Origin: Puniceicoccales bacterium Verruco_02
GTDB lineage: Bacteria; Verrucomicrobiota; Verrucomicrobiia; Opitutales; Oceanipulchritudinaceae
DNA length: 64,000 nucleotides
NCBI GenBank assembly: GCA_001604585.1
Contig: LVBW01000008.1
Coordinates: forward strand, 20,146-84,145
Direction: 5' to 3'
Below, piece by piece: positions 1 through 64,000 of this stretch. Each line of letters begins with the position of its first letter. Position 1 is the stretch's first letter. The notes beneath the pieces are model-generated. The model was not told the origin of the DNA, ran no database searches, and saw only the letters and a program-made list of their open reading frames with translations. Position numbers and translations under genes: made by a program.

Positions 1-2040
1 GCCGGACACGCCCGATGGCTTCATCTGGCCCTTGTGCTTCTTGCGCTCGTCCTTGGCGCTTTTCTTGTCGAAGAGGGAGCTGCCGGGGAAGAGCATGGCC
101 TCGCGATTGTGCGTAGCCGTGTAGTGGTTACCTTCGTCGCGACAGGCGATGTTGCCCAACAGGCCCGAAAGCAGGGCGCGGTGTATGGAAAAGTACTCCG
201 CGTCGGCCTCGGCGGTTCGGAACTCGTCCATCTCCTTCATCTCCTGCGAAAGCTGGCTGTGGATGTCCATCCACTCGCGCATACGCAGGTACGAGAGAAA
301 GTGCGACTTGCAGAACTTGCGAAGCTGCTTCTGGCTCAGGCGCTCGGCCTCGGCATCGTAGGCTTTCCAGATGTTGAGCAGGGCGAGGAAGTCAGAACGC
401 GGGTCGTCGAACTTTTTGTGCATTGCATCCGCCGCGTCGCGGGCCTCCTGCGGACGCTCGCGCGGGTCTTGGATGGACAGGCCCGCAGCGATGACGAGCA
501 CTTCCTTCAGGCAGCCCTCTTTCACCGCTTCGAGCAGCATTCGCGCCACGGTGGGGTCCACGGGCAGGCGGGCAAGGCGGCGGCCAAGCGAGGTCAGGTT
601 TCGCCCCTCGTCCAGAGCGCCAAGATCCTGCAACAGCTCGTACCCGGCACGAATGGCGCGCTCCTGCGGGGGGTCGATAAAGGGGAAGCTCTCCACCTCG
701 CCAAGGCGGGCCGCTTTCATGCGCAGAATGACGGCGGCAAGATTTGCGCGGCGTATTTCAGGCTCCGTGTAGCGGGGGCGCGCCTCGTAGTCCTGCTCGC
801 TGTACAGGCGTATGCAGATGCCTTCGGCAACGCGGCCGCAGCGGCCCTTGCGCTGGTCGGCACTGCTGCGCGAGACCGGCTCCACGGGCAGGCGCTGGGT
901 GCGAGTAGCAGGGTTGTAGCGGCTAATGCGGGCTAGGCCCGCGTCCACAACGTAGCGGATGCCGGGCACAGTGATGGAGGTCTCGGCGATGTTTGTCGCG
1001 ACGATTATCTTGCGCCTTTGCGCGGGCGCAAATATGCGCTGCTGGTCCGATGCAGAGAGCCTGCCGAAAAGTGGCATGAGTTCCGCCCCACCAAGGCGCA
1101 GGTCGGAAAGGGCGTCGATAACTTCGTGAATGTCGCGCTCGCCGGGCAGAAACACTAGTACGTCGCCCGGCCCGTTCATTGAGCAAATGTCCTGCACAGC
1201 GCCCACGGCGGCTTCGATGTAAGTGGATTCGCCTGCATCCTCCTTGGCCTCGTCCAGCGGGCGGTAGAACACTTCCACCGGGTAGCTGCGGCCCGATACC
1301 TCGATGACCGGCGCTCCGCCGAAGGCTTTGGAGAAGGCCTCGGTGTCGATGGTGGCCGATGTGATTACGATTTTGAGATCCGGTCTCTTGTGGCGAAGAC
1401 TGTTGAGGTATCCCAAGAGAAAGTCGATGTTGAGGCTGCGCTCGTGCGCCTCGTCCACAATAACCGCGTCGTATTCGGAGAGGAGCGGGTCGTTCTGCAC
1501 TTCGGAGAGGAGCATTCCGTCCGTGGCGAACTTGATTAGCGTGTCCCGCGCCGTGTTGTCGGTGAAGCGGATTTTCGCCCCCACCTGCCTGCCCCACTCC
1601 ACGCCAAGTTCCTCGGCCACGCGGCGACTTACCGAGAGCGCCGCAACCCTGCGGGGCTGGGTACAGGCAATGCGCCCGCAGATTCCGCAGCCCGCTTCGA
1701 GCAGCATTTTTGGTAGCTGCGTCGTTTTGCCGCTTCCCGTTTCGCCAGCGATTATGAGCACCTGACTATCCCGCATCGCCTGCACGATTTCCGCCGCGCG
1801 CATGGCAACGGGCAGGGTCTCGGGGTAGCGGACATTTGGAAGCAGCTTTGCCCGCTCTCTCGCGGCAGCTTCGGAGCGTTCGATTTGTTTTTCGATGCCG
1901 TGGACGCGCTGCGGCGTCAGTGCCCTGCCCTCGTCCAGCTCTGCAAGCAGGCGCAGGCGATCCTTCACCATGCAATGGCCAAGGCGCCGACGTACAGCTG
2001 CAATGTCTGCGGTATTGTGCAAAGGCTGTTGGATAAGCAA
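1..2040 (-). CDS. hrpA: ATP-dependent DEAH-box RNA helicase HrpA-like, partial (C-terminus lies beyond the left edge of the window)
   Basis: The minus frame is open to the window edge and so is missing from the ORF track. It reads [98 protein letters not shown] and [23 protein letters not shown], the helicase motifs of the DEAH/HrpA family. Likely TTG start near 2040; the start is uncertain. Confidence 0.88.
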
Positions 2041-2082
2041 TCTTGCCCGCCTGCACAATGCCCAATAAACGGAAACACCCTG

Positions 2083-2808
2083 CTATTTACCCTGCTTTGC
2101 CTTCAGGTATGCGTGCATTTCCGAGTATGTGAGGAATACCGCGCCTCTGGCTTTCAGGCCCTCGATTATGGCGGGCATCATGTCCACCGTCTCGTCGCGA
2201 GTCTCGTGAAAGAGTATCAGCGAGCCGTCCTGTGCCTTGGATATTGAAAGGTCGCGTATCTGCTCGGCACTCACGCTCATGTCGTAGTCGCTTGCGCCGA
2301 CGAGCGTCGAAGTGATGGGCATTGTCAGGGCGCATTCATCCAAAATAACAGCGTGGCGAGGGTCGATTGCAATGTAAGGGGGCCAGTAGAAGCGTGGGAA
2401 CTCGCCGGTAATGTCCTTGAGCGCCTGCCGTCCCTTAGCTACGTCCTCGGACAGGGCCTCGGTGCTCATGTTGGCCGGGACACCGTGTGCGTAGCTATGG
2501 TTGAGAATGTCGTGCCCGGCATCGCGTATTGCGAGGACCAGTTCCGGGTCAGCCTCGCAGTTGCGTCCAACAAGGTCGAAGTTCGCCTTCACTCCGGCAT
2601 CTGCAAGCACCTTCAGGAGGCGCAGGGTGTTGGCCGATGGGCCGTCATCTATCATCAGGGCTACTCGCATGACCTCGGCTCCGCCTTCCGCATCCTTGTG
2701 TTCGCCACAGTCAGCCGCAGCCTCGCCAGCAACGCTGAATATGAACAGTGCAAGTGCGGCAAGCAGCCTAAGCAGCGTGGGAAAGGCGGCAGGAACGGGA
2801 AGGCGCAT
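2083..2808 (-). CDS. Secreted polysaccharide deacetylase (NodB/CE4-like)
   Basis: N-terminal signal peptide; MIDDGPSANT (DDGP motif), LNHSYAHG (HSxxH motif) and LILFHETRDET near the C-terminus. Confidence 0.8.
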   Translation of the reverse strand: MRLPVPAAFPTLLRLLAALALFIFSVAGEAAADCGEHKDAEGGAEVMRVALMIDDGPSANTLRLLKVLADAGVKANFDLVGRNCEADPELVLAIRDAGHDILNHSYAHGVPANMSTEALSEDVAKGRQALKDITGEFPRFYWPPYIAIDPRHAVILDECALTMPITSTLVGASDYDMSVSAEQIRDLSISKAQDGSLILFHETRDETVDMMPAIIEGLKARGAVFLTYSEMHAYLKAKQGK

Positions 2809-2837
2809 GGCTTGTGATAGGGCAGAAAAGGACGTGC

Positions 2838-3329
2838 CTACTTGGTGACCGAGGTGTGCTCAGCCTTGATGGCACGGGCGATTTCGCGTGCCTTTGCCTC
2901 GTCCACCTTCTCGTGCAGAACCTCGTCAACGAGGACAACAGGGCCGTTGTGACAGGCCGCAAGGCATTCGCCGAATTCAAAGGTAACAAGGTCGTCAAGG
3001 CCGTTCTCCCCCGCTTCGCAGCCGAACTCCTCGCGAAACACGTCTAGGATGTTGAAGCTGCCGTTGAGGGCGCAGGACAGGGTGCGGCAGACGCGGATGT
3101 GGTGCTTGCCAAAGGGCTTGCGGCGGAAGTATGGGTAAAAGGTGACCACTTCGAGCACGTTGACCGGCTCGATGCCTAGTTTGGCCGCAATCCAGTCCAT
3201 GGCCTCGTCGCTGACGTAGCCCAGATCTGCCTGCACGGCATGGATAAGGGGCATGAGCGCGCTGCGCTTCTGTGGGTAGAGGGGGATTACCCGCTCTATT
3301 TCGGCAATGGTTTCCGCTTTCAGATTCAT
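2838..3329 (-). CDS. nuoE: NADH:ubiquinone oxidoreductase 24 kDa subunit (NuoE) / HndA-like [2Fe-2S] protein
   Basis: 163 aa; VLEVVTFYPYFRRKPFGKHHIRVCRTLSC and FGECLAACHNGPVVLVD give the four-Cys thioredoxin-like ferredoxin pattern. Confidence 0.88.
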   Translation of the reverse strand: MNLKAETIAEIERVIPLYPQKRSALMPLIHAVQADLGYVSDEAMDWIAAKLGIEPVNVLEVVTFYPYFRRKPFGKHHIRVCRTLSCALNGSFNILDVFREEFGCEAGENGLDDLVTFEFGECLAACHNGPVVLVDEVLHEKVDEAKAREIARAIKAEHTSVTK

Positions 3330-3476
3330 GTGGATGGGAATGGTATGTATCCGCGCAGGTCAGAAAGGTCCAGACAACAAAGCGTAGTCGGGCAGGTCAA
3401 GCATTGAGAAAGCGCGATGAACGCAGACGCCCTGCATTTGAACCGAAGAGGCCTAGCCTTGGCGAGCGCTTGGCTC

Positions 3477-3515
3477 GAAAAGGCCCCGCTCCTGCGAGGG
3501 AACGGGGCCTTGAAA
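3477..3515 (-). terminator. Rho-independent-like terminator downstream of the PilM-like/PEGA/TonB-C gene
   Basis: Perfect 9-bp stem AAGGCCCCG (3480-3488) / CGGGGCCTT (3503-3511) with a 14-nt loop and a short T run on the minus strand, just after the stop at 3534. Confidence 0.65.
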
Positions 3516-3533
3516 ACGCGATAGAAAACGACG

Positions 3534-6089
3534 CTATCTGGCTATCTCGACCGGCATCACAACTTCCACCTTCATGGGGAAGCCCTTGCGCTTGCCGGGT
3601 ATGAAGGTCCACTTACGCGCCTCGGCCAATATGTGTGCAACGGCGGCGTCGCTAAGCGTGCGTCCGGCTATGATGCTGGCGTTCTCTACCTTGCCTTCGG
3701 CACTGATGATGAAGCGGATGAAGACCTTTCCGGGATCAAGGCTGATAAGGCCCTGTGGAACGCTGATCGTCATGCCTGCCGGGTTAATCGGAAGCTCGTC
3801 CAGATCCGTTGCCTTCTTGATCAGGCGGTCGAGGCTTAGCAGGGTGAATTCTTTGCTTGCTGAGCCGCCAAAGGGAATGTCGAGGCTGATGCTCTCCGGC
3901 TCATAGGAATCGAGCTGGACAGTGGCCTTGAAGTTACCCTCGGGCAGATAGTCCAGAACTAGCGGGGTGACGCCGAGCACATTGCCTGCCGATATGACGC
4001 TGGCACCGGCGGGGGTGCTGGTGATAGTAATCGTGCCGGGCAGATACTCGAAGCTGGTCTGACTGCGCTGTCCGGGGCGCACTTCCACCTTCTGCTCATA
4101 CTTCTTCCAGCCGGGGCGCTCGTAGGATACGAGGTAGCTGCCGGGCTTGAGAGCGCCGAGTTCCGCAGGGGTCACGCCTCGGAGTGCAGCCACGTTCTCT
4201 GCGCCTGTCTCCGGGCCGATGGGGGTAACCACGTAGGGCACGCCTTCGGGCGAGCTGCCTACGCTCACACTGCCCATTAGCATGTTGAGCACGATACCCT
4301 TCAGCTCCTGGGTCTGCCCACCGATGACTTCGACAGTGGCAGAATAGTCCTCGTAGCTGGCCTTGCGTATTGTAACCTCGCAGATGCCTTCGGGAAGATC
4401 GTAAACGATTGCCGGGGTGCGACCCTTGAGTTCGCCGTTTATGTAAACCTCGGCGTCGATGGGTGTGGACTGTATGGACACGCTGCCAACAAGGGGCGGA
4501 GGAGGTTCTTCCGGCGCGGCTGGCTCTTCTTGAACAATTTCCTCGACCGGGGCCACAGGCTCCGGCGCAGGCAGGGGCTCCGGCTCAGGCGCAGGCGCGG
4601 GCACCTCGACTACCGGTGCTGGAGCGGGCTTGTCCTTGCCACCGGAAAGAATGATGCCGACAACTGCGATGATGACCACCGCTGCGGCAATGCCGCCAAC
4701 GAGGATCATCTTGCCGCCCTTGCCCTGAGCGGCTGGCTTGGCCGGGACTGCGGGCTTCGGGGTAGCTGGCTTCGGGGCCGGGGCTGCTTTGGCCGGTGGT
4801 GGCTCTGGAGCGATGGATGCGGCAGATGGCTTTGCTGCCGGGGCGGGAGCTTTCTGCGGCTCGGGCTTTTTGGCAGGCTCAGGCTTGGCGGCAGGCTTTG
4901 GTGCTTCCTTGGCGGGAGCGGTGGGCTTGGCCTCCACGGGGGCCGGCTTGGCAGCGGTCTTTGGTTCCTCCTTGGCAGGTGTCGCAGGCTTTGGCGCTTC
5001 CTTGGCCACCGGCTTCGGCTCCTCTTTTACAGGAGCCTTTGGAGCAGGCGCGGCAGGTGCGGCCGGGGCCGGAGCCTTGGCAGCGGGAGCCGGGGCCGGA
5101 GTAGCCGGTTTGGCTACTTCTGCCGGAGCGGCTGCGGAAAGGCTGGCAAGGTCCGCATCGGCTGCGGAAAGATCACAGAGACTGGAGGGCGAGGAAAGGA
5201 GCCGCGAAAGACCTAGGAAGCTCTCTGTCATGTAAGCAGGCACAGAGGCACCCTGAGACTCGAACTGTGCCTTGTAGGGCAGAGTGGCTAGCTTAAGAGC
5301 ATCCGCAAGACGGCTGCTTAGTAGCACGCTGCGCGACGAAGGAAAGCCGCTGGCAATCACGTATGCGGGCTTTTCACAACCGGCGGAGGCGAGCTTTGCG
5401 CTCGCCTCTTGGGCAAGCTGGGCCACGAGCTTGGGCGAATGTTCTTCAAAGTCGATAAGGTCGCCGTAAAAGAGCTTGGCGGCGGAGCTTGGGAACTTCA
5501 GGTTAAGGGCTGCCATCACCTGCTCCAGAACGGAATCCGTGCCCGTGGGTATGGAACCGGCACTGGCCAGCGACGCTGCGGAAACAACGAAGAGCTGGGT
5601 TTGCCCTTGTTGTATGTCCATATACAGCACTGGCTTGTCTATCCCGCCGGAGCCAAGGGCGTCCTTCAGGGCCGATACGACATTGATGCCGCGGCAGAAG
5701 AGTTGCACCTGTGCATTCCCGGCAAAGCGGGCCTGAGCCATGCGCTGCTCAACGGCCTTGCGGCTGAAGCAGGCCACCTTTCCAGCCCCGAGGGCGGGCA
5801 CTGCGGCTAGGCGCAGGTCGTCTTTCTCAATCCCAAACTTTGCGGCTCCTTCGAGCATGACAGGGACCGGGCCGGGGCTTACCAAACCGAAAGGCATGGA
5901 TGCCTGCACAAGCAGTCTTGATGCGGACTTGGCAGCGTCCTTGAGTTCACCGGAGGCGTCGTCGAACTCCTTGCCGTTGACGGCCTGAAAGCTGCTAATT
6001 GTCAGCTTGTTGCCAGCGGCGGATGCCGTTCCGCACGAAAACTCGCGCTCGGAAAGAGTGAGGAAGGAAAGAAGCTCAGGGGCACTCAT
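3534..6089 (-). CDS. Multidomain membrane protein: PilM/actin-fold-like N-terminus, Ala/Pro/Lys-rich linker, one TM helix, PEGA-like repeats, TonB C-terminal-like domain
   Basis: 851 aa. N-terminus resembles PilM/GspL-type actin-fold proteins (PVLYMDIQQGQTQLFVVSAASLASAGSIPTGTDSVLEQV); long PAPAAKAPAPAAPAAPAPK-type linker; TM MILVGGIAAAVVIIAVVGIIL; PEGA-type GSVSIQSTPIDAEVYINGELKGRTPAIVYDLPEG and TITITSTPAGASVISAGNVLGVTPLVLDYLPEG; C-terminal GKVFIRFIISAEGKVENASIIAGRTLSDAAVAHILAEARKWTFIPGKRKGFPMKVEVVMPV, which is TonB-C-like. Confidence 0.7.
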   Translation of the reverse strand: MSAPELLSFLTLSEREFSCGTASAAGNKLTISSFQAVNGKEFDDASGELKDAAKSASRLLVQASMPFGLVSPGPVPVMLEGAAKFGIEKDDLRLAAVPALGAGKVACFSRKAVEQRMAQARFAGNAQVQLFCRGINVVSALKDALGSGGIDKPVLYMDIQQGQTQLFVVSAASLASAGSIPTGTDSVLEQVMAALNLKFPSSAAKLFYGDLIDFEEHSPKLVAQLAQEASAKLASAGCEKPAYVIASGFPSSRSVLLSSRLADALKLATLPYKAQFESQGASVPAYMTESFLGLSRLLSSPSSLCDLSAADADLASLSAAAPAEVAKPATPAPAPAAKAPAPAAPAAPAPKAPVKEEPKPVAKEAPKPATPAKEEPKTAAKPAPVEAKPTAPAKEAPKPAAKPEPAKKPEPQKAPAPAAKPSAASIAPEPPPAKAAPAPKPATPKPAVPAKPAAQGKGGKMILVGGIAAAVVIIAVVGIILSGGKDKPAPAPVVEVPAPAPEPEPLPAPEPVAPVEEIVQEEPAAPEEPPPPLVGSVSIQSTPIDAEVYINGELKGRTPAIVYDLPEGICEVTIRKASYEDYSATVEVIGGQTQELKGIVLNMLMGSVSVGSSPEGVPYVVTPIGPETGAENVAALRGVTPAELGALKPGSYLVSYERPGWKKYEQKVEVRPGQRSQTSFEYLPGTITITSTPAGASVISAGNVLGVTPLVLDYLPEGNFKATVQLDSYEPESISLDIPFGGSASKEFTLLSLDRLIKKATDLDELPINPAGMTISVPQGLISLDPGKVFIRFIISAEGKVENASIIAGRTLSDAAVAHILAEARKWTFIPGKRKGFPMKVEVVMPVEIAR

Positions 6090-6440
6090 GATCGTCGGGA
6101 ATACTGGGGAAAGGTACGGAGACGTACAAGCTCTTGTGTGAAGTTACGCCCCGTATCAAATCTAGACAAACAAAAAGAACTGAAACAAGGCTTTGCATAT
6201 AATTATCCGGCAGCTTCCGGTGTTTTATTACAGTTGGATTGCGAACAAGATGGAACACTTGCGTGACAGACTGCTTACAGACGCAAAGGCGGCCATCGTA
6301 TCGAGGCAATGCGCAGCATTTGCTTTGTCTTCAAAGCGGCTACCATTCCGATTCTATACCCTGCATTGGCCCGATTGCACAAAGCTTCCGCCTGTGTATC
6401 TCAAGGCAGGGTTTATGCAAACGCATCGCCGGGGCGGCTC

Positions 6441-7688
6441 CTAGTGCCCCATCCCACTGCCCTTGAACACAACCTGACCAAGGTTGAAGAGCGGGAAGTA
6501 CACTGCGAAAATGATGCCACCGATGACTACGCTAAGCATTGCCAGCATGAGAGGCTCGATGAGCTTGTTCACCACATCTGCCTGAGACTCCACTTCGGCC
6601 TCGGCGGCATTGGCCACACGGGTCAGTATCGGCCCGGCGGCACCGGTGTGAGAGGCAAGGCGCAGATAGGCGAGAATCTTGGGCGAGTCCTTGCCGAAAA
6701 TCTTCTGATTGTAGGAGAAGGCCACGTGCAGGTCGTCACCCGCGATGATTCGCTGCCCGGTCTCGAGGAGCGCGTCGCGCATCTCAGGGTGCCCGGTTGC
6801 AATGGCGGTGATTTCAAAGGCGCGCCCAATGCGCGTGCCGCCTGCAAGAAGCATGGAAAGAACTCGGAACATTCTGGCAATTAGCATCTTGCGATATAGC
6901 GGCCCCATGACTGGCGCACTAATCATGAACTTGAGCATGTAGCGGGACTGCATAATCTGCCCCCGCTTGGTGAAGATGTAGGTGCCAAGACCGAACAATA
7001 TTACCCAGAACATGGGCTGGTGGCGCACGATGTCGGAAAACTTCACCACTATCTGCGTCATCAGGGGAAGCTCGGCGTTGAAGCTGGCATACTGCTTGGC
7101 CATTGCCGGTATCAGCTTGATACTGATGAACATGACCGAGATGAACGACATTATGGCAACGACTATCGGGTAGGTAAGCCCCCCCTTTAGCTTGCTCGCA
7201 ATTAGCGCGGAACGCTCTTCGTAGATGGCCAGCGCGCTCATAACGCCCTTGAGGTCGCCGCTTGTCTCGCCAGCACGCAAGATAGCAATTGTTGACTCGG
7301 TAAAAATGTTGGGGAACTTCGTCATCGAGTCCGACATGGCCTTGCCGGAGCGCATGTCGCGCATCATTTCACCAATTACGCCGCGAAAGTAGGGGCTTGG
7401 CTGCTGCATGGCAACGATGCCCATGCTGTCCACCATGCTGGTGCCGATGCCAAGACATTCCACAATGCCCTGATAGAAGTCGGCCATGTTCTTGGATGAT
7501 GGGCGTTTGCGTACCTTCAGGGCAGCTAGGCCGAGGTCCAGAGGGGAGATTTCCTCCACGGTCACTATCTCGTCTGCCGATACACCGGCTCCAAGGAGCG
7601 CCGTCTCCGAATCATCGGAGAGGACGACCGTCTCGCGCTTGTTACCGGAATAGCTGTTCTCGGCGATAATCTTGAAGAGTCTGCTCAT
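6441..7688 (-). CDS. Type II secretion / type IV pilus inner-membrane platform protein (GspF/PilC family)
   Basis: 415 aa; LRAGETSGDLKGVMSALAIYEERSALIASKLKGGLTYPIVVAIMSFISV and a second repeat LRLASHTGAAGPILTRVANAAEAEVESQADVVNKLIEPLMLAMLSVVIGGIIFAVYFPLF. Confidence 0.92.
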   Translation of the reverse strand: MSRLFKIIAENSYSGNKRETVVLSDDSETALLGAGVSADEIVTVEEISPLDLGLAALKVRKRPSSKNMADFYQGIVECLGIGTSMVDSMGIVAMQQPSPYFRGVIGEMMRDMRSGKAMSDSMTKFPNIFTESTIAILRAGETSGDLKGVMSALAIYEERSALIASKLKGGLTYPIVVAIMSFISVMFISIKLIPAMAKQYASFNAELPLMTQIVVKFSDIVRHQPMFWVILFGLGTYIFTKRGQIMQSRYMLKFMISAPVMGPLYRKMLIARMFRVLSMLLAGGTRIGRAFEITAIATGHPEMRDALLETGQRIIAGDDLHVAFSYNQKIFGKDSPKILAYLRLASHTGAAGPILTRVANAAEAEVESQADVVNKLIEPLMLAMLSVVIGGIIFAVYFPLFNLGQVVFKGSGMGH

Positions 7689-7805
7689 GGGAATGGGTTG
7701 GGACAGGGGGTAGTCGAGAGGACTGTGTGCTGGTTTTCAAGAGCAATATGGAAAGGCTCTATATGTGATTCGCGAATTGGGGAATGATTGGACTGCCATC
7801 CCCTA

Positions 7806-10800
7806 TTAGTAAGTGTCCCCGCTCTCAACGAAACCGTTGAGGTCGAGTTCGCCACCTTCGAGGAGAATGTCCACGTTGTTCTCAATCTGGTTGTTGTTTT
7901 GAAGTATGATGCGGGATGTTCGGCGGCTTGTCTGTGCATTGGTGCCAGCAGTGGCCTGTTCTACGCAGGACATGATTATCGGGCCGTAGCCCGTGGCCTG
8001 ACGGAATATGAAAGCCCCGTCGGAATCCTTCAGCGGGCCCAGTTTGTTTAGATACAGGGTGCCTTCCTGCATGGTGTTGACGCCGTCGTAGGTATTGTCT
8101 TCGGCACCTGTAAAGGTAATGAACCCGTCGTCCTCGATGCGCACTCCTCCCTCGCCGGAGACTACGCCTGTGAGCACAATCGTGCCCTTGCCCGTCAGAC
8201 GCATACGGTAGCCGCCGTTGTTCACTGCGCCGTTGATAGTCAGTCTTGCCCCAGAGGTCGCGTTGAAGTTGAACTCCTCTGCGGCCAGCACATTGCTGTT
8301 TATGACATGGCGGAAGGCCGTTGCGTTGATGGATGCGCCTTCGGTTGTGTCGTTAAGTATGATGTCCGCTCCGCCAAGGCGGTACTCGATATCGGCGGCA
8401 GAGAGCGTGATCGTATGGAGCGACACAGTCTTGGTCAGGGTAACTTCCTCCAGCATAGCCCCATCCACAACGTCCACCGGGTGATACGCTGGGGTGTGCC
8501 AGAAAGTGTTCTGCCTTTCCTTGGATTCAAACTCCACGTCCTCGTATTTGGCCTCCTCGGGCGTACTGCCGACGAGCCAATTCATGCCCGTTTCCCAAAG
8601 CTTGTCGCCGCCGCCGTTGGTCCAGATGAGGCTCTTGAAGGTCGTCACGATGACGTTGCGTATGTCGTGGTTGGCGTAGGTGCCTCCAGTGCTGCTCGCA
8701 AAGCCGAACATGATGTTCTTGGGCCTGACCTGGCTTTTCAGGTCGGCCGTGAAGAGGGCCTCCACATCGCCGGTGCCGTACTTGATGAAGGCGGTAAGCT
8801 GGTTGTCGGGTGTGATGATTACAGACAGACGGCGAAGGTCGGGCTTGAAGATGGGCCTGACCTTGGCGTTGGGGAAGTTCATGTTGCGCTCCAGGTCTGC
8901 CACGTTGTCGTCGCCCGTGCCGACGAGATACTTGTAGTTACTGGCCTCGTCGCCGCGCACGGCTATTGCAGGGTAAATGAAGCCGGGGCCTCCTATGCGT
9001 CCTTCCGTCGGGTTGGAGTAATTACCCCAGTCGTCCATGCCCACGCCAATGTAGCCGCCGGATAGGCCGCCCAAGGGGTCTATCGGTGCGCCGCCAGCAG
9101 AGTATGTGGCATAGTCCACATAGCCGGGCCGGTCCATGGACTCGCTGAAGGAGCCGTGGTTGCCAATCGGGGCCGGAGAGGCGCTGTTGAAGGCGCAACG
9201 TTCGGTCTGGTAGGGGTCCACTCCGCTCTTGTTAAGGTCAAGGTAATCGACAATTACGCGGCGGTTCCAAGTGCCACCGTGATGGATGCAGATCTGCGAT
9301 GCATCGACATCCGCAGTGGTGTAAAAGTTGTGATAGGCAAACAGCGTCCCGAGGGTGAACTCCTGAACTGTGTATGAACCGGCCCTGTCCAAGTCTCCCT
9401 TGCCATAGATTCGCATGTATATCTTGTCTCCGGCGTTCTCGCTGAAGGCCCGCACTGTGATGAGAGTGCCTGTTGTGACGGGTATGGACGCGGTGACGGT
9501 ATTGCTGCTGGCCGTGTATGCGGAGCCGGAGTAGGCGCGCACTCTGTACTGGTAGCTCACGCCGGGGGTGGCTGCATGCGTGTATGTCTTGACGTTGCTG
9601 CCCGCGATGTTGACATCGGTCCAAGAACCAGAGGTACCTTCCCTGTACTGGACGCGGTGGCCGGTCTCGCCAGTGGCGTTGTCCGTCCAGTTGAGCACTA
9701 TGGCGGTGTTAGTGGCGTTGGGCGCGGCGCTAAGACCGGTCGGCGCGTTCATAGTCGAACTTGTGCCTAGGAAGGAGTCGGTCCTCGAAGTGTGAGTATT
9801 GAAGTCCAATGTGGCGTTGTTGCCTGCGAAATACTCGTAGTCCCAGCCATCCCATCCTGGAGATGGAGAAGTGGCGCAGTCCCTCGCCAGATAGGTAGTG
9901 CCATCTATCACCACATAATACACCATCAGGTAATTGTTACTGCGCCAGTCGGTCGTGTTTGTCTCAAACACGATCTTCAGATTACCCAGCGTGAACGCAC
10001 TCGCCTGCGAATGTGTGAACGTGACATCGAGGTCTCCGTAATCGCGATTCCTTGTATTGTATGTCTGGGTATTTACAAGCGTGGAACCAATGTAAACCAA
10101 CATGCGATTGGTAATGCCGTTAATATTAGCCGTACGAGGGTTCACGCGGATTGTGAAGCTGTGCGAGGTGACAATTGTCGAGTCCGAGCCATTGTCGGCA
10201 CTTGCCGCACTGGTTGCCGCGTTTGTCCAACTGGTCCAGTTGGTTGCTGCGCTCCTTACAGAGTTGAGCAAGGTTCCGGTCGCCCTCACGCGATAGTAAT
10301 AGGTGGTGCCGGGGTTAAGCCCTGTGTCAACGTAGCTGGACGTGTTGCGCGGCAGAGTGATCGACACGTAGTTGGCACCGCTTGTGGATGCCGATGTATT
10401 GCGCTCCAGTACGAAGGTCTCTTCGAGCACGGAATTGTCCGTCCAGTATATCATCATCGAGCTGGAGGACAGGGCGCGCGCAGTCAGAGAACTTGGCGCG
10501 TTGTTGATGCTGCTCTGACGGCTCGTGTTGCTCATGGGCGCGTAGCCGAGCGAGCCGCCAAAGCCGCCAACATGAAAGTTGTCCACATAGTCGGCATCGT
10601 AGATATAGAAACTGGTGCCGTCGGCAGACTTTGTGGGACTCTCGCCGCCGCCCGAATCCCAGTGGCTGAAATCGAAGGCTGCGTAAATGGTCAGCCCCTC
10701 GGACTTGACCGGTTTGCCCTTGTAGCGGATGTAGCCGGACTGGTTGCCGACGTTTTCTGTAAGGCGCAGCCAACCCGTCCCGTCGCTATCCTCGCCGCTG

Positions 10801-11024
10801 GCTGCGGTAAGGTATGGCCTTTTTTCGCCAAAATATGAGATGTTGCCCATCTCCCAGTCGCCGGGATTTTCGAGAGAGGTCCCCGTAAACGTCTCCTGCA
10901 CGCGGTTGAGCGTGTTCTCCACCTCCTGCGCCACAAGGGCGGGGCCAGTCGCAGTCGCCGCAATGGCGAGCAGAACCTTGAGAAGGCGGCTGGGGAGGGT
11001 GCTGGTAAAAATGTGGTGCTTCAT
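7806..11024 (-). CDS. Secreted lectin-like protein with FN3 and CBM-like modules and autotransporter-associated beta-strand repeats
   Basis: 1072 aa; signal peptide; DGTSFYIYDAD..VGGFGGSLGYAPM and GGLSGGYIGVGMDDWGNYSNPTEGR resemble bacterial L-type lectin motifs; FN3-type segments (GTTYYYRVRATG, GVSYQYRVRAYSG); the C-terminal GKGTIVLTGVVSGEGGVRIEDDGFITFTGAEDNTYDGVNTMQEGTLYLNK matches the autotransporter-associated beta-strand (PATR) pattern. Confidence 0.7.
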   Translation of the reverse strand: MKHHIFTSTLPSRLLKVLLAIAATATGPALVAQEVENTLNRVQETFTGTSLENPGDWEMGNISYFGEKRPYLTAASGEDSDGTGWLRLTENVGNQSGYIRYKGKPVKSEGLTIYAAFDFSHWDSGGGESPTKSADGTSFYIYDADYVDNFHVGGFGGSLGYAPMSNTSRQSSINNAPSSLTARALSSSSMMIYWTDNSVLEETFVLERNTSASTSGANYVSITLPRNTSSYVDTGLNPGTTYYYRVRATGTLLNSVRSAATNWTSWTNAATSAASADNGSDSTIVTSHSFTIRVNPRTANINGITNRMLVYIGSTLVNTQTYNTRNRDYGDLDVTFTHSQASAFTLGNLKIVFETNTTDWRSNNYLMVYYVVIDGTTYLARDCATSPSPGWDGWDYEYFAGNNATLDFNTHTSRTDSFLGTSSTMNAPTGLSAAPNATNTAIVLNWTDNATGETGHRVQYREGTSGSWTDVNIAGSNVKTYTHAATPGVSYQYRVRAYSGSAYTASSNTVTASIPVTTGTLITVRAFSENAGDKIYMRIYGKGDLDRAGSYTVQEFTLGTLFAYHNFYTTADVDASQICIHHGGTWNRRVIVDYLDLNKSGVDPYQTERCAFNSASPAPIGNHGSFSESMDRPGYVDYATYSAGGAPIDPLGGLSGGYIGVGMDDWGNYSNPTEGRIGGPGFIYPAIAVRGDEASNYKYLVGTGDDNVADLERNMNFPNAKVRPIFKPDLRRLSVIITPDNQLTAFIKYGTGDVEALFTADLKSQVRPKNIMFGFASSTGGTYANHDIRNVIVTTFKSLIWTNGGGDKLWETGMNWLVGSTPEEAKYEDVEFESKERQNTFWHTPAYHPVDVVDGAMLEEVTLTKTVSLHTITLSAADIEYRLGGADIILNDTTEGASINATAFRHVINSNVLAAEEFNFNATSGARLTINGAVNNGGYRMRLTGKGTIVLTGVVSGEGGVRIEDDGFITFTGAEDNTYDGVNTMQEGTLYLNKLGPLKDSDGAFIFRQATGYGPIIMSCVEQATAGTNAQTSRRTSRIILQNNNQIENNVDILLEGGELDLNGFVESGDTY

Positions 11025-11060
11025 GGCTTATAGTTCCGTGTTGCTCGCGTTTCAAGCGGC

Positions 11061-14000
11061 TCAGGGGACCACCTTGTAGATTGTTCTTGTGTAGGTGGTG
11101 CCATTATCGGCCCGGCGTGTTACCGTGATGGACTCAAGCTTGGCCGCCCCGGTATTGAGGAGCACGTTGGAATCGTTGTAGAACTTGATACGCCCTCGGA
11201 CGGCGGAGCTGGTGATGTCGAAGGAAGTATCGGTTGTGGCCTGACACTCGACAGTAAGCACGTCTCCGGTGCCCCAGTTGCGGATTTCCAGGATTGCGCC
11301 TTCATACACCATTATGTCCTGCACGCTGAGCTTCGATGCCCCCTTGAAGAATATGCGCGAGGTCTTGGACACTGTGAGGTAGGCAAAGCCGGTGCTCGTG
11401 GGCGGTCGGCGTGGGACAATTTCGCCAGTGCTGCTAACATTTGTGCCAATCCAGCGGGCATAGATTACTGGGTTTGCCGGGCGCTCGTCCGGGTCCGGGT
11501 AGAAGGTGTTGATCAGTTCCGGGTACTGGATGCTGCGCAGTGCCGCAAGTCCGGGATACTTCGAATAGAACTTGTCCTTGGTCGTCCAACCGGAAGCTGT
11601 CGAATACTGGTAGTCGTAGATTCTGAGCGTAGCCGAGGAGGCAATGTCCACGTTCTCCACCGTGAACAAGGCCCCGTCTGCCGCCGTTCCTCCAAAGCTG
11701 AGCTGCGAGGGCTTGGTAACGCGGAAGCGACCCTGGAAGGTCTGGTCGAAGCCAGCGAGGGCAAAACGGCCCCCGTCAAGAAGCACAGGCGACTGCGCCG
11801 CATCGTCCTGATAGTGGGTGATGGCGCCGTCCTTTTTCAGCTTCAGCTCGCCCTGCTGGACCACGTAGCGGATGTTGCGCGTCTGGTTGGTCGTGTAGTT
11901 CTGAGGTTTGGCGTTGTAGTAGCCTACTTCAAAGCTTCCGGCGCCAGTCTTGTAAAAACCGTGACTCTGGTTGGCGTCCTTACTGATGTTGCCATTAAGG
12001 GTAAGGCTCATATCGCTACCGACGACGTTGGCCACGACCGGCTTTTTCAGTATGATGTCGGCGTTGACCACATGATGGTCGCCCTCGTTGATGGTAGGCT
12101 CGCTACTGCCCACAACGGTGATCTCCGCGTTGTCGGTAGTGCGGTCGAAGGTGATGCTAGTGCTGCCGCTGCTGCGCCTCGCGAGGGTGAAGCTGCGGTC
12201 CGAATTCTGGAAAAACAGGCCGCCAAGAGTGTAGGCTCCGTCCACAGTCACGGTGCGCCCGACAGGGATCACGTAGCTGAACATGGCGTTGGCGTCCACT
12301 GCGTTGGGGACCTTGCGGGCCTTCCAGCTTTCAAGAACTGTTGTGTTGCTGTCTATGAAGCTCCAGACCGTCTTGGCTGCCTCGTCATATGTGGGTGCCT
12401 CGGCGGGTCTGCCTGCGTAGTTCCACTGGTCCTCGAAGCCGCCGCTGGCGGGCTGCTTGGTATAGACAGCGAGGGTCTCCTCGGCATCGATGAGGAAGAT
12501 GTTCAGGAGCGCGGTGTAGGAGGTGCGGGCCTTTGCACGGAGCGTGGACGAGGTGAAGAATGTCAGGTCTCGCCCGACGGGTATGGGCGAACCTACGATA
12601 TACTTCGATGCCAGCTGCCAGTTGAAGGTCGAGCTGGTGTTGAAGGTGTAGCAGATGTCGTATATATCCTTGTCGCTGATGCCGTGCAGGCCGAGCGTGT
12701 TCTCCGCACTTAGCGTCACGTATAGGAGCGGGTCGGCAAAGGACTGGCTGGGCTTGTCGAGAAGGATGCGCGGCAGGGTCGATGGCTGCGCGCTTAGGTA
12801 ATCGGTCTTGGTAAGGTCGGCGACGAATGGGTTTGTCGAAAGAAGCTGTATGCGCCAGGGGTGCTGGGCAGTGCTGGTAAAGCAGTCCTTCACGACTCTG
12901 GAGGTATAGCCGGTGCTGGCGCTGCCTGTTGTTGCAAGGGACACGCTGCCCACGGTGTTCGTGATGCTTAGCTGGCTGTCAAGAGCCGCCGGTATGGGTA
13001 TCGTCTTGGCAGTGTCGGCATAGAGTTTGATTTCCAGTTGGCCACTGTTCATCAGTAGCTGATCCGCTGCACTGATGGCGGGGAACATGCTGGGCAGTAT
13101 GTCGTAAAGGGTCACCTTGCCGCTCTCGCGCGTGCTGCCGTCGGCGTTCTTCACCACAGCTTCAGCGGTTGGCGTCACCTTGGCCACGTCGATGGAGAAT
13201 GACAGCGGCTCGCTCGATAGGCCACCCGCCTGAGCTACGTAGCTTACTACGAGTGTCGAACTGCCGCCCGCTAGCGGAGAAGCGTCTATCCTGCCGCCAA
13301 AGCTCCAGCCCTCGGGCAGGGAGAAGCCCGCTGGCAGGCCGCCAAGAGAGCCTAGGGATGGGCTGGACGAGTTCGCGGTTCCACTTGTCTGAACGCGTAG
13401 ATTGTCTAGCGGATCTGCGGTGGCAGGCTTGGCCACAAGGTATATCTGCGGCCCAGACGGATCGTTCCAGTTGAGGTCTGTAAGCGCATCCAAGCTGGCG
13501 CTTGAGGCACCGTTCTTGCCAAGGTCAATGGAGCTTAGGTGGTAGCTGTCGCTAACAGGATCGTAAACGACGATGCGGAAAGTGGCCCCGATGGTGAAGG
13601 GGTCGCCCGGCGGCTTGTCCATTGCCACGGGGGACAGGCCCGCGGTGTTGCGGTCCATGATGACAAAGCCCACCGTGTTCATGTTGCTGCGCTGGCCAAG
13701 CATCGAAAGGTCTATCCGGAATGGGCGCACAACCATGCCCTTGCCCAGTTCCTTCTCGCTGAGACCGGCACTGGTGCTGGCAACGGCAAGGCGGTCTCCC
13801 GTCCCCTGCCCCACGGTGTCGAAGCCCTTGCCCGTCCACACTGCGGAATTTGTCGAGGTGGCGTCGATACCCTCTGCGGCAAGCTGGGTCTGAAGGTTGG
13901 CCCATGCGCTGCGGTCACGTTGCGCGAGGCCGCCGATGCGGGCCTCGGAAATCTGGCCCGCCATGAATACGGTGCCGCCGACAAAGCTGGCGATTACCAT

Positions 14001-14075
14001 CGAGCCGATGATGACCTCGATAAGGGTGAAGCCCCGTATGCGGCGGAAGAACGAGCTGTTGGCTATGCGCTTCAT
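11061..14075 (-). CDS. Giant prepilin-like protein: type IV prepilin N-terminal signal plus large beta-strand/adhesin-like region
   Basis: 1004 aa; N-terminus RRIRGFTLIEVIIGSMVIASFVGGTVFMAGQ is a canonical prepilin cleavage/methylation motif; the C-terminal half has beta-helix-like repeats (GAGSFEVGYYNAKPQNYTTNQTRNIRYVVQQGELKLKKDGAI, LLDGGRFALAGFDQTFQGRF). Confidence 0.8.
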   Translation of the reverse strand: MKRIANSSFFRRIRGFTLIEVIIGSMVIASFVGGTVFMAGQISEARIGGLAQRDRSAWANLQTQLAAEGIDATSTNSAVWTGKGFDTVGQGTGDRLAVASTSAGLSEKELGKGMVVRPFRIDLSMLGQRSNMNTVGFVIMDRNTAGLSPVAMDKPPGDPFTIGATFRIVVYDPVSDSYHLSSIDLGKNGASSASLDALTDLNWNDPSGPQIYLVAKPATADPLDNLRVQTSGTANSSSPSLGSLGGLPAGFSLPEGWSFGGRIDASPLAGGSSTLVVSYVAQAGGLSSEPLSFSIDVAKVTPTAEAVVKNADGSTRESGKVTLYDILPSMFPAISAADQLLMNSGQLEIKLYADTAKTIPIPAALDSQLSITNTVGSVSLATTGSASTGYTSRVVKDCFTSTAQHPWRIQLLSTNPFVADLTKTDYLSAQPSTLPRILLDKPSQSFADPLLYVTLSAENTLGLHGISDKDIYDICYTFNTSSTFNWQLASKYIVGSPIPVGRDLTFFTSSTLRAKARTSYTALLNIFLIDAEETLAVYTKQPASGGFEDQWNYAGRPAEAPTYDEAAKTVWSFIDSNTTVLESWKARKVPNAVDANAMFSYVIPVGRTVTVDGAYTLGGLFFQNSDRSFTLARRSSGSTSITFDRTTDNAEITVVGSSEPTINEGDHHVVNADIILKKPVVANVVGSDMSLTLNGNISKDANQSHGFYKTGAGSFEVGYYNAKPQNYTTNQTRNIRYVVQQGELKLKKDGAITHYQDDAAQSPVLLDGGRFALAGFDQTFQGRFRVTKPSQLSFGGTAADGALFTVENVDIASSATLRIYDYQYSTASGWTTKDKFYSKYPGLAALRSIQYPELINTFYPDPDERPANPVIYARWIGTNVSSTGEIVPRRPPTSTGFAYLTVSKTSRIFFKGASKLSVQDIMVYEGAILEIRNWGTGDVLTVECQATTDTSFDITSSAVRGRIKFYNDSNVLLNTGAAKLESITVTRRADNGTTYTRTIYKVVP

Positions 14076-14083
14076 GGCAAAGG

Positions 14084-15649
14084 TTAGGGATTGATTGTGA
14101 CCCTGCTCTGCACGTCCACGAGCAGGTATCTAGGGGCCGAAGTACGGAAGGGGTTGGAGGCAAAGCTGCCAATCGCGATGCTGCCGTTCATGTCCACGGC
14201 TGCCTCGTTCATGCCGTTCCAGGCGACAAGGCCGTTGACGGTCAGCGTGGCACCACTTGCAGCGGCAAGGCCGCCCAAGCGGTCGTCCAGCAGTATCATG
14301 CCGTTCATCGTGGTGTTGGTGCTGGCCGTAATATCCACACCGCTTGCGAATATGTATAGGGGCTGGTCTGTCAGGTTGCCGGTAAGATACACCTGATACT
14401 TGCCCGGCAGTGTGGACTGCTGCGCGGCCTCCCAGCCGTTTATCCAAATGATGACTGGCTGGTTGTAATCGGTAGCCGCGCTGGCGGCACCCGTCACCAC
14501 GCTGTCGCGGATAACGAGGGAAGAATTGACCGAAGCTGGATTGTCAGGCAGCTGGATGTATATGCGGCGAAAACCGTCCAGAAAGGTATCGTGCTCTGGC
14601 TCTGTGCCTCCGCCGTAGTAGCCCATTATGTTGGGGTCGGGCAGGTAGTGAAGGTCGATGTTCCATACGCCGTCCGTCACGTTGCCATCGCTATCGGTGT
14701 TGGCCACGCAGTAAAAACCTTCCAGTCCCGGCGATGGTATGTCGTATGCGGACATGTCCATGCGCGTGAACACCCAGTTCTTGTTCGGGAACAGGGTGCG
14801 GATGTAGTCATCGTCGTAAAAAACCCACTCCCAGAGCAGGCTGGCGGCGCTGAACAGCTCGCGATAGGAATAGGGAAAGTCCACCGCGCTCGAGATGGCG
14901 TTGCCCCCGCCCATCTGCGTCATGGCAAGGCCGTGCAGGGAGCCGTTGGCAAGGGCTGCGGACATGGCGCTTGTGATTGCAGGAGGGCTGGCCGGTATGT
15001 TGGCCGGACTTGTGGCTATTGCGTAAGAAATGAGGTTGTAATCGCTAGCGGGCACCTGATACAGGCGCGTGTACAGGTTGAAGCGCACTGTGTTACCGTC
15101 GCCGGTGCGGTCGATTACGAATTCAAACACATCGTCTGTGGACGCAGCCCCGGCTACGGCGTAAACACTTGCCGGATTGGGCGCGTACTGGCCCACCTTG
15201 CGCTTGCTCGTAACGTTGCCCATAGGGACATCGAAGAGGTTGTAGCTACCGCCTAGAGACTGCGGGTTGCCCCGGATGAGGGGCCAGAAGCTACCGATGC
15301 TGTTGCCGGGCAGGTCGGGGACTGTGCTCGCAGTGTAGGTAACGCCGCTTGAACCCGCCATCGAGCTAAGGAAACTGTTCAAAAGGCTCGTCACCCCGGG
15401 CGAAGCCTTCCCCATGCGGATAAGCTCGTAATGCTCCAGCACGGCCTCCTTCACGATGCGCTCCAAAGCCACGCGCTCGCCCTGATACTGGGTGTAGCGG
15501 TCGAGGCTCTCGCCTACCCCGTTGTCAGAGATGACATTCGTTATGTATGCCTGAAACATCAGCAGCATCACCACGGCCAGAATCAGGGCCATGACGGCCA
15601 CGCCTCCCCGGCGCGAACGGCTGCGAAAAACTGTCTTGATGGCGTGCAT
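14084..15649 (-). CDS. PilX-like / minor pseudopilin-like membrane-anchored protein
   Basis: 521 aa; N-terminal RRGGVAVMALILAVVMLLMFQAYITNVISD single TM typical of PilX-type proteins; adjacent to prepilin genes on the same strand. Confidence 0.55.
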   Translation of the reverse strand: MHAIKTVFRSRSRRGGVAVMALILAVVMLLMFQAYITNVISDNGVGESLDRYTQYQGERVALERIVKEAVLEHYELIRMGKASPGVTSLLNSFLSSMAGSSGVTYTASTVPDLPGNSIGSFWPLIRGNPQSLGGSYNLFDVPMGNVTSKRKVGQYAPNPASVYAVAGAASTDDVFEFVIDRTGDGNTVRFNLYTRLYQVPASDYNLISYAIATSPANIPASPPAITSAMSAALANGSLHGLAMTQMGGGNAISSAVDFPYSYRELFSAASLLWEWVFYDDDYIRTLFPNKNWVFTRMDMSAYDIPSPGLEGFYCVANTDSDGNVTDGVWNIDLHYLPDPNIMGYYGGGTEPEHDTFLDGFRRIYIQLPDNPASVNSSLVIRDSVVTGAASAATDYNQPVIIWINGWEAAQQSTLPGKYQVYLTGNLTDQPLYIFASGVDITASTNTTMNGMILLDDRLGGLAAASGATLTVNGLVAWNGMNEAAVDMNGSIAIGSFASNPFRTSAPRYLLVDVQSRVTINP

Positions 15650-15655
15650 GTTCGT

Positions 15656-16525
15656 TCAGGGCCTCGTGGGCAGGAAAAGGACAAAGCGGGAAAAAGTCTT
15701 GGCGCTATCGGCGCTGGACACCTCGTAAGGATAGGCAGTGGGGTCCGGGAACACCACTTGAGCGCCGAGGTCGTCGCTTATGGCCCAGTCCGTATCGCTG
15801 CGCAGCCAGTAATGCACCGCCCCGGGCAAGACGCCCACATCGTTGGCCACGCTGGTGGCCAGAGAGTATGCGTAGCTAAGCTCCTCGGACAGAGTGCCGC
15901 TAAGGTAGCAACGCACCGTGTAGGTCGTCATTCCCCCACTGTCGCTGCGGCGGCTATGGATTACGATGGGCACGTTACTCGTGCCGCTGATTACGAAAAT
16001 GGAAAAGTCCTCTGCGCTGCCAAGTGCGGACATCGTTACGCCGTTGGTCTGCAACTGGCTCTTGAACTGCGCGGCGCTTGTCAGGCGGGATGGGTGTATG
16101 GCCGCGAGCCACGCCAGAGAGGATGGCGCATATGTGTCCGGGCAGATAGTCGTTGCGTCGCTGCCCTGCCCCTGCTCGCTTCTCCCGCCTAGGACGAACA
16201 CGCTGGAAAGGCCGGGATTTGCCGGGCCTACGGCGTTGGATTGCAGCGCGTCCATGAGCGTGTTCTGGAGCTGCACGGCGTTGGGTAGCTGGCTGTAAGC
16301 CGGGGCAACGGGGATTTTCCGATTCCCCCAGGGCATGTCGTTTGCGGACTCACGCTCGTTAAAGGTGCCTGCCATGTTGGCGAACACGAACACCACCGAA
16401 CCCACGACAAGGGCACCCAACACGGAGGCCAGTATCAGCTCGATGAATGTGAAGGCACTGCGGCGGCGCGGCCTTTCGGCGCTGCGCAGCCCGCTCCGAA
16501 TGCTGAATCGTAGGGACTTGCTCAT
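15656..16525 (-). CDS. Prepilin-type N-terminal cleavage/methylation domain protein (pseudopilin)
   Basis: 289 aa; RRSAFTFIELILASVLGALVVGSVVFVFANM prepilin signal. Confidence 0.85.
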   Translation of the reverse strand: MSKSLRFSIRSGLRSAERPRRRSAFTFIELILASVLGALVVGSVVFVFANMAGTFNERESANDMPWGNRKIPVAPAYSQLPNAVQLQNTLMDALQSNAVGPANPGLSSVFVLGGRSEQGQGSDATTICPDTYAPSSLAWLAAIHPSRLTSAAQFKSQLQTNGVTMSALGSAEDFSIFVISGTSNVPIVIHSRRSDSGGMTTYTVRCYLSGTLSEELSYAYSLATSVANDVGVLPGAVHYWLRSDTDWAISDDLGAQVVFPDPTAYPYEVSSADSAKTFSRFVLFLPTRP

Positions 16526-16879
16526 CGGCTGGGTAGCAGCGGCTCCCTTGTTGCAAGAGCCGGTGAAATGCGTGTCACGGTGGGAAAGCTGGTCAACCTG
16601 ATATGAGCTGTGATCGGGAGGGCCTCACATCGATCAGGAGAGGTTTTATTGTATTGGAAGAGGAAACAGGTAAAGGCTTGGTATTTACGCGGCTGCAAGC
16701 GCCCGTTGTTTATTGCCGGGGGCGAGCCGCGGGGAAAGAGATATGAATTAGCTTCCGCTATTCCTGATCAAAGAACTTCATACTGATGGGGCCTTGCGCT
16801 CGCGTTGTCGCTGCTCAAGACCCCTTTGGAAAATGTATTTGGTAGTCGCGCGCCGGGCTTACGTCGCGCCTGCCTTTGC

Positions 16880-17272
16880 TTAATACGTTATCGTGGAGGC
16901 GCCCTTCTTTAGGACTACTTTCTGCATTACGCCTGACGCGTTGGAGTTCTGAAACTCTATGGTGTAGCCGCTGCCCAGTCGATTGGTCTGGAACGCGGTC
17001 AGGGTGGCGTCGCCATATTCAAGGTATGGGACAAGGAGTAGGTATTTTGCCGAGTGACCGCTGGCGGCGTTCCAAGCGCTGACGCCTTTCTCCATGCGAT
17101 AGCGGGTCTGGGCGAGGTTCAGGGCTTCTGCCGCAGCTATGGCGCGCTGGTCGGAGGCAGCCTCGCGGGTGCCGGATATGCTCGGGATGATTGCTGCGGC
17201 AAGGACGGCCATCACGGCCACCACAACGATCAGCTCGATGAGCGAAAAGGCACTTTTGCGGCAGGTTTTCAT
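16880..17272 (-). CDS. Small type IV pilin / pseudopilin
   Basis: 130 aa; KSAFSLIELIVVVAVMAVLAAAIIPSISGTREA prepilin signal. Confidence 0.88.
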   Translation of the reverse strand: MKTCRKSAFSLIELIVVVAVMAVLAAAIIPSISGTREAASDQRAIAAAEALNLAQTRYRMEKGVSAWNAASGHSAKYLLLVPYLEYGDATLTAFQTNRLGSGYTIEFQNSNASGVMQKVVLKKGASTITY

Positions 17273-17328
17273 TTCCCAGATTATCGGCAGTATGGAGTCT
17301 TGGTCAAGCGGTCGCAGCTAGGAAGAAT

Positions 17329-17685
17329 CTATGGGCCAAGCACTACGCCCCGCCCTACAACGAATGTGAACGTTTCGCCATCCAAATTCGGTTTCTGGCA
17401 GGCAAAGGTGACGGTGTCGTTTCCAAGCGACACCGTCACCCCCGTTGCCAATCGACTGGAAGCACTGTTCCAGTCGGTATATGCAGACATGTTGGCCGTA
17501 TCAGCCGTGTATGCGTCCATGTAGGATTGATTCCAGAGCTGGACCGTGCGCTTGACAGATGCATCGCGGCTTACGCCTACCATGTCATAGATAACAGGTA
17601 TAATGAGCGTTGCCATTACCGCTATTACGGCAATAACTACGATCAACTCAACCAGAGAAAACGCATCACGATTGCGCAATTTCAC
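17329..17685 (-). CDS. Small type IV pilin / pseudopilin
   Basis: 118 aa; RDAFSLVELIVVIAVIAVMATLIIPVIYDMVG prepilin signal; shares RxVQLWNQ(S/T)Y with the neighbour at 17720-18082. Confidence 0.88.
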   Translation of the reverse strand: MKLRNRDAFSLVELIVVIAVIAVMATLIIPVIYDMVGVSRDASVKRTVQLWNQSYMDAYTADTANMSAYTDWNSASSRLATGVTVSLGNDTVTFACQKPNLDGETFTFVVGRGVVLGP

Positions 17686-17719
17686 TCTATTAGTCGACGG
17701 ATATAACCTTGCTACGTAT

Positions 17720-18082
17720 CTAGCGAGTGTTCATGTAGACAAGACCAGTATCAGCAGCAAAAGTAACGGTGCCAGCAGCGAGCGTGAAGCCTGGAGCATT
17801 GAAATTGATGTCTGTCGCACCAACAGTAGCCTGCGCGTCATAGGCAGCAACTGCCGTAGATGCAGCTGCGATTGTTGGTACTGGCGCAGAATTGTTGGCG
17901 GCGCGGGCTTCTAGGTAGGTCTGGTTCCAGAGCTGGACGTTGCGGCGGTCGGACGTACGCTGGGCCTCGACGTTGAAGTTCGAGATGCTGGGCACGATGA
18001 CTGCGGCGATGGCGGCGATAACCGCGATGACGACGATGAGTTCGATTAGGCTGAAGCCCTTCTTACGGTTCTTCTGGTTCAT
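17720..18082 (-). CDS. Small type IV pilin / pseudopilin
   Basis: Reading from the internal Met (MNQKNRKKGFSLIELIVVIAVIAAIAAVIVPSISNF) gives a 120-aa prepilin; the longer ORF to 18193 adds an implausible leader. Confidence 0.88.
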   Translation of the reverse strand: MNQKNRKKGFSLIELIVVIAVIAAIAAVIVPSISNFNVEAQRTSDRRNVQLWNQTYLEARAANNSAPVPTIAAASTAVAAYDAQATVGATDINFNAPGFTLAAGTVTFAADTGLVYMNTR

Positions 18083-18461
18083 TTTCTGTTTTATATCTGA
18101 CTTGTTTAGTTTTTGGGGATCGGAAAGGTAAGCACCCGCGCCTGAATCTGGCGGGACCGGCGCCTGCCCGAAAATGGGTGTGCCGGAACGCACGAATCAG
18201 CCCTCTGCCAAGCAAAGGACGGGCCGAAGCGGCGCTGGAAAGTGGGAAAGCATATTGGCGTGTGCCGGTGGAACTGACTCTGCGACAAGTATATATGGGA
18301 CAGGGACAGGAAAAAGAAGCGCCCAATTATCGGGATTGTCTGAATGAAATCACCCCAGCCGCATGGAGTCAACACCCTAATTTTCTTTTTTGAGCCTTTA
18401 ATTGCGTTATGTGTAAAAAGGAGGAAGGAATCCGGGAGATGAGCGTGAACCTACGATATAC

Positions 18462-18534
18462 GCGGATTGACGCAGATTACTTAAAATCGACCTAAGATTC
18501 AGTCATCAGCGGATATCGGCGTTAATCGACGGTT
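18462..18534. repeat. Degenerate inverted repeat in the intergenic region upstream of the pilin genes
   Basis: GCGGATTGACGCAGAT (18462-18477) pairs imperfectly (12/16) with the reverse complement of ATCGGCGTTAATCGAC (18515-18530). Confidence 0.4.
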
Positions 18535-18663
18535 AATATGTGTTGGGTTCCTTCGAAAGCCTAGTAATTCAGAACGGCATGTTCCGGGAATTATTTCGCG
18601 CCCTTTTACAAAAAATTAGACAAATACCCCTAGAATATTCCTACACCCGCCTTACTCGACTGG

Positions 18664-20640
18664 CTACGGCACCAGTTCCCCGCCCTGCGCGGCGTCCTTT
18701 ACCCGGAATATGCGGTAAGACAACTCGTCGCGCTCCAGCTTCAACCATGTGGGCAGGGCTGCGGCCTCGCTCTTCAAGATGTGATAGGCAAAGCTGTGGC
18801 TGGGGTCCACGATGCGGTTTTTGCCATATATCATGTAGCTGCTGTCGTAGGTAAAGTTCTTGGGCAGGTAGATGTAGCGCACGCCCCCACCCTGCACCAG
18901 CGAGCGGACGAAGCTCCAGTCTGGGTCAGTCCCTTCGGGCCTTTCGTAATAGAACACGCGGCACATCCAGCGCAGCCCGTCCTTGTTCTCCCAATACGCG
19001 GTGCCGTAAACGGGCTTGCGCGTATAGTAATTGATGACGTTCGCCTCGTAGGACGGGGCCAGCACTGGAGTGTCCGCCGAGGAGTCGAGCAGGAGCAGAG
19101 CCTCGCTGACGCCGCGAAGGGTCATAGTCTGCCCAAGCGTAGTCATGCTCATGCCGTACACCTGTGCGTTGCGCTTCTGCACAGAGCTGGTGTGTATGGA
19201 CGAGATGCCCTGAAGGACGAGGAATGCGGCAGCAAAGTAGCTGAGGCGCGACTTGCCAGCACCGACAAGGGCGAGCGTGAGAAGAACGACAAGCGCCGCA
19301 AGCATGACATCCGAAAAGCGGTTGCTGGACATGCCGAAGTAGCCGTAAAAGAGCGTGACTGCGACGCAGAGTATGCTGGCAGCGCGAAGGCCCGCCAGGC
19401 TGTCCTTCCAACGGACTATGTAGGCGGATAGCGCCGATGCCACTGCGATGAAGAGGAAGGCGTAGCCTTGCATGAAGCGCAGCATGTCCAGCGCCTGCTC
19501 TTCGGCTATTTGTGACTCCCAGCGTTCAAAGAAGGGGTCTGCAAGGCTGAAGCACTGGGGCAGGTATATGACAAGTGGGGCCGCTGTCAGCAGCATGAGA
19601 AGGGCGCTGTACACAAGTGCACGGGGTTGGAGGGCGTCCCAACGGCGGTCGGATGCGGCAAACTCGTGCGCCTGCCAGCACCAGATACCGGCCACGAGCA
19701 GCCCGGCTGCATAGACGGGGTTGTTCAGCTCCACACGCATGGGGAGCAGGCTGCCGAACTCCACCCAGTAGAATACAAGCGAGAGCAGCGAGGCCAGTAT
19801 GCCGTATAGGCGCCAGCCCGAAGCACGGACGCTACGTGCGGCTTCTTCTGGCAGAAATACTAGGCCAACGAACACAGCCGCCACGACAATGGCGTGCGTC
19901 GGCGCGCTTATCCACATGCCAAAGGCCGAAAACACGGCCGCCCCGGCAAACCAAGGCCAGTGCCGCCGCTGCCCCGCCCCGCCAAGGAACGGCGCACATA
20001 GGCAAACCAGTGCCCCAAGCCCGGCAAGGAGTATCCAAATATGATGGTCGGGGCTGAAGATGCCGTACTTGCTGTTGAAAAGTAAGGCATAGAGTAGCGG
20101 CATAACAAGGGCACCCATCGGCCCGAAGGCCAGCACGCAGATGGCACCCATCCCGAGCGAGGCAAAAAACCAGATAAAGGTGTTGTAGTGCGGTGAGACT
20201 CGCGAAACGGACTCCAGAAGCGGGCTACCCGTGGCGGCGGAGTGGACATTCGCCATAATGCGCAAAAACCACGACGGGGGGCTGCTCCAGCCAACAAAGC
20301 GGCCCGTGGGGTGGTTGTCCTCGTTACTCCAGTGAGGGATGAGCAGTTGCCCGGCCTCGACGGCCTGTTGCGTGTATATGACCCAGCGGATGCCGTCGGG
20401 ATCTGGCACCATTTCGCGGCGATCGGCGCTTACAAGGCCCTCTGGCGCGTTGTCCGGCCCGCAGCTGCGCCATACCTCGGCGCGGTTAATCTCCATGACA
20501 AATATGACCAGCACGTAGAGCAGACCGCATAGCCACGCGGCCAGCCTAGGGCGGTGCGGGCGCGGGATGCGGGCGAATAGTTCGGGCAGGCTTTGCGGGG
20601 CGGATGCGGCTGGTATGCTGGGGGGAGTGTCGCTCATCAA
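18664..20640 (-). CDS. Multi-pass membrane GT-C protein resembling STT3/AglB oligosaccharyltransferase
   Basis: 658 aa with many TM helices; N-terminal loop VPDPDGIRWVIYTQQAVEAGQLLIPHWSNEDNHPTGR resembles the STT3/AglB D-x-D and (N/Y)xPxGR region; GIFSPDHHIWILL resembles the STT3 DHH loop; the C-terminal soluble region has APSYEANVINYYTRKPV. Confidence 0.55.
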   Translation of the reverse strand: MMSDTPPSIPAASAPQSLPELFARIPRPHRPRLAAWLCGLLYVLVIFVMEINRAEVWRSCGPDNAPEGLVSADRREMVPDPDGIRWVIYTQQAVEAGQLLIPHWSNEDNHPTGRFVGWSSPPSWFLRIMANVHSAATGSPLLESVSRVSPHYNTFIWFFASLGMGAICVLAFGPMGALVMPLLYALLFNSKYGIFSPDHHIWILLAGLGALVCLCAPFLGGAGQRRHWPWFAGAAVFSAFGMWISAPTHAIVVAAVFVGLVFLPEEAARSVRASGWRLYGILASLLSLVFYWVEFGSLLPMRVELNNPVYAAGLLVAGIWCWQAHEFAASDRRWDALQPRALVYSALLMLLTAAPLVIYLPQCFSLADPFFERWESQIAEEQALDMLRFMQGYAFLFIAVASALSAYIVRWKDSLAGLRAASILCVAVTLFYGYFGMSSNRFSDVMLAALVVLLTLALVGAGKSRLSYFAAAFLVLQGISSIHTSSVQKRNAQVYGMSMTTLGQTMTLRGVSEALLLLDSSADTPVLAPSYEANVINYYTRKPVYGTAYWENKDGLRWMCRVFYYERPEGTDPDWSFVRSLVQGGGVRYIYLPKNFTYDSSYMIYGKNRIVDPSHSFAYHILKSEAAALPTWLKLERDELSYRIFRVKDAAQGGELVP

Positions 20641-20677
20641 TTGTGTGGGAAACTGGGTTACAGACTATGACTAACAG

Positions 20678-20708
20678 AACGCCCCCGGTTGTCGATTCCG
20701 GGGGCGTT
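20678..20708. terminator. Strong hairpin (terminator or attenuator-like) between secretin and STT3-like genes
   Basis: Perfect 11-bp inverted repeat AACGCCCCCGG (20678-20688) / CCGGGGGCGTT (20698-20708), 9-nt loop; no long T tract on the minus strand. Confidence 0.5.
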
Positions 20709-20747
20709 CACGTTGCATATATCTTACGTTCAGTACGTATGTATGAC

Positions 20748-22391
20748 TTACTTAAACAGATACTTGCGTTCGCCCTTGCTGCCGGGGATGTCGGCCTTGT
20801 TGCGCGATTCCAACTCGGCGTCGAGCTTCTGGAGCATGAGGTCGAGGTTGTCGGTGGTCTTCACTCCGCCAGTGTAGCCGTCCAGAATCGTTGCCGTAAT
20901 GAACATAACAAGGTGGCTCTTGGTGTCGGACGTAGTCTCGTTGCGGAAGAGGTAGCCGATGAGCGGGATGTCGCCAAGAAGGGGCACTTTGTTGTAGCCC
21001 TTGGTGTTGTGCAGCGAATCTAGGCCGCCGATGGCGAGCGTGTTGCCGCTGCCCACAATGGCCTGACCCGTATAGTCGCGGGAGGTCGTGATCGGGATCA
21101 GGTTGCCGCTGATGTCGGCCGTGCCGAGCATGTCGGAAACGTTGATCATGATGTTCAGCTCCACGTTGTTGCCGTCGAGGATGCGGGGCAGAAGGCTGAT
21201 TGTCGTGCCGATGGGGATGAACTGGGTCTCCTCGGTGGCTGTCGAGCTGCCGCCGCCGCTTGTGGAGCTACTGCCGCTCTGGAAGGGCTGCTGGGTGACG
21301 TTGCGCAGGACCACCTGACGGTTGTTCACCGTGACTTGGCTTGGATGCTGGAGGGAGTGGGACTGGGAGTCGGTCGATATGGCGCGCAGCGTGGCCAATA
21401 GCTGAGGCCCACTGAGGATGGCCGTATCGAGGCGGGTGTTCAAGAGCGTGGCCGCGGAGCTCGGCTCGACGCTGCCGGACTGCCTCTGGTTCTGAAGCGT
21501 CATTTCGTAGCCCTTCTCACCCAAGGAGTTACTCCAGTCAACGCCGAGCATGGTCGTCGGGTCGGAGTTGATCTCGACAAAGCGGGTCTCAAGGAGGATG
21601 AGCTTGCGCGGGCGGTCGATGGCCACGAGGTAGGTCTCGATCCAGAGGTGGTGCTCCTTGGTCGCGATGATGAACATGGCGTTCTGGTCGGGGTCGGCAA
21701 TGATGCGGCCCTTCAGCGTCTCCTTCTTCTCGGGCTGGATGTTGCCAAGGCGCATGGCCAGCTCGCTGCTGGGAACCCCTGCCAGAAGCATTGCCGCCGG
21801 ATTGGGGGCGCTCGTGGCCTCCTTCTCGTTCATGGCGAGGTTGGCAGGGTCCAGCTCCAGAAGAGCCTTGATGTCGTTGATGATCTTGCTCGGCGAAGAG
21901 GCAAAGGCCGTGCTGTTCACCGGCTGGGGCAGTGCGCTGCTAGTGTCGCGCCCGGCCGCAGTGTTGAGCGACTCCTGGTTTACGTTCACATCGTTAAGAT
22001 GCAGATGCTTCAGCTCATACACCTTCGGGAAGAGCTTGGAACGCTCCTCCTTCATGGGGCTGAAGTGCCAGAGTCCGTTCTCGTAAAGAGGGACGTAACC
22101 GTAGGTCTCGGCAACAAGCTGGAGAGCCTGAAAGGGATTGCCACGGATTGTCATATCCACAGTGGCGGCGTCCTTTGGCCGGGGAAGACCGATGTATGCC
22201 ATGTCCGACGCCTCGCACAATGTGCGAAGCACCTCTTCCAGCGGGGCCGACTGGAAGCGCATCGTAAGATCAGGCATCTTCATAAGCCGCTGAATCTCCT
22301 GCTCTTCAGCGCGCGAAATGTTGAGTTGTGCGCTGGCGTTGATGCTTGTGAGAGCAAGAGCCAGCAGGGCTATGGTATAGCGGGCTTTCAT
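20748..22391 (-). CDS. Secretin (GspD/PilQ family)
   Basis: 547 aa; signal peptide, STN-like N-domain (MRFQSAPLEEVLRTLCEASDMAYIGL), LILLETRFVEINSDPTTMLGVDW, GSGNTLAIGGLDSLHNTKGYNKVPLLGDIPLIGYLFRNETTSDTKSHLVMFITATIL. Confidence 0.93.
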   Translation of the reverse strand: MKARYTIALLALALTSINASAQLNISRAEEQEIQRLMKMPDLTMRFQSAPLEEVLRTLCEASDMAYIGLPRPKDAATVDMTIRGNPFQALQLVAETYGYVPLYENGLWHFSPMKEERSKLFPKVYELKHLHLNDVNVNQESLNTAAGRDTSSALPQPVNSTAFASSPSKIINDIKALLELDPANLAMNEKEATSAPNPAAMLLAGVPSSELAMRLGNIQPEKKETLKGRIIADPDQNAMFIIATKEHHLWIETYLVAIDRPRKLILLETRFVEINSDPTTMLGVDWSNSLGEKGYEMTLQNQRQSGSVEPSSAATLLNTRLDTAILSGPQLLATLRAISTDSQSHSLQHPSQVTVNNRQVVLRNVTQQPFQSGSSSTSGGGSSTATEETQFIPIGTTISLLPRILDGNNVELNIMINVSDMLGTADISGNLIPITTSRDYTGQAIVGSGNTLAIGGLDSLHNTKGYNKVPLLGDIPLIGYLFRNETTSDTKSHLVMFITATILDGYTGGVKTTDNLDLMLQKLDAELESRNKADIPGSKGERKYLFK

Positions 22392-22399
22392 ACAGGTAT

Positions 22400-22834
22400 T
22401 CAGCGTACTAGGGGGATGGTCATTTTGCGGGTCTCCAGTTCGATGGAGACGTTAACTACGATTTCCGTGGGAGTTACAGATACTATTCGTATCAGACCGG
22501 GAAATGAGAAATCGGAAGCTGGCAGTTCCATGCCGGTCTTGACCGTATAGGAGCCTATCAGCACCGTAGTGCCGTCCGGGTTGCGGTAGTCCGCGGCGAT
22601 TCCCTTCACCTTCAGGGAAAGGAGCTTCTCGCGAACTTGGGCAAACTGCTTCTCGCGCGCCTCGACGGCGGGGTCCACGGCCTTTTTGGCTGGGGTAGCC
22701 TTGGCCGTCTCGCTCTTGAGCGCGGTTGGGTCTGGCACTTCAAAGGGATTGCGCAGACCGGCTGGCACGGGGATGGAGGCCTCAAGCTGGAGGGCCACGC
22801 CGCAGAGAAGGACGATATAAATGGCTTTCTTCAT
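22400..22834 (-). CDS. Small periplasmic assembly protein (PilP/GspC-like position)
   Basis: 144 aa, signal peptide, LRNPFEVPDP motif; positioned directly before the secretin. Confidence 0.4.
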   Translation of the reverse strand: MKKAIYIVLLCGVALQLEASIPVPAGLRNPFEVPDPTALKSETAKATPAKKAVDPAVEAREKQFAQVREKLLSLKVKGIAADYRNPDGTTVLIGSYTVKTGMELPASDFSFPGLIRIVSVTPTEIVVNVSIELETRKMTIPLVR

Positions 22835-22856
22835 GGCTATGATGCTTTGCGCTGGC

Positions 22857-23411
22857 CTATCGGCTTATCACGTTGGGGTCCATTCGTGGGAAGAGTATCT
22901 TCGTCTGAACGCTGACGTAGTCTCCCGAGGGGGTGTAGGTGACGCTGATAACTCTTGCAAAGGGGAAGGATTCCTCGATTTTGCCAAGCCATACCAGAGA
23001 ATCACGGAAGCTGCTCAGGATGGATATCGAGTACTCGTGCATCGACACTGTGCCCATTGCCGCGTTGGTGCGACTGGCCATCTTACGCTCGTCGGTCTTC
23101 TGCTCCTGAATGGGGATACGCAAAGCTTCTGACTCCGAAGCAAGGCGCTGGTTGATGGAGTTAAGCTCCAACATTCCCTGCAAGGTGGCACCGTTCTGCT
23201 GCATGAAGCGCGCAACATCGTCGTTGCCAAGACGGAGCTGAAGCTGGCGGTTCTTGGACTGAGTGTCGCGGGTGGAGTCGGACAGGCTCAACATGGCAAC
23301 GTCAAGCTCGCTCTTTGCCAGGTTCACCTTGCTGACCTGATCCAGAGTCACCTTGCCCAATAGAAATATGATGGCCAGTATGGTCGCTATGCCTGCTAGA
23401 TAGTCTTTCAT
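22857..23411 (-). CDS. PilO/GspM-like inner-membrane protein
   Basis: 184 aa; one N-terminal TM (LAGIATILAIIFLLGKVTL) plus coiled coil; operon position between PilN-like and PilP-like genes. Confidence 0.4.
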   Translation of the reverse strand: MKDYLAGIATILAIIFLLGKVTLDQVSKVNLAKSELDVAMLSLSDSTRDTQSKNRQLQLRLGNDDVARFMQQNGATLQGMLELNSINQRLASESEALRIPIQEQKTDERKMASRTNAAMGTVSMHEYSISILSSFRDSLVWLGKIEESFPFARVISVTYTPSGDYVSVQTKILFPRMDPNVISR

Positions 23412-23462
23412 GTCGAAATAGGTTTATATGTGCTTGTTGCGGTGGATTGGACCTAATAGCTC

Positions 23463-24023
23463 CTAACCCTTACTTGCGGACGAGGGCACAGGCTGGTTGT
23501 AACTGCGCATGATCCTGAACTTGGCCTTGAACACCGTGGCACCCACGGCCTGATTCTGCTCAAGAAGCTGAATGGCAAGGCCCTTCTCCTGAAGAAAGCT
23601 CGTCATCTCGCGGAAATACTGGGCACTGGTGTTGCGATCGCTGTTGATGGCGATTGTAAGGTCCACAGTGCCCTCATCGCTATTGTGGGAAATGACCATC
23701 TGCGATAGGCGCACCTCTTCGGGCAGCTGAGAGAAAAACTCCACAAGGTGCTCCTGCATGGGGATACTCTGCGAGCGCCACTCGGCCAGCCACAGCATAT
23801 GGTTCTGGGTCTTGATCCTGCGCGACACATCGTCCAGCTGAATCTGCACCTCCTGCTTTTTCCACTTAAGCCAAGTCCCCCAGGCTGCGTGACCAGCAGT
23901 GGTCAGAATGCACATGGCAACAAGAAAGTATGCAAGGTGCATAACCACCTTGTACTGCGGGGGCAGATAGGCGCGATTGCCCTTTATCTTGGCGTTGGAA
24001 CGCAAATCGTAGGCTGCTGTCAT
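23463..24023 (-). CDS. PilN-like inner-membrane protein
   Basis: 186 aa; N-terminal cytoplasmic segment then TM (VVMHLAYFLVAMCILTTAGHAAW), followed by a periplasmic PilN-like fold candidate; operon position. Confidence 0.45.
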   Translation of the reverse strand: MTAAYDLRSNAKIKGNRAYLPPQYKVVMHLAYFLVAMCILTTAGHAAWGTWLKWKKQEVQIQLDDVSRRIKTQNHMLWLAEWRSQSIPMQEHLVEFFSQLPEEVRLSQMVISHNSDEGTVDLTIAINSDRNTSAQYFREMTSFLQEKGLAIQLLEQNQAVGATVFKAKFRIMRSYNQPVPSSASKG

Positions 24024-24035
24024 GGCTCTTGCTTC

Positions 24036-24953
24036 CTAGTCTCTGATTAGGGCGTGGAACACGCGGTTGACGGGGGTTTCGTTCTTTCCGGGCGGGGTCT
24101 TCACTGTCAGCTTGGGGCGCAGTTCCTTGATGCGTGCCTCCCAGCCCAGGTGCTCGTCGGCGCCCTGCTGGTCCACGACCAGTATCAGCTCGCCCTCCTT
24201 TGGCAGTATCTGCTCTACAAGGTTGCGCTGACGCTTTATTTCCACCGCCCCGGTTGTGGGGTTTTCGGAACGGTTGCGAAGGAGCATCCATTCATGGTCG
24301 CTGCGCACATCGACCTCCAAATACAGCACCGAGCAACCGGAGATAATCAGCATGTTGTGCGGGATGATGCCTTTGTAAGTTTCCACTACTTCGGCAAATA
24401 GGCTGCCTATACTGTGTTGCAGGCGAACGCAGATGATGCCGGACTGCTCCAATATGCGCTCAAGGGCGGTGATTACCGTCTGCTCGTAGGAGAATACTAT
24501 CGAACTTTCGCGCGTTGGATGCTGAACCAGCGAGTAGGAATGCCCGGCCTCGAAATCGTCGCCCATGACGCGCTGCGGGTTCTCCTTGAGCAGGGCAAAG
24601 AGGTTCTCGCTGCGCTTGACAGTGAAGCTCTTCACCGCGTTGAAGCCGTGGTTGTATGCCACTACGGCGGGCACTCCCGGATTCTCCTTGGCAATGTTGG
24701 AGAGAATGCGCATCAGCTCGTTGTCCGAGGGGCCTTCGCGGTTTATCGTGCCGACCATCTCTACGTGGACAGTGCTGCCAAAGTGCAGCTTTGCCAGCTT
24801 TATGCAGTTGGGATAGATGACTATGCCGATGAGACGCTGACGGGCAAAGCGCATCCTGAGCGGAGCTGTCATGTCGAAGGCATCCGGACGAAAGGCCCTG
24901 AGCGTTAACAGGTTGACCAACTGGACTACAAATGGATCTTCGAGCAGGCTCAT
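24036..24953 (-). CDS. PilM/GspL-like actin-fold assembly protein
   Basis: 305 aa; position between the GspE ATPase and the PilN-like gene; IGIVIYPNCIKLAKLHFGSTVHVEMVGTI resembles a PilM-type N-terminal strand pattern. Confidence 0.5.
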   Translation of the reverse strand: MSLLEDPFVVQLVNLLTLRAFRPDAFDMTAPLRMRFARQRLIGIVIYPNCIKLAKLHFGSTVHVEMVGTINREGPSDNELMRILSNIAKENPGVPAVVAYNHGFNAVKSFTVKRSENLFALLKENPQRVMGDDFEAGHSYSLVQHPTRESSIVFSYEQTVITALERILEQSGIICVRLQHSIGSLFAEVVETYKGIIPHNMLIISGCSVLYLEVDVRSDHEWMLLRNRSENPTTGAVEIKRQRNLVEQILPKEGELILVVDQQGADEHLGWEARIKELRPKLTVKTPPGKNETPVNRVFHALIRD

Positions 24954-25022
24954 TGGGGGGATTCTTGATTTATGCGAAGTTGTTTTCTGGGGGACGTGGT
25001 ACTTGTCAGGTCCGCTATGGGC

Positions 25023-27269
25023 CTAGGTTCTTCTAAGCCTCAGACACTCTTCGACGCTGGTTGCGCCAGAGAGCGCCCTTCGAAGGCCTATGCGAAGCAT
25101 CGGGTCGTACTGGTTGGCAAGGGCGAGCTGAAGCAGCTTGGCGCTGTCTCCGCCCTGAATTATGACATCGCGCATCGGGTCGTTTACCGGGGCCAGCTCC
25201 ATCACGGCGACTCGCCCGCGGTAGCCCGTGCCGAAGCACTCGGCGCAGCCGCGCTTGAAGAAGCTCTTGTGCGGGATGGCATCGGCCCCGGCGTCGAAAA
25301 AGCCCTCTTCGCGATAAAGATCCTCGATTTCGGGCGTCATGACGTCCTCGCGGCGGCAGCGGCAGAGGCGGCGCACAAGGCGCTGGGCGTGCAGGAGGAT
25401 TAGTGAGTCCGCAAGCATGTAGCTCTGAACACCCATAGCCAGAAGGCGGCCCACCGCGCGGATGGCGTCGAGCGAGTGCAGGGTGGTCAATATGAGGTGC
25501 CCGGTAAGGGCGGCCTCGGCAGCGGTGACGGCGGTCTCGCGGTCGCGGATTTCGCCCACCATGACCACGTCCGGGTCGGCACGCAGGATGCGGCGAAGCA
25601 CCGTGTAAAAGGTGAGATCCTGATTTGGGTCCACCTGGGTCTGATTAAGGCCCTCCATCTCGTATTCTATCGGGTCCTCAATGGTCTGCACGTTGATCGT
25701 GCCCTTGTTAAGGGCGGATAGAACGGCGTACAGGGTGGTGGACTTACCCGAGCCTGTGGGGCCTGTCACAACGATCATTCCCTGTGGCTTGGCGATTACG
25801 CCCTGAAAGATCTTGAGCTGCTTTGTGGGCAGGCCCATATCCTCCAGCGAGCGTATGTTCGAGCCTTTGTCCAGAATACGGATGGTGATCTTCTGGAACT
25901 TGCGCCTCCACGGAATGGCCGACACGCGCGCGTCGATGACGCGCCCGGCGAACTTCACCGAGAAGCGGCCGTCCTGCGCGTCGTTGTTGTTGAGCGTCAT
26001 GTTACAGTGGTTCTTGATGATTGCCACCACTGGCATGAGCATCTTGATGGGGCCTGTGTAAATGGTCGTGAGCTGGCCGTCGATGCGGGTGCGGAAGCGC
26101 GTCTGCTCGCGGTACTGCTCGATGTGGATGTCGGAGGCCTTGCCGGTGATGGAGTTGTACACCAGCCACTCCAATAGCTCCTCGGGGCTTGTATTGCTGC
26201 TCTTGGGGTTAATCAGGCGCGCCGAGTCCTCGTTGATCGTGATGTCGGCGTTGAACTGGCGAAGCGCCCTTTCCTCGGCACCGCTGTCTTCCTCCACACT
26301 GGTCATCAGGCTGCCCGTGTTCTCGAAGCGCTCAAGGCGCATGAGAATGTCGTTGGCACGGGCCTGTACGCGGACCAGTTCCTTTTCGAGCTTGAGGCGG
26401 TTAATTAGCTGGTCCTCGCACTCAAAGTCGTCCAAACGCGACACCGCCACGTAAAACTCCTTCTCCGTCTCCAGAAAGCAGAGCACCTTGTAGCGGTCCA
26501 CAAGGTTTCTCGGGATTCGCTCGTAAAGGCGGGGCGAGATGTCCGTCTCGCGAATGTCCATAAGGGGCGAGCGTTTGCCGATAAAGTCGATGGCGGCGGT
26601 GTACCCGGCGGGAATCGTAAGGGTGCCCTCCTCTATGGACTCTTCGAGGAATGTGCGGTCTTCCTGGCTCATGGGCAGGGCCGAAAGCATCCACTTCATG
26701 ATGGGGATGACGCGGTCATCCTCGTCGAACTCGTCCAGCTCCTTGCGCAGCTCGGCCACCTGCTGGGACTCTTCTCTATACAGGCGCGGGCGCACCTCCC
26801 TCTCTGCAAGAAAACGAAGCGTCCCCTGAAGGTAGGTGTGGTACATCTTGGGCGTCAGCCAGACCATCGGGCAGGCTTCCGGGTCTATGCCCCAGCAGTT
26901 GCGCGAAGGCGGGCAGCAGTGCCCCATCACAAGGAGCGGCCCCACCTGCCCGACGGGCACTGCGGGCCAGTCGTTTACGGGCAGGCTCACAAGGTCGTCC
27001 ATCGACAGGCGGTGGTAATCCTTGGCGTGCAGCTCCAGCAGCTTCCAGAAAGTGACGAGCACATCGCCGTTAATCTCCCTCGTGGACGAGGGATAGGGCA
27101 ATACGCCGTGTTCGGTCCGCATCGCGTGGATTATCTGGCCGGGGTTCTGCCCGATGGACACGACAAAGGAAATGCTCTGCTCGTACGTCTCGGTCTGATC
27201 GCCTTCGATGCAGGTGAGAAGATCCGCGTACTGGATTGTCTGAATGCTGGTGTCGGGAAGCTTGGCCAT
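25023..27269 (-). CDS. Type II secretion / type IV pilus assembly ATPase (GspE/PilB family)
   Basis: 748 aa; Walker A VVTGPTGSGKSTTLYAVLSAL, Asp box TIEDPIEYEMEGLNQTQVDP, Walker B LRADPDVVMVGEIRDRETA, His box TGHLILTTLHSLDA, GCAECFGTGYRGRVAVMEL. Confidence 0.96.
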   Translation of the reverse strand: MAKLPDTSIQTIQYADLLTCIEGDQTETYEQSISFVVSIGQNPGQIIHAMRTEHGVLPYPSSTREINGDVLVTFWKLLELHAKDYHRLSMDDLVSLPVNDWPAVPVGQVGPLLVMGHCCPPSRNCWGIDPEACPMVWLTPKMYHTYLQGTLRFLAEREVRPRLYREESQQVAELRKELDEFDEDDRVIPIMKWMLSALPMSQEDRTFLEESIEEGTLTIPAGYTAAIDFIGKRSPLMDIRETDISPRLYERIPRNLVDRYKVLCFLETEKEFYVAVSRLDDFECEDQLINRLKLEKELVRVQARANDILMRLERFENTGSLMTSVEEDSGAEERALRQFNADITINEDSARLINPKSSNTSPEELLEWLVYNSITGKASDIHIEQYREQTRFRTRIDGQLTTIYTGPIKMLMPVVAIIKNHCNMTLNNNDAQDGRFSVKFAGRVIDARVSAIPWRRKFQKITIRILDKGSNIRSLEDMGLPTKQLKIFQGVIAKPQGMIVVTGPTGSGKSTTLYAVLSALNKGTINVQTIEDPIEYEMEGLNQTQVDPNQDLTFYTVLRRILRADPDVVMVGEIRDRETAVTAAEAALTGHLILTTLHSLDAIRAVGRLLAMGVQSYMLADSLILLHAQRLVRRLCRCRREDVMTPEIEDLYREEGFFDAGADAIPHKSFFKRGCAECFGTGYRGRVAVMELAPVNDPMRDVIIQGGDSAKLLQLALANQYDPMLRIGLRRALSGATSVEECLRLRRT

Positions 27270-27303
27270 CGCTTGAGTAAGATTGGGTTGGCGCCGGTGG
27301 TCT

Positions 27304-27645
27304 TTAGACGATGACCACCTGTGCCTGGCGATCCAGACGGATGAAGCTGAAGCTCTTGGCTATGTTGGGGCTGCTGACGCTAATCTTCAGCTCCACGTTG
27401 CGCTTTTTTACATGCCTTGCCACAGCGACAAGAAAGTTCAGCCCAGTGGAGTCCACCATCTGCGCGGCGGAAATGTCCAGATGCAGCAGTTTCCAGTCAG
27501 GGTTACTCGTCTCTGTCTGGGCGAGTATGTCCAGCACCCGCTGTCGCACAGCCTGAACGTTTGTACTGAGGATATTACCGGCGACAACCAAGGTGATTTC
27601 CTCACCTGACCCGGCAACAGTTACCTGAGGGATGGAAGCGTTCAT
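27304..27645 (-). CDS. STAS-domain anti-anti-sigma-factor-like protein
   Basis: 113 aa; LLHLDISAAQMVDSTGLNFLVAVARHVKKRN with the conserved phosphorylatable Ser (DSTGL). Confidence 0.85.
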   Translation of the reverse strand: MNASIPQVTVAGSGEEITLVVAGNILSTNVQAVRQRVLDILAQTETSNPDWKLLHLDISAAQMVDSTGLNFLVAVARHVKKRNVELKISVSSPNIAKSFSFIRLDRQAQVVIV

Positions 27646-27750
27646 TTACGATTTTTTTAAATCGGCGGCCACAGGCCGACCAAGCATGTTTCACGTTAAC
27701 GGAGGAGGACAGCGCATTATGCTGTCTTACGAAATGGATGGAAGAGCAAG

Positions 27751-29367
27751 TCAAAACAGTGAGAAATCTGCGAACACGGTAGCATTGTTCCGTGCCGTCC
27801 AAACTTTGTCTGGAAAATTGCGAATGAGCACCAGTCCGCTGTGCCGTTCTTTTTCCATGTCCGGCTCGGGGTTTGTGAGAAAATCGTCCTCGTAGCCCGT
27901 CCCAGGGTCTTCGACCATGAGGCGCACAGTGCGGGCCGCAGGGCTGTAATGGATGTGAAAGCGGGCCTTGAGAACCCGCAGCCTAGAGCAGCCATGCCGA
28001 AGGGCGTTGAGCAGGGCCTCGCGCGCTGTGATGAGTAGAGCGTAGAGCTTGTCCTCGCCTAGGCTGGGAACAGCGTATGCCACACTGCGAGCCCAGTAAT
28101 CCTCGATGGCGTCGATCTCCTTTTCGGAGTCTCCGGGGTAGTCCTCCATCAGGACGGGGAAAAATGAGCCTTCGGCACAGTCGTCCATGCGCAGGCGAAC
28201 GAGCATTATGTCGTCGTCGGCATCGGCCAGAAGCTCCTCGCGCTGCGCCTCGCTGGCCTGAGAGATGCGGCAGGCGAGGGCCAGCGCGCTGATGCGGCGG
28301 GCACGGGCAAAGTCCTCAAGCCCGTCGCTGTAACAGAGTAGCGAGCAGCCCCGTGTGCAGTCCACATACTCGATGTAAGTTTCCGGATCTTCGTAAAGGC
28401 CGAGCGGGCAGTTGCCGCTGCCAAGCGTACGGCTTGTGGCATCGGCTCTTGTCAGGACTGGTGGGGGAAGGCCGTTGTTGTGGAACCTAAGCCTTCCGCG
28501 GCTCTTGTCCAACTCCATGAACATGGCGCATACAGAGGCCTCGGGGGCCATGTCCATGCTGTCGCCAAGCTCGCGATCGTTCCACTTTTCCAGAAGGAAG
28601 CTGTTTACCTCCCGCATCATGTCCAAAGAGCTGAGCGCGCCTCGGGCCATGCCGTGCACTGCGCCGTGGAAAAATGCCGATATGTAGGCCGCGTCAAGGT
28701 TATGCCCTGCCACGTCGGCAAGGATGAGCAATGTGCCCCCGTCCTGGCGGGTGTGACAGGAGACAAAGTCTCCACCCGCCTGATGCATCGGCCGGGAGAC
28801 AAAATTGACCCAAGGCAAATCCCGTATGCCTGTGATGCGCAGCATGTAACCCTGCACAACGCCCACCTGCTTCACATCGTGCTCGGCACGGGCACGGCGG
28901 CGCGAGATGCGCGTCTGGCGGACGCCGTGCGCAAGGGCCTGCCCGAGTAGATCCATCTGCACGGGCTTGCGCAATACGTCCACGGCTCCCTCGCGAATCA
29001 TTGCGGACACGTCCTCGTGGCTAGCGTAGCCGGTGTTGACAATAATTGACAAATCCCCGTCGAAGTGGCGCAGCCAACGCAATAGGTCCAAACCGCTGCG
29101 ACCGGGCATTTTGTAGTCGCTTAGCACGCATTGGAAAGTGTGCGTGCCCTGACGGGTCAGGATGCCCTCGGCCTCGTCCACATTGGATGCCACCGTCACC
29201 TCGTAGCCGAAGGTCGATACCACAGTCTGCAACATCTCCAAGAGGGCCAGCTCGTCGTCGATGATGAGGACATGGTCCACCGGCCTGCTAACTCGGGCAA
29301 CCTGCCTGCCGTCTGGTGTCAGAAACATATGCTGGAGAAAATGGATAAGGGGGCAAACACCGACCAA
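27751..29367 (-). CDS. Response regulator with SpoIIE-type PP2C phosphatase and HATPase kinase domains (HsbR-like)
   Basis: 538 aa; REC (VLIIDDELALLEML, CVLSDYKMPGRSG, VNTGY, RKPV), PP2C (LLILADVAGHNLDAAYISAFFHGAVH) and a C-terminal HATPase (AREALLNALRHG, LMVEDPGTGYEDDF). The start may be internal (MFLTPDGRQV). Confidence 0.85.
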   Translation of the reverse strand: MVGVCPLIHFLQHMFLTPDGRQVARVSRPVDHVLIIDDELALLEMLQTVVSTFGYEVTVASNVDEAEGILTRQGTHTFQCVLSDYKMPGRSGLDLLRWLRHFDGDLSIIVNTGYASHEDVSAMIREGAVDVLRKPVQMDLLGQALAHGVRQTRISRRRARAEHDVKQVGVVQGYMLRITGIRDLPWVNFVSRPMHQAGGDFVSCHTRQDGGTLLILADVAGHNLDAAYISAFFHGAVHGMARGALSSLDMMREVNSFLLEKWNDRELGDSMDMAPEASVCAMFMELDKSRGRLRFHNNGLPPPVLTRADATSRTLGSGNCPLGLYEDPETYIEYVDCTRGCSLLCYSDGLEDFARARRISALALACRISQASEAQREELLADADDDIMLVRLRMDDCAEGSFFPVLMEDYPGDSEKEIDAIEDYWARSVAYAVPSLGEDKLYALLITAREALLNALRHGCSRLRVLKARFHIHYSPAARTVRLMVEDPGTGYEDDFLTNPEPDMEKERHSGLVLIRNFPDKVWTARNNATVFADFSLF

Positions 29368-29796
29368 GGGGGAGGGGGGAGCGGATACTCGCAGAAACGC
29401 GGCGCATATGAGGCGGCGAGTCTCAAGCGCTCACACAACTATGAGCATACTCGGACGAAGGCAACACCTTATAAAGGCCCACTCTGCAAACTTGCTTGGA
29501 AATGGCAATAGACAGCCCCCTTCACTGCACCTAAGTTCAGGTATTGCAGGGGGTGGAATCATCGTACATTCTACGACCTGAACAAAGCCCGCACCCCATC
29601 CTCTCATCAGGCCCAATTGTAACAAAGTGTCTCATCCGGAAATAAGGTCTTGCACCTAGACGGACCCTTAATACTATCTCAAGGCAAACTGCCTGCGCCA
29701 CCCCACCCCGACCGAGGCCAGCAACAAGACGCCCTGTACCGAAATCATTGATAATCATTCAGAAGGGCGATAATCCCGAAGACAGGAACCATAGCC

Positions 29797-32700
29797 ATGT
29801 CCCCAAAGAAGATACTCGTCCTGAAGCAAGACGCCACCGTAAGAAAACTGCTCAGTCTTCTTTTTTCGGACCGTGGCTGTGTCCTAAGCTGCCATGCAGA
29901 GCTTGAAAGCGCCCTTTCCGCCATAGCCGCCCAGCCACAAGATCTTTGCATAGTGGACCTTTGCGAAGGTGACGACAAGCTGGCATGGGTACGCGCCGTC
30001 AAGGACAAGACACCCGGGGTGCCCGTTGTAATAGTATCCTCGCGCCTTGACCTTCGCACTGCGGTGGAGGCAATGCGCCTTGGAATAGCAGACAGCCAGT
30101 ACGACGATCTGGACATAGGCGAGTTTTCCGGGACCATATCGGGCCTACTTGGAATAGCCAAAAACGACTTCATAAGCCCCGAGGAACTCAAGTCGCTTAC
30201 GCGCATCTTCGGCGCTGCACACAGCAATGCGGAGTATTCCCCGCGCCAGCGCAACAAAACCCTTGTCGAAAGCGGAGCGAACGCCGAGCAGATGGCCGCC
30301 GTCCGCAAAGAGGCAGAGGCCCTTCTGGCCCGCCTGCAAAGCGACAGGGCCAGCCTCCAGAACAAGGAGGCGGAGCTGACCCGCTTGCAGCGCGAACTAG
30401 ACAGCGCCAAGGAGCTGTGGACAACGCGCGAGGCAGAGATAGAGCAAGTCGAAAAACAGGCCAACGAACGCATACTTGCCCTGCGCGAGGAGCAGAAGGC
30501 ACTGGGCGGACAGCAAGACCGCCTTACAGAGCGCATCGCAAAGCTCGGCCTCGAAAACAAGACCCTTTCCCAGCAGCGCGACGGCCTTCAGGCCCGCACC
30601 GAGAAACTCAAGGCCGAGGTGGAGGCCCAGTCTGTAGCCGTTCAGGAACTGGAAGCACGGCAAGCCAAGGCCCAGAGCGCACTGGACGAAATCGAAAAGC
30701 GCCAGAAAGCCATCGACGAAGAGCGCCGCCAGCATCAGGAAGCCCTCGCCAAGCTCAAGAACGAGGAGCAACTCTGCGCCGTGCGCCTAGCAGAGTTTCA
30801 GGAACAAATGCAGGCCTCCCGCCGCGAGCTTGAGGCCGAGACGCGCAAACGCGCGCAGGAACTAGTCTCCCGCGAGAGCGCACTTGCCAAGGCCCTCGAA
30901 GAGGTGAAACGACGCGAGGAAGAGGTCAGCAAGGCCGAAGTTCGCAAGATAGAGGCCGAGCAGGCCCTCAAGAAGCTGGCCCAGGAAAGCGAACTTATAG
31001 AAGTTGAGCGCATCAGCCTGAGCGAGGAAACCGTCCGCCTGCGCAAACAGCAGCAGGAATTTGAAGCGGTGCGCAAGGCCTTCGATCAGCAAAAGGCCAT
31101 GAGCGAGGCCGAACTGGAAGCCGCGAACGCAGAGCTAAAGTCCGCCCGCGAGAAGTTTGAAAAAATACAGGCCCAGTTCGAAAACGACCGCCACAGCGCC
31201 CTTGCCGACCTGAAGGCCCAGAACAAGGCCATCTTCGAGGAAAGTGCAAAACTCGAAGCCACCCGCAAAGCCTTCGCACAGGAGCAGGAAATTATCCGTG
31301 CCGAGTTCGAGGCACGCACTCAGGCCCAGCGCAAGGAAAACGCCGAAGAGCGCAAGATAATCGAGGAAGAGGAGCAGCGCATCCAGCAACTGGCCAAAGA
31401 TCAGGAAGCAAACCGCCTCCTGCTAGACACCCAGCGCGAGGAACAGCAGCAGCGCGAAAAGACCCTCTCGCAAGCCGAGGAAGACTTTGCCACCCGCGAG
31501 CTGGAGCTTGCGCAAAAGGAAAAGAACAACGCCCAGCAACAGCGCGAACTGGACCGCCGCCAGAGCGACTTTGAACAGCAGCGCCGCAAATACGAAGAAG
31601 AGCTATCCGAACGCGAAACAACGCTCCAAATAGAACAGGGCGAACTCAAGCGCCGTGCCGAGACGCTCTTTGCGCAGGAAATGGACCTGCAACAGCGCGA
31701 AGCCCTCGTGGCCGACCTAGACGCGCGCAAGGCCGGTGCCGAAAGAGCCATCGCCCAGCTGGAACAGCAGCGTAGCCTGCTCGAAATTGAAAGGGCCAGC
31801 TTCGAAGACGAAGTAAAGAGCTTCAACCAGCGCCAACAGGCCCTCGCCGCCGAGCGCAAAGCCTTCGAAAACGAGCGCGAAATAGCCAACGCCGAACTGG
31901 AAGCTGCCCGCGCCGAAATCGAGGCCGAAAAGGCGGGCATAGACAAGCGCCGCCAGCGCCTTGAGGAAGACCGCCACGCGGCCCTAGCCCAGCTTAAAGA
32001 GCAGAACAGGAAATTTGCCGAACAGGCCGAACAGCTCGAAGCCGAACGCACGGACTTCCAACTGCGCAGGACAAAAGAAACTGCCGAGTGGGAAGAGCGC
32101 GTGCAGGTGGAGACGCTTGAACTGACGGGACTACGCGAGAGCGCCACACGCAAGCAGGCCGAGGCAGAGGAAATCCTCAAGCGCATGAACAAGGAACGCG
32201 CCCTGTTCGAAGTGCAGGCCGAGGAACACCACGCCCGAGAACAACACATCACCGAAACCGAAGCCCGACTGGCCGAGGAAAAGAAGAAGCTGGCCGAGGA
32301 CAAGACCCGCGCCGAGGAACGCGCCGCCAAGATAGAGCAGCAGATAGCCGAGTTCTCCCGCCAGCGCCGCGAGATGGAAATGTCCCTCATCGACAGGGAA
32401 ACTGGCATCGCCGTACGCGAAAAGGGCCTTGGAGAGCGCGAAAACGCCCTTCAGCACCTTGCCAAGGAAATTGCCGAAGGTCAGCAGAGACTCGAAGCCA
32501 TCGACAAGCGCCAGAACGAGATACACGATCAGATGGTCGCCCTCGAAAGAAAGCGCAAAGACATCGAGGAAGAGAACAAGAAGCTGAAAGTCGAAGTCGA
32601 AAAGCTCGAACAACGCCGCGAAATCTTTGACAAAGCCTGCCGCGACTTTGAAAACAGCCGCGAAAAGAAGCTCTTGGAAATCGAGTCCGAACGCGAGATG

Positions 32701-33420
32701 ACAAAGAACCGCGCCCGCGACCTCGAAGCGCGCGAGAAAAAGAACGAGAAGGAGCGTCATGAGCTGGAAAACATGATGGACACCTTCAAGCAGGACCGTC
32801 TGCATCTGGACCAGGAACTGAAGAGTTTCGAAATCCGCCGCAAGGATCAGGAAAAGGAACTCTGGAAACTCCGTGGCGACATCGAGCAGGAACGCGCCGA
32901 GCTGGAAAAGGAACGCGCACGCATCGACAACGAGCGCAAGGAGATACAGGAATCCTCCATGAAGGCTCTCGAAACCGAGAAACGCATACGCGAGGAACAG
33001 GCCGTACTGCGCCGCCAGAAGCTCGACCACCTGAAAAAAGCTCAGGAACTGGCCGAGGAGAGCGATCAGATCTCGCAGGCACAGGCCCGCATAGCCAAGG
33101 AACAGCGCGAGTTGGAAGCTCTCAAGGCAGACGCGGACAGTATCTTCGAAGCCAAGAAGGACGAACTGCGCAGGGAAATGGCGCAGGAGGTGGAAGCTTC
33201 GCTCGAAGCACGCAAGCGCAAGATCGAGGAACAGCTCGACGAGCTGGAAGCCACCAAGAAGGAAATCGCCCATCAGCAGAAAAAGCTCATCGAAGAGAGC
33301 CGACGCCTCTTGGAGCGCGAGGAAGCGGTCGTGCAGATGGAGGACAACCTGCGCGCCTCCGGCAAGAGCGGAAACTCCGGCGAAAAGCCCGGTGGTGGCA
33401 AGCTCAACGCCGCAGGATAG
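29797..33420 (+). CDS. Degenerate receiver-like domain fused to a very long coiled coil
   Basis: 1207 aa; N-terminal MSPKKILVLKQDATVRKLLSLLF...LCIVDLCEGDDKLAWVRAV...PVVIVSS fold pattern, then about 1050 aa rich in Glu/Lys/Arg/Gln/Ala heptads. Confidence 0.8.
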   Translation: MSPKKILVLKQDATVRKLLSLLFSDRGCVLSCHAELESALSAIAAQPQDLCIVDLCEGDDKLAWVRAVKDKTPGVPVVIVSSRLDLRTAVEAMRLGIADSQYDDLDIGEFSGTISGLLGIAKNDFISPEELKSLTRIFGAAHSNAEYSPRQRNKTLVESGANAEQMAAVRKEAEALLARLQSDRASLQNKEAELTRLQRELDSAKELWTTREAEIEQVEKQANERILALREEQKALGGQQDRLTERIAKLGLENKTLSQQRDGLQARTEKLKAEVEAQSVAVQELEARQAKAQSALDEIEKRQKAIDEERRQHQEALAKLKNEEQLCAVRLAEFQEQMQASRRELEAETRKRAQELVSRESALAKALEEVKRREEEVSKAEVRKIEAEQALKKLAQESELIEVERISLSEETVRLRKQQQEFEAVRKAFDQQKAMSEAELEAANAELKSAREKFEKIQAQFENDRHSALADLKAQNKAIFEESAKLEATRKAFAQEQEIIRAEFEARTQAQRKENAEERKIIEEEEQRIQQLAKDQEANRLLLDTQREEQQQREKTLSQAEEDFATRELELAQKEKNNAQQQRELDRRQSDFEQQRRKYEEELSERETTLQIEQGELKRRAETLFAQEMDLQQREALVADLDARKAGAERAIAQLEQQRSLLEIERASFEDEVKSFNQRQQALAAERKAFENEREIANAELEAARAEIEAEKAGIDKRRQRLEEDRHAALAQLKEQNRKFAEQAEQLEAERTDFQLRRTKETAEWEERVQVETLELTGLRESATRKQAEAEEILKRMNKERALFEVQAEEHHAREQHITETEARLAEEKKKLAEDKTRAEERAAKIEQQIAEFSRQRREMEMSLIDRETGIAVREKGLGERENALQHLAKEIAEGQQRLEAIDKRQNEIHDQMVALERKRKDIEEENKKLKVEVEKLEQRREIFDKACRDFENSREKKLLEIESEREMTKNRARDLEAREKKNEKERHELENMMDTFKQDRLHLDQELKSFEIRRKDQEKELWKLRGDIEQERAELEKERARIDNERKEIQESSMKALETEKRIREEQAVLRRQKLDHLKKAQELAEESDQISQAQARIAKEQRELEALKADADSIFEAKKDELRREMAQEVEASLEARKRKIEEQLDELEATKKEIAHQQKKLIEESRRLLEREEAVVQMEDNLRASGKSGNSGEKPGGGKLNAAG

Positions 33421-33594
33421 CCGCAAGAGCCTTGCAGGGCCATATCTTGGCATCGTGGCTGCGCATACACAGATGCGGCAAAGTGGCCCGTACTCACGTA
33501 TAGACAGCCGCGTCATTACATTCGCGCTTCCCTTTTGCCGCCGTTTCTGCGCGAATAGACGGCTTTCCATTCAAAGGGACACAAAATATCCACA

Positions 33595-33894
33595 ATGCCG
33601 ACAGAACTTAACAGCCGCCAACGCGCCCGTATGCGCGGACTGGCCATGAACCTAAAAAGCCTTGCAAGCATAGGCCGTCAGGGACTCACCCCCGGCGCCA
33701 TCCGCGAGATAAGCTCTGCCCTAGACCGCGACGAGCTGATAAAGGTGCGCGTAACAGCGGACGAGCGCGAGGCGCGGGCCGCCCTGATGGAGGAAATCGC
33801 CACCCAGACCGGAGCCTGCCTCTGCGGAGCCACGGGCAACACTGCCGTGTACTTCCGCCCATCAGACAAAAAGCTCATCTCGCCCGGCGACTGA
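33595..33894 (+). CDS. yhbY: YhbY/CRM-domain RNA-binding protein
   Basis: 99 aa; RARMRGLAMNLKSLASIGRQGLTPGAIREISSALDRDELIKVRV typical of the CRM domain. Confidence 0.88.
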   Translation: MPTELNSRQRARMRGLAMNLKSLASIGRQGLTPGAIREISSALDRDELIKVRVTADEREARAALMEEIATQTGACLCGATGNTAVYFRPSDKKLISPGD

Positions 33895-33901
33895 TAGTTC
33901 C

Positions 33902-34969
33902 ATGCCCCTTGCCCTGCCAGCGCAGATAACCCCCGGTCAGCCGCCGACGGCACTGGCCCCGATGCAGGACATAACAGGCGCCAGCTTCATGCGCCTGCTG
34001 GGCCGCTGCGGGCCGCCAGACTACTACTTTACCGAGTATTACAGGGTTCACGAAAGCTCTCGCCTCGATGTGGACATCGCGCGAGCGATCGAACTCAACG
34101 ACACGGGCCGCCCCATATTCGCCCAGCTGATAGGCGAAGACCCCTTCCACATGGGCCGTGCCGCGCGGGAACTGGCCCGCCTGCCCATCGCGGGCATAGA
34201 CCTTAACCTCGGCTGTCCGGCCCCAAAGGTTTACCGCAAGAACGTGGGCGGGGGTCTATTGCGCGACCCTGCGCAGGTGGACCGCATACTGGCAGTGCTT
34301 AGAGAGGAAAGCCCGGGCACTCTGAGCGTCAAGATGCGCTACGGCTTTGATGGAGATGAGAACTTCGACACTTTCATGGAAATGTTCGCCCGGCACAGTG
34401 TGGACCTTGTCAGCCTGCACGCCCGCAGCGTCCGCCAGCTATACCGCGGCAGCCCGGACTACTCCTACATCGCGCGTGCTGTGAATGCCCTGCCCTGCCC
34501 GGTCCTAGCCAACGGGGATCTATCAAGTGCGGAAAAGGCCGCCGCTGTCTTGGCACAAAGCGAGGCACACGGCGCGATGATAGGCCGCCCGGCGGTGCGT
34601 AACCCTTGGATATTCCGCCAGTTCCGAGAACTTAAGGCAGGTGGGGAAGTCTTCCGCCCGACTCTGGCCGACGTGCGCTCATACATCGAGCTTCTCTGGG
34701 AAGTGACCGACGAGCCGGGTCTTTCAGACGACAAGCACATCCCGCGCATGAAAAAGCTGCTCAACTTTGTGGCTCTGGGCGTGGACGGAGAGGGGGCCTT
34801 CCTGCGGGCGATGCGCCTCTCGGCGAGCGGTGCGGAACTGATGGCAATCTGCGACGAGCACCTTGTGAACAAGGGGCGCTCCGCCCTACCCTTCGCGCCA
34901 GACGCCCACCCGAACCTGATAGCAAGGCCCAACCACGAAGGCCCGCTGGAAGATAGCTGCGAGGGCTGA
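33902..34969 (+). CDS. tRNA-dihydrouridine synthase
   Basis: 355 aa; APMQDITGASFMRLL, GIDLNLGCPAPKVYRKNVGGGLLRDP, SVKMRYGFDGDENF, LHARSVRQLYRG, PVLANGDLSS, GAMIGRPAVRNPWIF. Confidence 0.92.
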   Translation: MPLALPAQITPGQPPTALAPMQDITGASFMRLLGRCGPPDYYFTEYYRVHESSRLDVDIARAIELNDTGRPIFAQLIGEDPFHMGRAARELARLPIAGIDLNLGCPAPKVYRKNVGGGLLRDPAQVDRILAVLREESPGTLSVKMRYGFDGDENFDTFMEMFARHSVDLVSLHARSVRQLYRGSPDYSYIARAVNALPCPVLANGDLSSAEKAAAVLAQSEAHGAMIGRPAVRNPWIFRQFRELKAGGEVFRPTLADVRSYIELLWEVTDEPGLSDDKHIPRMKKLLNFVALGVDGEGAFLRAMRLSASGAELMAICDEHLVNKGRSALPFAPDAHPNLIARPNHEGPLEDSCEG

Positions 34970-35008
34970 GAGCCAGACTAAGGGGCGGCCAACAGCGCCG
35001 CCAACACG

Positions 35009-36445
35009 CTATATATGCTTGATGGTAAGCATTGTAACATCGTCGCCCTGTCCCCTGCCCTCGGAAAAGTACACCACGCGATCGAATATGGTGTGATTTA
35101 TATGCTGGGCCGTGTGGGAGCGAAGCTCCTTGATGGACTCCATCAGACGCAAAGAGCCGTACTGCGCTCCTTGCTGGTTCGATGTCTCGGTAATGCCATC
35201 AGTGTAGAACACCAATATCTCGCCCTTGTCGAAGGGAATGGTCTTCTCTTCCACGACGCGGTCGAAGAGCTTCTCTCCGGCCATACCAAGGGCCATGCCG
35301 TCGGACTCAACAAAGACCGGCTCCATATCCCCATCCGCACCCTTGCGCAGTAGTATGGGTAGCTCGTGCCCGGCGCGGGCTATCGTGACGCAACTCTCGG
35401 CTATGTCCACGATTGCGTACAGCATCGTAACGAACATGTCGCGGCGCATCTCCTCGCGCATTATGGAGTTAAGATCGGAAAGAACGCGTGCTGGCGATAT
35501 GCCGCTGCGGGCCAGATGGCGCAGATTGCTCTGGCAAATGGCCATCAGCAGCGAGGCAGGCACGCCCTTGCCAGAGACATCCGCTATGGCCACGCCCACC
35601 CTGTTCTCGTCGATAATGAACACATCGTAGAGGTCGCCCCCCACCTTCTGTGCGGGCAGATACAGGGCCGCCATGTCAAGAGATGGGCAGCGGGGCATGT
35701 GCTTGGGCAGGAGCATGGACTGTATGCTGCTGGCAAGGGCCAGATCCACGTCCATCTTGTTGCGCTCCAGCTGGGCCTCCATCAGGTCGATGTTGTGAAT
35801 GGCCAGGCCCGCCTGTTCGCCGATGCTAAGGGCCAGCGAGTAGTCGTTCTGGTTGAAAGGCACGCTGTCGGCAGGGTTTGCTATGGCAAGGACCGCAATC
35901 AGGCGCTTTTGAAAGCGGATGGGCACGGCCATGAAGCTGCGCGTGGCAAGCGCCGGATCCTCCATTGGCACAATGCGCGGGTCTGTGGATGCGTCGGCTA
36001 GTAGAACACCATTCCCCGTGGCTGCCACGCTGCCCACTATGCCCTGCCCAACGGCTATGCGTTGGGCACGCAGTATGCCCTCGATGAAGCGGGAGCGGGT
36101 GGAAATTTGCATATTTGTGCCCTTGGGCAAGTGTCCCTGCGGTGGGAACAGGCCCTCGACGGCCACGGCCACAAGCTCCTGCCCGCGTAGCTCGAACACG
36201 CAGGCACTTAGCGCGCCGGTGCTGATGACGGCGGAATGAACCACGCGGCGAAACATCTCCTCGCGCCCCACGCCCTCGCCAATCGCCTCGACAAAGCTGT
36301 GCATGAACTGGAGCAGCATCTGCCGCTCCTGCGCATGAAGTTGCCTCTCCTCCTCCAGTCGCATCACCCAGCGACGCCAACGCATGGCGCACAAAGACGC
36401 CATTAGCGACAGGGAGACAAATACGATCAGAACGGAAATGAGCAT
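35009..36445 (-). CDS. GAF domain plus SpoIIE/RsbU-type PP2C serine phosphatase, membrane anchored
   Basis: 478 aa; N-terminal TM, GAF-like region, VGGDLYDVFIIDENRVGVAIADVSGKGVPASLLMA and ILVFYTDGITETSNQQGAQYG. Confidence 0.9.
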   Translation of the reverse strand: MLISVLIVFVSLSLMASLCAMRWRRWVMRLEEERQLHAQERQMLLQFMHSFVEAIGEGVGREEMFRRVVHSAVISTGALSACVFELRGQELVAVAVEGLFPPQGHLPKGTNMQISTRSRFIEGILRAQRIAVGQGIVGSVAATGNGVLLADASTDPRIVPMEDPALATRSFMAVPIRFQKRLIAVLAIANPADSVPFNQNDYSLALSIGEQAGLAIHNIDLMEAQLERNKMDVDLALASSIQSMLLPKHMPRCPSLDMAALYLPAQKVGGDLYDVFIIDENRVGVAIADVSGKGVPASLLMAICQSNLRHLARSGISPARVLSDLNSIMREEMRRDMFVTMLYAIVDIAESCVTIARAGHELPILLRKGADGDMEPVFVESDGMALGMAGEKLFDRVVEEKTIPFDKGEILVFYTDGITETSNQQGAQYGSLRLMESIKELRSHTAQHINHTIFDRVVYFSEGRGQGDDVTMLTIKHI

Positions 36446-36570
36446 ATCGAGGGAGGATGCAAATATACCTCCCCACGCATTGAGTTCAAGACCACTATCC
36501 AGTTGCGAAGCAAGGTTTTGTTTAGAACCCTGACGATGAAATCAACAAATTCCGCAACAAATCTCAACAA

Positions 36571-37083
36571 TCACTCTCTTGAGGAATCCCACCCGCCTCG
36601 CTTTCTCATGAACGTCAAAACGTCCTGAAAACGCTCAGCATTGGACTCGTCACAACGGATGAGTTTTTTGTGTGCATCGATGATCATGCGCACCCTGTCG
36701 TCGCGGCCAAGGCTGTCGGCTTGAAGGCTCTGCATTTGCCCTTGTCCCTCAGGCACTGCATCGCCTATCGAACACACCCGGTGCAGGCCAAGGTTGCGTA
36801 TCAGCTCTAGGTTACGCGGACCAAGAGAGACAAGGCGCATCTCGCCGGGAGGGTCCATATCCATCAGCTCCAGCGCAGCCCCGGCAACAATACCCAAGAA
36901 GGTGCTGTCCATCGAAAGACAGTTGCTGAAGTCGATACTAATATTCTTACGCCCCTGCCCAATGACCAGCTCGAAGAACTCCCGCATCGCGGCCGAATTC
37001 AGATAATTGGCCCTGCCGTTGACGCGTACAACGACGGGGTCGGAATACGGGTTGACGAGAAATACGGGGGCTTCTTCGGGCAT
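36571..37083 (-). CDS. STAS-domain protein
   Basis: 170 aa; ISIDFSNCLSMDSTFLGIVAGAALELMD resembles the anti-sigma-antagonist phosphorylation loop. Confidence 0.75.
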   Translation of the reverse strand: MPEEAPVFLVNPYSDPVVVRVNGRANYLNSAAMREFFELVIGQGRKNISIDFSNCLSMDSTFLGIVAGAALELMDMDPPGEMRLVSLGPRNLELIRNLGLHRVCSIGDAVPEGQGQMQSLQADSLGRDDRVRMIIDAHKKLIRCDESNAERFQDVLTFMRKRGGWDSSRE

Positions 37084-37108
37084 CTTGGTAAGGCCTGGCC
37101 TCTCAGGA

Positions 37109-39808
<2,700 letters not shown>

Positions 39809-40107
39809 AGTTACTTTGTATTGTGCCCTATAAGAGGCGTATGCGCAATTCTTTTGCCCAGTACAAATGCTTTGCAGGGCCGCTTATCAAAAAGCGCCGG
39901 GCTGCTTAACGCCGCTTATGGCAAGGTCGCTGGTTACGCTCAACGATTCACAAAACCACCACCCATCCACCAGGCATAAGCCGTTGTTTTGGGTGTCAAG
40001 AGATGCACCGGGAACAATCGTATGGATTGCCTCGTTCAGGGAAAGGCACGAGGCTAGAAGCTGCACCAGTCGTCGAGAAACAGCCAAGACAGACTCAAAG
40101 CACTGCG

Positions 40108-40836
40108 CTAACTCTTTGCGAACGCGAGCACTTCGGGCAGAGTCACACGGCCTTCGTACAGGGCCTTGCCTATGATCACGCCGTCGAAATTCGGCCTGCG
40201 TGCGGCTATGTCTCGGAACTTCTCCACGTCCGCCCCGCAGCCTACTCCGCCCGAAGCTATGATGCCACAGGGCACGCTGGCGCACATCTCGTCCTGCGCC
40301 TCATAATTGGGACCGGCCAGCATACCGTCGCGGGAAATATCAGTGTATATGATGGTCTGTACGCCAAGTTCGGCCACTGTGCGGGCAAGGTCCAAGGCCT
40401 TTGCCTCGGCAGTGTCCACCCAACCGCGAACGGCCACTTTGCCCCCCTTGGCGTCTATGCCCACGGCGATGCGCGGGCCATGCGCCGCTGCCAGTTCGCG
40501 GATAAAGTCCTTGTCTTCCACCGCCCTTGTCCCGATTACAACGCGCGACACCCCGGCCTTGAAGGCACGCTCCACATTGGCAAGACTTCGCATACCGCCG
40601 CCCATCTGGACCTTCAGGCCCGTGGCCGATATGGCCTCGATGGCCGCCCAGTTGGAGGGCGTGCCACTGAAGGCACCGTCCAGATCCACGACGTGGACCC
40701 ATTCCGCACCGGCTAGGGCAAAGTGGCGTGCAGGCTCGGCTGGATCAGCATGGTACACGCTCTCTTGCTCGGCCTTGCCCTGCACAAGGCGGACGACGCG
40801 GCCATTCTTGATATCGACGGCGGGATAAATGATCAT
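40108..40836 (-). CDS. hisA: Phosphoribosylformimino-5-aminoimidazole carboxamide ribotide isomerase
   Basis: 242 aa; MIIYPAVDIKNGRVVRLVQG, VHVVDLDGAFSG, QMGGGMRS, YTDISRDGMLAGPN, IIASGGVG. Confidence 0.95.
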   Translation of the reverse strand: MIIYPAVDIKNGRVVRLVQGKAEQESVYHADPAEPARHFALAGAEWVHVVDLDGAFSGTPSNWAAIEAISATGLKVQMGGGMRSLANVERAFKAGVSRVVIGTRAVEDKDFIRELAAAHGPRIAVGIDAKGGKVAVRGWVDTAEAKALDLARTVAELGVQTIIYTDISRDGMLAGPNYEAQDEMCASVPCGIIASGGVGCGADVEKFRDIAARRPNFDGVIIGKALYEGRVTLPEVLAFAKS

Positions 40837-40903
40837 TGTGGGAGCCAGTTAAATGATTCGGGAGAGAATAACCAGTGTTTTCTCCCTCAGCAATATACAG
40901 ACA

Positions 40904-40940
40904 GGCTCCCGGATGCCGCTTTTCGCAGTCTCCGGGAGCC
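40904..40940 (-). terminator. Terminator-like hairpin downstream of transketolase
   Basis: Perfect 10-bp inverted repeat GGCTCCCGGA (40904-40913) / TCCGGGAGCC (40931-40940) just past the tkt stop at 40965. Confidence 0.5.
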
Positions 40941-40964
40941 CTGTTTGCCAATTAACACTAGCGA

Positions 40965-42953
40965 CTATGCGGACAGGCTGCCCGCCACCTTGGCGAGGTT
41001 GTCCGCGCTCATGCCGAGGATTTCCATCACCATGTCGCCGGGGGCGGAGATGCCGAAGCGGTCGATGCCGACAACGGTCGAGGCATACTTGTACCACAGG
41101 GCGCTTACGCCAGCCTCGATAGCCACACGCTTTGTGCAGGCTGCGGGCAGGACGCTCTCCTTGTACTCGGCGCTCTGCGCGTCAAAGAGGTTCATGCTGG
41201 GCATCGACACAACGCGCACGCCCTCGCCAAGGCTTTCGGCAGCCTTCATCGCGTGCTGAACCTCGCTGCCACTGGCAATGAGGATGAGCTTGAGTTCGCC
41301 CTGCTCGCGCTTGGCAACGTATGCGCCCTTGAGCGTGCCATTGCGACGGGCCTCGACGGACAGGCTGCCCATGTTGGGAAGGTCCTGACGGGAAAGAATG
41401 AGGGCCGTGGGGCCATCCTTGCGCGACATCGCGGAGGCGAACGCAGCGGCGGTTTCCTCGCCGTCGGCGGGGCGGATTACGCTCAGGTTCGGGATAAGGC
41501 GCAGGGAGCTTGTCGTCTCGATTGGCTGGTGAGTGGGGCCGTCCTCGCCAACGCCCACGCTGTCGTGCGTAAAGACGTACTGGACGGGCAGACCTGCCAG
41601 CGCCGCAAGGCGGCAGCTCGGACGCATGTAGTCGCTGAAGGTGAGGAAGGTGGCGCCGGAGGGCATCCAGTAGCCGTCGTAGGCTATGCCGTTCATAATC
41701 GCGCCCATTGCGTGCTCGCGGATGCCGTAGCGCACGTTGCGTCCGGCGTAATTGTCCGCGCTGACATCGCCCACGCCGTCGATGTAGTTCTTTGTAGAGC
41801 CGTATAGGTCGGCGCTGCCGCCGATGACGCGGTCGAGCTTCTTGGCGATGGGCTGGAGCACCATGCCGCCGGAAACGCGGGTGGCGAACTTCTTCTCGGG
41901 GTTGAAGGCGGGGATGACGGCCATCAGCTCCTCGGCGGAGGGCATGGCGTCCTTGAGCGGCTTTTCGACATCGGCGGCCAGCGCGGGATTGGCGGCGGCC
42001 CAAACGTCGAAGCGGGCCTTCCAGTCGTTGTAGTTCTTAATTTGCGCGGCCTTGCGGGCGGCGAAGAACTCGCGCACCTCTGTGGACACGTAGAACTTCT
42101 CCCCGGCTGGCAGGCCTAGTGTGGCATGCGCCTTGTCGGCGAACTTCGCACCGCCCTCTCCGTGGCCCTTGGCAGTGCCCTGCACTTCCTCGATGCCCTT
42201 GCCGATGACGGTCTTGACGATGACAAGCTGCGGCTTGCCATTCTTTGCGCTGCGGGCCTTGTCGTAGGCGGCGGCGAGCGCGGCGGGGCTGTGCCCGTCG
42301 GTGACTGTCTGCACGTCCCATCCGTATGCCTCGTAACGCTTTGCCGTGTCCTCGCTCTGCGAGACACTGGCCATTGCGTCGAGCGTCACATCGTTCGAGT
42401 CGTAGAACAGGATAAGGTTGTCCAGCTTCCAGTGGGCGGCGAGGGCGCTCGCCTCGCTCGCAACGCCTTCCTGTATGCAACCGTCGCCTGCGAGGGCGAT
42501 CACCGCGTAGTCGAAAATCTCCGCGCCCTCCTTGTTGAAGCGGGCTGCGTTCATCTTGCCCGCGAGGGCAAAGCCCACCGCGTTGCCAATGCCCTGCCCC
42601 AAGGGGCCTGTCGTACACTCCACGCCGGGCGTCTCCATGTATTCGGGGTGGCCGGGGGTCTTGCTGTGCAGCTTGCGGAAGCTCTTCACGTCGCCCAGCG
42701 ACACGTCAAAACCAGCCAGATGCAGCCAGCTGTAGATGAACATGCTGCCGTGACCACCGGAGAGCACGAAGCGGTCGCGGTTGATCCAGCGAGGCAGATC
42801 GGGGTTAACGTTCATGCACTGGCCAAAGAGCACAGCGCCCAATTCGGCGCAGCCAAGGGGCAGGCCGAGGTGGCCCGAGTTGCAGGCGTGCACGGCGTCG
42901 ATTGCGAGGCCGCGGGCCTCGTTGGCAGCTTTGAGAAGGATATCGGAGTTCAT
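40965..42953 (-). CDS. tkt: Transketolase
   Basis: 662 aa; [92 protein letters not shown]. Confidence 0.96.
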
Positions 42954-43077
42954 GGAATACGGTTTTTCTTGAGCTTACCCGAATAGCGGTCCGGCCCGCC
43001 AGAGCGAGCATTTATGACCCCTAACAATAGAATGAACCGACAGGCCGGGAGAAGCCGTTGTATAAATAAAGAGCTAG

Positions 43078-46548
<3,471 letters not shown>

Positions 46549-46558
46549 ACCAAATTAT

Positions 46559-47062
46559 ATGCCCAACACAGGCAGAGGCACGGACGCGCTCCGCCTGACT
46601 CCATACCAAGAGCAGACACACGCTGCTTTGCTTATTCGCTGGCTGCGCACCCCGCATGTCGTCCGCTGGTGGGGCGATTGTGACATAAACCGCTTCAAGG
46701 ACTGCACAATCCGCATAATCGAGGCGGACGGGCACCCCATCGGCCTAGTATGCTGGCACACATTGACGCGGAAGGAACTGGACACTGCGGGCCTGACACA
46801 GGTACCCGAAGGCGGGGCTGACTTGGACATACTCATAGGCGAAGAGCACTGGCTCGGGCGCGGGGCTGGCCCGGCCGCGCTCGCGCTGGGGTGCGCCCTA
46901 TGCGAGGCCGCAGGCGCGCCCTTCTGCACGGTGTGCACCTCGCTCGACAACCTGAGGGCCATGCGCGCTTACGCAAAGGCAGGCTTTCTGCAAGGCCCTG
47001 TTTTCGACGAACATGGCTACGGACCACATGTCATGATGATACGGCAGCGCAGGACCAGTTGA
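46559..47062 (+). CDS. GNAT-family N-acetyltransferase (AAC(6')-like sequence pattern)
   Basis: 167 aa; LIRWLRTPHVVRWWGD, GADLDILIGEEHWLGRGAGPAAL, SLDNLRAMRAYAKAGFL. Confidence 0.75.
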   Translation: MPNTGRGTDALRLTPYQEQTHAALLIRWLRTPHVVRWWGDCDINRFKDCTIRIIEADGHPIGLVCWHTLTRKELDTAGLTQVPEGGADLDILIGEEHWLGRGAGPAALALGCALCEAAGAPFCTVCTSLDNLRAMRAYAKAGFLQGPVFDEHGYGPHVMMIRQRRTS

Positions 47063-47105
47063 TGACTTGAGCCTGCTTTGCCCGCCTGCTATACAATCGC
47101 TACCG

Positions 47106-48185
47106 ATGCCCGCCGCAGAAGCCCCGCCAAAATCCGCCATGAACAGTTGGAAGGCCGACAACACAGCCCCCATCCTGGAGACGCGCGCCCTCTGCAAGTA
47201 CTTCCCCGTCAAGGGCGGCATACTCATGCGCGAACGCGGCCAGCTGAAGGCTGTGGACGGGGTGAGCCTGAGCCTTGGGCGGGCAGAGACGCTGGGCCTT
47301 GTAGGGGAATCGGGCTGCGGCAAGAGCACCCTTGGCCGCTGCATAGTGCGCCTGTACGAGCCGACATCGGGCAGCATACACTTCGATGGCATGGACATCA
47401 GCCGCCTTTCCCAAGGGGAGCTTAAGCCCCTGCGGCGCAATATCCAGATGATCTTTCAGGATCCTGCCGAATCGCTCAACCCCCGCTTCAGCGTGGGGCA
47501 GATACTGGAGGAACCCTTCGCCATTCACGGCATCGGCAAGGCAAAAGAGCGCCGCGACATGGCGCGCGAGCTTCTCCGGCGCACGGGGTTGGAGCCCGAC
47601 GCCGCAGACCGCTTCCCATTCGAGTTCTCCGGCGGGCAGCGCCAGCGCATAGGCATTGCCCGCGCCATAGCCCTGAACCCCCGCCTCATCGTGTGCGACG
47701 AGCCAGTGTCCGCGCTCGATGTGTCGGTTCAGAGCCAGATTATCAACCTCCTTCTTGAGCTTCAGGCTGGACTTGGTCTTTCCTACGTATTCATAGCGCA
47801 CGATCTGGCCGTTGTAAGGCACATCAGCGACCGCATCGCCATAATGTATCTTGGGCGGGTGGTTGAGTTGGCCCCGGCGGACGAGATATTCTCCCATCCC
47901 CGCCACGCCTACACGCAGGCCCTGCTGGAATCCATCCCCCGGCCCGACCCTCGCTCCAAGACAAAGGCAAGGGTGCTGAGGGGCGAAGTGCCCTCGCCCA
48001 TCGACCCGCCCAAGGGCTGCGCCTTCGCCCCACGAAGCCCCCTGCCTCACAGCCCGGCACAGGCACTGGTGCCCCCCCTGTGGAAGGAAGTTAGCCCCGG
48101 CCACTGGGTGGACGTTCACCCGGCCACAGTGAGGGACTGGGAAAGCCAGCTAAGCGCCGAAGAGCAGGCCCGCTTCGCCTGCTGA
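47106..48185 (+). CDS. Oligopeptide/dipeptide ABC transporter ATP-binding protein (OppF/DppF-like)
   Basis: Walker A GESGCGKSTLGRC, QMIFQDPAESLNPRFSVGQIL, signature FSGGQRQRIGIARAIALNPRLIVCDEPVSALDVSVQ, C-terminal oligopeptide-transporter extension. Confidence 0.93.
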   Translation: MPAAEAPPKSAMNSWKADNTAPILETRALCKYFPVKGGILMRERGQLKAVDGVSLSLGRAETLGLVGESGCGKSTLGRCIVRLYEPTSGSIHFDGMDISRLSQGELKPLRRNIQMIFQDPAESLNPRFSVGQILEEPFAIHGIGKAKERRDMARELLRRTGLEPDAADRFPFEFSGGQRQRIGIARAIALNPRLIVCDEPVSALDVSVQSQIINLLLELQAGLGLSYVFIAHDLAVVRHISDRIAIMYLGRVVELAPADEIFSHPRHAYTQALLESIPRPDPRSKTKARVLRGEVPSPIDPPKGCAFAPRSPLPHSPAQALVPPLWKEVSPGHWVDVHPATVRDWESQLSAEEQARFAC

Positions 48186-48219
48186 GAGGTTTCGCAGTGT
48201 AATTCGCCCTGATTCGGCC

Positions 48220-50856
<2,637 letters not shown>

Positions 50857-51037
50857 GCAATTACCCATGCATATGCCGGGCCAGAGACAATCACAATAAG
50901 CCAAGCGCATAACAACTTGCTACGCTTTGCTTTACGAGCCATGCCCAGAGGCGGAACCCAGTATTAGCGACATGCTGACACAGTGCTGTATCCACAGCTG
51001 GGGACCAATTGGCGCATTGTAAGTTATCGCATATGTC

Positions 51038-51823
51038 TTGAAAATAACGCAGCATACGCGCAATGTCCTAAGCGTGCATATTGCTAGATGCCTGATACCC
51101 CACTTGTGCGCACTCTCTCTCTGCGCCGCGTTGTTCGCGGAAGATGCCGCGCCTGCCAAACTGGCTACCGAAGAGGCAGCAACTAACACTGCTCCGGCAG
51201 CGGAAACCCCGGCGAGCCTTGAAGAGAAAACCTCCCAAGGCAGTATCGAGATAACTCCGTATTCCGAAGAGAGGCACAGCTTTATCTACTACTTCGAGCA
51301 CCGCGCCCTGCCACGGCTCTGGTTCACCTACCCGGAGCAGATGTGGGGGGCCTTTGTCGAAATTGGCAAAGAGGAGTTGCAACGCATATTCGACCTACTT
51401 CAAGAGGCCTTTGAAGTCAGCTACCCGGACGAGCGCGCCCAACTGGACCTAGAACGTATCAAGCTGGAATGCGGAGTCGAGGGATGGCTCGTGACATTCC
51501 CCAAACCCGAACAGACCCCGGAAGCCAACTTCGCCGCGCTGGTCTTCGACGGAGAACAGCTCCGCTACATAGTGGGCGAATACAACGACCTTACCGGGCC
51601 AGTCATTTGGTTTCTATGTGAATGGCACTTCGACTATGAAAGCGGTGAACTTGGGATGCACGGCAACAAGGGCGTTCGCGACATAGGCACCAAGGACAAT
51701 TTCCTTTCCGAACTGAACAGCCTCTTGGCCGAAGAGATTTCCCTGCGAAGCGGAGTAACTCCCTCAGAAGAGGCTCCGCAAACGCAGACGCCAGAAACAT
51801 CCCCGGACACTCCGGCTCCGTAA
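51038..51823 (+). CDS. Secreted protein of unknown function
   Basis: 261 aa; TTG start, signal-peptide-like N-terminus (HLCALSLCAALFAEDAAPA), acidic/Pro-Thr-rich tail; followed directly by the transglutaminase-like gene. Confidence 0.5.
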   Translation: MKITQHTRNVLSVHIARCLIPHLCALSLCAALFAEDAAPAKLATEEAATNTAPAAETPASLEEKTSQGSIEITPYSEERHSFIYYFEHRALPRLWFTYPEQMWGAFVEIGKEELQRIFDLLQEAFEVSYPDERAQLDLERIKLECGVEGWLVTFPKPEQTPEANFAALVFDGEQLRYIVGEYNDLTGPVIWFLCEWHFDYESGELGMHGNKGVRDIGTKDNFLSELNSLLAEEISLRSGVTPSEEAPQTQTPETSPDTPAP

Positions 51824-51845
51824 ATGACGGCTACACAATAGCATT

Positions 51846-54800
51846 TTGGCCCGCAATCCATACCCCATAACACTCCACACACAAGTGAAACGCTCCCTAG
51901 CCTCTTCCTGCGCAAAGCTGCTCAGCTTCCTTGCGCCTCTGTCCCTGCTCGCCCTCATGCCAGCCTGCGTTCCGACGGCTCCAAGCGTGCCATCGCAGAG
52001 CGGCGAACTTGGCGGAGTGCAGGTAAACATCCTTCGCGATGACAACCATGGCATAAGCTGGAACATCCCCAAAGCTTTTCCGGGGCATTTCACTAAGGAC
52101 GAACATGCCACGATGGCCTTTGAGTTCAACGGCAACGGCATAACGACCCTGTCCGTCATTAACCTTCACGGGCTGGATCCGGATGAATATGCATTGGCTT
52201 GCGCCAGTCTGCGCAGCATGAACATGCAATACCCCTCGCCCCAAACACGCCAACTGCCATCGACGTATCAGGACGGAGTAAAGTGGCTGCACTTCGAAGG
52301 CACTGACGATTTCCGGGGGGCAAACGTAAAAATGCGCTTCAGCGCGGCCAAGCACAAGGGGCTTCTGATCACGATGTTCGGATTGGACATGTCCGCGTTA
52401 AGGCAACCTTTTGCCTCCCCACCCGTCGGAGACCTGTGGCAGTATGTCCGCTTCGACTCCGAGCCAAGGCCCTATGAATCGCTTGCGCTTAATGGTGCCG
52501 AACTGCGCAGGCACGAATCCCGTATCTCGCAGATTGCATACAGCTACTACGAGCGCAAACGCTATGCCGAAGCCATCCCATTTCTGGAACTGCTCTGCAA
52601 AATCAATCCATTATCTTCAGGACATGCCGAAGGATTGGCTGAGAACCTTCTGGCCTCCGAAGACTATGAAAAGGCCGAACAGCGTATAGCGGAACTGCGC
52701 ATAACATTCCCACAAGCTTCCGGGCTGATTTGGAGACATGCCGTGGCGATGGGAAAGCTTGGCCGCGATACAGAAGCGATGGAGTATTTCAACAAGGCGC
52801 TCTTCGAGAAGAAAAGCAACCAATCAAACGCCATCGGAGCTTACCTGAGCTATCTTGCGGAAGAGGAGCTTCTTGCAGAGAACGTGGAGATTGTCCGCGA
52901 ACTAGTGAACCGCTCTGGTGACGTGGGTCTGCAAACGTTCCTGGCAAGAGCATATCTGGACAGCGGCGACAAGGAAAACGCCCGCAAGGTGACAGATGCA
53001 TTGGTGGACAAGTGCGAGGTATTCCCATATCTGGCACATTCGGTAATCAGCATATACCTCGACATCGAGGACTACGATCAGGCCCTCGAGATTGCCCGGC
53101 GCATAGCAGCGCAGAAAAACCCGATGGGCAACTACCTAGCGGCCGCAACCCTGATGCGCGAGGGCCGTTACAGCGAGGCGAGGGACGAAGTACTGCTCTG
53201 CCTTGAAAAGACCCCCTCCGACCAGAATGCAAAAGACCTGCTCGATGGCATCAACGCTCAACTCGGCAAAGCAGATTCCTCCTCCTTCCGCACGCCTATT
53301 GAGGCCGTGCCGCTGCCCGAATTCATGCAGACGCTCATTCCAGAGACCCCCGAAGGCTTCGACGCCGACTTTGGCTGCCATTACATCCACTATGGCACGG
53401 CCTACCTGTTCCAAAGCGACAAACGCCTGCGTCGCACGATGTATGGCAGCTACTCGGTGTCCACGCTCGAAGCCATCCGGCGCATGAACGACCTGCGCTT
53501 CCCCTTCGACCCCCTTTACGAGCGCGTGTATGTCAACTTCTTGCGCGTGTATGGCCCTGACGGCGAGCTGCTTGGCGAAGTGAAGCTGGACGACTGCTAC
53601 ACTGCCAACGACCCGGACAAGGTGCTAATGAGTCAGAAAAAGGAGCTGCATATCCCTGTCCCCATGCTCAGCCCAGGCTGCCGTGTGGACTTTGCCGTGA
53701 GCTTCGAGACGCTGGGACGCACCAAGAAGATGCCCTACCAGCTTCGCCAGCTCGGCATGGGCCTGCCTGTTCTTCTCAGCTTTACAAGTTTGGACGGGGA
53801 ACGTGAAAAAATCGCCACCTTCAGCGCCAACGGAGTATTGACAGGCCCGGCCAGCGAGGAGGCCCCGGACGCGGCTCCGTCCTTCTTCTACGTCGTAAAG
53901 CCCGAGGTAAACATCAACTGCCCAAACCTCCCTTCCCCCTCACAGTATGTGCCAAGTGTCTGGATATGCAGCAGCGAGGACAACTGGGCAGACGAAGTGA
54001 AGGAGTACTACGACGTTGTGAAGTTCATCGACGAGACAAGCCCCGAGGCCGAGGCCAAGGTGAAGGAACTTCTGCCCGAAGACTGCACGCCTGAACAGGC
54101 TGTGCAGATCCTGAGCGACTTTGTGCGCAGCAACCTGACCTACCACGGCATAGAATTCGGTATGCGCGCAATGGTGCCCAACCGCTGCTGCGAAATCCTG
54201 CGCAACCGCTACGGCGACTGCAAGGACCACAGCTTCCTACTGATGCACATGCTCCGCACAGCAGGCGTCAAGGCCAATCTGGCCCTCGTGGACAGCAGGC
54301 GCGACATCAACGCGGATGTGCCAAACTCCGGCCAGTTCGACCACATGATAGTGTATCTGCCAGAGTATCAGGGCGGGCGCTTTATCGACGCCACCGAAAA
54401 GGGCCTTAGCGAGATACACGACCCCATTTACCTAAGCGGCAGCCCGGCACTAATTCTTGATCTGGAAAATCCGCGCATGGAATACGTAGCCAAAGCTCAG
54501 CTTGGCATCAACGGCTTCGACATCCAGCGCAAGGTCAGCGTGCTGGCCGACGGCTCTGCACTGGTCGAGGAAACGGTGAACTTCCGTGGCCTTTGGGCAG
54601 CCATGATGCGGGGCTACCTGCGCTACGTTTCACCTGCCGAATATGCCTCCACGCTGCTCCCGGAACTGAAGGTGGACAATCTGCGCAGCGTCAAGAGCAT
54701 CAGCGTGGAGAATCTGGACAAGATGCGCGAGAACGTAGTCATGAAATACAGCTACAGCATCGATCACGCCTTTGCCAGCACCGGAGAACTGCTCGTGGGC

Positions 54801-55172
54801 AGCTCCCCCCTTACATGGGAAATGTGGGAAATGCATGTACCCAACGACATCCCCCAACGCACCCTGCCCATACTCCAGCGCAACCATGCCGTGTTCAACT
54901 CTACTACGAGCATCACGCTGCCAGAGGGCTTCCTGCTCGCCAGCCAGCCTCAGGCACAGCTTCTGGACAACAAGTATCTGTCCTTCAAGATGGATTACTC
55001 GAACGGCGGCGATACACTGACAGTCAACGGAAGCTACTCCCGCTTCAGCGGGCTTTACGAGGCAAGCGAACGGGACGAGCGCGAGGCTGCCTACGCACAG
55101 GCGCGCAAGTCGGCCTCCACGCCTATCGTGCTTGTAAACTCCGCCACTCAGGGCAAAATAGCAGCTCAGTAA
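51846..55172 (+). CDS. Exported TPR / DUF3857 / transglutaminase-like protein
   Basis: 1108 aa; lipoprotein-type N-terminus (LALMPACVP), TPR-like helical region, DUF3857-like segment, and transglutaminase catalytic triad candidates RYGDCKDHSFLLMHMLRTAGVKA, GQFDHMIVYLP, RFIDATEKG. Confidence 0.8.
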   Translation: MARNPYPITLHTQVKRSLASSCAKLLSFLAPLSLLALMPACVPTAPSVPSQSGELGGVQVNILRDDNHGISWNIPKAFPGHFTKDEHATMAFEFNGNGITTLSVINLHGLDPDEYALACASLRSMNMQYPSPQTRQLPSTYQDGVKWLHFEGTDDFRGANVKMRFSAAKHKGLLITMFGLDMSALRQPFASPPVGDLWQYVRFDSEPRPYESLALNGAELRRHESRISQIAYSYYERKRYAEAIPFLELLCKINPLSSGHAEGLAENLLASEDYEKAEQRIAELRITFPQASGLIWRHAVAMGKLGRDTEAMEYFNKALFEKKSNQSNAIGAYLSYLAEEELLAENVEIVRELVNRSGDVGLQTFLARAYLDSGDKENARKVTDALVDKCEVFPYLAHSVISIYLDIEDYDQALEIARRIAAQKNPMGNYLAAATLMREGRYSEARDEVLLCLEKTPSDQNAKDLLDGINAQLGKADSSSFRTPIEAVPLPEFMQTLIPETPEGFDADFGCHYIHYGTAYLFQSDKRLRRTMYGSYSVSTLEAIRRMNDLRFPFDPLYERVYVNFLRVYGPDGELLGEVKLDDCYTANDPDKVLMSQKKELHIPVPMLSPGCRVDFAVSFETLGRTKKMPYQLRQLGMGLPVLLSFTSLDGEREKIATFSANGVLTGPASEEAPDAAPSFFYVVKPEVNINCPNLPSPSQYVPSVWICSSEDNWADEVKEYYDVVKFIDETSPEAEAKVKELLPEDCTPEQAVQILSDFVRSNLTYHGIEFGMRAMVPNRCCEILRNRYGDCKDHSFLLMHMLRTAGVKANLALVDSRRDINADVPNSGQFDHMIVYLPEYQGGRFIDATEKGLSEIHDPIYLSGSPALILDLENPRMEYVAKAQLGINGFDIQRKVSVLADGSALVEETVNFRGLWAAMMRGYLRYVSPAEYASTLLPELKVDNLRSVKSISVENLDKMRENVVMKYSYSIDHAFASTGELLVGSSPLTWEMWEMHVPNDIPQRTLPILQRNHAVFNSTTSITLPEGFLLASQPQAQLLDNKYLSFKMDYSNGGDTLTVNGSYSRFSGLYEASERDEREAAYAQARKSASTPIVLVNSATQGKIAAQ

Positions 55173-55186
55173 CAGCCCCCTTCGCT

Positions 55187-56164
55187 ATGCCCATTCGCCC
55201 CCGCTCCAAGATTGTAGAAAGCATTACGGTGCTGGATTTCTTCAACACCGGCCGCGACCAGCTAAAAATGAGCATTGTAGCGGGCGAACGCGGCATCAAG
55301 AGCCTCGTACACGACAAGAGCATCAACCGCCCGGCACTGGCCCTGACGGGATACTTCAAGAGCTTCGCCACCAAGAGAGTGCAGGTCTTCGGAGCCGGCG
55401 AGATAGCGTATCTTCGCGACATAAAGGAGGATAAGCAGTACAAGGTGATGACCGACATAGCGCGAAGACACATCCCGTGCATGATCGTGACGCGCAACCT
55501 AGTCCCTCCTCAGGCGATGGTGGAGGTGGCCAACGAGAACGACACCCCGCTCATCCGCACATCACATTCCACGAGGGATTTTCTCGCAATGGCCACCCTC
55601 CAGCTCGAAAACATGTTCGCGCCCAGAGTATCCGAACACGGCACCCTGATGGACGTGAAGGGCATGGGCGTGCTAATCCGAGGCGACAGCGGCGTGGGCA
55701 AGAGCGAGTGCGCCTTGGCCCTCGTGGAGCGCGGATACAGCCTAGTGGCCGACGACAAGGTGAACATCAAGCTGATTAACGAGAAAGACCTCGTCGGTAC
55801 AAGTAACGAGATAAACCGTGGCTACATGGAATGCCGCGGACTTGGCATAATCGACGTAGCCGAGCTGTTCGGCATACGAGCGGTTCGCACGGAAAAGAGC
55901 ATCAACCTTGTCATCACCTTCACAGCTTGGAAGGAAACTGACGAGGAGGAGCGCACCGGCCTTGAGCAGGAGTATTTCGACATACTCGGCATTCAGGTGC
56001 CCCATGTGCGTTTTGCCGTCAAACCGGGGCGAGACCTAGCCCGCCTTGTGGAAGTGGCCTCGATGGTGCAGGCCCTAAAAATGATAGGTCACGACAGCGC
56101 CAAGGAGTTCAACGAGCGCCTGATAAGGCAGATGACCCCAGACTACCACGCCGACGGGATATAG
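55187..56164 (+). CDS. hprK: HPr kinase/phosphorylase
   Basis: Starting at MPIRPRSKIVESITVLDFF (325 aa); Walker A IRGDSGVGKSECALALVERGYSLVADDKV, MECRGLGIIDVAELFG, KPGRDLARLVEVASM. Confidence 0.93.
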   Translation: MPIRPRSKIVESITVLDFFNTGRDQLKMSIVAGERGIKSLVHDKSINRPALALTGYFKSFATKRVQVFGAGEIAYLRDIKEDKQYKVMTDIARRHIPCMIVTRNLVPPQAMVEVANENDTPLIRTSHSTRDFLAMATLQLENMFAPRVSEHGTLMDVKGMGVLIRGDSGVGKSECALALVERGYSLVADDKVNIKLINEKDLVGTSNEINRGYMECRGLGIIDVAELFGIRAVRTEKSINLVITFTAWKETDEEERTGLEQEYFDILGIQVPHVRFAVKPGRDLARLVEVASMVQALKMIGHDSAKEFNERLIRQMTPDYHADGI

Positions 56165-56361
56165 AGGCCGCCGCTGACAACTGTTTTCGTCGCGAGAACG
56201 TGGATTTGCCGATGGATGTCTTGGCTTCGTAAACGAGTAGTATTGAATGAAACCCGACGAGCTTACGGAACGAAGCCAGACGCAGCAAAGACCGTTCGCA
56301 GCAGAAACCCAAGGTTATAGAGGTGCCCTGTACAAGTCATGTATTGGGAAACTGTTGAGGC

Positions 56362-56375
56362 ACGAGCTAGCTCGT
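56362..56375. repeat. 14-bp perfect palindrome in the hprK/ftsZ convergent intergenic region
   Basis: ACGAGCTAGCTCGT equals its own reverse complement; a second small hairpin CGCGT-8nt-ACGCG follows at 56399-56416. Confidence 0.5.
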
Positions 56376-56453
56376 ATAGCTTCCACGCTTTAGCTAACCG
56401 CGTGTAACTATACGCGAGGAACTGTCCGGATATACCAATTTGCGGTCAGCCTC

Positions 56454-57740
56454 CTACGGCTGCACCCTAATACCCCTTCTCAGGAAAGTCGGCACATCCA
56501 GATCCTCGCCCTGATACAGGTTTGCCTCAGTCTTGTCGAAAAAGCCGCGCTGATCATCCACCTTGAAGTCGAACTCATCCTGCGAAGCCTTCTTGGAAGC
56601 GGACGGCTCCTTGGACGGCAGACGATTCACATCCGTTGCCGGAGCCTCTGGCAAAGGCCTGCGCGCCGCAGCATTGGCAGCCGCACCCGAAGCCGCAGCC
56701 ATCCTCCTACGCTGCGCCGCCGCGCGCGCACTGGCAGCATTCGCCGCCCCGGCGGCCACCTCCGTTGCTCCAATAACCGTAATCTGTATGGCATCGCGCA
56801 TGGCCCCGTCCACAACAGCTCCAATGACGGTGTTCTGACGGCTGCCGAACTTGTCGCAAACAGCGTCCATAATCTGATTCACCTGCGCCATAGCCATATC
56901 CGGCCCGCCGCAAATGTGTATGATCAGGCTGTCCGCCTTGTTGACATACTTGTACTCGGGCAGGTGCAGCAGGGGGCAAAGATCCAGGTCCGCCAACGCC
57001 TTCTGCACACAGTCCTCGCCCTCGCCTCGACCTATGCCGAAGAGCGTCTTGCCACCGCGGAAACGGAAGGCGTTGCGCAAGGTGGCAAAGTCCACATTCA
57101 TAAGCCCGCTCTGGAACAACATGGACCAGATGGCCTTCACGCCCTGACTGACCCACTCGTCCGCCACGGCAAAAGCCTCCAGCACCGTGGCCTTCTCGTC
57201 CACCTGCTGTAAAATCATGTCGTTTGGCAGGGCGATGACGGCGTGGCAACTCTCGCGCAGCTCCGCCAAGGAATCCTCAGCCTGCTGACGGCGCCGCTCG
57301 CCCTCACGCGTGAAAGGCATGGTGACAAAGGCTAGGCACACCGCGCCCGCCTTCTCGGCAGCCCGCGCCAGTACCGGAGCCGCGCCACTGCCCGTTCCAC
57401 CACCAAGCCCGGCGAGCAGGAACACCAAGTCCACCCCGTCCACCATCTTCGCTATCAGCTCCTCGTCGCCCTCGGCAGCTCGGCGACCAATCTCGGCCTC
57501 GCCCCCGGCGGACATGCCCCGCGTAAGCGAACGGCCGATGAGCAGCTTCTCCTGAATGGGCGAAGCGGACAAAGTCTTGGTATCGGTATTGACCACGGCA
57601 AGGGCCACCTGCCCAAGATCGTCCAGCTTGATGCGATCCACGGCATTGTTGCCCGCCCCGCCCACGCCGATAATCTTGATGCGAATGGCCTGACGCCCAT
57701 CCAAGTCCTGAAGCCCCTGAAGTATCCCCTCGTTATCCAT
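56454..57740 (-). CDS. ftsZ: Cell division protein FtsZ
   Basis: Starting at MDNEGILQGLQDLDGRQAIRIKIIGVGGAGNNAVDR; tubulin signature LLAGLGGGTGSGAAPVLAR, T7-loop LMNVDFATLRNAF, C-terminal DVPTFLRRGI. Confidence 0.96.
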   Translation of the reverse strand: MDNEGILQGLQDLDGRQAIRIKIIGVGGAGNNAVDRIKLDDLGQVALAVVNTDTKTLSASPIQEKLLIGRSLTRGMSAGGEAEIGRRAAEGDEELIAKMVDGVDLVFLLAGLGGGTGSGAAPVLARAAEKAGAVCLAFVTMPFTREGERRRQQAEDSLAELRESCHAVIALPNDMILQQVDEKATVLEAFAVADEWVSQGVKAIWSMLFQSGLMNVDFATLRNAFRFRGGKTLFGIGRGEGEDCVQKALADLDLCPLLHLPEYKYVNKADSLIIHICGGPDMAMAQVNQIMDAVCDKFGSRQNTVIGAVVDGAMRDAIQITVIGATEVAAGAANAASARAAAQRRRMAAASGAAANAAARRPLPEAPATDVNRLPSKEPSASKKASQDEFDFKVDDQRGFFDKTEANLYQGEDLDVPTFLRRGIRVQP

Positions 57741-57769
57741 CGAAGTATGTGTAAGGGTGCGTCCCGTTG

Positions 57770-58981
57770 TTAGCGTGCAAATATCCCGCCCAGCTTGCCC
57801 AGCCAGCGACTCTTGGACCTCTCGCTCTGGCGCTGACGCATTGCATTGAAACCCTCCGAGAGCAGACCCAGAGCCGTGCAAAACTCCGGCGCACGCAAGG
57901 ACTGCTCACTGACCCACTGGGGACACTCGCCAACGCGGGCCTGCACGCCGAGCACTTCGTGCGCAAGATCGCAAATCTGCGCCTGCCGCGCCGTGCCGCC
58001 TGTCAAAATCACGCCTGCTGGCAGGTTCTGTGCGCTAATCTCGCTGCCCAGTTGATTCTTCACAATGGTGAAAAGCTCGTCCAGGCGCGCATGAATGATC
58101 TTGTGTATGGACATGCGGGAAATGGGCCGATCGCCAATCGTAAGATCCCCGATAAGCATCACAGTGTCGTTCTTGTCGTTGGCATCCACGACAGCCTTGC
58201 CGTAGCGCAGCTTCACGCTCTCGGCATAGCGGGCGTTCATGCGCAGCCCGATGGCCAAGTCGTTTGTAAGATGGTCGCCGCCGACAGGTATCACACCCGT
58301 GCGCACAATCGTGCCACTACGGTAAAGGGCGTAATCGGTCGTTCCTGCGCCAATATCCAACACAAGAACGCCGCTCTTCTTTTCCTCCTCGCCAGCCACT
58401 ACACCGGCGGACGCAATCGAAGACACCACGATGCAGTCAACATCCAGACCAATACCATTTATTACGTGCAAATAGTCGGCAGTGATGCGCTCGTCCCCGT
58501 GGACATGCCAGTAACCAGTCTCCACCCTCTGCCCGCTCATGCCCACCGGGTCCGCCACGCGGCGCCCGTCGAGCACGTAGCCGCAGCATTCGTGATGAAT
58601 GTATAGGCGGCCCGTTGGCAAATCGCGCATCTTGGCGCTCTCCCTTGCCCGGCGCAGGTCGTCCTCGCGCACAATGCCGTCAGCCGCGCTCACGCTGGCC
58701 ACGCCGCTGTCCGCAAAGCCCTGAAGGTGTGCGCCCGACATCGCCAGATACACCCCCTCCACCTGCGCCCCAGCGCTCTTCTCGGCGGCTGCGATGGCGG
58801 CGTGCGCACAGTCGCACACCTCTCTCTGATTGGAAATATGCCCCTTGCGTATGCCGGAGCTTGTCGCCTGCCCGGTGCCGATGATGTTCAGGCTGCGCCC
58901 GTTGGCGATCTCCGCCACAAGAACGGCCACCTTGCTCGTGCCAATTTCCACCGCTGCAACAATTCTGCTCTGTGCCATCAC
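57770..58981 (-). CDS. ftsA: Cell division protein FtsA
   Basis: 403 aa; RIVAAVEIGTSKVAVLVAEI, GVLVLDIGAGTTDYALYRSG, GVILTGGTARQAQICDLAHEVLG; between ftsQ and ftsZ. Confidence 0.93.
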   Translation of the reverse strand: MMAQSRIVAAVEIGTSKVAVLVAEIANGRSLNIIGTGQATSSGIRKGHISNQREVCDCAHAAIAAAEKSAGAQVEGVYLAMSGAHLQGFADSGVASVSAADGIVREDDLRRARESAKMRDLPTGRLYIHHECCGYVLDGRRVADPVGMSGQRVETGYWHVHGDERITADYLHVINGIGLDVDCIVVSSIASAGVVAGEEEKKSGVLVLDIGAGTTDYALYRSGTIVRTGVIPVGGDHLTNDLAIGLRMNARYAESVKLRYGKAVVDANDKNDTVMLIGDLTIGDRPISRMSIHKIIHARLDELFTIVKNQLGSEISAQNLPAGVILTGGTARQAQICDLAHEVLGVQARVGECPQWVSEQSLRAPEFCTALGLLSEGFNAMRQRQSERSKSRWLGKLGGIFAR

Positions 58982-59916
58982 TTTGCCTTGCCCTTGGTAG
59001 TGCTCTTTGAAGTGCTCTTCTCGTATTCGACCGTGGCCATGCCCGGAATGCTCAGATCCACGCGCAATATGGGCCTTGGATCCTTGGCGGCCCCCTCCTG
59101 CACAATCTTTTCCAGACGCCGCAGCTGGTCGTCCACGTTGTGAATAGAGAAAATGATCGTTCCCATGGTCCTACTGCCCATCTCGACATAGGACACCGCG
59201 CTTTCCGGGCCACGGTAACGAGTGAAGGACACCGTCCGCCAGTCCGTGTACAGCTTCGGCCAACCAACGCGCGCCCTGTCAAGAAGCAGGGCCACAGGTT
59301 CGAGATCTCCCAGAGACTCGTAGCCGTCGCGCTTCAGGCGCAGGGTAACCCCGTCGATATGCGGCAGGGCGCGTATGGTGTTCGCCGGATAGCCGTAGCC
59401 TTCAAACACCGTGCCATCGCGGGCGATTAGCAAGGTGCGCACATCGTTGGCCGCCACCTGGGCACGGGCGCGCATGATGGGCATACGCTCGCGAACGTCC
59501 ACAAGCAGACGATCCGGCAGGCGCAGCGTGACCGAGGCGCTCTTCACCTGCCCCTGGGCCTCCAACTTTGCCCTGAGAAAAGGCAGATCCAGCCCGCTCA
59601 AGGCAATGCTCTGCTTCAGATCCAACACCTTTACGAGCCAATTGAGGTCCAGTACCCCGTCGGTATGAAAGGCGACATTGTCCAGACTAGCCGACGGTTC
59701 CAAGGCACTCCTGTCCTTGGAAGCGGAATGAAAGGAATACGCAGCCGCCCCGAGCACCCCGGCAGCCAGAGCCACCATGCCAGCCCAACGGCCTATGCGC
59801 AGCCACTTGCGCCGCAGAGCAACTCCGCTCGTGGAGCGCCTGCGCCCTCCCTGCTGGATGTCGCTCCACTCGCGACGAGCGGCGGGGGCCTCGCTGGACT
59901 GGGGATTGTCTGCCAT
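58978..59916 (-). CDS. ftsQ: Cell division protein FtsQ/DivIB-like (POTRA)
   Basis: 312 aa; one TM, POTRA-like segment LKAQGQVKSASVTLRLPDRLLVDVRERMPIMRAR-type sequence; position between ddl and ftsA; 4-nt overlap with ftsA. Confidence 0.8.
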   Translation of the reverse strand: MADNPQSSEAPAARREWSDIQQGGRRRSTSGVALRRKWLRIGRWAGMVALAAGVLGAAAYSFHSASKDRSALEPSASLDNVAFHTDGVLDLNWLVKVLDLKQSIALSGLDLPFLRAKLEAQGQVKSASVTLRLPDRLLVDVRERMPIMRARAQVAANDVRTLLIARDGTVFEGYGYPANTIRALPHIDGVTLRLKRDGYESLGDLEPVALLLDRARVGWPKLYTDWRTVSFTRYRGPESAVSYVEMGSRTMGTIIFSIHNVDDQLRRLEKIVQEGAAKDPRPILRVDLSIPGMATVEYEKSTSKSTTKGKAK

Positions 59917-59927
59917 TAAAAGGAGTT

Positions 59928-60848
59928 CTAAACTATTGCGGGGAAACGCTCAAGGGCGGGTGCAAGCATTCGGGCAACAAGTTGCTCAAAAGTCAGACCG
60001 ATGCAGGACGCACTCTTGGGAAGTAGGCTCGTGGCCGTCATGCCGGGAAGAGTGTTGATTTCCAGAAACACCGGCTCCCCGCCCTCGGGTAGGATGAAGT
60101 CAGCCCTTGCAAAATCGCGGCAGGCACAGGCGGCAAAGGCCAGCTCCGAATAGCGCCGCACAAGGGCCGCGCTCTCTTCCGTTATTGGAGCCGGAAAAAG
60201 ATAATTCGTGGAGCCGGGCGTGTACTTCGACGCGTAGTCATAAACGCCGGACGCCGGGGCAATCTCAACTATGCCCATCGCCGCGCCGCCCAATAGACCA
60301 CAGGTAAGCTCGTGCCCGCAGATGCGCTTTTCAAGAAGCCATGCGCCGCGCCGTGGCCGCGCCAGCCAGTCGCGAAGCTCTTCCGCGCCGCTTATGAAGG
60401 AAAGGCCCACGCTGCTGCCGTCGCAAGAAGGCTTGGCAACTATATGTTCGCCAAGCTCCGCCACGATGGCCCCGGCATCGTGCTGGACATAGTCCGCGCG
60501 AAGCTCGTACTGCGGAGCCACGTTAACCCCGGCCGCGCCCACGACCCGCTTGGTGGCCAGCTTGTCCATGCATAGGGCGCTGGAAACACTGTCGCAGCCC
60601 ACGTAGGCAAAGCCCCCACGCTCCAACAGGCTCTGAATGCCGCCATTCTCGCCAAAGCCGCCGTGCAAGACGGGGAACACAACATCGCGGGCCGCATCCA
60701 GCCCGGCGGGCAGTTCCTCGCGCACAAGGTCCAGCTCGCGCACGGCAAAACCGTTGCGGCGCAGAGCCTCGGCAACGGCCGCGCCGGAGCGCAGCGATAC
60801 CTCGCGCTCCGAAGAGCAGCCACCCATAATTACGACAATTTCCGCCAT
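59928..60848 (-). CDS. ddl: D-alanine--D-alanine ligase
   Basis: Starting at MAEIVVIMGGCSSEREVSLRSGAAVAEAL; VVFPVLHGGFGENGGIQSLLE, AKPSCDGSSVGLSF, FARADFILPEGGEPVFLEINTLPGMTATSLLPKSA. Confidence 0.95.
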   Translation of the reverse strand: MAEIVVIMGGCSSEREVSLRSGAAVAEALRRNGFAVRELDLVREELPAGLDAARDVVFPVLHGGFGENGGIQSLLERGGFAYVGCDSVSSALCMDKLATKRVVGAAGVNVAPQYELRADYVQHDAGAIVAELGEHIVAKPSCDGSSVGLSFISGAEELRDWLARPRRGAWLLEKRICGHELTCGLLGGAAMGIVEIAPASGVYDYASKYTPGSTNYLFPAPITEESAALVRRYSELAFAACACRDFARADFILPEGGEPVFLEINTLPGMTATSLLPKSASCIGLTFEQLVARMLAPALERFPAIV

Positions 60849-63154
60849 CAGAGTACATCCTCCCATTTGGAGCCAAGCACCATCACCTCGGGACAAAGCT
60901 CCACGCCGCTTTTCTCGCGCACGCTGCCGCGTATCTTGCGCACAAGGGCCAGCACGTCCTCGCTGCTCGCCCCTCCGCGGTTGATTATGAAGTTGCCATG
61001 AACCTCGGACACTTCCGCCCCGCCAACGCGCAGCCCCTTCAGGGCCGCCATGTCGATGAGCCTGCCCGCGTAGTCGCCATCCGGGTTCTTGAATATGCAA
61101 CCCGCGCTCGGCTCCCTAGGCTGGGCGGCCTTGCGGGTTGCGGCGTTTGCATCCATGCGCCTGCGAATCTCTTCCGGACTTGCAATGCCCTTGGCACGGA
61201 ACACAGCCGACACAGCCACCGCATCGCGAAGCTCTGCACATTCGCGGTAGCCGACGCCAAGGCTCTCCGTCGCTCGACTCTCCAGGCGCCCATCGACGGT
61301 AATAAGGTCCACGCTCTCCACTACATCGAATATCCACGAACCCATTGCCCCGGCGTTCATGCGAAGGGCACCACCCACAGTGGCCGGTATGCCCTCGAAA
61401 GGCTCAAGTCCAGTCAGGCCAAGCCGCGCCGCATCGCTGCAAAGCTGCTTGAGTCGAGTGCCCGCGCCAACGCGCAGGCGCAGCTCGTCGAGCCTCTCCA
61501 CAGAGCAAAAAGCCTCTGAACTTAGCCGTATGACTAGACCCGGAAAGCCGCTGTCCAGAACCAGCAAGTTGGACCCTCGGCCCAGCGTGAACACGTCAAG
61601 TCCGCACTCGCGCGCAGCGCAGAGCAGGCCCTGAAGGTCCGCCATTGTGGCCGGCTCGGCATAGAAGCGGGCCGGACCGCCGACACCCATCGTGGTGCGC
61701 CGCCCCAGAGGCTCGTTTTCGAGGATGGGCGTCGCGCCGCTGACTCGCGCGCGCAACAGCTCGTAAGAGGATGGCTGCGGCATGTTGGCTGATGATGTAC
61801 TACCCCGCTTGCGCGAGACTCTTTCCACGTAATGTTCGGCCCAGTCTTCTATATCACCTGCACCGACAAAGGCCAGCACACAGGGACGAGGCAGCGAAGA
61901 AAGCTCCGCACAAAGCTCCGCACGGGTGCCAGCAAGCTCCACGGGGAAGCCGGGCCTGAACTGAGCCAGTAGATCGCTCGAAAGTCCGCCGGGGAGGGGC
62001 CGCTCGCTGGCCGCATACACATCGAGCAGCAGCACGCGGTCCGCACTGGAGAGAACGCGGGCAAAGTCGCCCTTGAACTGCGCTGTGCGCGAATAGCGGT
62101 GCGGCTGGAACACCACGACAAGGGGCCGGTCCGGGTGCGCCTGACGCAGGGCGCGCAAGAGGGGGGAAATCTCCGAAGGATGGTGCGCGTAGTCCTGATA
62201 CACGTCCAGCCCGCCGCGCTGAAGCAGGCGCATCTGTCTGCGCCGTATGCCGGGGAAATCGTCCAGGGCTGCGGGCAGAAATGCCTCGCCCATCATATGC
62301 CGCGTCACTGCAAGTGCAGCCACGGCGTTGGCCGCGTTGAACTCCCCAATCGCGCGCACATGGGCCTCGCAAGTCGGGAATTCGCCGCCAAGACGCAGAG
62401 TCTGCACAGTGCCCTCCTGCCGAAGCAGAGTGCCATCAAACTCGCATCCGGAGCCAAAGTGCATGTATTCGGGGCCGGGGTTTTCCTCGGCAAGGCGCTG
62501 AAGGACGGCGTCGCCACCGGGCAGGAACACAAGGCCCCGAGTGCGGCGGAATAGCCGCCCGAAGGCCGCCTCCATCTCGCCAAGGCTGCGGTAACGGTCC
62601 GCATGGTCCCAGTCGAGATTGGGCACCACGGTAATGTCCGGGCTGAAATGTTCTATTGTCCCATCGCTCTCGTCCACCTCGGCCACAAGCCACTGCTCCT
62701 CGCCAGCAAAGGCCGGGGCGGAGCCGTCCGCAAAGAGGCCCCCGAGTATGTACCCGGCCTCCGAACCCATGCGCCGCAGCGCGTGGATAATCATGCCCGT
62801 GGTCGTGGTCTTGCCGTGACTGCCGGCCACCGCGACCAATCGCCTCTGCGAAGCCTGCGCCGCGAGCATCTCTCCCCGGCGCATCTGTAGAATGCCCATC
62901 TCGCGCGCCATCGCACGCAGGGGGTGATCCGCCCCCACGGCCGTGGAATAGACCAGCCTGCCAGCCTCCGGGGGCAGGTCCGGCGTGGATAGAAAGCGCA
63001 CCCCGTGCCTTTCCAGCAGACTGCCCACCCTTGCCGACGGATGGTCGTCCCAGCCCAGCACCTGAAGCCCGCGCTCCTGAAGGTATATGGCCAATGGACC
63101 CATGCCCATGCCGCACACCCCCGCCATCACGACTGTTTCCTTTCTCGGCTGCAT
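60848..63154 (-). CDS. murC-murB: MurC-MurB fusion: UDP-N-acetylmuramate--L-alanine ligase / UDP-N-acetylenolpyruvoylglucosamine reductase
   Basis: 768 aa; MurC part GVCGMGMGPLAIYL, VAVAGSHGKTTTTGMIIHAL, VFQPHRYSRTAQF; MurB part NEPLGRRTTMGVGGPARFYAEP, LGRGSNLLVLDSGFPGLVIRL, GIPATVGGALRMNAGAMG, GCIFKNPDGDYAGRLIDMAALKGLRVGGAEVSEVHGNFIINRGGASSEDV. Confidence 0.94.
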   Translation of the reverse strand: MQPRKETVVMAGVCGMGMGPLAIYLQERGLQVLGWDDHPSARVGSLLERHGVRFLSTPDLPPEAGRLVYSTAVGADHPLRAMAREMGILQMRRGEMLAAQASQRRLVAVAGSHGKTTTTGMIIHALRRMGSEAGYILGGLFADGSAPAFAGEEQWLVAEVDESDGTIEHFSPDITVVPNLDWDHADRYRSLGEMEAAFGRLFRRTRGLVFLPGGDAVLQRLAEENPGPEYMHFGSGCEFDGTLLRQEGTVQTLRLGGEFPTCEAHVRAIGEFNAANAVAALAVTRHMMGEAFLPAALDDFPGIRRRQMRLLQRGGLDVYQDYAHHPSEISPLLRALRQAHPDRPLVVVFQPHRYSRTAQFKGDFARVLSSADRVLLLDVYAASERPLPGGLSSDLLAQFRPGFPVELAGTRAELCAELSSLPRPCVLAFVGAGDIEDWAEHYVERVSRKRGSTSSANMPQPSSYELLRARVSGATPILENEPLGRRTTMGVGGPARFYAEPATMADLQGLLCAARECGLDVFTLGRGSNLLVLDSGFPGLVIRLSSEAFCSVERLDELRLRVGAGTRLKQLCSDAARLGLTGLEPFEGIPATVGGALRMNAGAMGSWIFDVVESVDLITVDGRLESRATESLGVGYRECAELRDAVAVSAVFRAKGIASPEEIRRRMDANAATRKAAQPREPSAGCIFKNPDGDYAGRLIDMAALKGLRVGGAEVSEVHGNFIINRGGASSEDVLALVRKIRGSVREKSGVELCPEVMVLGSKWEDVL

Positions 63155-63160
63155 ATATTG

Positions 63161-64000
63161 CTAGGCTGCGCCCTCCCCGGCCCTTTGCTTGTTCGCTGCA
63201 CTCTGTGCTGCCTCTTCGCCAAGCGCCAGCATGTCGTCGGCGATAAGCGCGGCACATTCGGGCCTGCGCGCCTGTTCTAGGTTGAAGCACATGCGCTCCA
63301 GCATCCAGTCGCTGAATATCAGGTCCAGCACCTCCGCAAGAAGGCCGTCGAGGCGCTCCTGAGGGACAAGCAAGCCGCAGCCTAGCTGCTCATGATACTG
63401 GGCATTGGCCAACTGGTGATTGTCCGCCGCGTGCGGGTAAGGCACCAGTATCGAAGGCAGAACGCATTCGGTAAACTCCGCGATACTGCCCGCGCCCGCG
63501 CGGGACACGGCCAGATCCGCCGCGTTCAAGAGCAGGTCCATGCGGTCGCAAAAGGGCAGAAAGCGCACCCTTGCCGTACCGTTCATACTGTCGGGCATTT
63601 CAAAGTCATCCTGCATCTTCTGGCCGGGACCACATACGCAGCAGACGCTTATGCCGTTGCTGCACAAGGCGCGGGCATTCGCCGAAGCCCACTCGTTAAG
63701 CGAGGCAGCACCCTGACTGCCACCCAGAACTACGAGCAGCTTGCCGTTAGCATCGAAGCCCAGAGCGGTACGGGCCTCCGCTCGGCTGCCACGGCGAATC
63801 TCCTTGCGCACAGGGTAGCCAAGGTATTTCTGCCGCGTTAGCGGAAAGCCATCCAGACGCACCCCGTCGGGCAGGTAAATATGCCTTGCGAAGTGGCGCA
63901 AGAGACGTATCGCCCTGCCGGGATTGCGGTTTGCCTCGTGCAGACAGACAGGGATGCGCTTGCACCATGCAGCGATCACTAGCCCCGCCGAGGTGAAGCC
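63161..64000 (-). CDS. murG: MurG glycosyltransferase, partial (N-terminus beyond the right edge)
   Basis: Frame is open through 64000 (GFTSAGLVIAAWCKRIPVCLHEANRNPGRAIRLL); VVLGGSQGAASLNEWA, AVSRAGAGSIAEFTECVLPSILVPYPHAADNHQLANAQY. Confidence 0.93.
   Translation of the reverse strand, partial: GFTSAGLVIAAWCKRIPVCLHEANRNPGRAIRLLRHFARHIYLPDGVRLDGFPLTRQKYLGYPVRKEIRRGSRAEARTALGFDANGKLLVVLGGSQGAASLNEWASANARALCSNGISVCCVCGPGQKMQDDFEMPDSMNGTARVRFLPFCDRMDLLLNAADLAVSRAGAGSIAEFTECVLPSILVPYPHAADNHQLANAQYHEQLGCGLLVPQERLDGLLAEVLDLIFSDWMLERMCFNLEQARRPECAALIADDMLALGEEAAQSAANKQRAGEGAA

Follow-up and report, generated by a model that had tools for sequence, protein, structure and literature searches.

Encoded within the 64-kb window, the whole stretch of DNA analyzed here, is a putatively secreted protein of 1072 residues whose L-type-like lectin domain is, by profile comparison, interrupted at one loop by a block of four domains. 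Judged in this way, the architecture is a domain insertion that is both real and unusual. The split itself, the complementarity of the two halves and the conservation of the gene neighborhood are established at the sequence level. The insertion had previously been placed, in a sequence-only reading, at positions 9105-10529, which correspond to aa 166-640 of the 1072-aa protein. Listed in Table 1 are the boundaries adopted here, together with those of the neighboring genes. In what follows, G000 denotes this genome, G002 a congener, G001 another genome of the same genus, and G010 a member of a related genus. The Opitutales MAG entry L021 carries the same protein as G002, and the two are apparently one record.

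Table 1. The split-lectin gene, its parts and the surrounding cluster (positions are those of the window).
Feature	Position	Strand	Basis
Whole gene, secreted split-lectin protein, 1072 aa	7806..11024	(-)	Single open frame; orthologue L021/L031 has the same architecture
Putative Sec signal peptide, aa 1-32, ...LLAIAATATGPALVA	10929..11024	(-)	Read directly from the sequence
L-type lectin domain, N-terminal half, aa 42-165	10530..10901	(-)	PF18483 positions 20-91; A1 profile 4-115
Inserted block FN3-CBM60-FN3-CBM60, aa 166-645, 480 aa	9090..10529	(-)	Missing from the same loop in ~30 unbroken homologues
FN3-1, aa 174-273	10206..10505	(-)	Pfam fn3/Pur_ac_phosph_N; PDB FN3 matches
CBM60-like module 1, aa 287-414	9783..10166	(-)	Four-unit profile to 2xhh/2xfd; orthologue to 2xfd and PF16841
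FN3-2, aa 425-516	9477..9752	(-)	Pfam fn3; AF2 pLDDT mostly 70-87; Foldseek FN3 matches
CBM60-like module 2, aa 519-645	9090..9470	(-)	Two-sequence profile to 2xhh/2xfd
L-type lectin domain, C-terminal half, aa 646-805	8610..9089	(-)	PF18483 positions 98-212; A1 profile 107-266
C-terminal beta-strand-rich tail, aa 806-1072	7809..8609	(-)	Alignment to L023 and others
GspF/PilC-type inner-membrane protein	6441..7688	(-)	Pfam T2SSF
Large prepilin-like protein, 1004 aa	11061..14075	(-)	N_methyl/TIGR02532
Prepilin-like protein	15656..16525	(-)	Weak N_methyl
Secretin, GspD/PilQ-type	20748..22391	(-)	Pfam Secretin
GspE/PilB-type ATPase	25023..27269	(-)	Pfam T2SSE, MshEN

The two lectin-like flanks had been proposed to be halves of one domain, and the profile searches bear this out. 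Searched alone, the N-terminal flank matched the Pfam family PF18483 over positions 20-91 with an E-value of 1.2e-3, and the C-terminal flank matched it over positions 98-212 with an E-value of 0.1. When the flanks were joined with the insert removed, the match extended over positions 21-212 of 215 with an E-value of 4.9e-8. This complementary coverage, along with ~30 homologues in which the flanks abut in frame, confirms them, at the level of sequence profiles, as complementary parts of a single L-type lectin domain split at one loop. The joined lectin scored 33.5 bits against a curated cut-off of 78.3, and the unbroken orthologue from G010, at 30.3 bits, likewise fell below it; the window lectin is by this measure related to PF18483 rather than a curated member. 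A Pfam search of the intact 1072-aa protein returned no lectin match. A profile designated A1 was built from 11 sequences, namely the joined window lectin and ten uninterrupted homologues. All 11 match PF18483 (best E 9e-12), and the matches of the profile in the PDB are legume lectins and ERGIC-53.

An alignment with pea lectin places D135 and G157, from the N-terminal half, at Asp81 and Gly99, and D664 and N668, from the C-terminal half, at Asp121 and Asn125. All four columns are invariant in A1. We take Asp81, Gly99 and Asn125 (pea-lectin numbering) to be sugar-site residues and Asp121 to be a calcium ligand. Note that the equivalent of the legume manganese ligand, Glu119, is a glycine in the window lectin. 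The break point lies in the loop that follows GGYLG (Gly99) and precedes the VAVEFDTF..N strand, with the insertion ~5 residues past the Gly99 equivalent. Presumably this loop borders the lectin sugar site, and the insertion would then sit beside it.

The inserted block was expected to contain two FN3-like segments, each followed by a module resembling CBM36/CBM60-type carbohydrate-binding domains. Indeed, Pfam fn3 (PF00041) scored the protein at 45.2 bits (cut-off 25) over two stretches, with the fn3 match at aa 427-511 and a Pur_ac_phosph_N match at aa 180-268; the FN3 identity of both segments is firm. For the modules that follow, a profile of four CBM units, two per genome, matched the vCBM60 structures 2xhh/2xfd with an E-value of ~5e-8, the second-unit profile alone matched the same structures with an E-value of 7.5e-6, and the first unit of L021 matched 2xfd with an E-value of 6.8e-5. 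The vCBM60 structures were the only significant PDB matches for all three queries, in keeping with the resemblance first noticed. The profile match covers the domain including its C-terminal 'sEWL..NGYI' tail. Against Pfam CBM60 (PF16841), the first unit of L021 gave an E-value of 4e-5 and 24.1-24.5 bits, with a cut-off of 28.2, and the CBM units of the window protein gave no match. The CBM60 assignment, which is putative, is based on the profile matches to the vCBM60 structures. By eye, the alignments reveal that the ND..RD..VDY acidic residues of vCBM60 are only partly present in the window units. Since several are missing, calcium-dependent binding may be lost, and binding should not be assumed.

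In shuffle comparisons, FN3-1 and FN3-2 scored z values of 6-11 against each other and 15-17 against their own orthologues, and CBM-1 and CBM-2 scored 2-4 against each other and 7 and 20 against theirs. The individual domains are closer to their orthologues than to one another, and thus the four-domain block predates the split of the two species. The tandem duplication of an FN3-CBM unit that had been suggested is therefore supported for the FN3s but hardly for the CBMs, and it is possible that the two CBM60s were acquired separately instead of by duplication of the whole unit. In a search for a CBM60 donor among 55 relatives, PF16841 was found in only three other genomes, in proteins of 776-850 aa that contain neither a lectin nor an FN3 domain; by eye, these look like DUF1592-type planctomycete/verrucomicrobial cytochrome-like proteins. 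The GC content of the insert modules is 0.51-0.62 versus 0.58-0.60 for the lectin halves, with no clear foreign base-composition signature. There are no DNA repeats at the insert junctions, the one 73% repeat being the common FN3 motif.

Insertion on this scale was, as had been supposed, unusual among the genomes searched. A whole-protein search of 55 relatives revealed flanks that adjoin in single frames in G010, G050, G043, G046, G025, G007, G012 and G005. In profile searches the lectin domain was located in 26 of 384 class genomes, 23 of 388 phylum genomes (the two sets overlap) and six of 17 family genomes; across all searches, it is unbroken in ~30 genomes, whereas a domain-sized insert occurs only in G000 and G002. 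The inserts are 480 and 482 aa in length, respectively, and occupy the same profile position. A scan of viral contigs yielded no homologues. Elsewhere in the family, lectin genes broken by frameshifts or a stop codon were observed in G263 (L053/L061), G277 (L056/L060) and G125 (L036). In G089 (L075, C57, 5992-6483) a lectin N-terminal half ends at the insertion loop and is followed by an oxidoreductase-like gene on the opposite strand, which suggests a truncation or a misassembly.

The lectin halves of the G000 and G002 proteins are 61% and 71% identical, and their inserts are 33% identical. Retention of the halves while the insert drifts is what continuing constraint on the split lectin would produce. 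In a tree of 31 lectin domains, the three closest sequences are arranged as (G010,(G000,G002)) with support values of 98/95 and 100/99. As G010 is sister to the G000/G002 pair and all other rows are unbroken, a single gain on the branch leading to that pair is, by parsimony on this supported tree, the simplest reading. The common ancestor of G000 and G002 thus probably acquired the insert in one event.

We consider it likely that the protein is a secreted, adhesin-like split lectin with a singly gained insert, up to three glycan sites, and export by a pilus or type II secretion-like apparatus. The FN3-CBM60-FN3-CBM60 block would have entered once, directly behind the sugar-contact loop that holds the Gly99 equivalent, and the two halves of the lectin most likely continue to form one jelly roll. 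The FN3 domains would serve as spacers that hold the two CBM60-like modules away from the glycan-binding face, and the resulting head could offer up to three glycan sites, should each module bind. Such a multi-site adhesin would probably rely for its export or display on the type IV pilus/type II secretion-like machine whose genes surround it. Weighing against this reading are the low confidence of the structure model of the whole region (described below), the PF18483 score below the cut-off, the glycine at the Glu119 equivalent, the acidic residues missing from the CBM60-like units and the cluster of G001, which has no lectin gene.

The lectin gene lies between the large prepilin gene and gspF in G000, G002 and G010. 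In G010, the nearest uninterrupted relative, the gene occupies this position in the same pilin-to-GspF cluster but has no insert. The GspF protein is 82% identical to that of G002, 72% to that of G001 and 52% to that of G010. In G001 (L074, C53, 5812-9778) the cluster is present, the prepilin gene and gspF adjoin, and the lectin gene is absent, probably through loss; the lectin protein is thus not an essential part of the machine. In alignments with L023 and others, the short C-terminal tail of the 1072-aa protein is related to the first part of the beta-strand-repeat tails that lectin homologues carry, those of L023 and L026 containing TIGR02601 repeats. PEP-CTERM was not found in the tail of the window protein.

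Several further features of the window are recorded here for completeness. The 1004-aa prepilin-like protein has a beta-strand-rich C-terminal part; its relatives are in G002 (43%) and, at weaker similarity, in G010 and G001. Downstream of gspF, at 3534-6089 (-), is an 851-aa protein with PEGA domains, a proline/alanine-rich stretch, and then a TonB-C-like end. At 29797-33420 (+) is an ORF of 1207 aa with a response-regulator match at its start only, and long ORFs on the opposite strand overlap it.

It is possible but rather unlikely that the lectin protein travels with this cluster as a passenger, being secreted, or attached at another site on the cell surface, with no functional connection to the pilus-like machine. 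The cluster of G001 without the lectin gene would suit such an arrangement, as would the homologues of other genera with their long beta-strand repeats and, in some cases, PEP-CTERM. Set against these are the position between the large prepilin and GspF genes common to three genomes, the lack of PEP-CTERM in this subgroup, and a gap of only 36 nt to the upstream prepilin gene, which is on the same strand.

The insert could alternatively be a structural or regulatory spacer whose FN3 and CBM60-like modules no longer bind glycans and serve only to extend, cap or mask the site of the lectin. Its low identity (33% versus 61-71% for the lectin), the missing vCBM60 acidic residues, and the failure of the window protein itself to match Pfam CBM60 all point in this direction. 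Both modules are still recognizable as CBM60, however, the vCBM60 C-terminal tail is present, and the architecture is kept in two species; we regard a pure spacer as unlikely. Still more doubtful is an arrangement in which the insert, beside the sugar loop, and the lectin would form a composite recognition head, with the CBM60 modules reshaping or gating the lectin site to give the pilus-like machine a glycan grip of multiple specificities that arose through one insertion.

It is very improbable that there is no nesting at all, the flanks being unrelated domains or one side holding a full lectin. In its favor are the lack of a lectin match for the intact protein and of a confident structure for the nested form. 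An AF2 model of aa 30-840 (811 aa), calculated from a two-sequence alignment of the window protein and L021, had a pLDDT of 40, with values mostly of 20-40 in the lectin halves; two sequences being too weak an alignment, the nested fold is inferred from sequence. A model of FN3-2 with CBM-2 reached a pLDDT of 66, and in Foldseek it matched FN3 pairs and a single FN3 domain (6hyf, TM 0.73 by target), with CBM60 absent among the matches listed. The complementary PF18483 intervals of the two flanks and the ~30 uninterrupted homologues nonetheless refute both alternatives at the sequence level. Finally, an assembly chimera or frameshift artefact, conceivable for a draft genome of 101 contigs with frameshifted or truncated family copies in G263, G277, G125 and G089, has a negligible probability, for the gene is one open frame of 1072 aa, and the independent second copy in G002, 43-47% identical and with the same architecture, insert length and gene order, excludes it.

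Domain insertion is a known phenomenon. No report of an insertion of this kind in a lectin was found in the literature searched, which left out many subscription papers. In the preferred reading of a split, adhesin-like lectin, the domain accommodates a block of four modules beside the presumed sugar site, and two of the four are putative carbohydrate binders. The uninterrupted form, which a related genus has kept at this locus, provides a before-and-after pair with which to ask whether an insertion of 480 residues is merely tolerated by the lectin or put to use. In Verrucomicrobiota, the arrangement would also connect glycan recognition with a type IV pilus/type II secretion-like machine.

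Like the L-type lectins (PF18483, the legume lectins of PF00139, and ERGIC-53), the window lectin displays profile similarity over the whole domain and retains the equivalents of pea lectin Asp81, Gly99, Asp121 and Asn125. It differs in having 480 aa interposed in one of its loops, in scoring below the Pfam cut-off and in the glycine at the Glu119 equivalent. With the uninterrupted Verrucomicrobiota proteins that combine a lectin with beta-strand repeats (G050, G043, G046) it shares the N-terminal lectin and the type of C-terminal tail, but those proteins lack the insert, have far longer repeat tails and, in some cases, carry PEP-CTERM. The surrounding GspE, GspF, secretin and prepilin genes are those of type IV pilus/type II secretion systems, of which the lectin gene, absent from G001, is an optional member. 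CBM60 modules (PF16841; vCBM60, 2xfd/2xhh) bind sugar via calcium (PMC4444583). The window modules match their profile over the domain, tail included, but are located inside a lectin rather than appended to an enzyme, lack part of the acidic residues and fall below the Pfam cut-off. Carbohydrate-binding PA14 modules are inserted in glycoside hydrolases (PMC4444583), and there, too, a carbohydrate-binding module lies within its host domain instead of being appended to it; in the window protein, in contrast, the host is the lectin itself, and the insert holds four domains.

What the first reader, a model, noticed from the sequence alone, without database searches (positions are those of the whole stretch)
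11061..14075. 1004-aa protein with a canonical prepilin signal and an autotransporter-type beta-strand C-terminal region
Pilins and pseudopilins are usually 100-300 aa. This protein has GFTLIEVIIGSMVIASF at its N-terminus, an Ig-like middle and a C-terminal half resembling autotransporter-associated beta-strand repeats (GAGSFEVGYYN...YVVQQGELKLKKDG, LLDGGRFALAGFDQTFQGRF). A passenger-like adhesin carried on a pilin N-terminus would be a tip or shaft adhesin delivered by the pseudopilus rather than by a type V barrel.
Basis: partly seen in the sequence, partly recalled or inferred. Interest (0 to 1): 0.75.

Follow-up and report, generated by a model that had tools for sequence, protein, structure and literature searches.

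The report
Giant pilin beside secreted lectin gene
In an uncultured Opitutales bacterium, a pilus subunit about six times normal size carries the tail half of a surface lectin-type protein, and the very next gene makes the sugar-binding front half, so the two together look like a lectin split in two and moved onto a pilus.

Summary
The 1004-aa ORF is real and begins with a genuine prepilin signal; three relatives keep it (FTLIE, FTLVE, IVLID). It sits in a complete type IV filament operon, close to gspF. Its middle has a chitobiase-type Ig domain. Its C-half is a PATR stretch plus the C-terminal 'cap' module (ending GEIVPRRP) of Opitutales lectin-PATR-PEP-CTERM surface proteins. Profile-profile scores are 43.9 and 49.2, against at most about 21 for shuffled, reversed and other controls. 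No solenoid structure was obtained with confidence (pLDDT 52). The sister genome with a different pilin C-terminus (G001) has no lectin relative anywhere. Best reading: a modular minor pilin, probably at the filament tip, presenting a co-operonic lectin, analogous to TcpB/TcpF and CofB/CofJ. Tip location, docking and sugar binding are all inferred. It is a new variant of a known kind (modular pilin), rare: 4 genomes found.

The parts
13875..14075 (-). Giant pilin, aa 1-67: 15-aa leader ending RRIRG, then FTLIEVIIGSMVIASF... alpha-1 helix
   Evidence: TIGR02532 19.1 bits (cut-off 16.3); PF07963 22.1 bits in genome search; helix H18-67 in a low-confidence model; 70% identical to the G002 ortholog over aa 1-70
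12786..13874 (-). Giant pilin, aa 68-430: beta-rich region with no family match; its start presumably the pilin head
   Evidence: No Pfam match; conserved in four orthologs; strands in the model, pLDDT 28-71
12456..12785 (-). Giant pilin, aa 431-540: CHB_HEX_C/Fn3-associated Ig-like domain
   Evidence: CHB_HEX_C_1 E 6.6e-4, 2.9e-3, 1.3e-3 at the equivalent place in G002, G001, G010; all below curated cut-off; not detected in the window protein itself
11766..12305 (-). Giant pilin, aa 591-770: PATR-type stretch
   Evidence: PATR HMM from lectin-PATR proteins E=4.2e-6, best of 1000 shuffles 0.23; hhalign 49.2 against shuffled maximum 21.1
11397..11765 (-). Giant pilin, aa 771-893: cap module ending GEIVPRRPP, as found just before PEP-CTERM in lectin-PATR proteins
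   Evidence: hhalign of 3 orthologs against the caps of L091/L098/L099/L100: score 43.9, P 1.1e-5, 147 columns over aa 707-892; controls about 21 or less after two artefact alignments are set aside
11061..11396 (-). Giant pilin, aa 894-1004: second cap-like segment (YLTVSKTSRIFF...LEIRNW) and tail, with stop codon
   Evidence: Second alternative alignment to the cap, 37 columns, P 0.0035; weak
7806..11024 (-). Secreted lectin/PATR partner protein, 1072 aa, Sec-type signal peptide (...ATGPALVAQ)
   Evidence: Next gene, 36 bp after the pilin; fn3 E 1.1e-11; L-type lectin PF18483 E 4.9e-7 in the G010 ortholog and CBM60 E 5e-5 in the G002 ortholog; homologous to the 1769-1800 aa lectin-PATR-PEP-CTERM proteins L098/L099, E 3e-53 and 6e-41
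9165..10511 (-). Partner, aa 172-620: fn3 - CBM-like - fn3 - CBM60-like block inserted into the lectin domain
   Evidence: fn3; match to CBM60 structure 2xhh E 2.4e-5; absent from the 529-aa G010 ortholog; A2 positions 165-626 are skipped in L098 and L099
7806..8630 (-). Partner, aa 799-1072: PATR stretch ending LEGGELDLNGFVESGDTY, with neither cap nor PEP-CTERM
   Evidence: lecC HMM finds PATR proteins at E 5.6e-12; the end aligns to cap-profile position 75 of 177 and to L099 1619-1676 of 1800; all three orthologs stop at the same point
14084..15649 (-). PilX/GspK-like minor pilin, 521 aa
   Evidence: Hydrophobic N-terminus without Glu5; conserved in four genomes
15656..16525 (-). PilW/GspJ-like prepilin, 289 aa
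   Evidence: PF07963 19.3 bits, below cut-off; N-terminus matches J-position pilins of distant machines, hhalign 60.6
16880..18193 (-). Three small GspG/GspH-like prepilins (16880-17272, 17329-17685, 17720-18193)
   Evidence: PF07963 and TIGR02532 above cut-off
6441..7688 (-). GspF/PilC-type platform protein with an extra N-terminal region shared only by this machine type
   Evidence: PF00482 E 4.5e-37; GspF 194.9 bits; N-terminal profile E below 1e-19 in 22 distant genomes
20748..27269 (-). Secretin (20748-22391), positional PilP/O/N/M-like genes (22400-24953), GspE-type ATPase (25023-27269)
   Evidence: Secretin PF00263 E 3.6e-36; T2SSE E 2.4e-100 and MshEN E 3.2e-8; the PilM-P-like genes have no Pfam match and are named by position only

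Best explanation
The 1004-aa protein is a modular minor pilin (I-position, PilV/GspI-like by gene order) of a lineage-specific type IV filament in Opitutales. Shown: it has a prepilin N-terminus, lies in a complete filament operon, and its C-half is related to the C-terminal part (PATR plus cap) of lectin-PATR-PEP-CTERM surface proteins, with the PEP-CTERM anchor absent. Shown: the next gene encodes a signal-peptide protein equivalent to the N-terminal part (lectin plus first PATR section) of such a protein, lacking cap and anchor. Inferred: prepilin peptidase processes the pilin; it is built into the filament, probably at the tip with the PilX- and PilW-like pilins; the periplasmic lectin binds it and is carried out through the secretin; the pair binds polysaccharide in the surroundings. 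The pilin membrane helix would thus replace the PEP-CTERM anchor as the way to present the lectin outside the cell.
For: Prepilin signal above the NCBIfam cut-off, kept in three orthologs. One prepilin peptidase (PF01478) in each of the four genomes. Filament operon with secretin, GspE and GspF. C-half against cap 43.9 and against PATR 49.2, controls about 21 or less. Lectin homology E 3e-53 to 1800-aa lectin-PATR-PEP-CTERM proteins, ending where the cap starts. The two genes are adjacent in all three genomes that carry the PATR pilin, with a 4-bp overlap in G010. G001, whose pilin C-half is not PATR (17.3 and 17.4), has no lectin relative anywhere in its genome. In the partner, the lectin core (70%) and PATR (51%) are among the best conserved parts between window and G002, while the inserted fn3/CBM domains are only 23-39% identical. 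Precedents: modular pilins PilB (PMC8179133) and PilC with a lectin module (PMC9934059); minor pilin TcpB or CofB carrying the secreted TcpF or CofJ (PMC9565799).
Against: No confident structure: pLDDT 42 whole, 52 C-half; Foldseek gives no PDB match below E 0.015. The window pilin alone gives no significant cap match; the signal needs the three-ortholog profile, and only the G010 pilin hits the cap HMM on its own, E 5.8e-4. Co-occurrence of PATR half and lectin rests on four genomes. I-type identity beyond the shared prepilin N-terminus is weak: 47.2 against 41.7 and 42.2, where correct types score about 60. No interaction, location or glycan-binding data exist.
Confidence: 0.6

Rival explanations
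1. A type II-like secretion machine: the giant pilin is a tip pseudopilin and the lectin is simply a substrate released into the medium, not displayed on a filament.
For: GspF 194.9 bits and GspG-like small pilins; the secreted protein has a signal peptide and no anchor; T2SS and type IV pili share the parts found here.
Against: PATR homology between pilin and partner and their joint absence in G001 suggest a specific partnership; the small pilins reach no GspG, GspH or GspI cut-off.
Confidence: 0.22
2. The PATR half of the pilin is only a stalk or itself binds a ligand (as the ComZ beta-solenoid binds DNA), and the neighbouring lectin works independently after being brought in by chance duplication of PATR DNA.
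For: A pilin with a beta-solenoid that acts at the tip is known (ComZ, PMC6561018). The pilin and lectin PATR parts are only distantly alike: direct hhalign P 0.0019.
Against: Same gene order in two genera and joint absence in G001.
Confidence: 0.13
3. The giant pilin descends from the 850-aa prepilin that heads the operon in distant relatives (prepilin, Fn3-associated/CHB_HEX, DUF7305), moved beside gspF; the PATR tail is a later swap, and the protein has a structural shaft role rather than an adhesive one.
For: The L048 operon-head pilin has N_methyl, Fn3_assoc E 7e-10 and DUF7305 E 8e-4; the G001 giant pilin aligns to these over 337 columns, P 7e-6.
Against: Window and G002 pilins match the heads only over the prepilin region when used alone; the gene position differs. 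This speaks to origin and does not exclude adhesion.
Confidence: 0.05

Closest known systems
Modular type IV pilins (S. sanguinis PilB and PilC; PMC8179133, PMC9934059)
   Same: Prepilin N-terminus with a large C-terminal module not specific to pili; PilC has an Ig-like module followed by a lectin module; predicted tip location
   Different: Here the graft is PATR plus the cap of a PEP-CTERM protein, the whole protein is 1004 aa, and the lectin lies on a separate co-operonic protein
TcpB/TcpF and CofB/CofJ (type IVb minor pilin plus secreted colonization factor; PMC9565799)
   Same: Large minor pilin with a beta-rich C-terminal extension and a soluble partner protein encoded with the pilus genes
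   Different: No sequence relation was tested or is expected; TcpF and CofJ bind through a short N-terminal peptide, whereas here both partners carry PATR; other phylum; several small pilins in the operon
ComZ of Thermus thermophilus (PMC6561018)
   Different: ComZ's solenoid is inserted into the pilin beta-sheet and binds DNA; here the module is C-terminal, of PATR type, and next to a lectin gene
Opitutales lectin-PATR-PEP-CTERM proteins (for example L098 1769 aa, L099 1800 aa)
   Same: The partner gene matches their lectin and PATR parts (E 3e-53, 6e-41); the pilin C-half matches their C-terminal cap
   Different: In the window the parts are divided between two genes, one of them a pilin, and the PEP-CTERM anchor is absent from both
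Verru_Chthon prepilin cassette (TIGR02596-TIGR02600)
   Same: A verrucomicrobial cluster of prepilin-like genes
   Different: Only sub-cut-off hits, all on small pilins and none on the giant one

Membership tests
Modular type IV pilin | Prepilin (class III) signal with Gly-1 and Glu+5 | tested here: met
   TIGR02532 19.1 bits against 16.3; G/FTLIE in window and G002, G/FTLVE in G001, G/IVLID with Asp5 in G010
Modular type IV pilin | Extra C-terminal domain not specific to pilus biology | tested here: met
   PATR and cap module by profile comparison
Modular type IV pilin | Encoded with a type IV filament assembly machine | tested here: met
   Secretin, GspE, GspF and other prepilins in the same operon
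Modular type IV pilin | Pilin fold (long helix on a beta-sheet) | tested here: inconclusive
   Helix 18-67 followed by strands, but pLDDT around 30-40 there
Modular type IV pilin | Incorporated in, or capping, the filament | not testable with these tools
   Needs pilus preparations or microscopy
PATR (autotransporter-associated beta strand repeat) | Match above the curated PF12951 cut-off | tested here: not met
   No match in the window protein; only one other ORF of the genome passes, on C97
PATR (autotransporter-associated beta strand repeat) | Homology to PATR proteins beyond chance | tested here: met
   HMM E 4.2e-6; hhalign 49.2 against shuffles of at most 21.1
Type V autotransporter | C-terminal outer-membrane beta-barrel | tested here: not met
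   No barrel domain among Pfam matches up to E 10 for pilin or partner
L-type lectin (partner gene) | PF18483 above curated cut-off | tested here: not met
   30.3 bits, E 4.9e-7, against a cut-off of 78.3 in G010; 17.8 bits in G002; no hit in the window copy, whose lectin domain is interrupted
TcpB/TcpF-type pilin plus secreted partner | Same-operon protein with signal peptide that binds the minor pilin | tested here: inconclusive
   Operon and signal-peptide-like start seen; binding not testable
PilY1 tip adhesin | PF05567 beta-propeller | tested here: inconclusive
   No match in the four genomes, but no control genome rang either
Verru_Chthon cassette | TIGR02596-TIGR02600 above cut-off | tested here: not met
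   Best 18.3 bits against a cut-off of 70, on a small pilin

The most novel reading that the evidence does not exclude
A surface lectin has been split into two gene products: its C-terminal PATR/cap part was fused to a pilin and its N-terminal lectin/PATR part was left as an exported protein with an open-ended solenoid. The two PATR faces stack end to end and rebuild one continuous solenoid on the pilus tip, so a pilin replaces the PEP-CTERM/exosortase anchor.
Probability: 0.25. Interest if true: 0.72.

Novelty: new variant of a known kind. Interest (0 to 1): 0.5.

Why it matters
It shows where a pilin's grafted module came from: a cell-surface lectin whose parts are now shared between a pilin and its operon neighbour. 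If the two dock, it gives a case outside the type IVb pili of enteric pathogens in which a minor pilin presents a co-operonic secreted protein, with a docking surface (PATR on both sides) that can be predicted and mutated. It also suggests how uncultured Opitutales may hold polysaccharide, and that verrucomicrobial filament operons are a source of unannotated modular pilins.

Tried and rejected
First genome-contig scan with the full protein found nothing; a machine-specific GspF N-terminus was used instead. Full-length AlphaFold was poor; the cropped C-half was better but still low, so its Foldseek hits (EspP, Hap, SepA, Ag43 and other beta-helices, none below E 0.015) count only as a tendency. 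Iterating the PATR HMM beyond the first round diluted it and lost the pilin, so only round 1 and the profile-profile tests are used. I tested whether the giant pilin is the ortholog of the small prepilin that sits before gspF in distant genomes: the N-terminus fits that type best, but barely, so equivalence is positional only. Two of 200 shuffled profiles gave huge scores; they were 5- and 10-column artefacts. PilY1 absence could not be claimed because the control failed. Direct pilin-lectin profile comparison gave only a weak 34-column match. A chance frame or assembly artefact was rejected because orthologs have similar length and the same neighbours.

Full report
What is there. The ORF at 11061-14075 on the minus strand encodes 1004 aa. 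The window lies on contig C100 of a 2.70-Mb, 101-contig assembly; its nearest relatives are MAGs titled Opitutales and Puniceicoccales. The N-terminus reads MKRIANSSFFRRIRG/FTLIEVIIGSMVIASF: Gly at -1, Phe at +1, Glu at +5. TIGR02532 scores 19.1 bits against a cut-off of 16.3. PF07963 scores 22.1 (cut-off 21.2) in the genome search and is one of 13 such hits in the genome, five of them in this cluster; in hmmscan of the protein it stays just below cut-off at 18.3.

Surroundings. The genes from 27269 down to 3534 run on the minus strand: a GspE-type ATPase with an MshEN domain, four genes in the positions of PilM/N/O/P without Pfam matches, a secretin (PF00263 E 3.6e-36), a 658-aa membrane protein without Pfam match, three small GspG/H-like prepilins, a PilW/GspJ-like prepilin, a 521-aa PilX/GspK-like protein, the giant pilin, a 1072-aa secreted protein, GspF and a PEGA/TonB-C protein. 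One prepilin peptidase gene is found elsewhere in each of the four genomes.

Relatives. Searches of 55 relatives and 371 genomes of the order found full-length relatives only in G001 and G002 (same genus) and G010 (same family, another genus): 864, 1008 and 940 aa. All keep the prepilin start; G010 has Asp at +5. Divergence between window and G002 is concentrated at third codon positions (0.43/0.34/0.72), as expected for a gene under selection. A GspF N-terminal profile marks the same type of machine in 22 further genomes of the class at E below 1e-19. In the neighbourhoods read, wherever a prepilin could be recognised immediately before gspF it is small, 127-205 aa as called. The giant pilin (with the lectin gene added between it and gspF in three of four genomes) therefore occupies the place of a small PilV/GspI-type pilin. 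That equivalence is positional: the N-terminal profile fits that type best (47.2 against 41.7 and 42.2), but correct types in the same test score about 60.

The middle. CHB_HEX_C_1 (chitobiase C-terminal, Ig-like) is found at the same place in all three orthologs (E 6.6e-4, 2.9e-3, 1.3e-3, all below curated cut-off). Pfam reports nothing there in the window copy.

The C-half. Pfam PATR does not hit the window protein. An HMM built from the partner's PATR region plus PATR proteins of the order scores the pilin E=4.2e-6, against 0.23 for the best of 1000 shuffles; further rounds lose it. Profile-profile comparison of the three PATR-bearing orthologs gives 49.2 against that PATR profile, with shuffles up to 21.1. 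The second half matches a module that I call the cap: the last roughly 100 aa before the PEP-CTERM signal in PATR proteins of the order (L091, L098, L099, L100), typically ...NW...GGGTDQ...GEVVPVPEP. Pilin aa 707-892, ending GEIVPRRPP, align to it over 147 columns (score 43.9, P 1.1e-5). Controls: shuffled profiles 21.0 or less apart from two 5-10-column artefacts, reversed 15.0, pilin middle 16.3, PilX-like 16.5, C-half of the G001 pilin 17.3. The window sequence alone is not enough (20.5); the ortholog profile is needed.

Structure. AlphaFold on the whole protein: mean pLDDT 42. On the C-half: 52, pTM 0.56, best stretch pLDDT 58-86 around aa 735-825, almost only short strands. Foldseek against the PDB lists mainly beta-helix adhesins and autotransporter passengers near the top (4wa0, Candida Awp1, 7jvi, EspP, Hap, SepA) but none below E 0.015. 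This is compatible with a solenoid and does not prove it.

The partner. The gene at 7806-11024 begins 36 bp after the pilin stop; in G010 the two genes overlap by 4 bp. It starts with a signal-peptide-like sequence. Its G010 ortholog (529 aa) matches the L-type lectin domain (E 4.9e-7, below curated cut-off), and the G002 ortholog matches CBM60 (E 5e-5). The window copy has two fn3 domains (E 1.1e-11), and the profile of the three orthologs matches the CBM60 structure 2xhh (E 2.4e-5). Compared with L098 and L099, the fn3/CBM block is an insertion into the lectin domain. The partner HMM hits these 1769- and 1800-aa lectin-PATR-PEP-CTERM proteins at E 3e-53 and 6e-41, and 27 of 272 genomes of the order, including three with this operon, have a match at E 1e-15 or better. 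All three operon copies stop at EGGx(x)xLNGxxE, which corresponds to position 1676 of 1800 in L099 and to position 75 of 177 of the cap profile: the cap and the PEP-CTERM are missing.

Putting the two together. One gene carries the front of a lectin-PATR-PEP-CTERM protein, the next carries the back of such a protein on a pilin, and neither keeps the PEP-CTERM. The parts overlap in PATR, so this is not an exact cut of one gene. In G001 the pilin C-half is not PATR (17.3 and 17.4); it resembles the CHB_HEX/DUF7305 region of other large verrucomicrobial pilins (P 7e-6, 337 columns). No lectin relative exists anywhere in that genome, which is 94% complete. Four genomes are few, but the two features come and go together in all of them.

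Mechanism. By established knowledge of type IV filaments, a prepilin with this start is cleaved, assembled from the inner membrane and pushed through the secretin. Bulky pilins are argued to fit only at the tip (PMC8179133, PMC6561018), and in TcpB/TcpF and CofB/CofJ a minor pilin carries a soluble partner out of the cell (PMC9565799). The proposal here is the same with different parts: the giant pilin presents the lectin, possibly by stacking PATR on PATR. Shown: gene order, homologies, missing anchors, co-absence. Inferred: processing, tip location, binding, glycan target.

Novelty. Modular pilins are known: more than 1200 proteins in 264 architectures (PMC8179133), including a lectin pilin (PMC9934059). 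A beta-solenoid pilin is known too (ComZ, PMC6561018). What I did not find described is a pilin whose graft is related to a PEP-CTERM surface lectin whose other half is the neighbouring gene. The paper searches covered open-access text only and do not prove absence.

Noticed in passing
L048:9674-12229 (-), L049:10012-12579 (-), L053:9751-12327 (-), L058:6668-9205 (+), L059:7094-9709 (+), L060:6909-9536 (+), L062:6406-9252 (+): In distant Verrucomicrobiota the same machine has an 845-948 aa prepilin near the head of the pilus cluster; in L048 it carries Fn3-associated/CHB_HEX and DUF7305 domains: a second, apparently undescribed group of very large modular pilins.
   Followed up: partly
L008:7184-9778 (-): G001's giant pilin has a different C-terminus (DUF7305-like region) from its sister species, an apparent module swap within one genus.
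   Followed up: partly
window 18664-20640 (-): 658-aa multi-pass membrane protein without any Pfam match between the secretin and the pilin genes, also in G002 (L006:15286-17322); could be a glycosyltransferase acting on pilins.
   Followed up: no
window 27751-29367 (-), 35009-36445 (-), 36571-37083 (-): Response regulator-SpoIIE phosphatase-HATPase protein, a second GAF-SpoIIE-like protein and a STAS-like protein around the pilus operon (only 27751-29367 was scanned); the first is also beside the operon in G002 (L007:4477-6057) and G010 (L009:16735-18333), suggesting partner-switch control of the filament.
   Followed up: partly
window 29797-33420 (+): 1207-aa protein with an N-terminal receiver domain followed by about 1000 residues of low-complexity coiled coil.
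   Followed up: no
window 6441-7688 (-): The GspF has a conserved extra N-terminal region of about 65 aa (K.x.EN...E..V...D...A) that marks one type of verrucomicrobial machine and separates it from ordinary PilC.
   Followed up: partly
window 3534-6089 (-): 851-aa protein with three PEGA domains and a TonB-C-like end, following gspF; conserved in G001 and G002.
   Followed up: no
L098:3485-8794 (+), L099:2834-8236 (-): L-type lectin-PATR-PEP-CTERM proteins of 1769-1800 aa; relatives (E 1e-15 or better) in 27 of 272 genomes of the order, including three with the pilus operon; no NCBIfam name was returned for two operon copies.
   Followed up: partly
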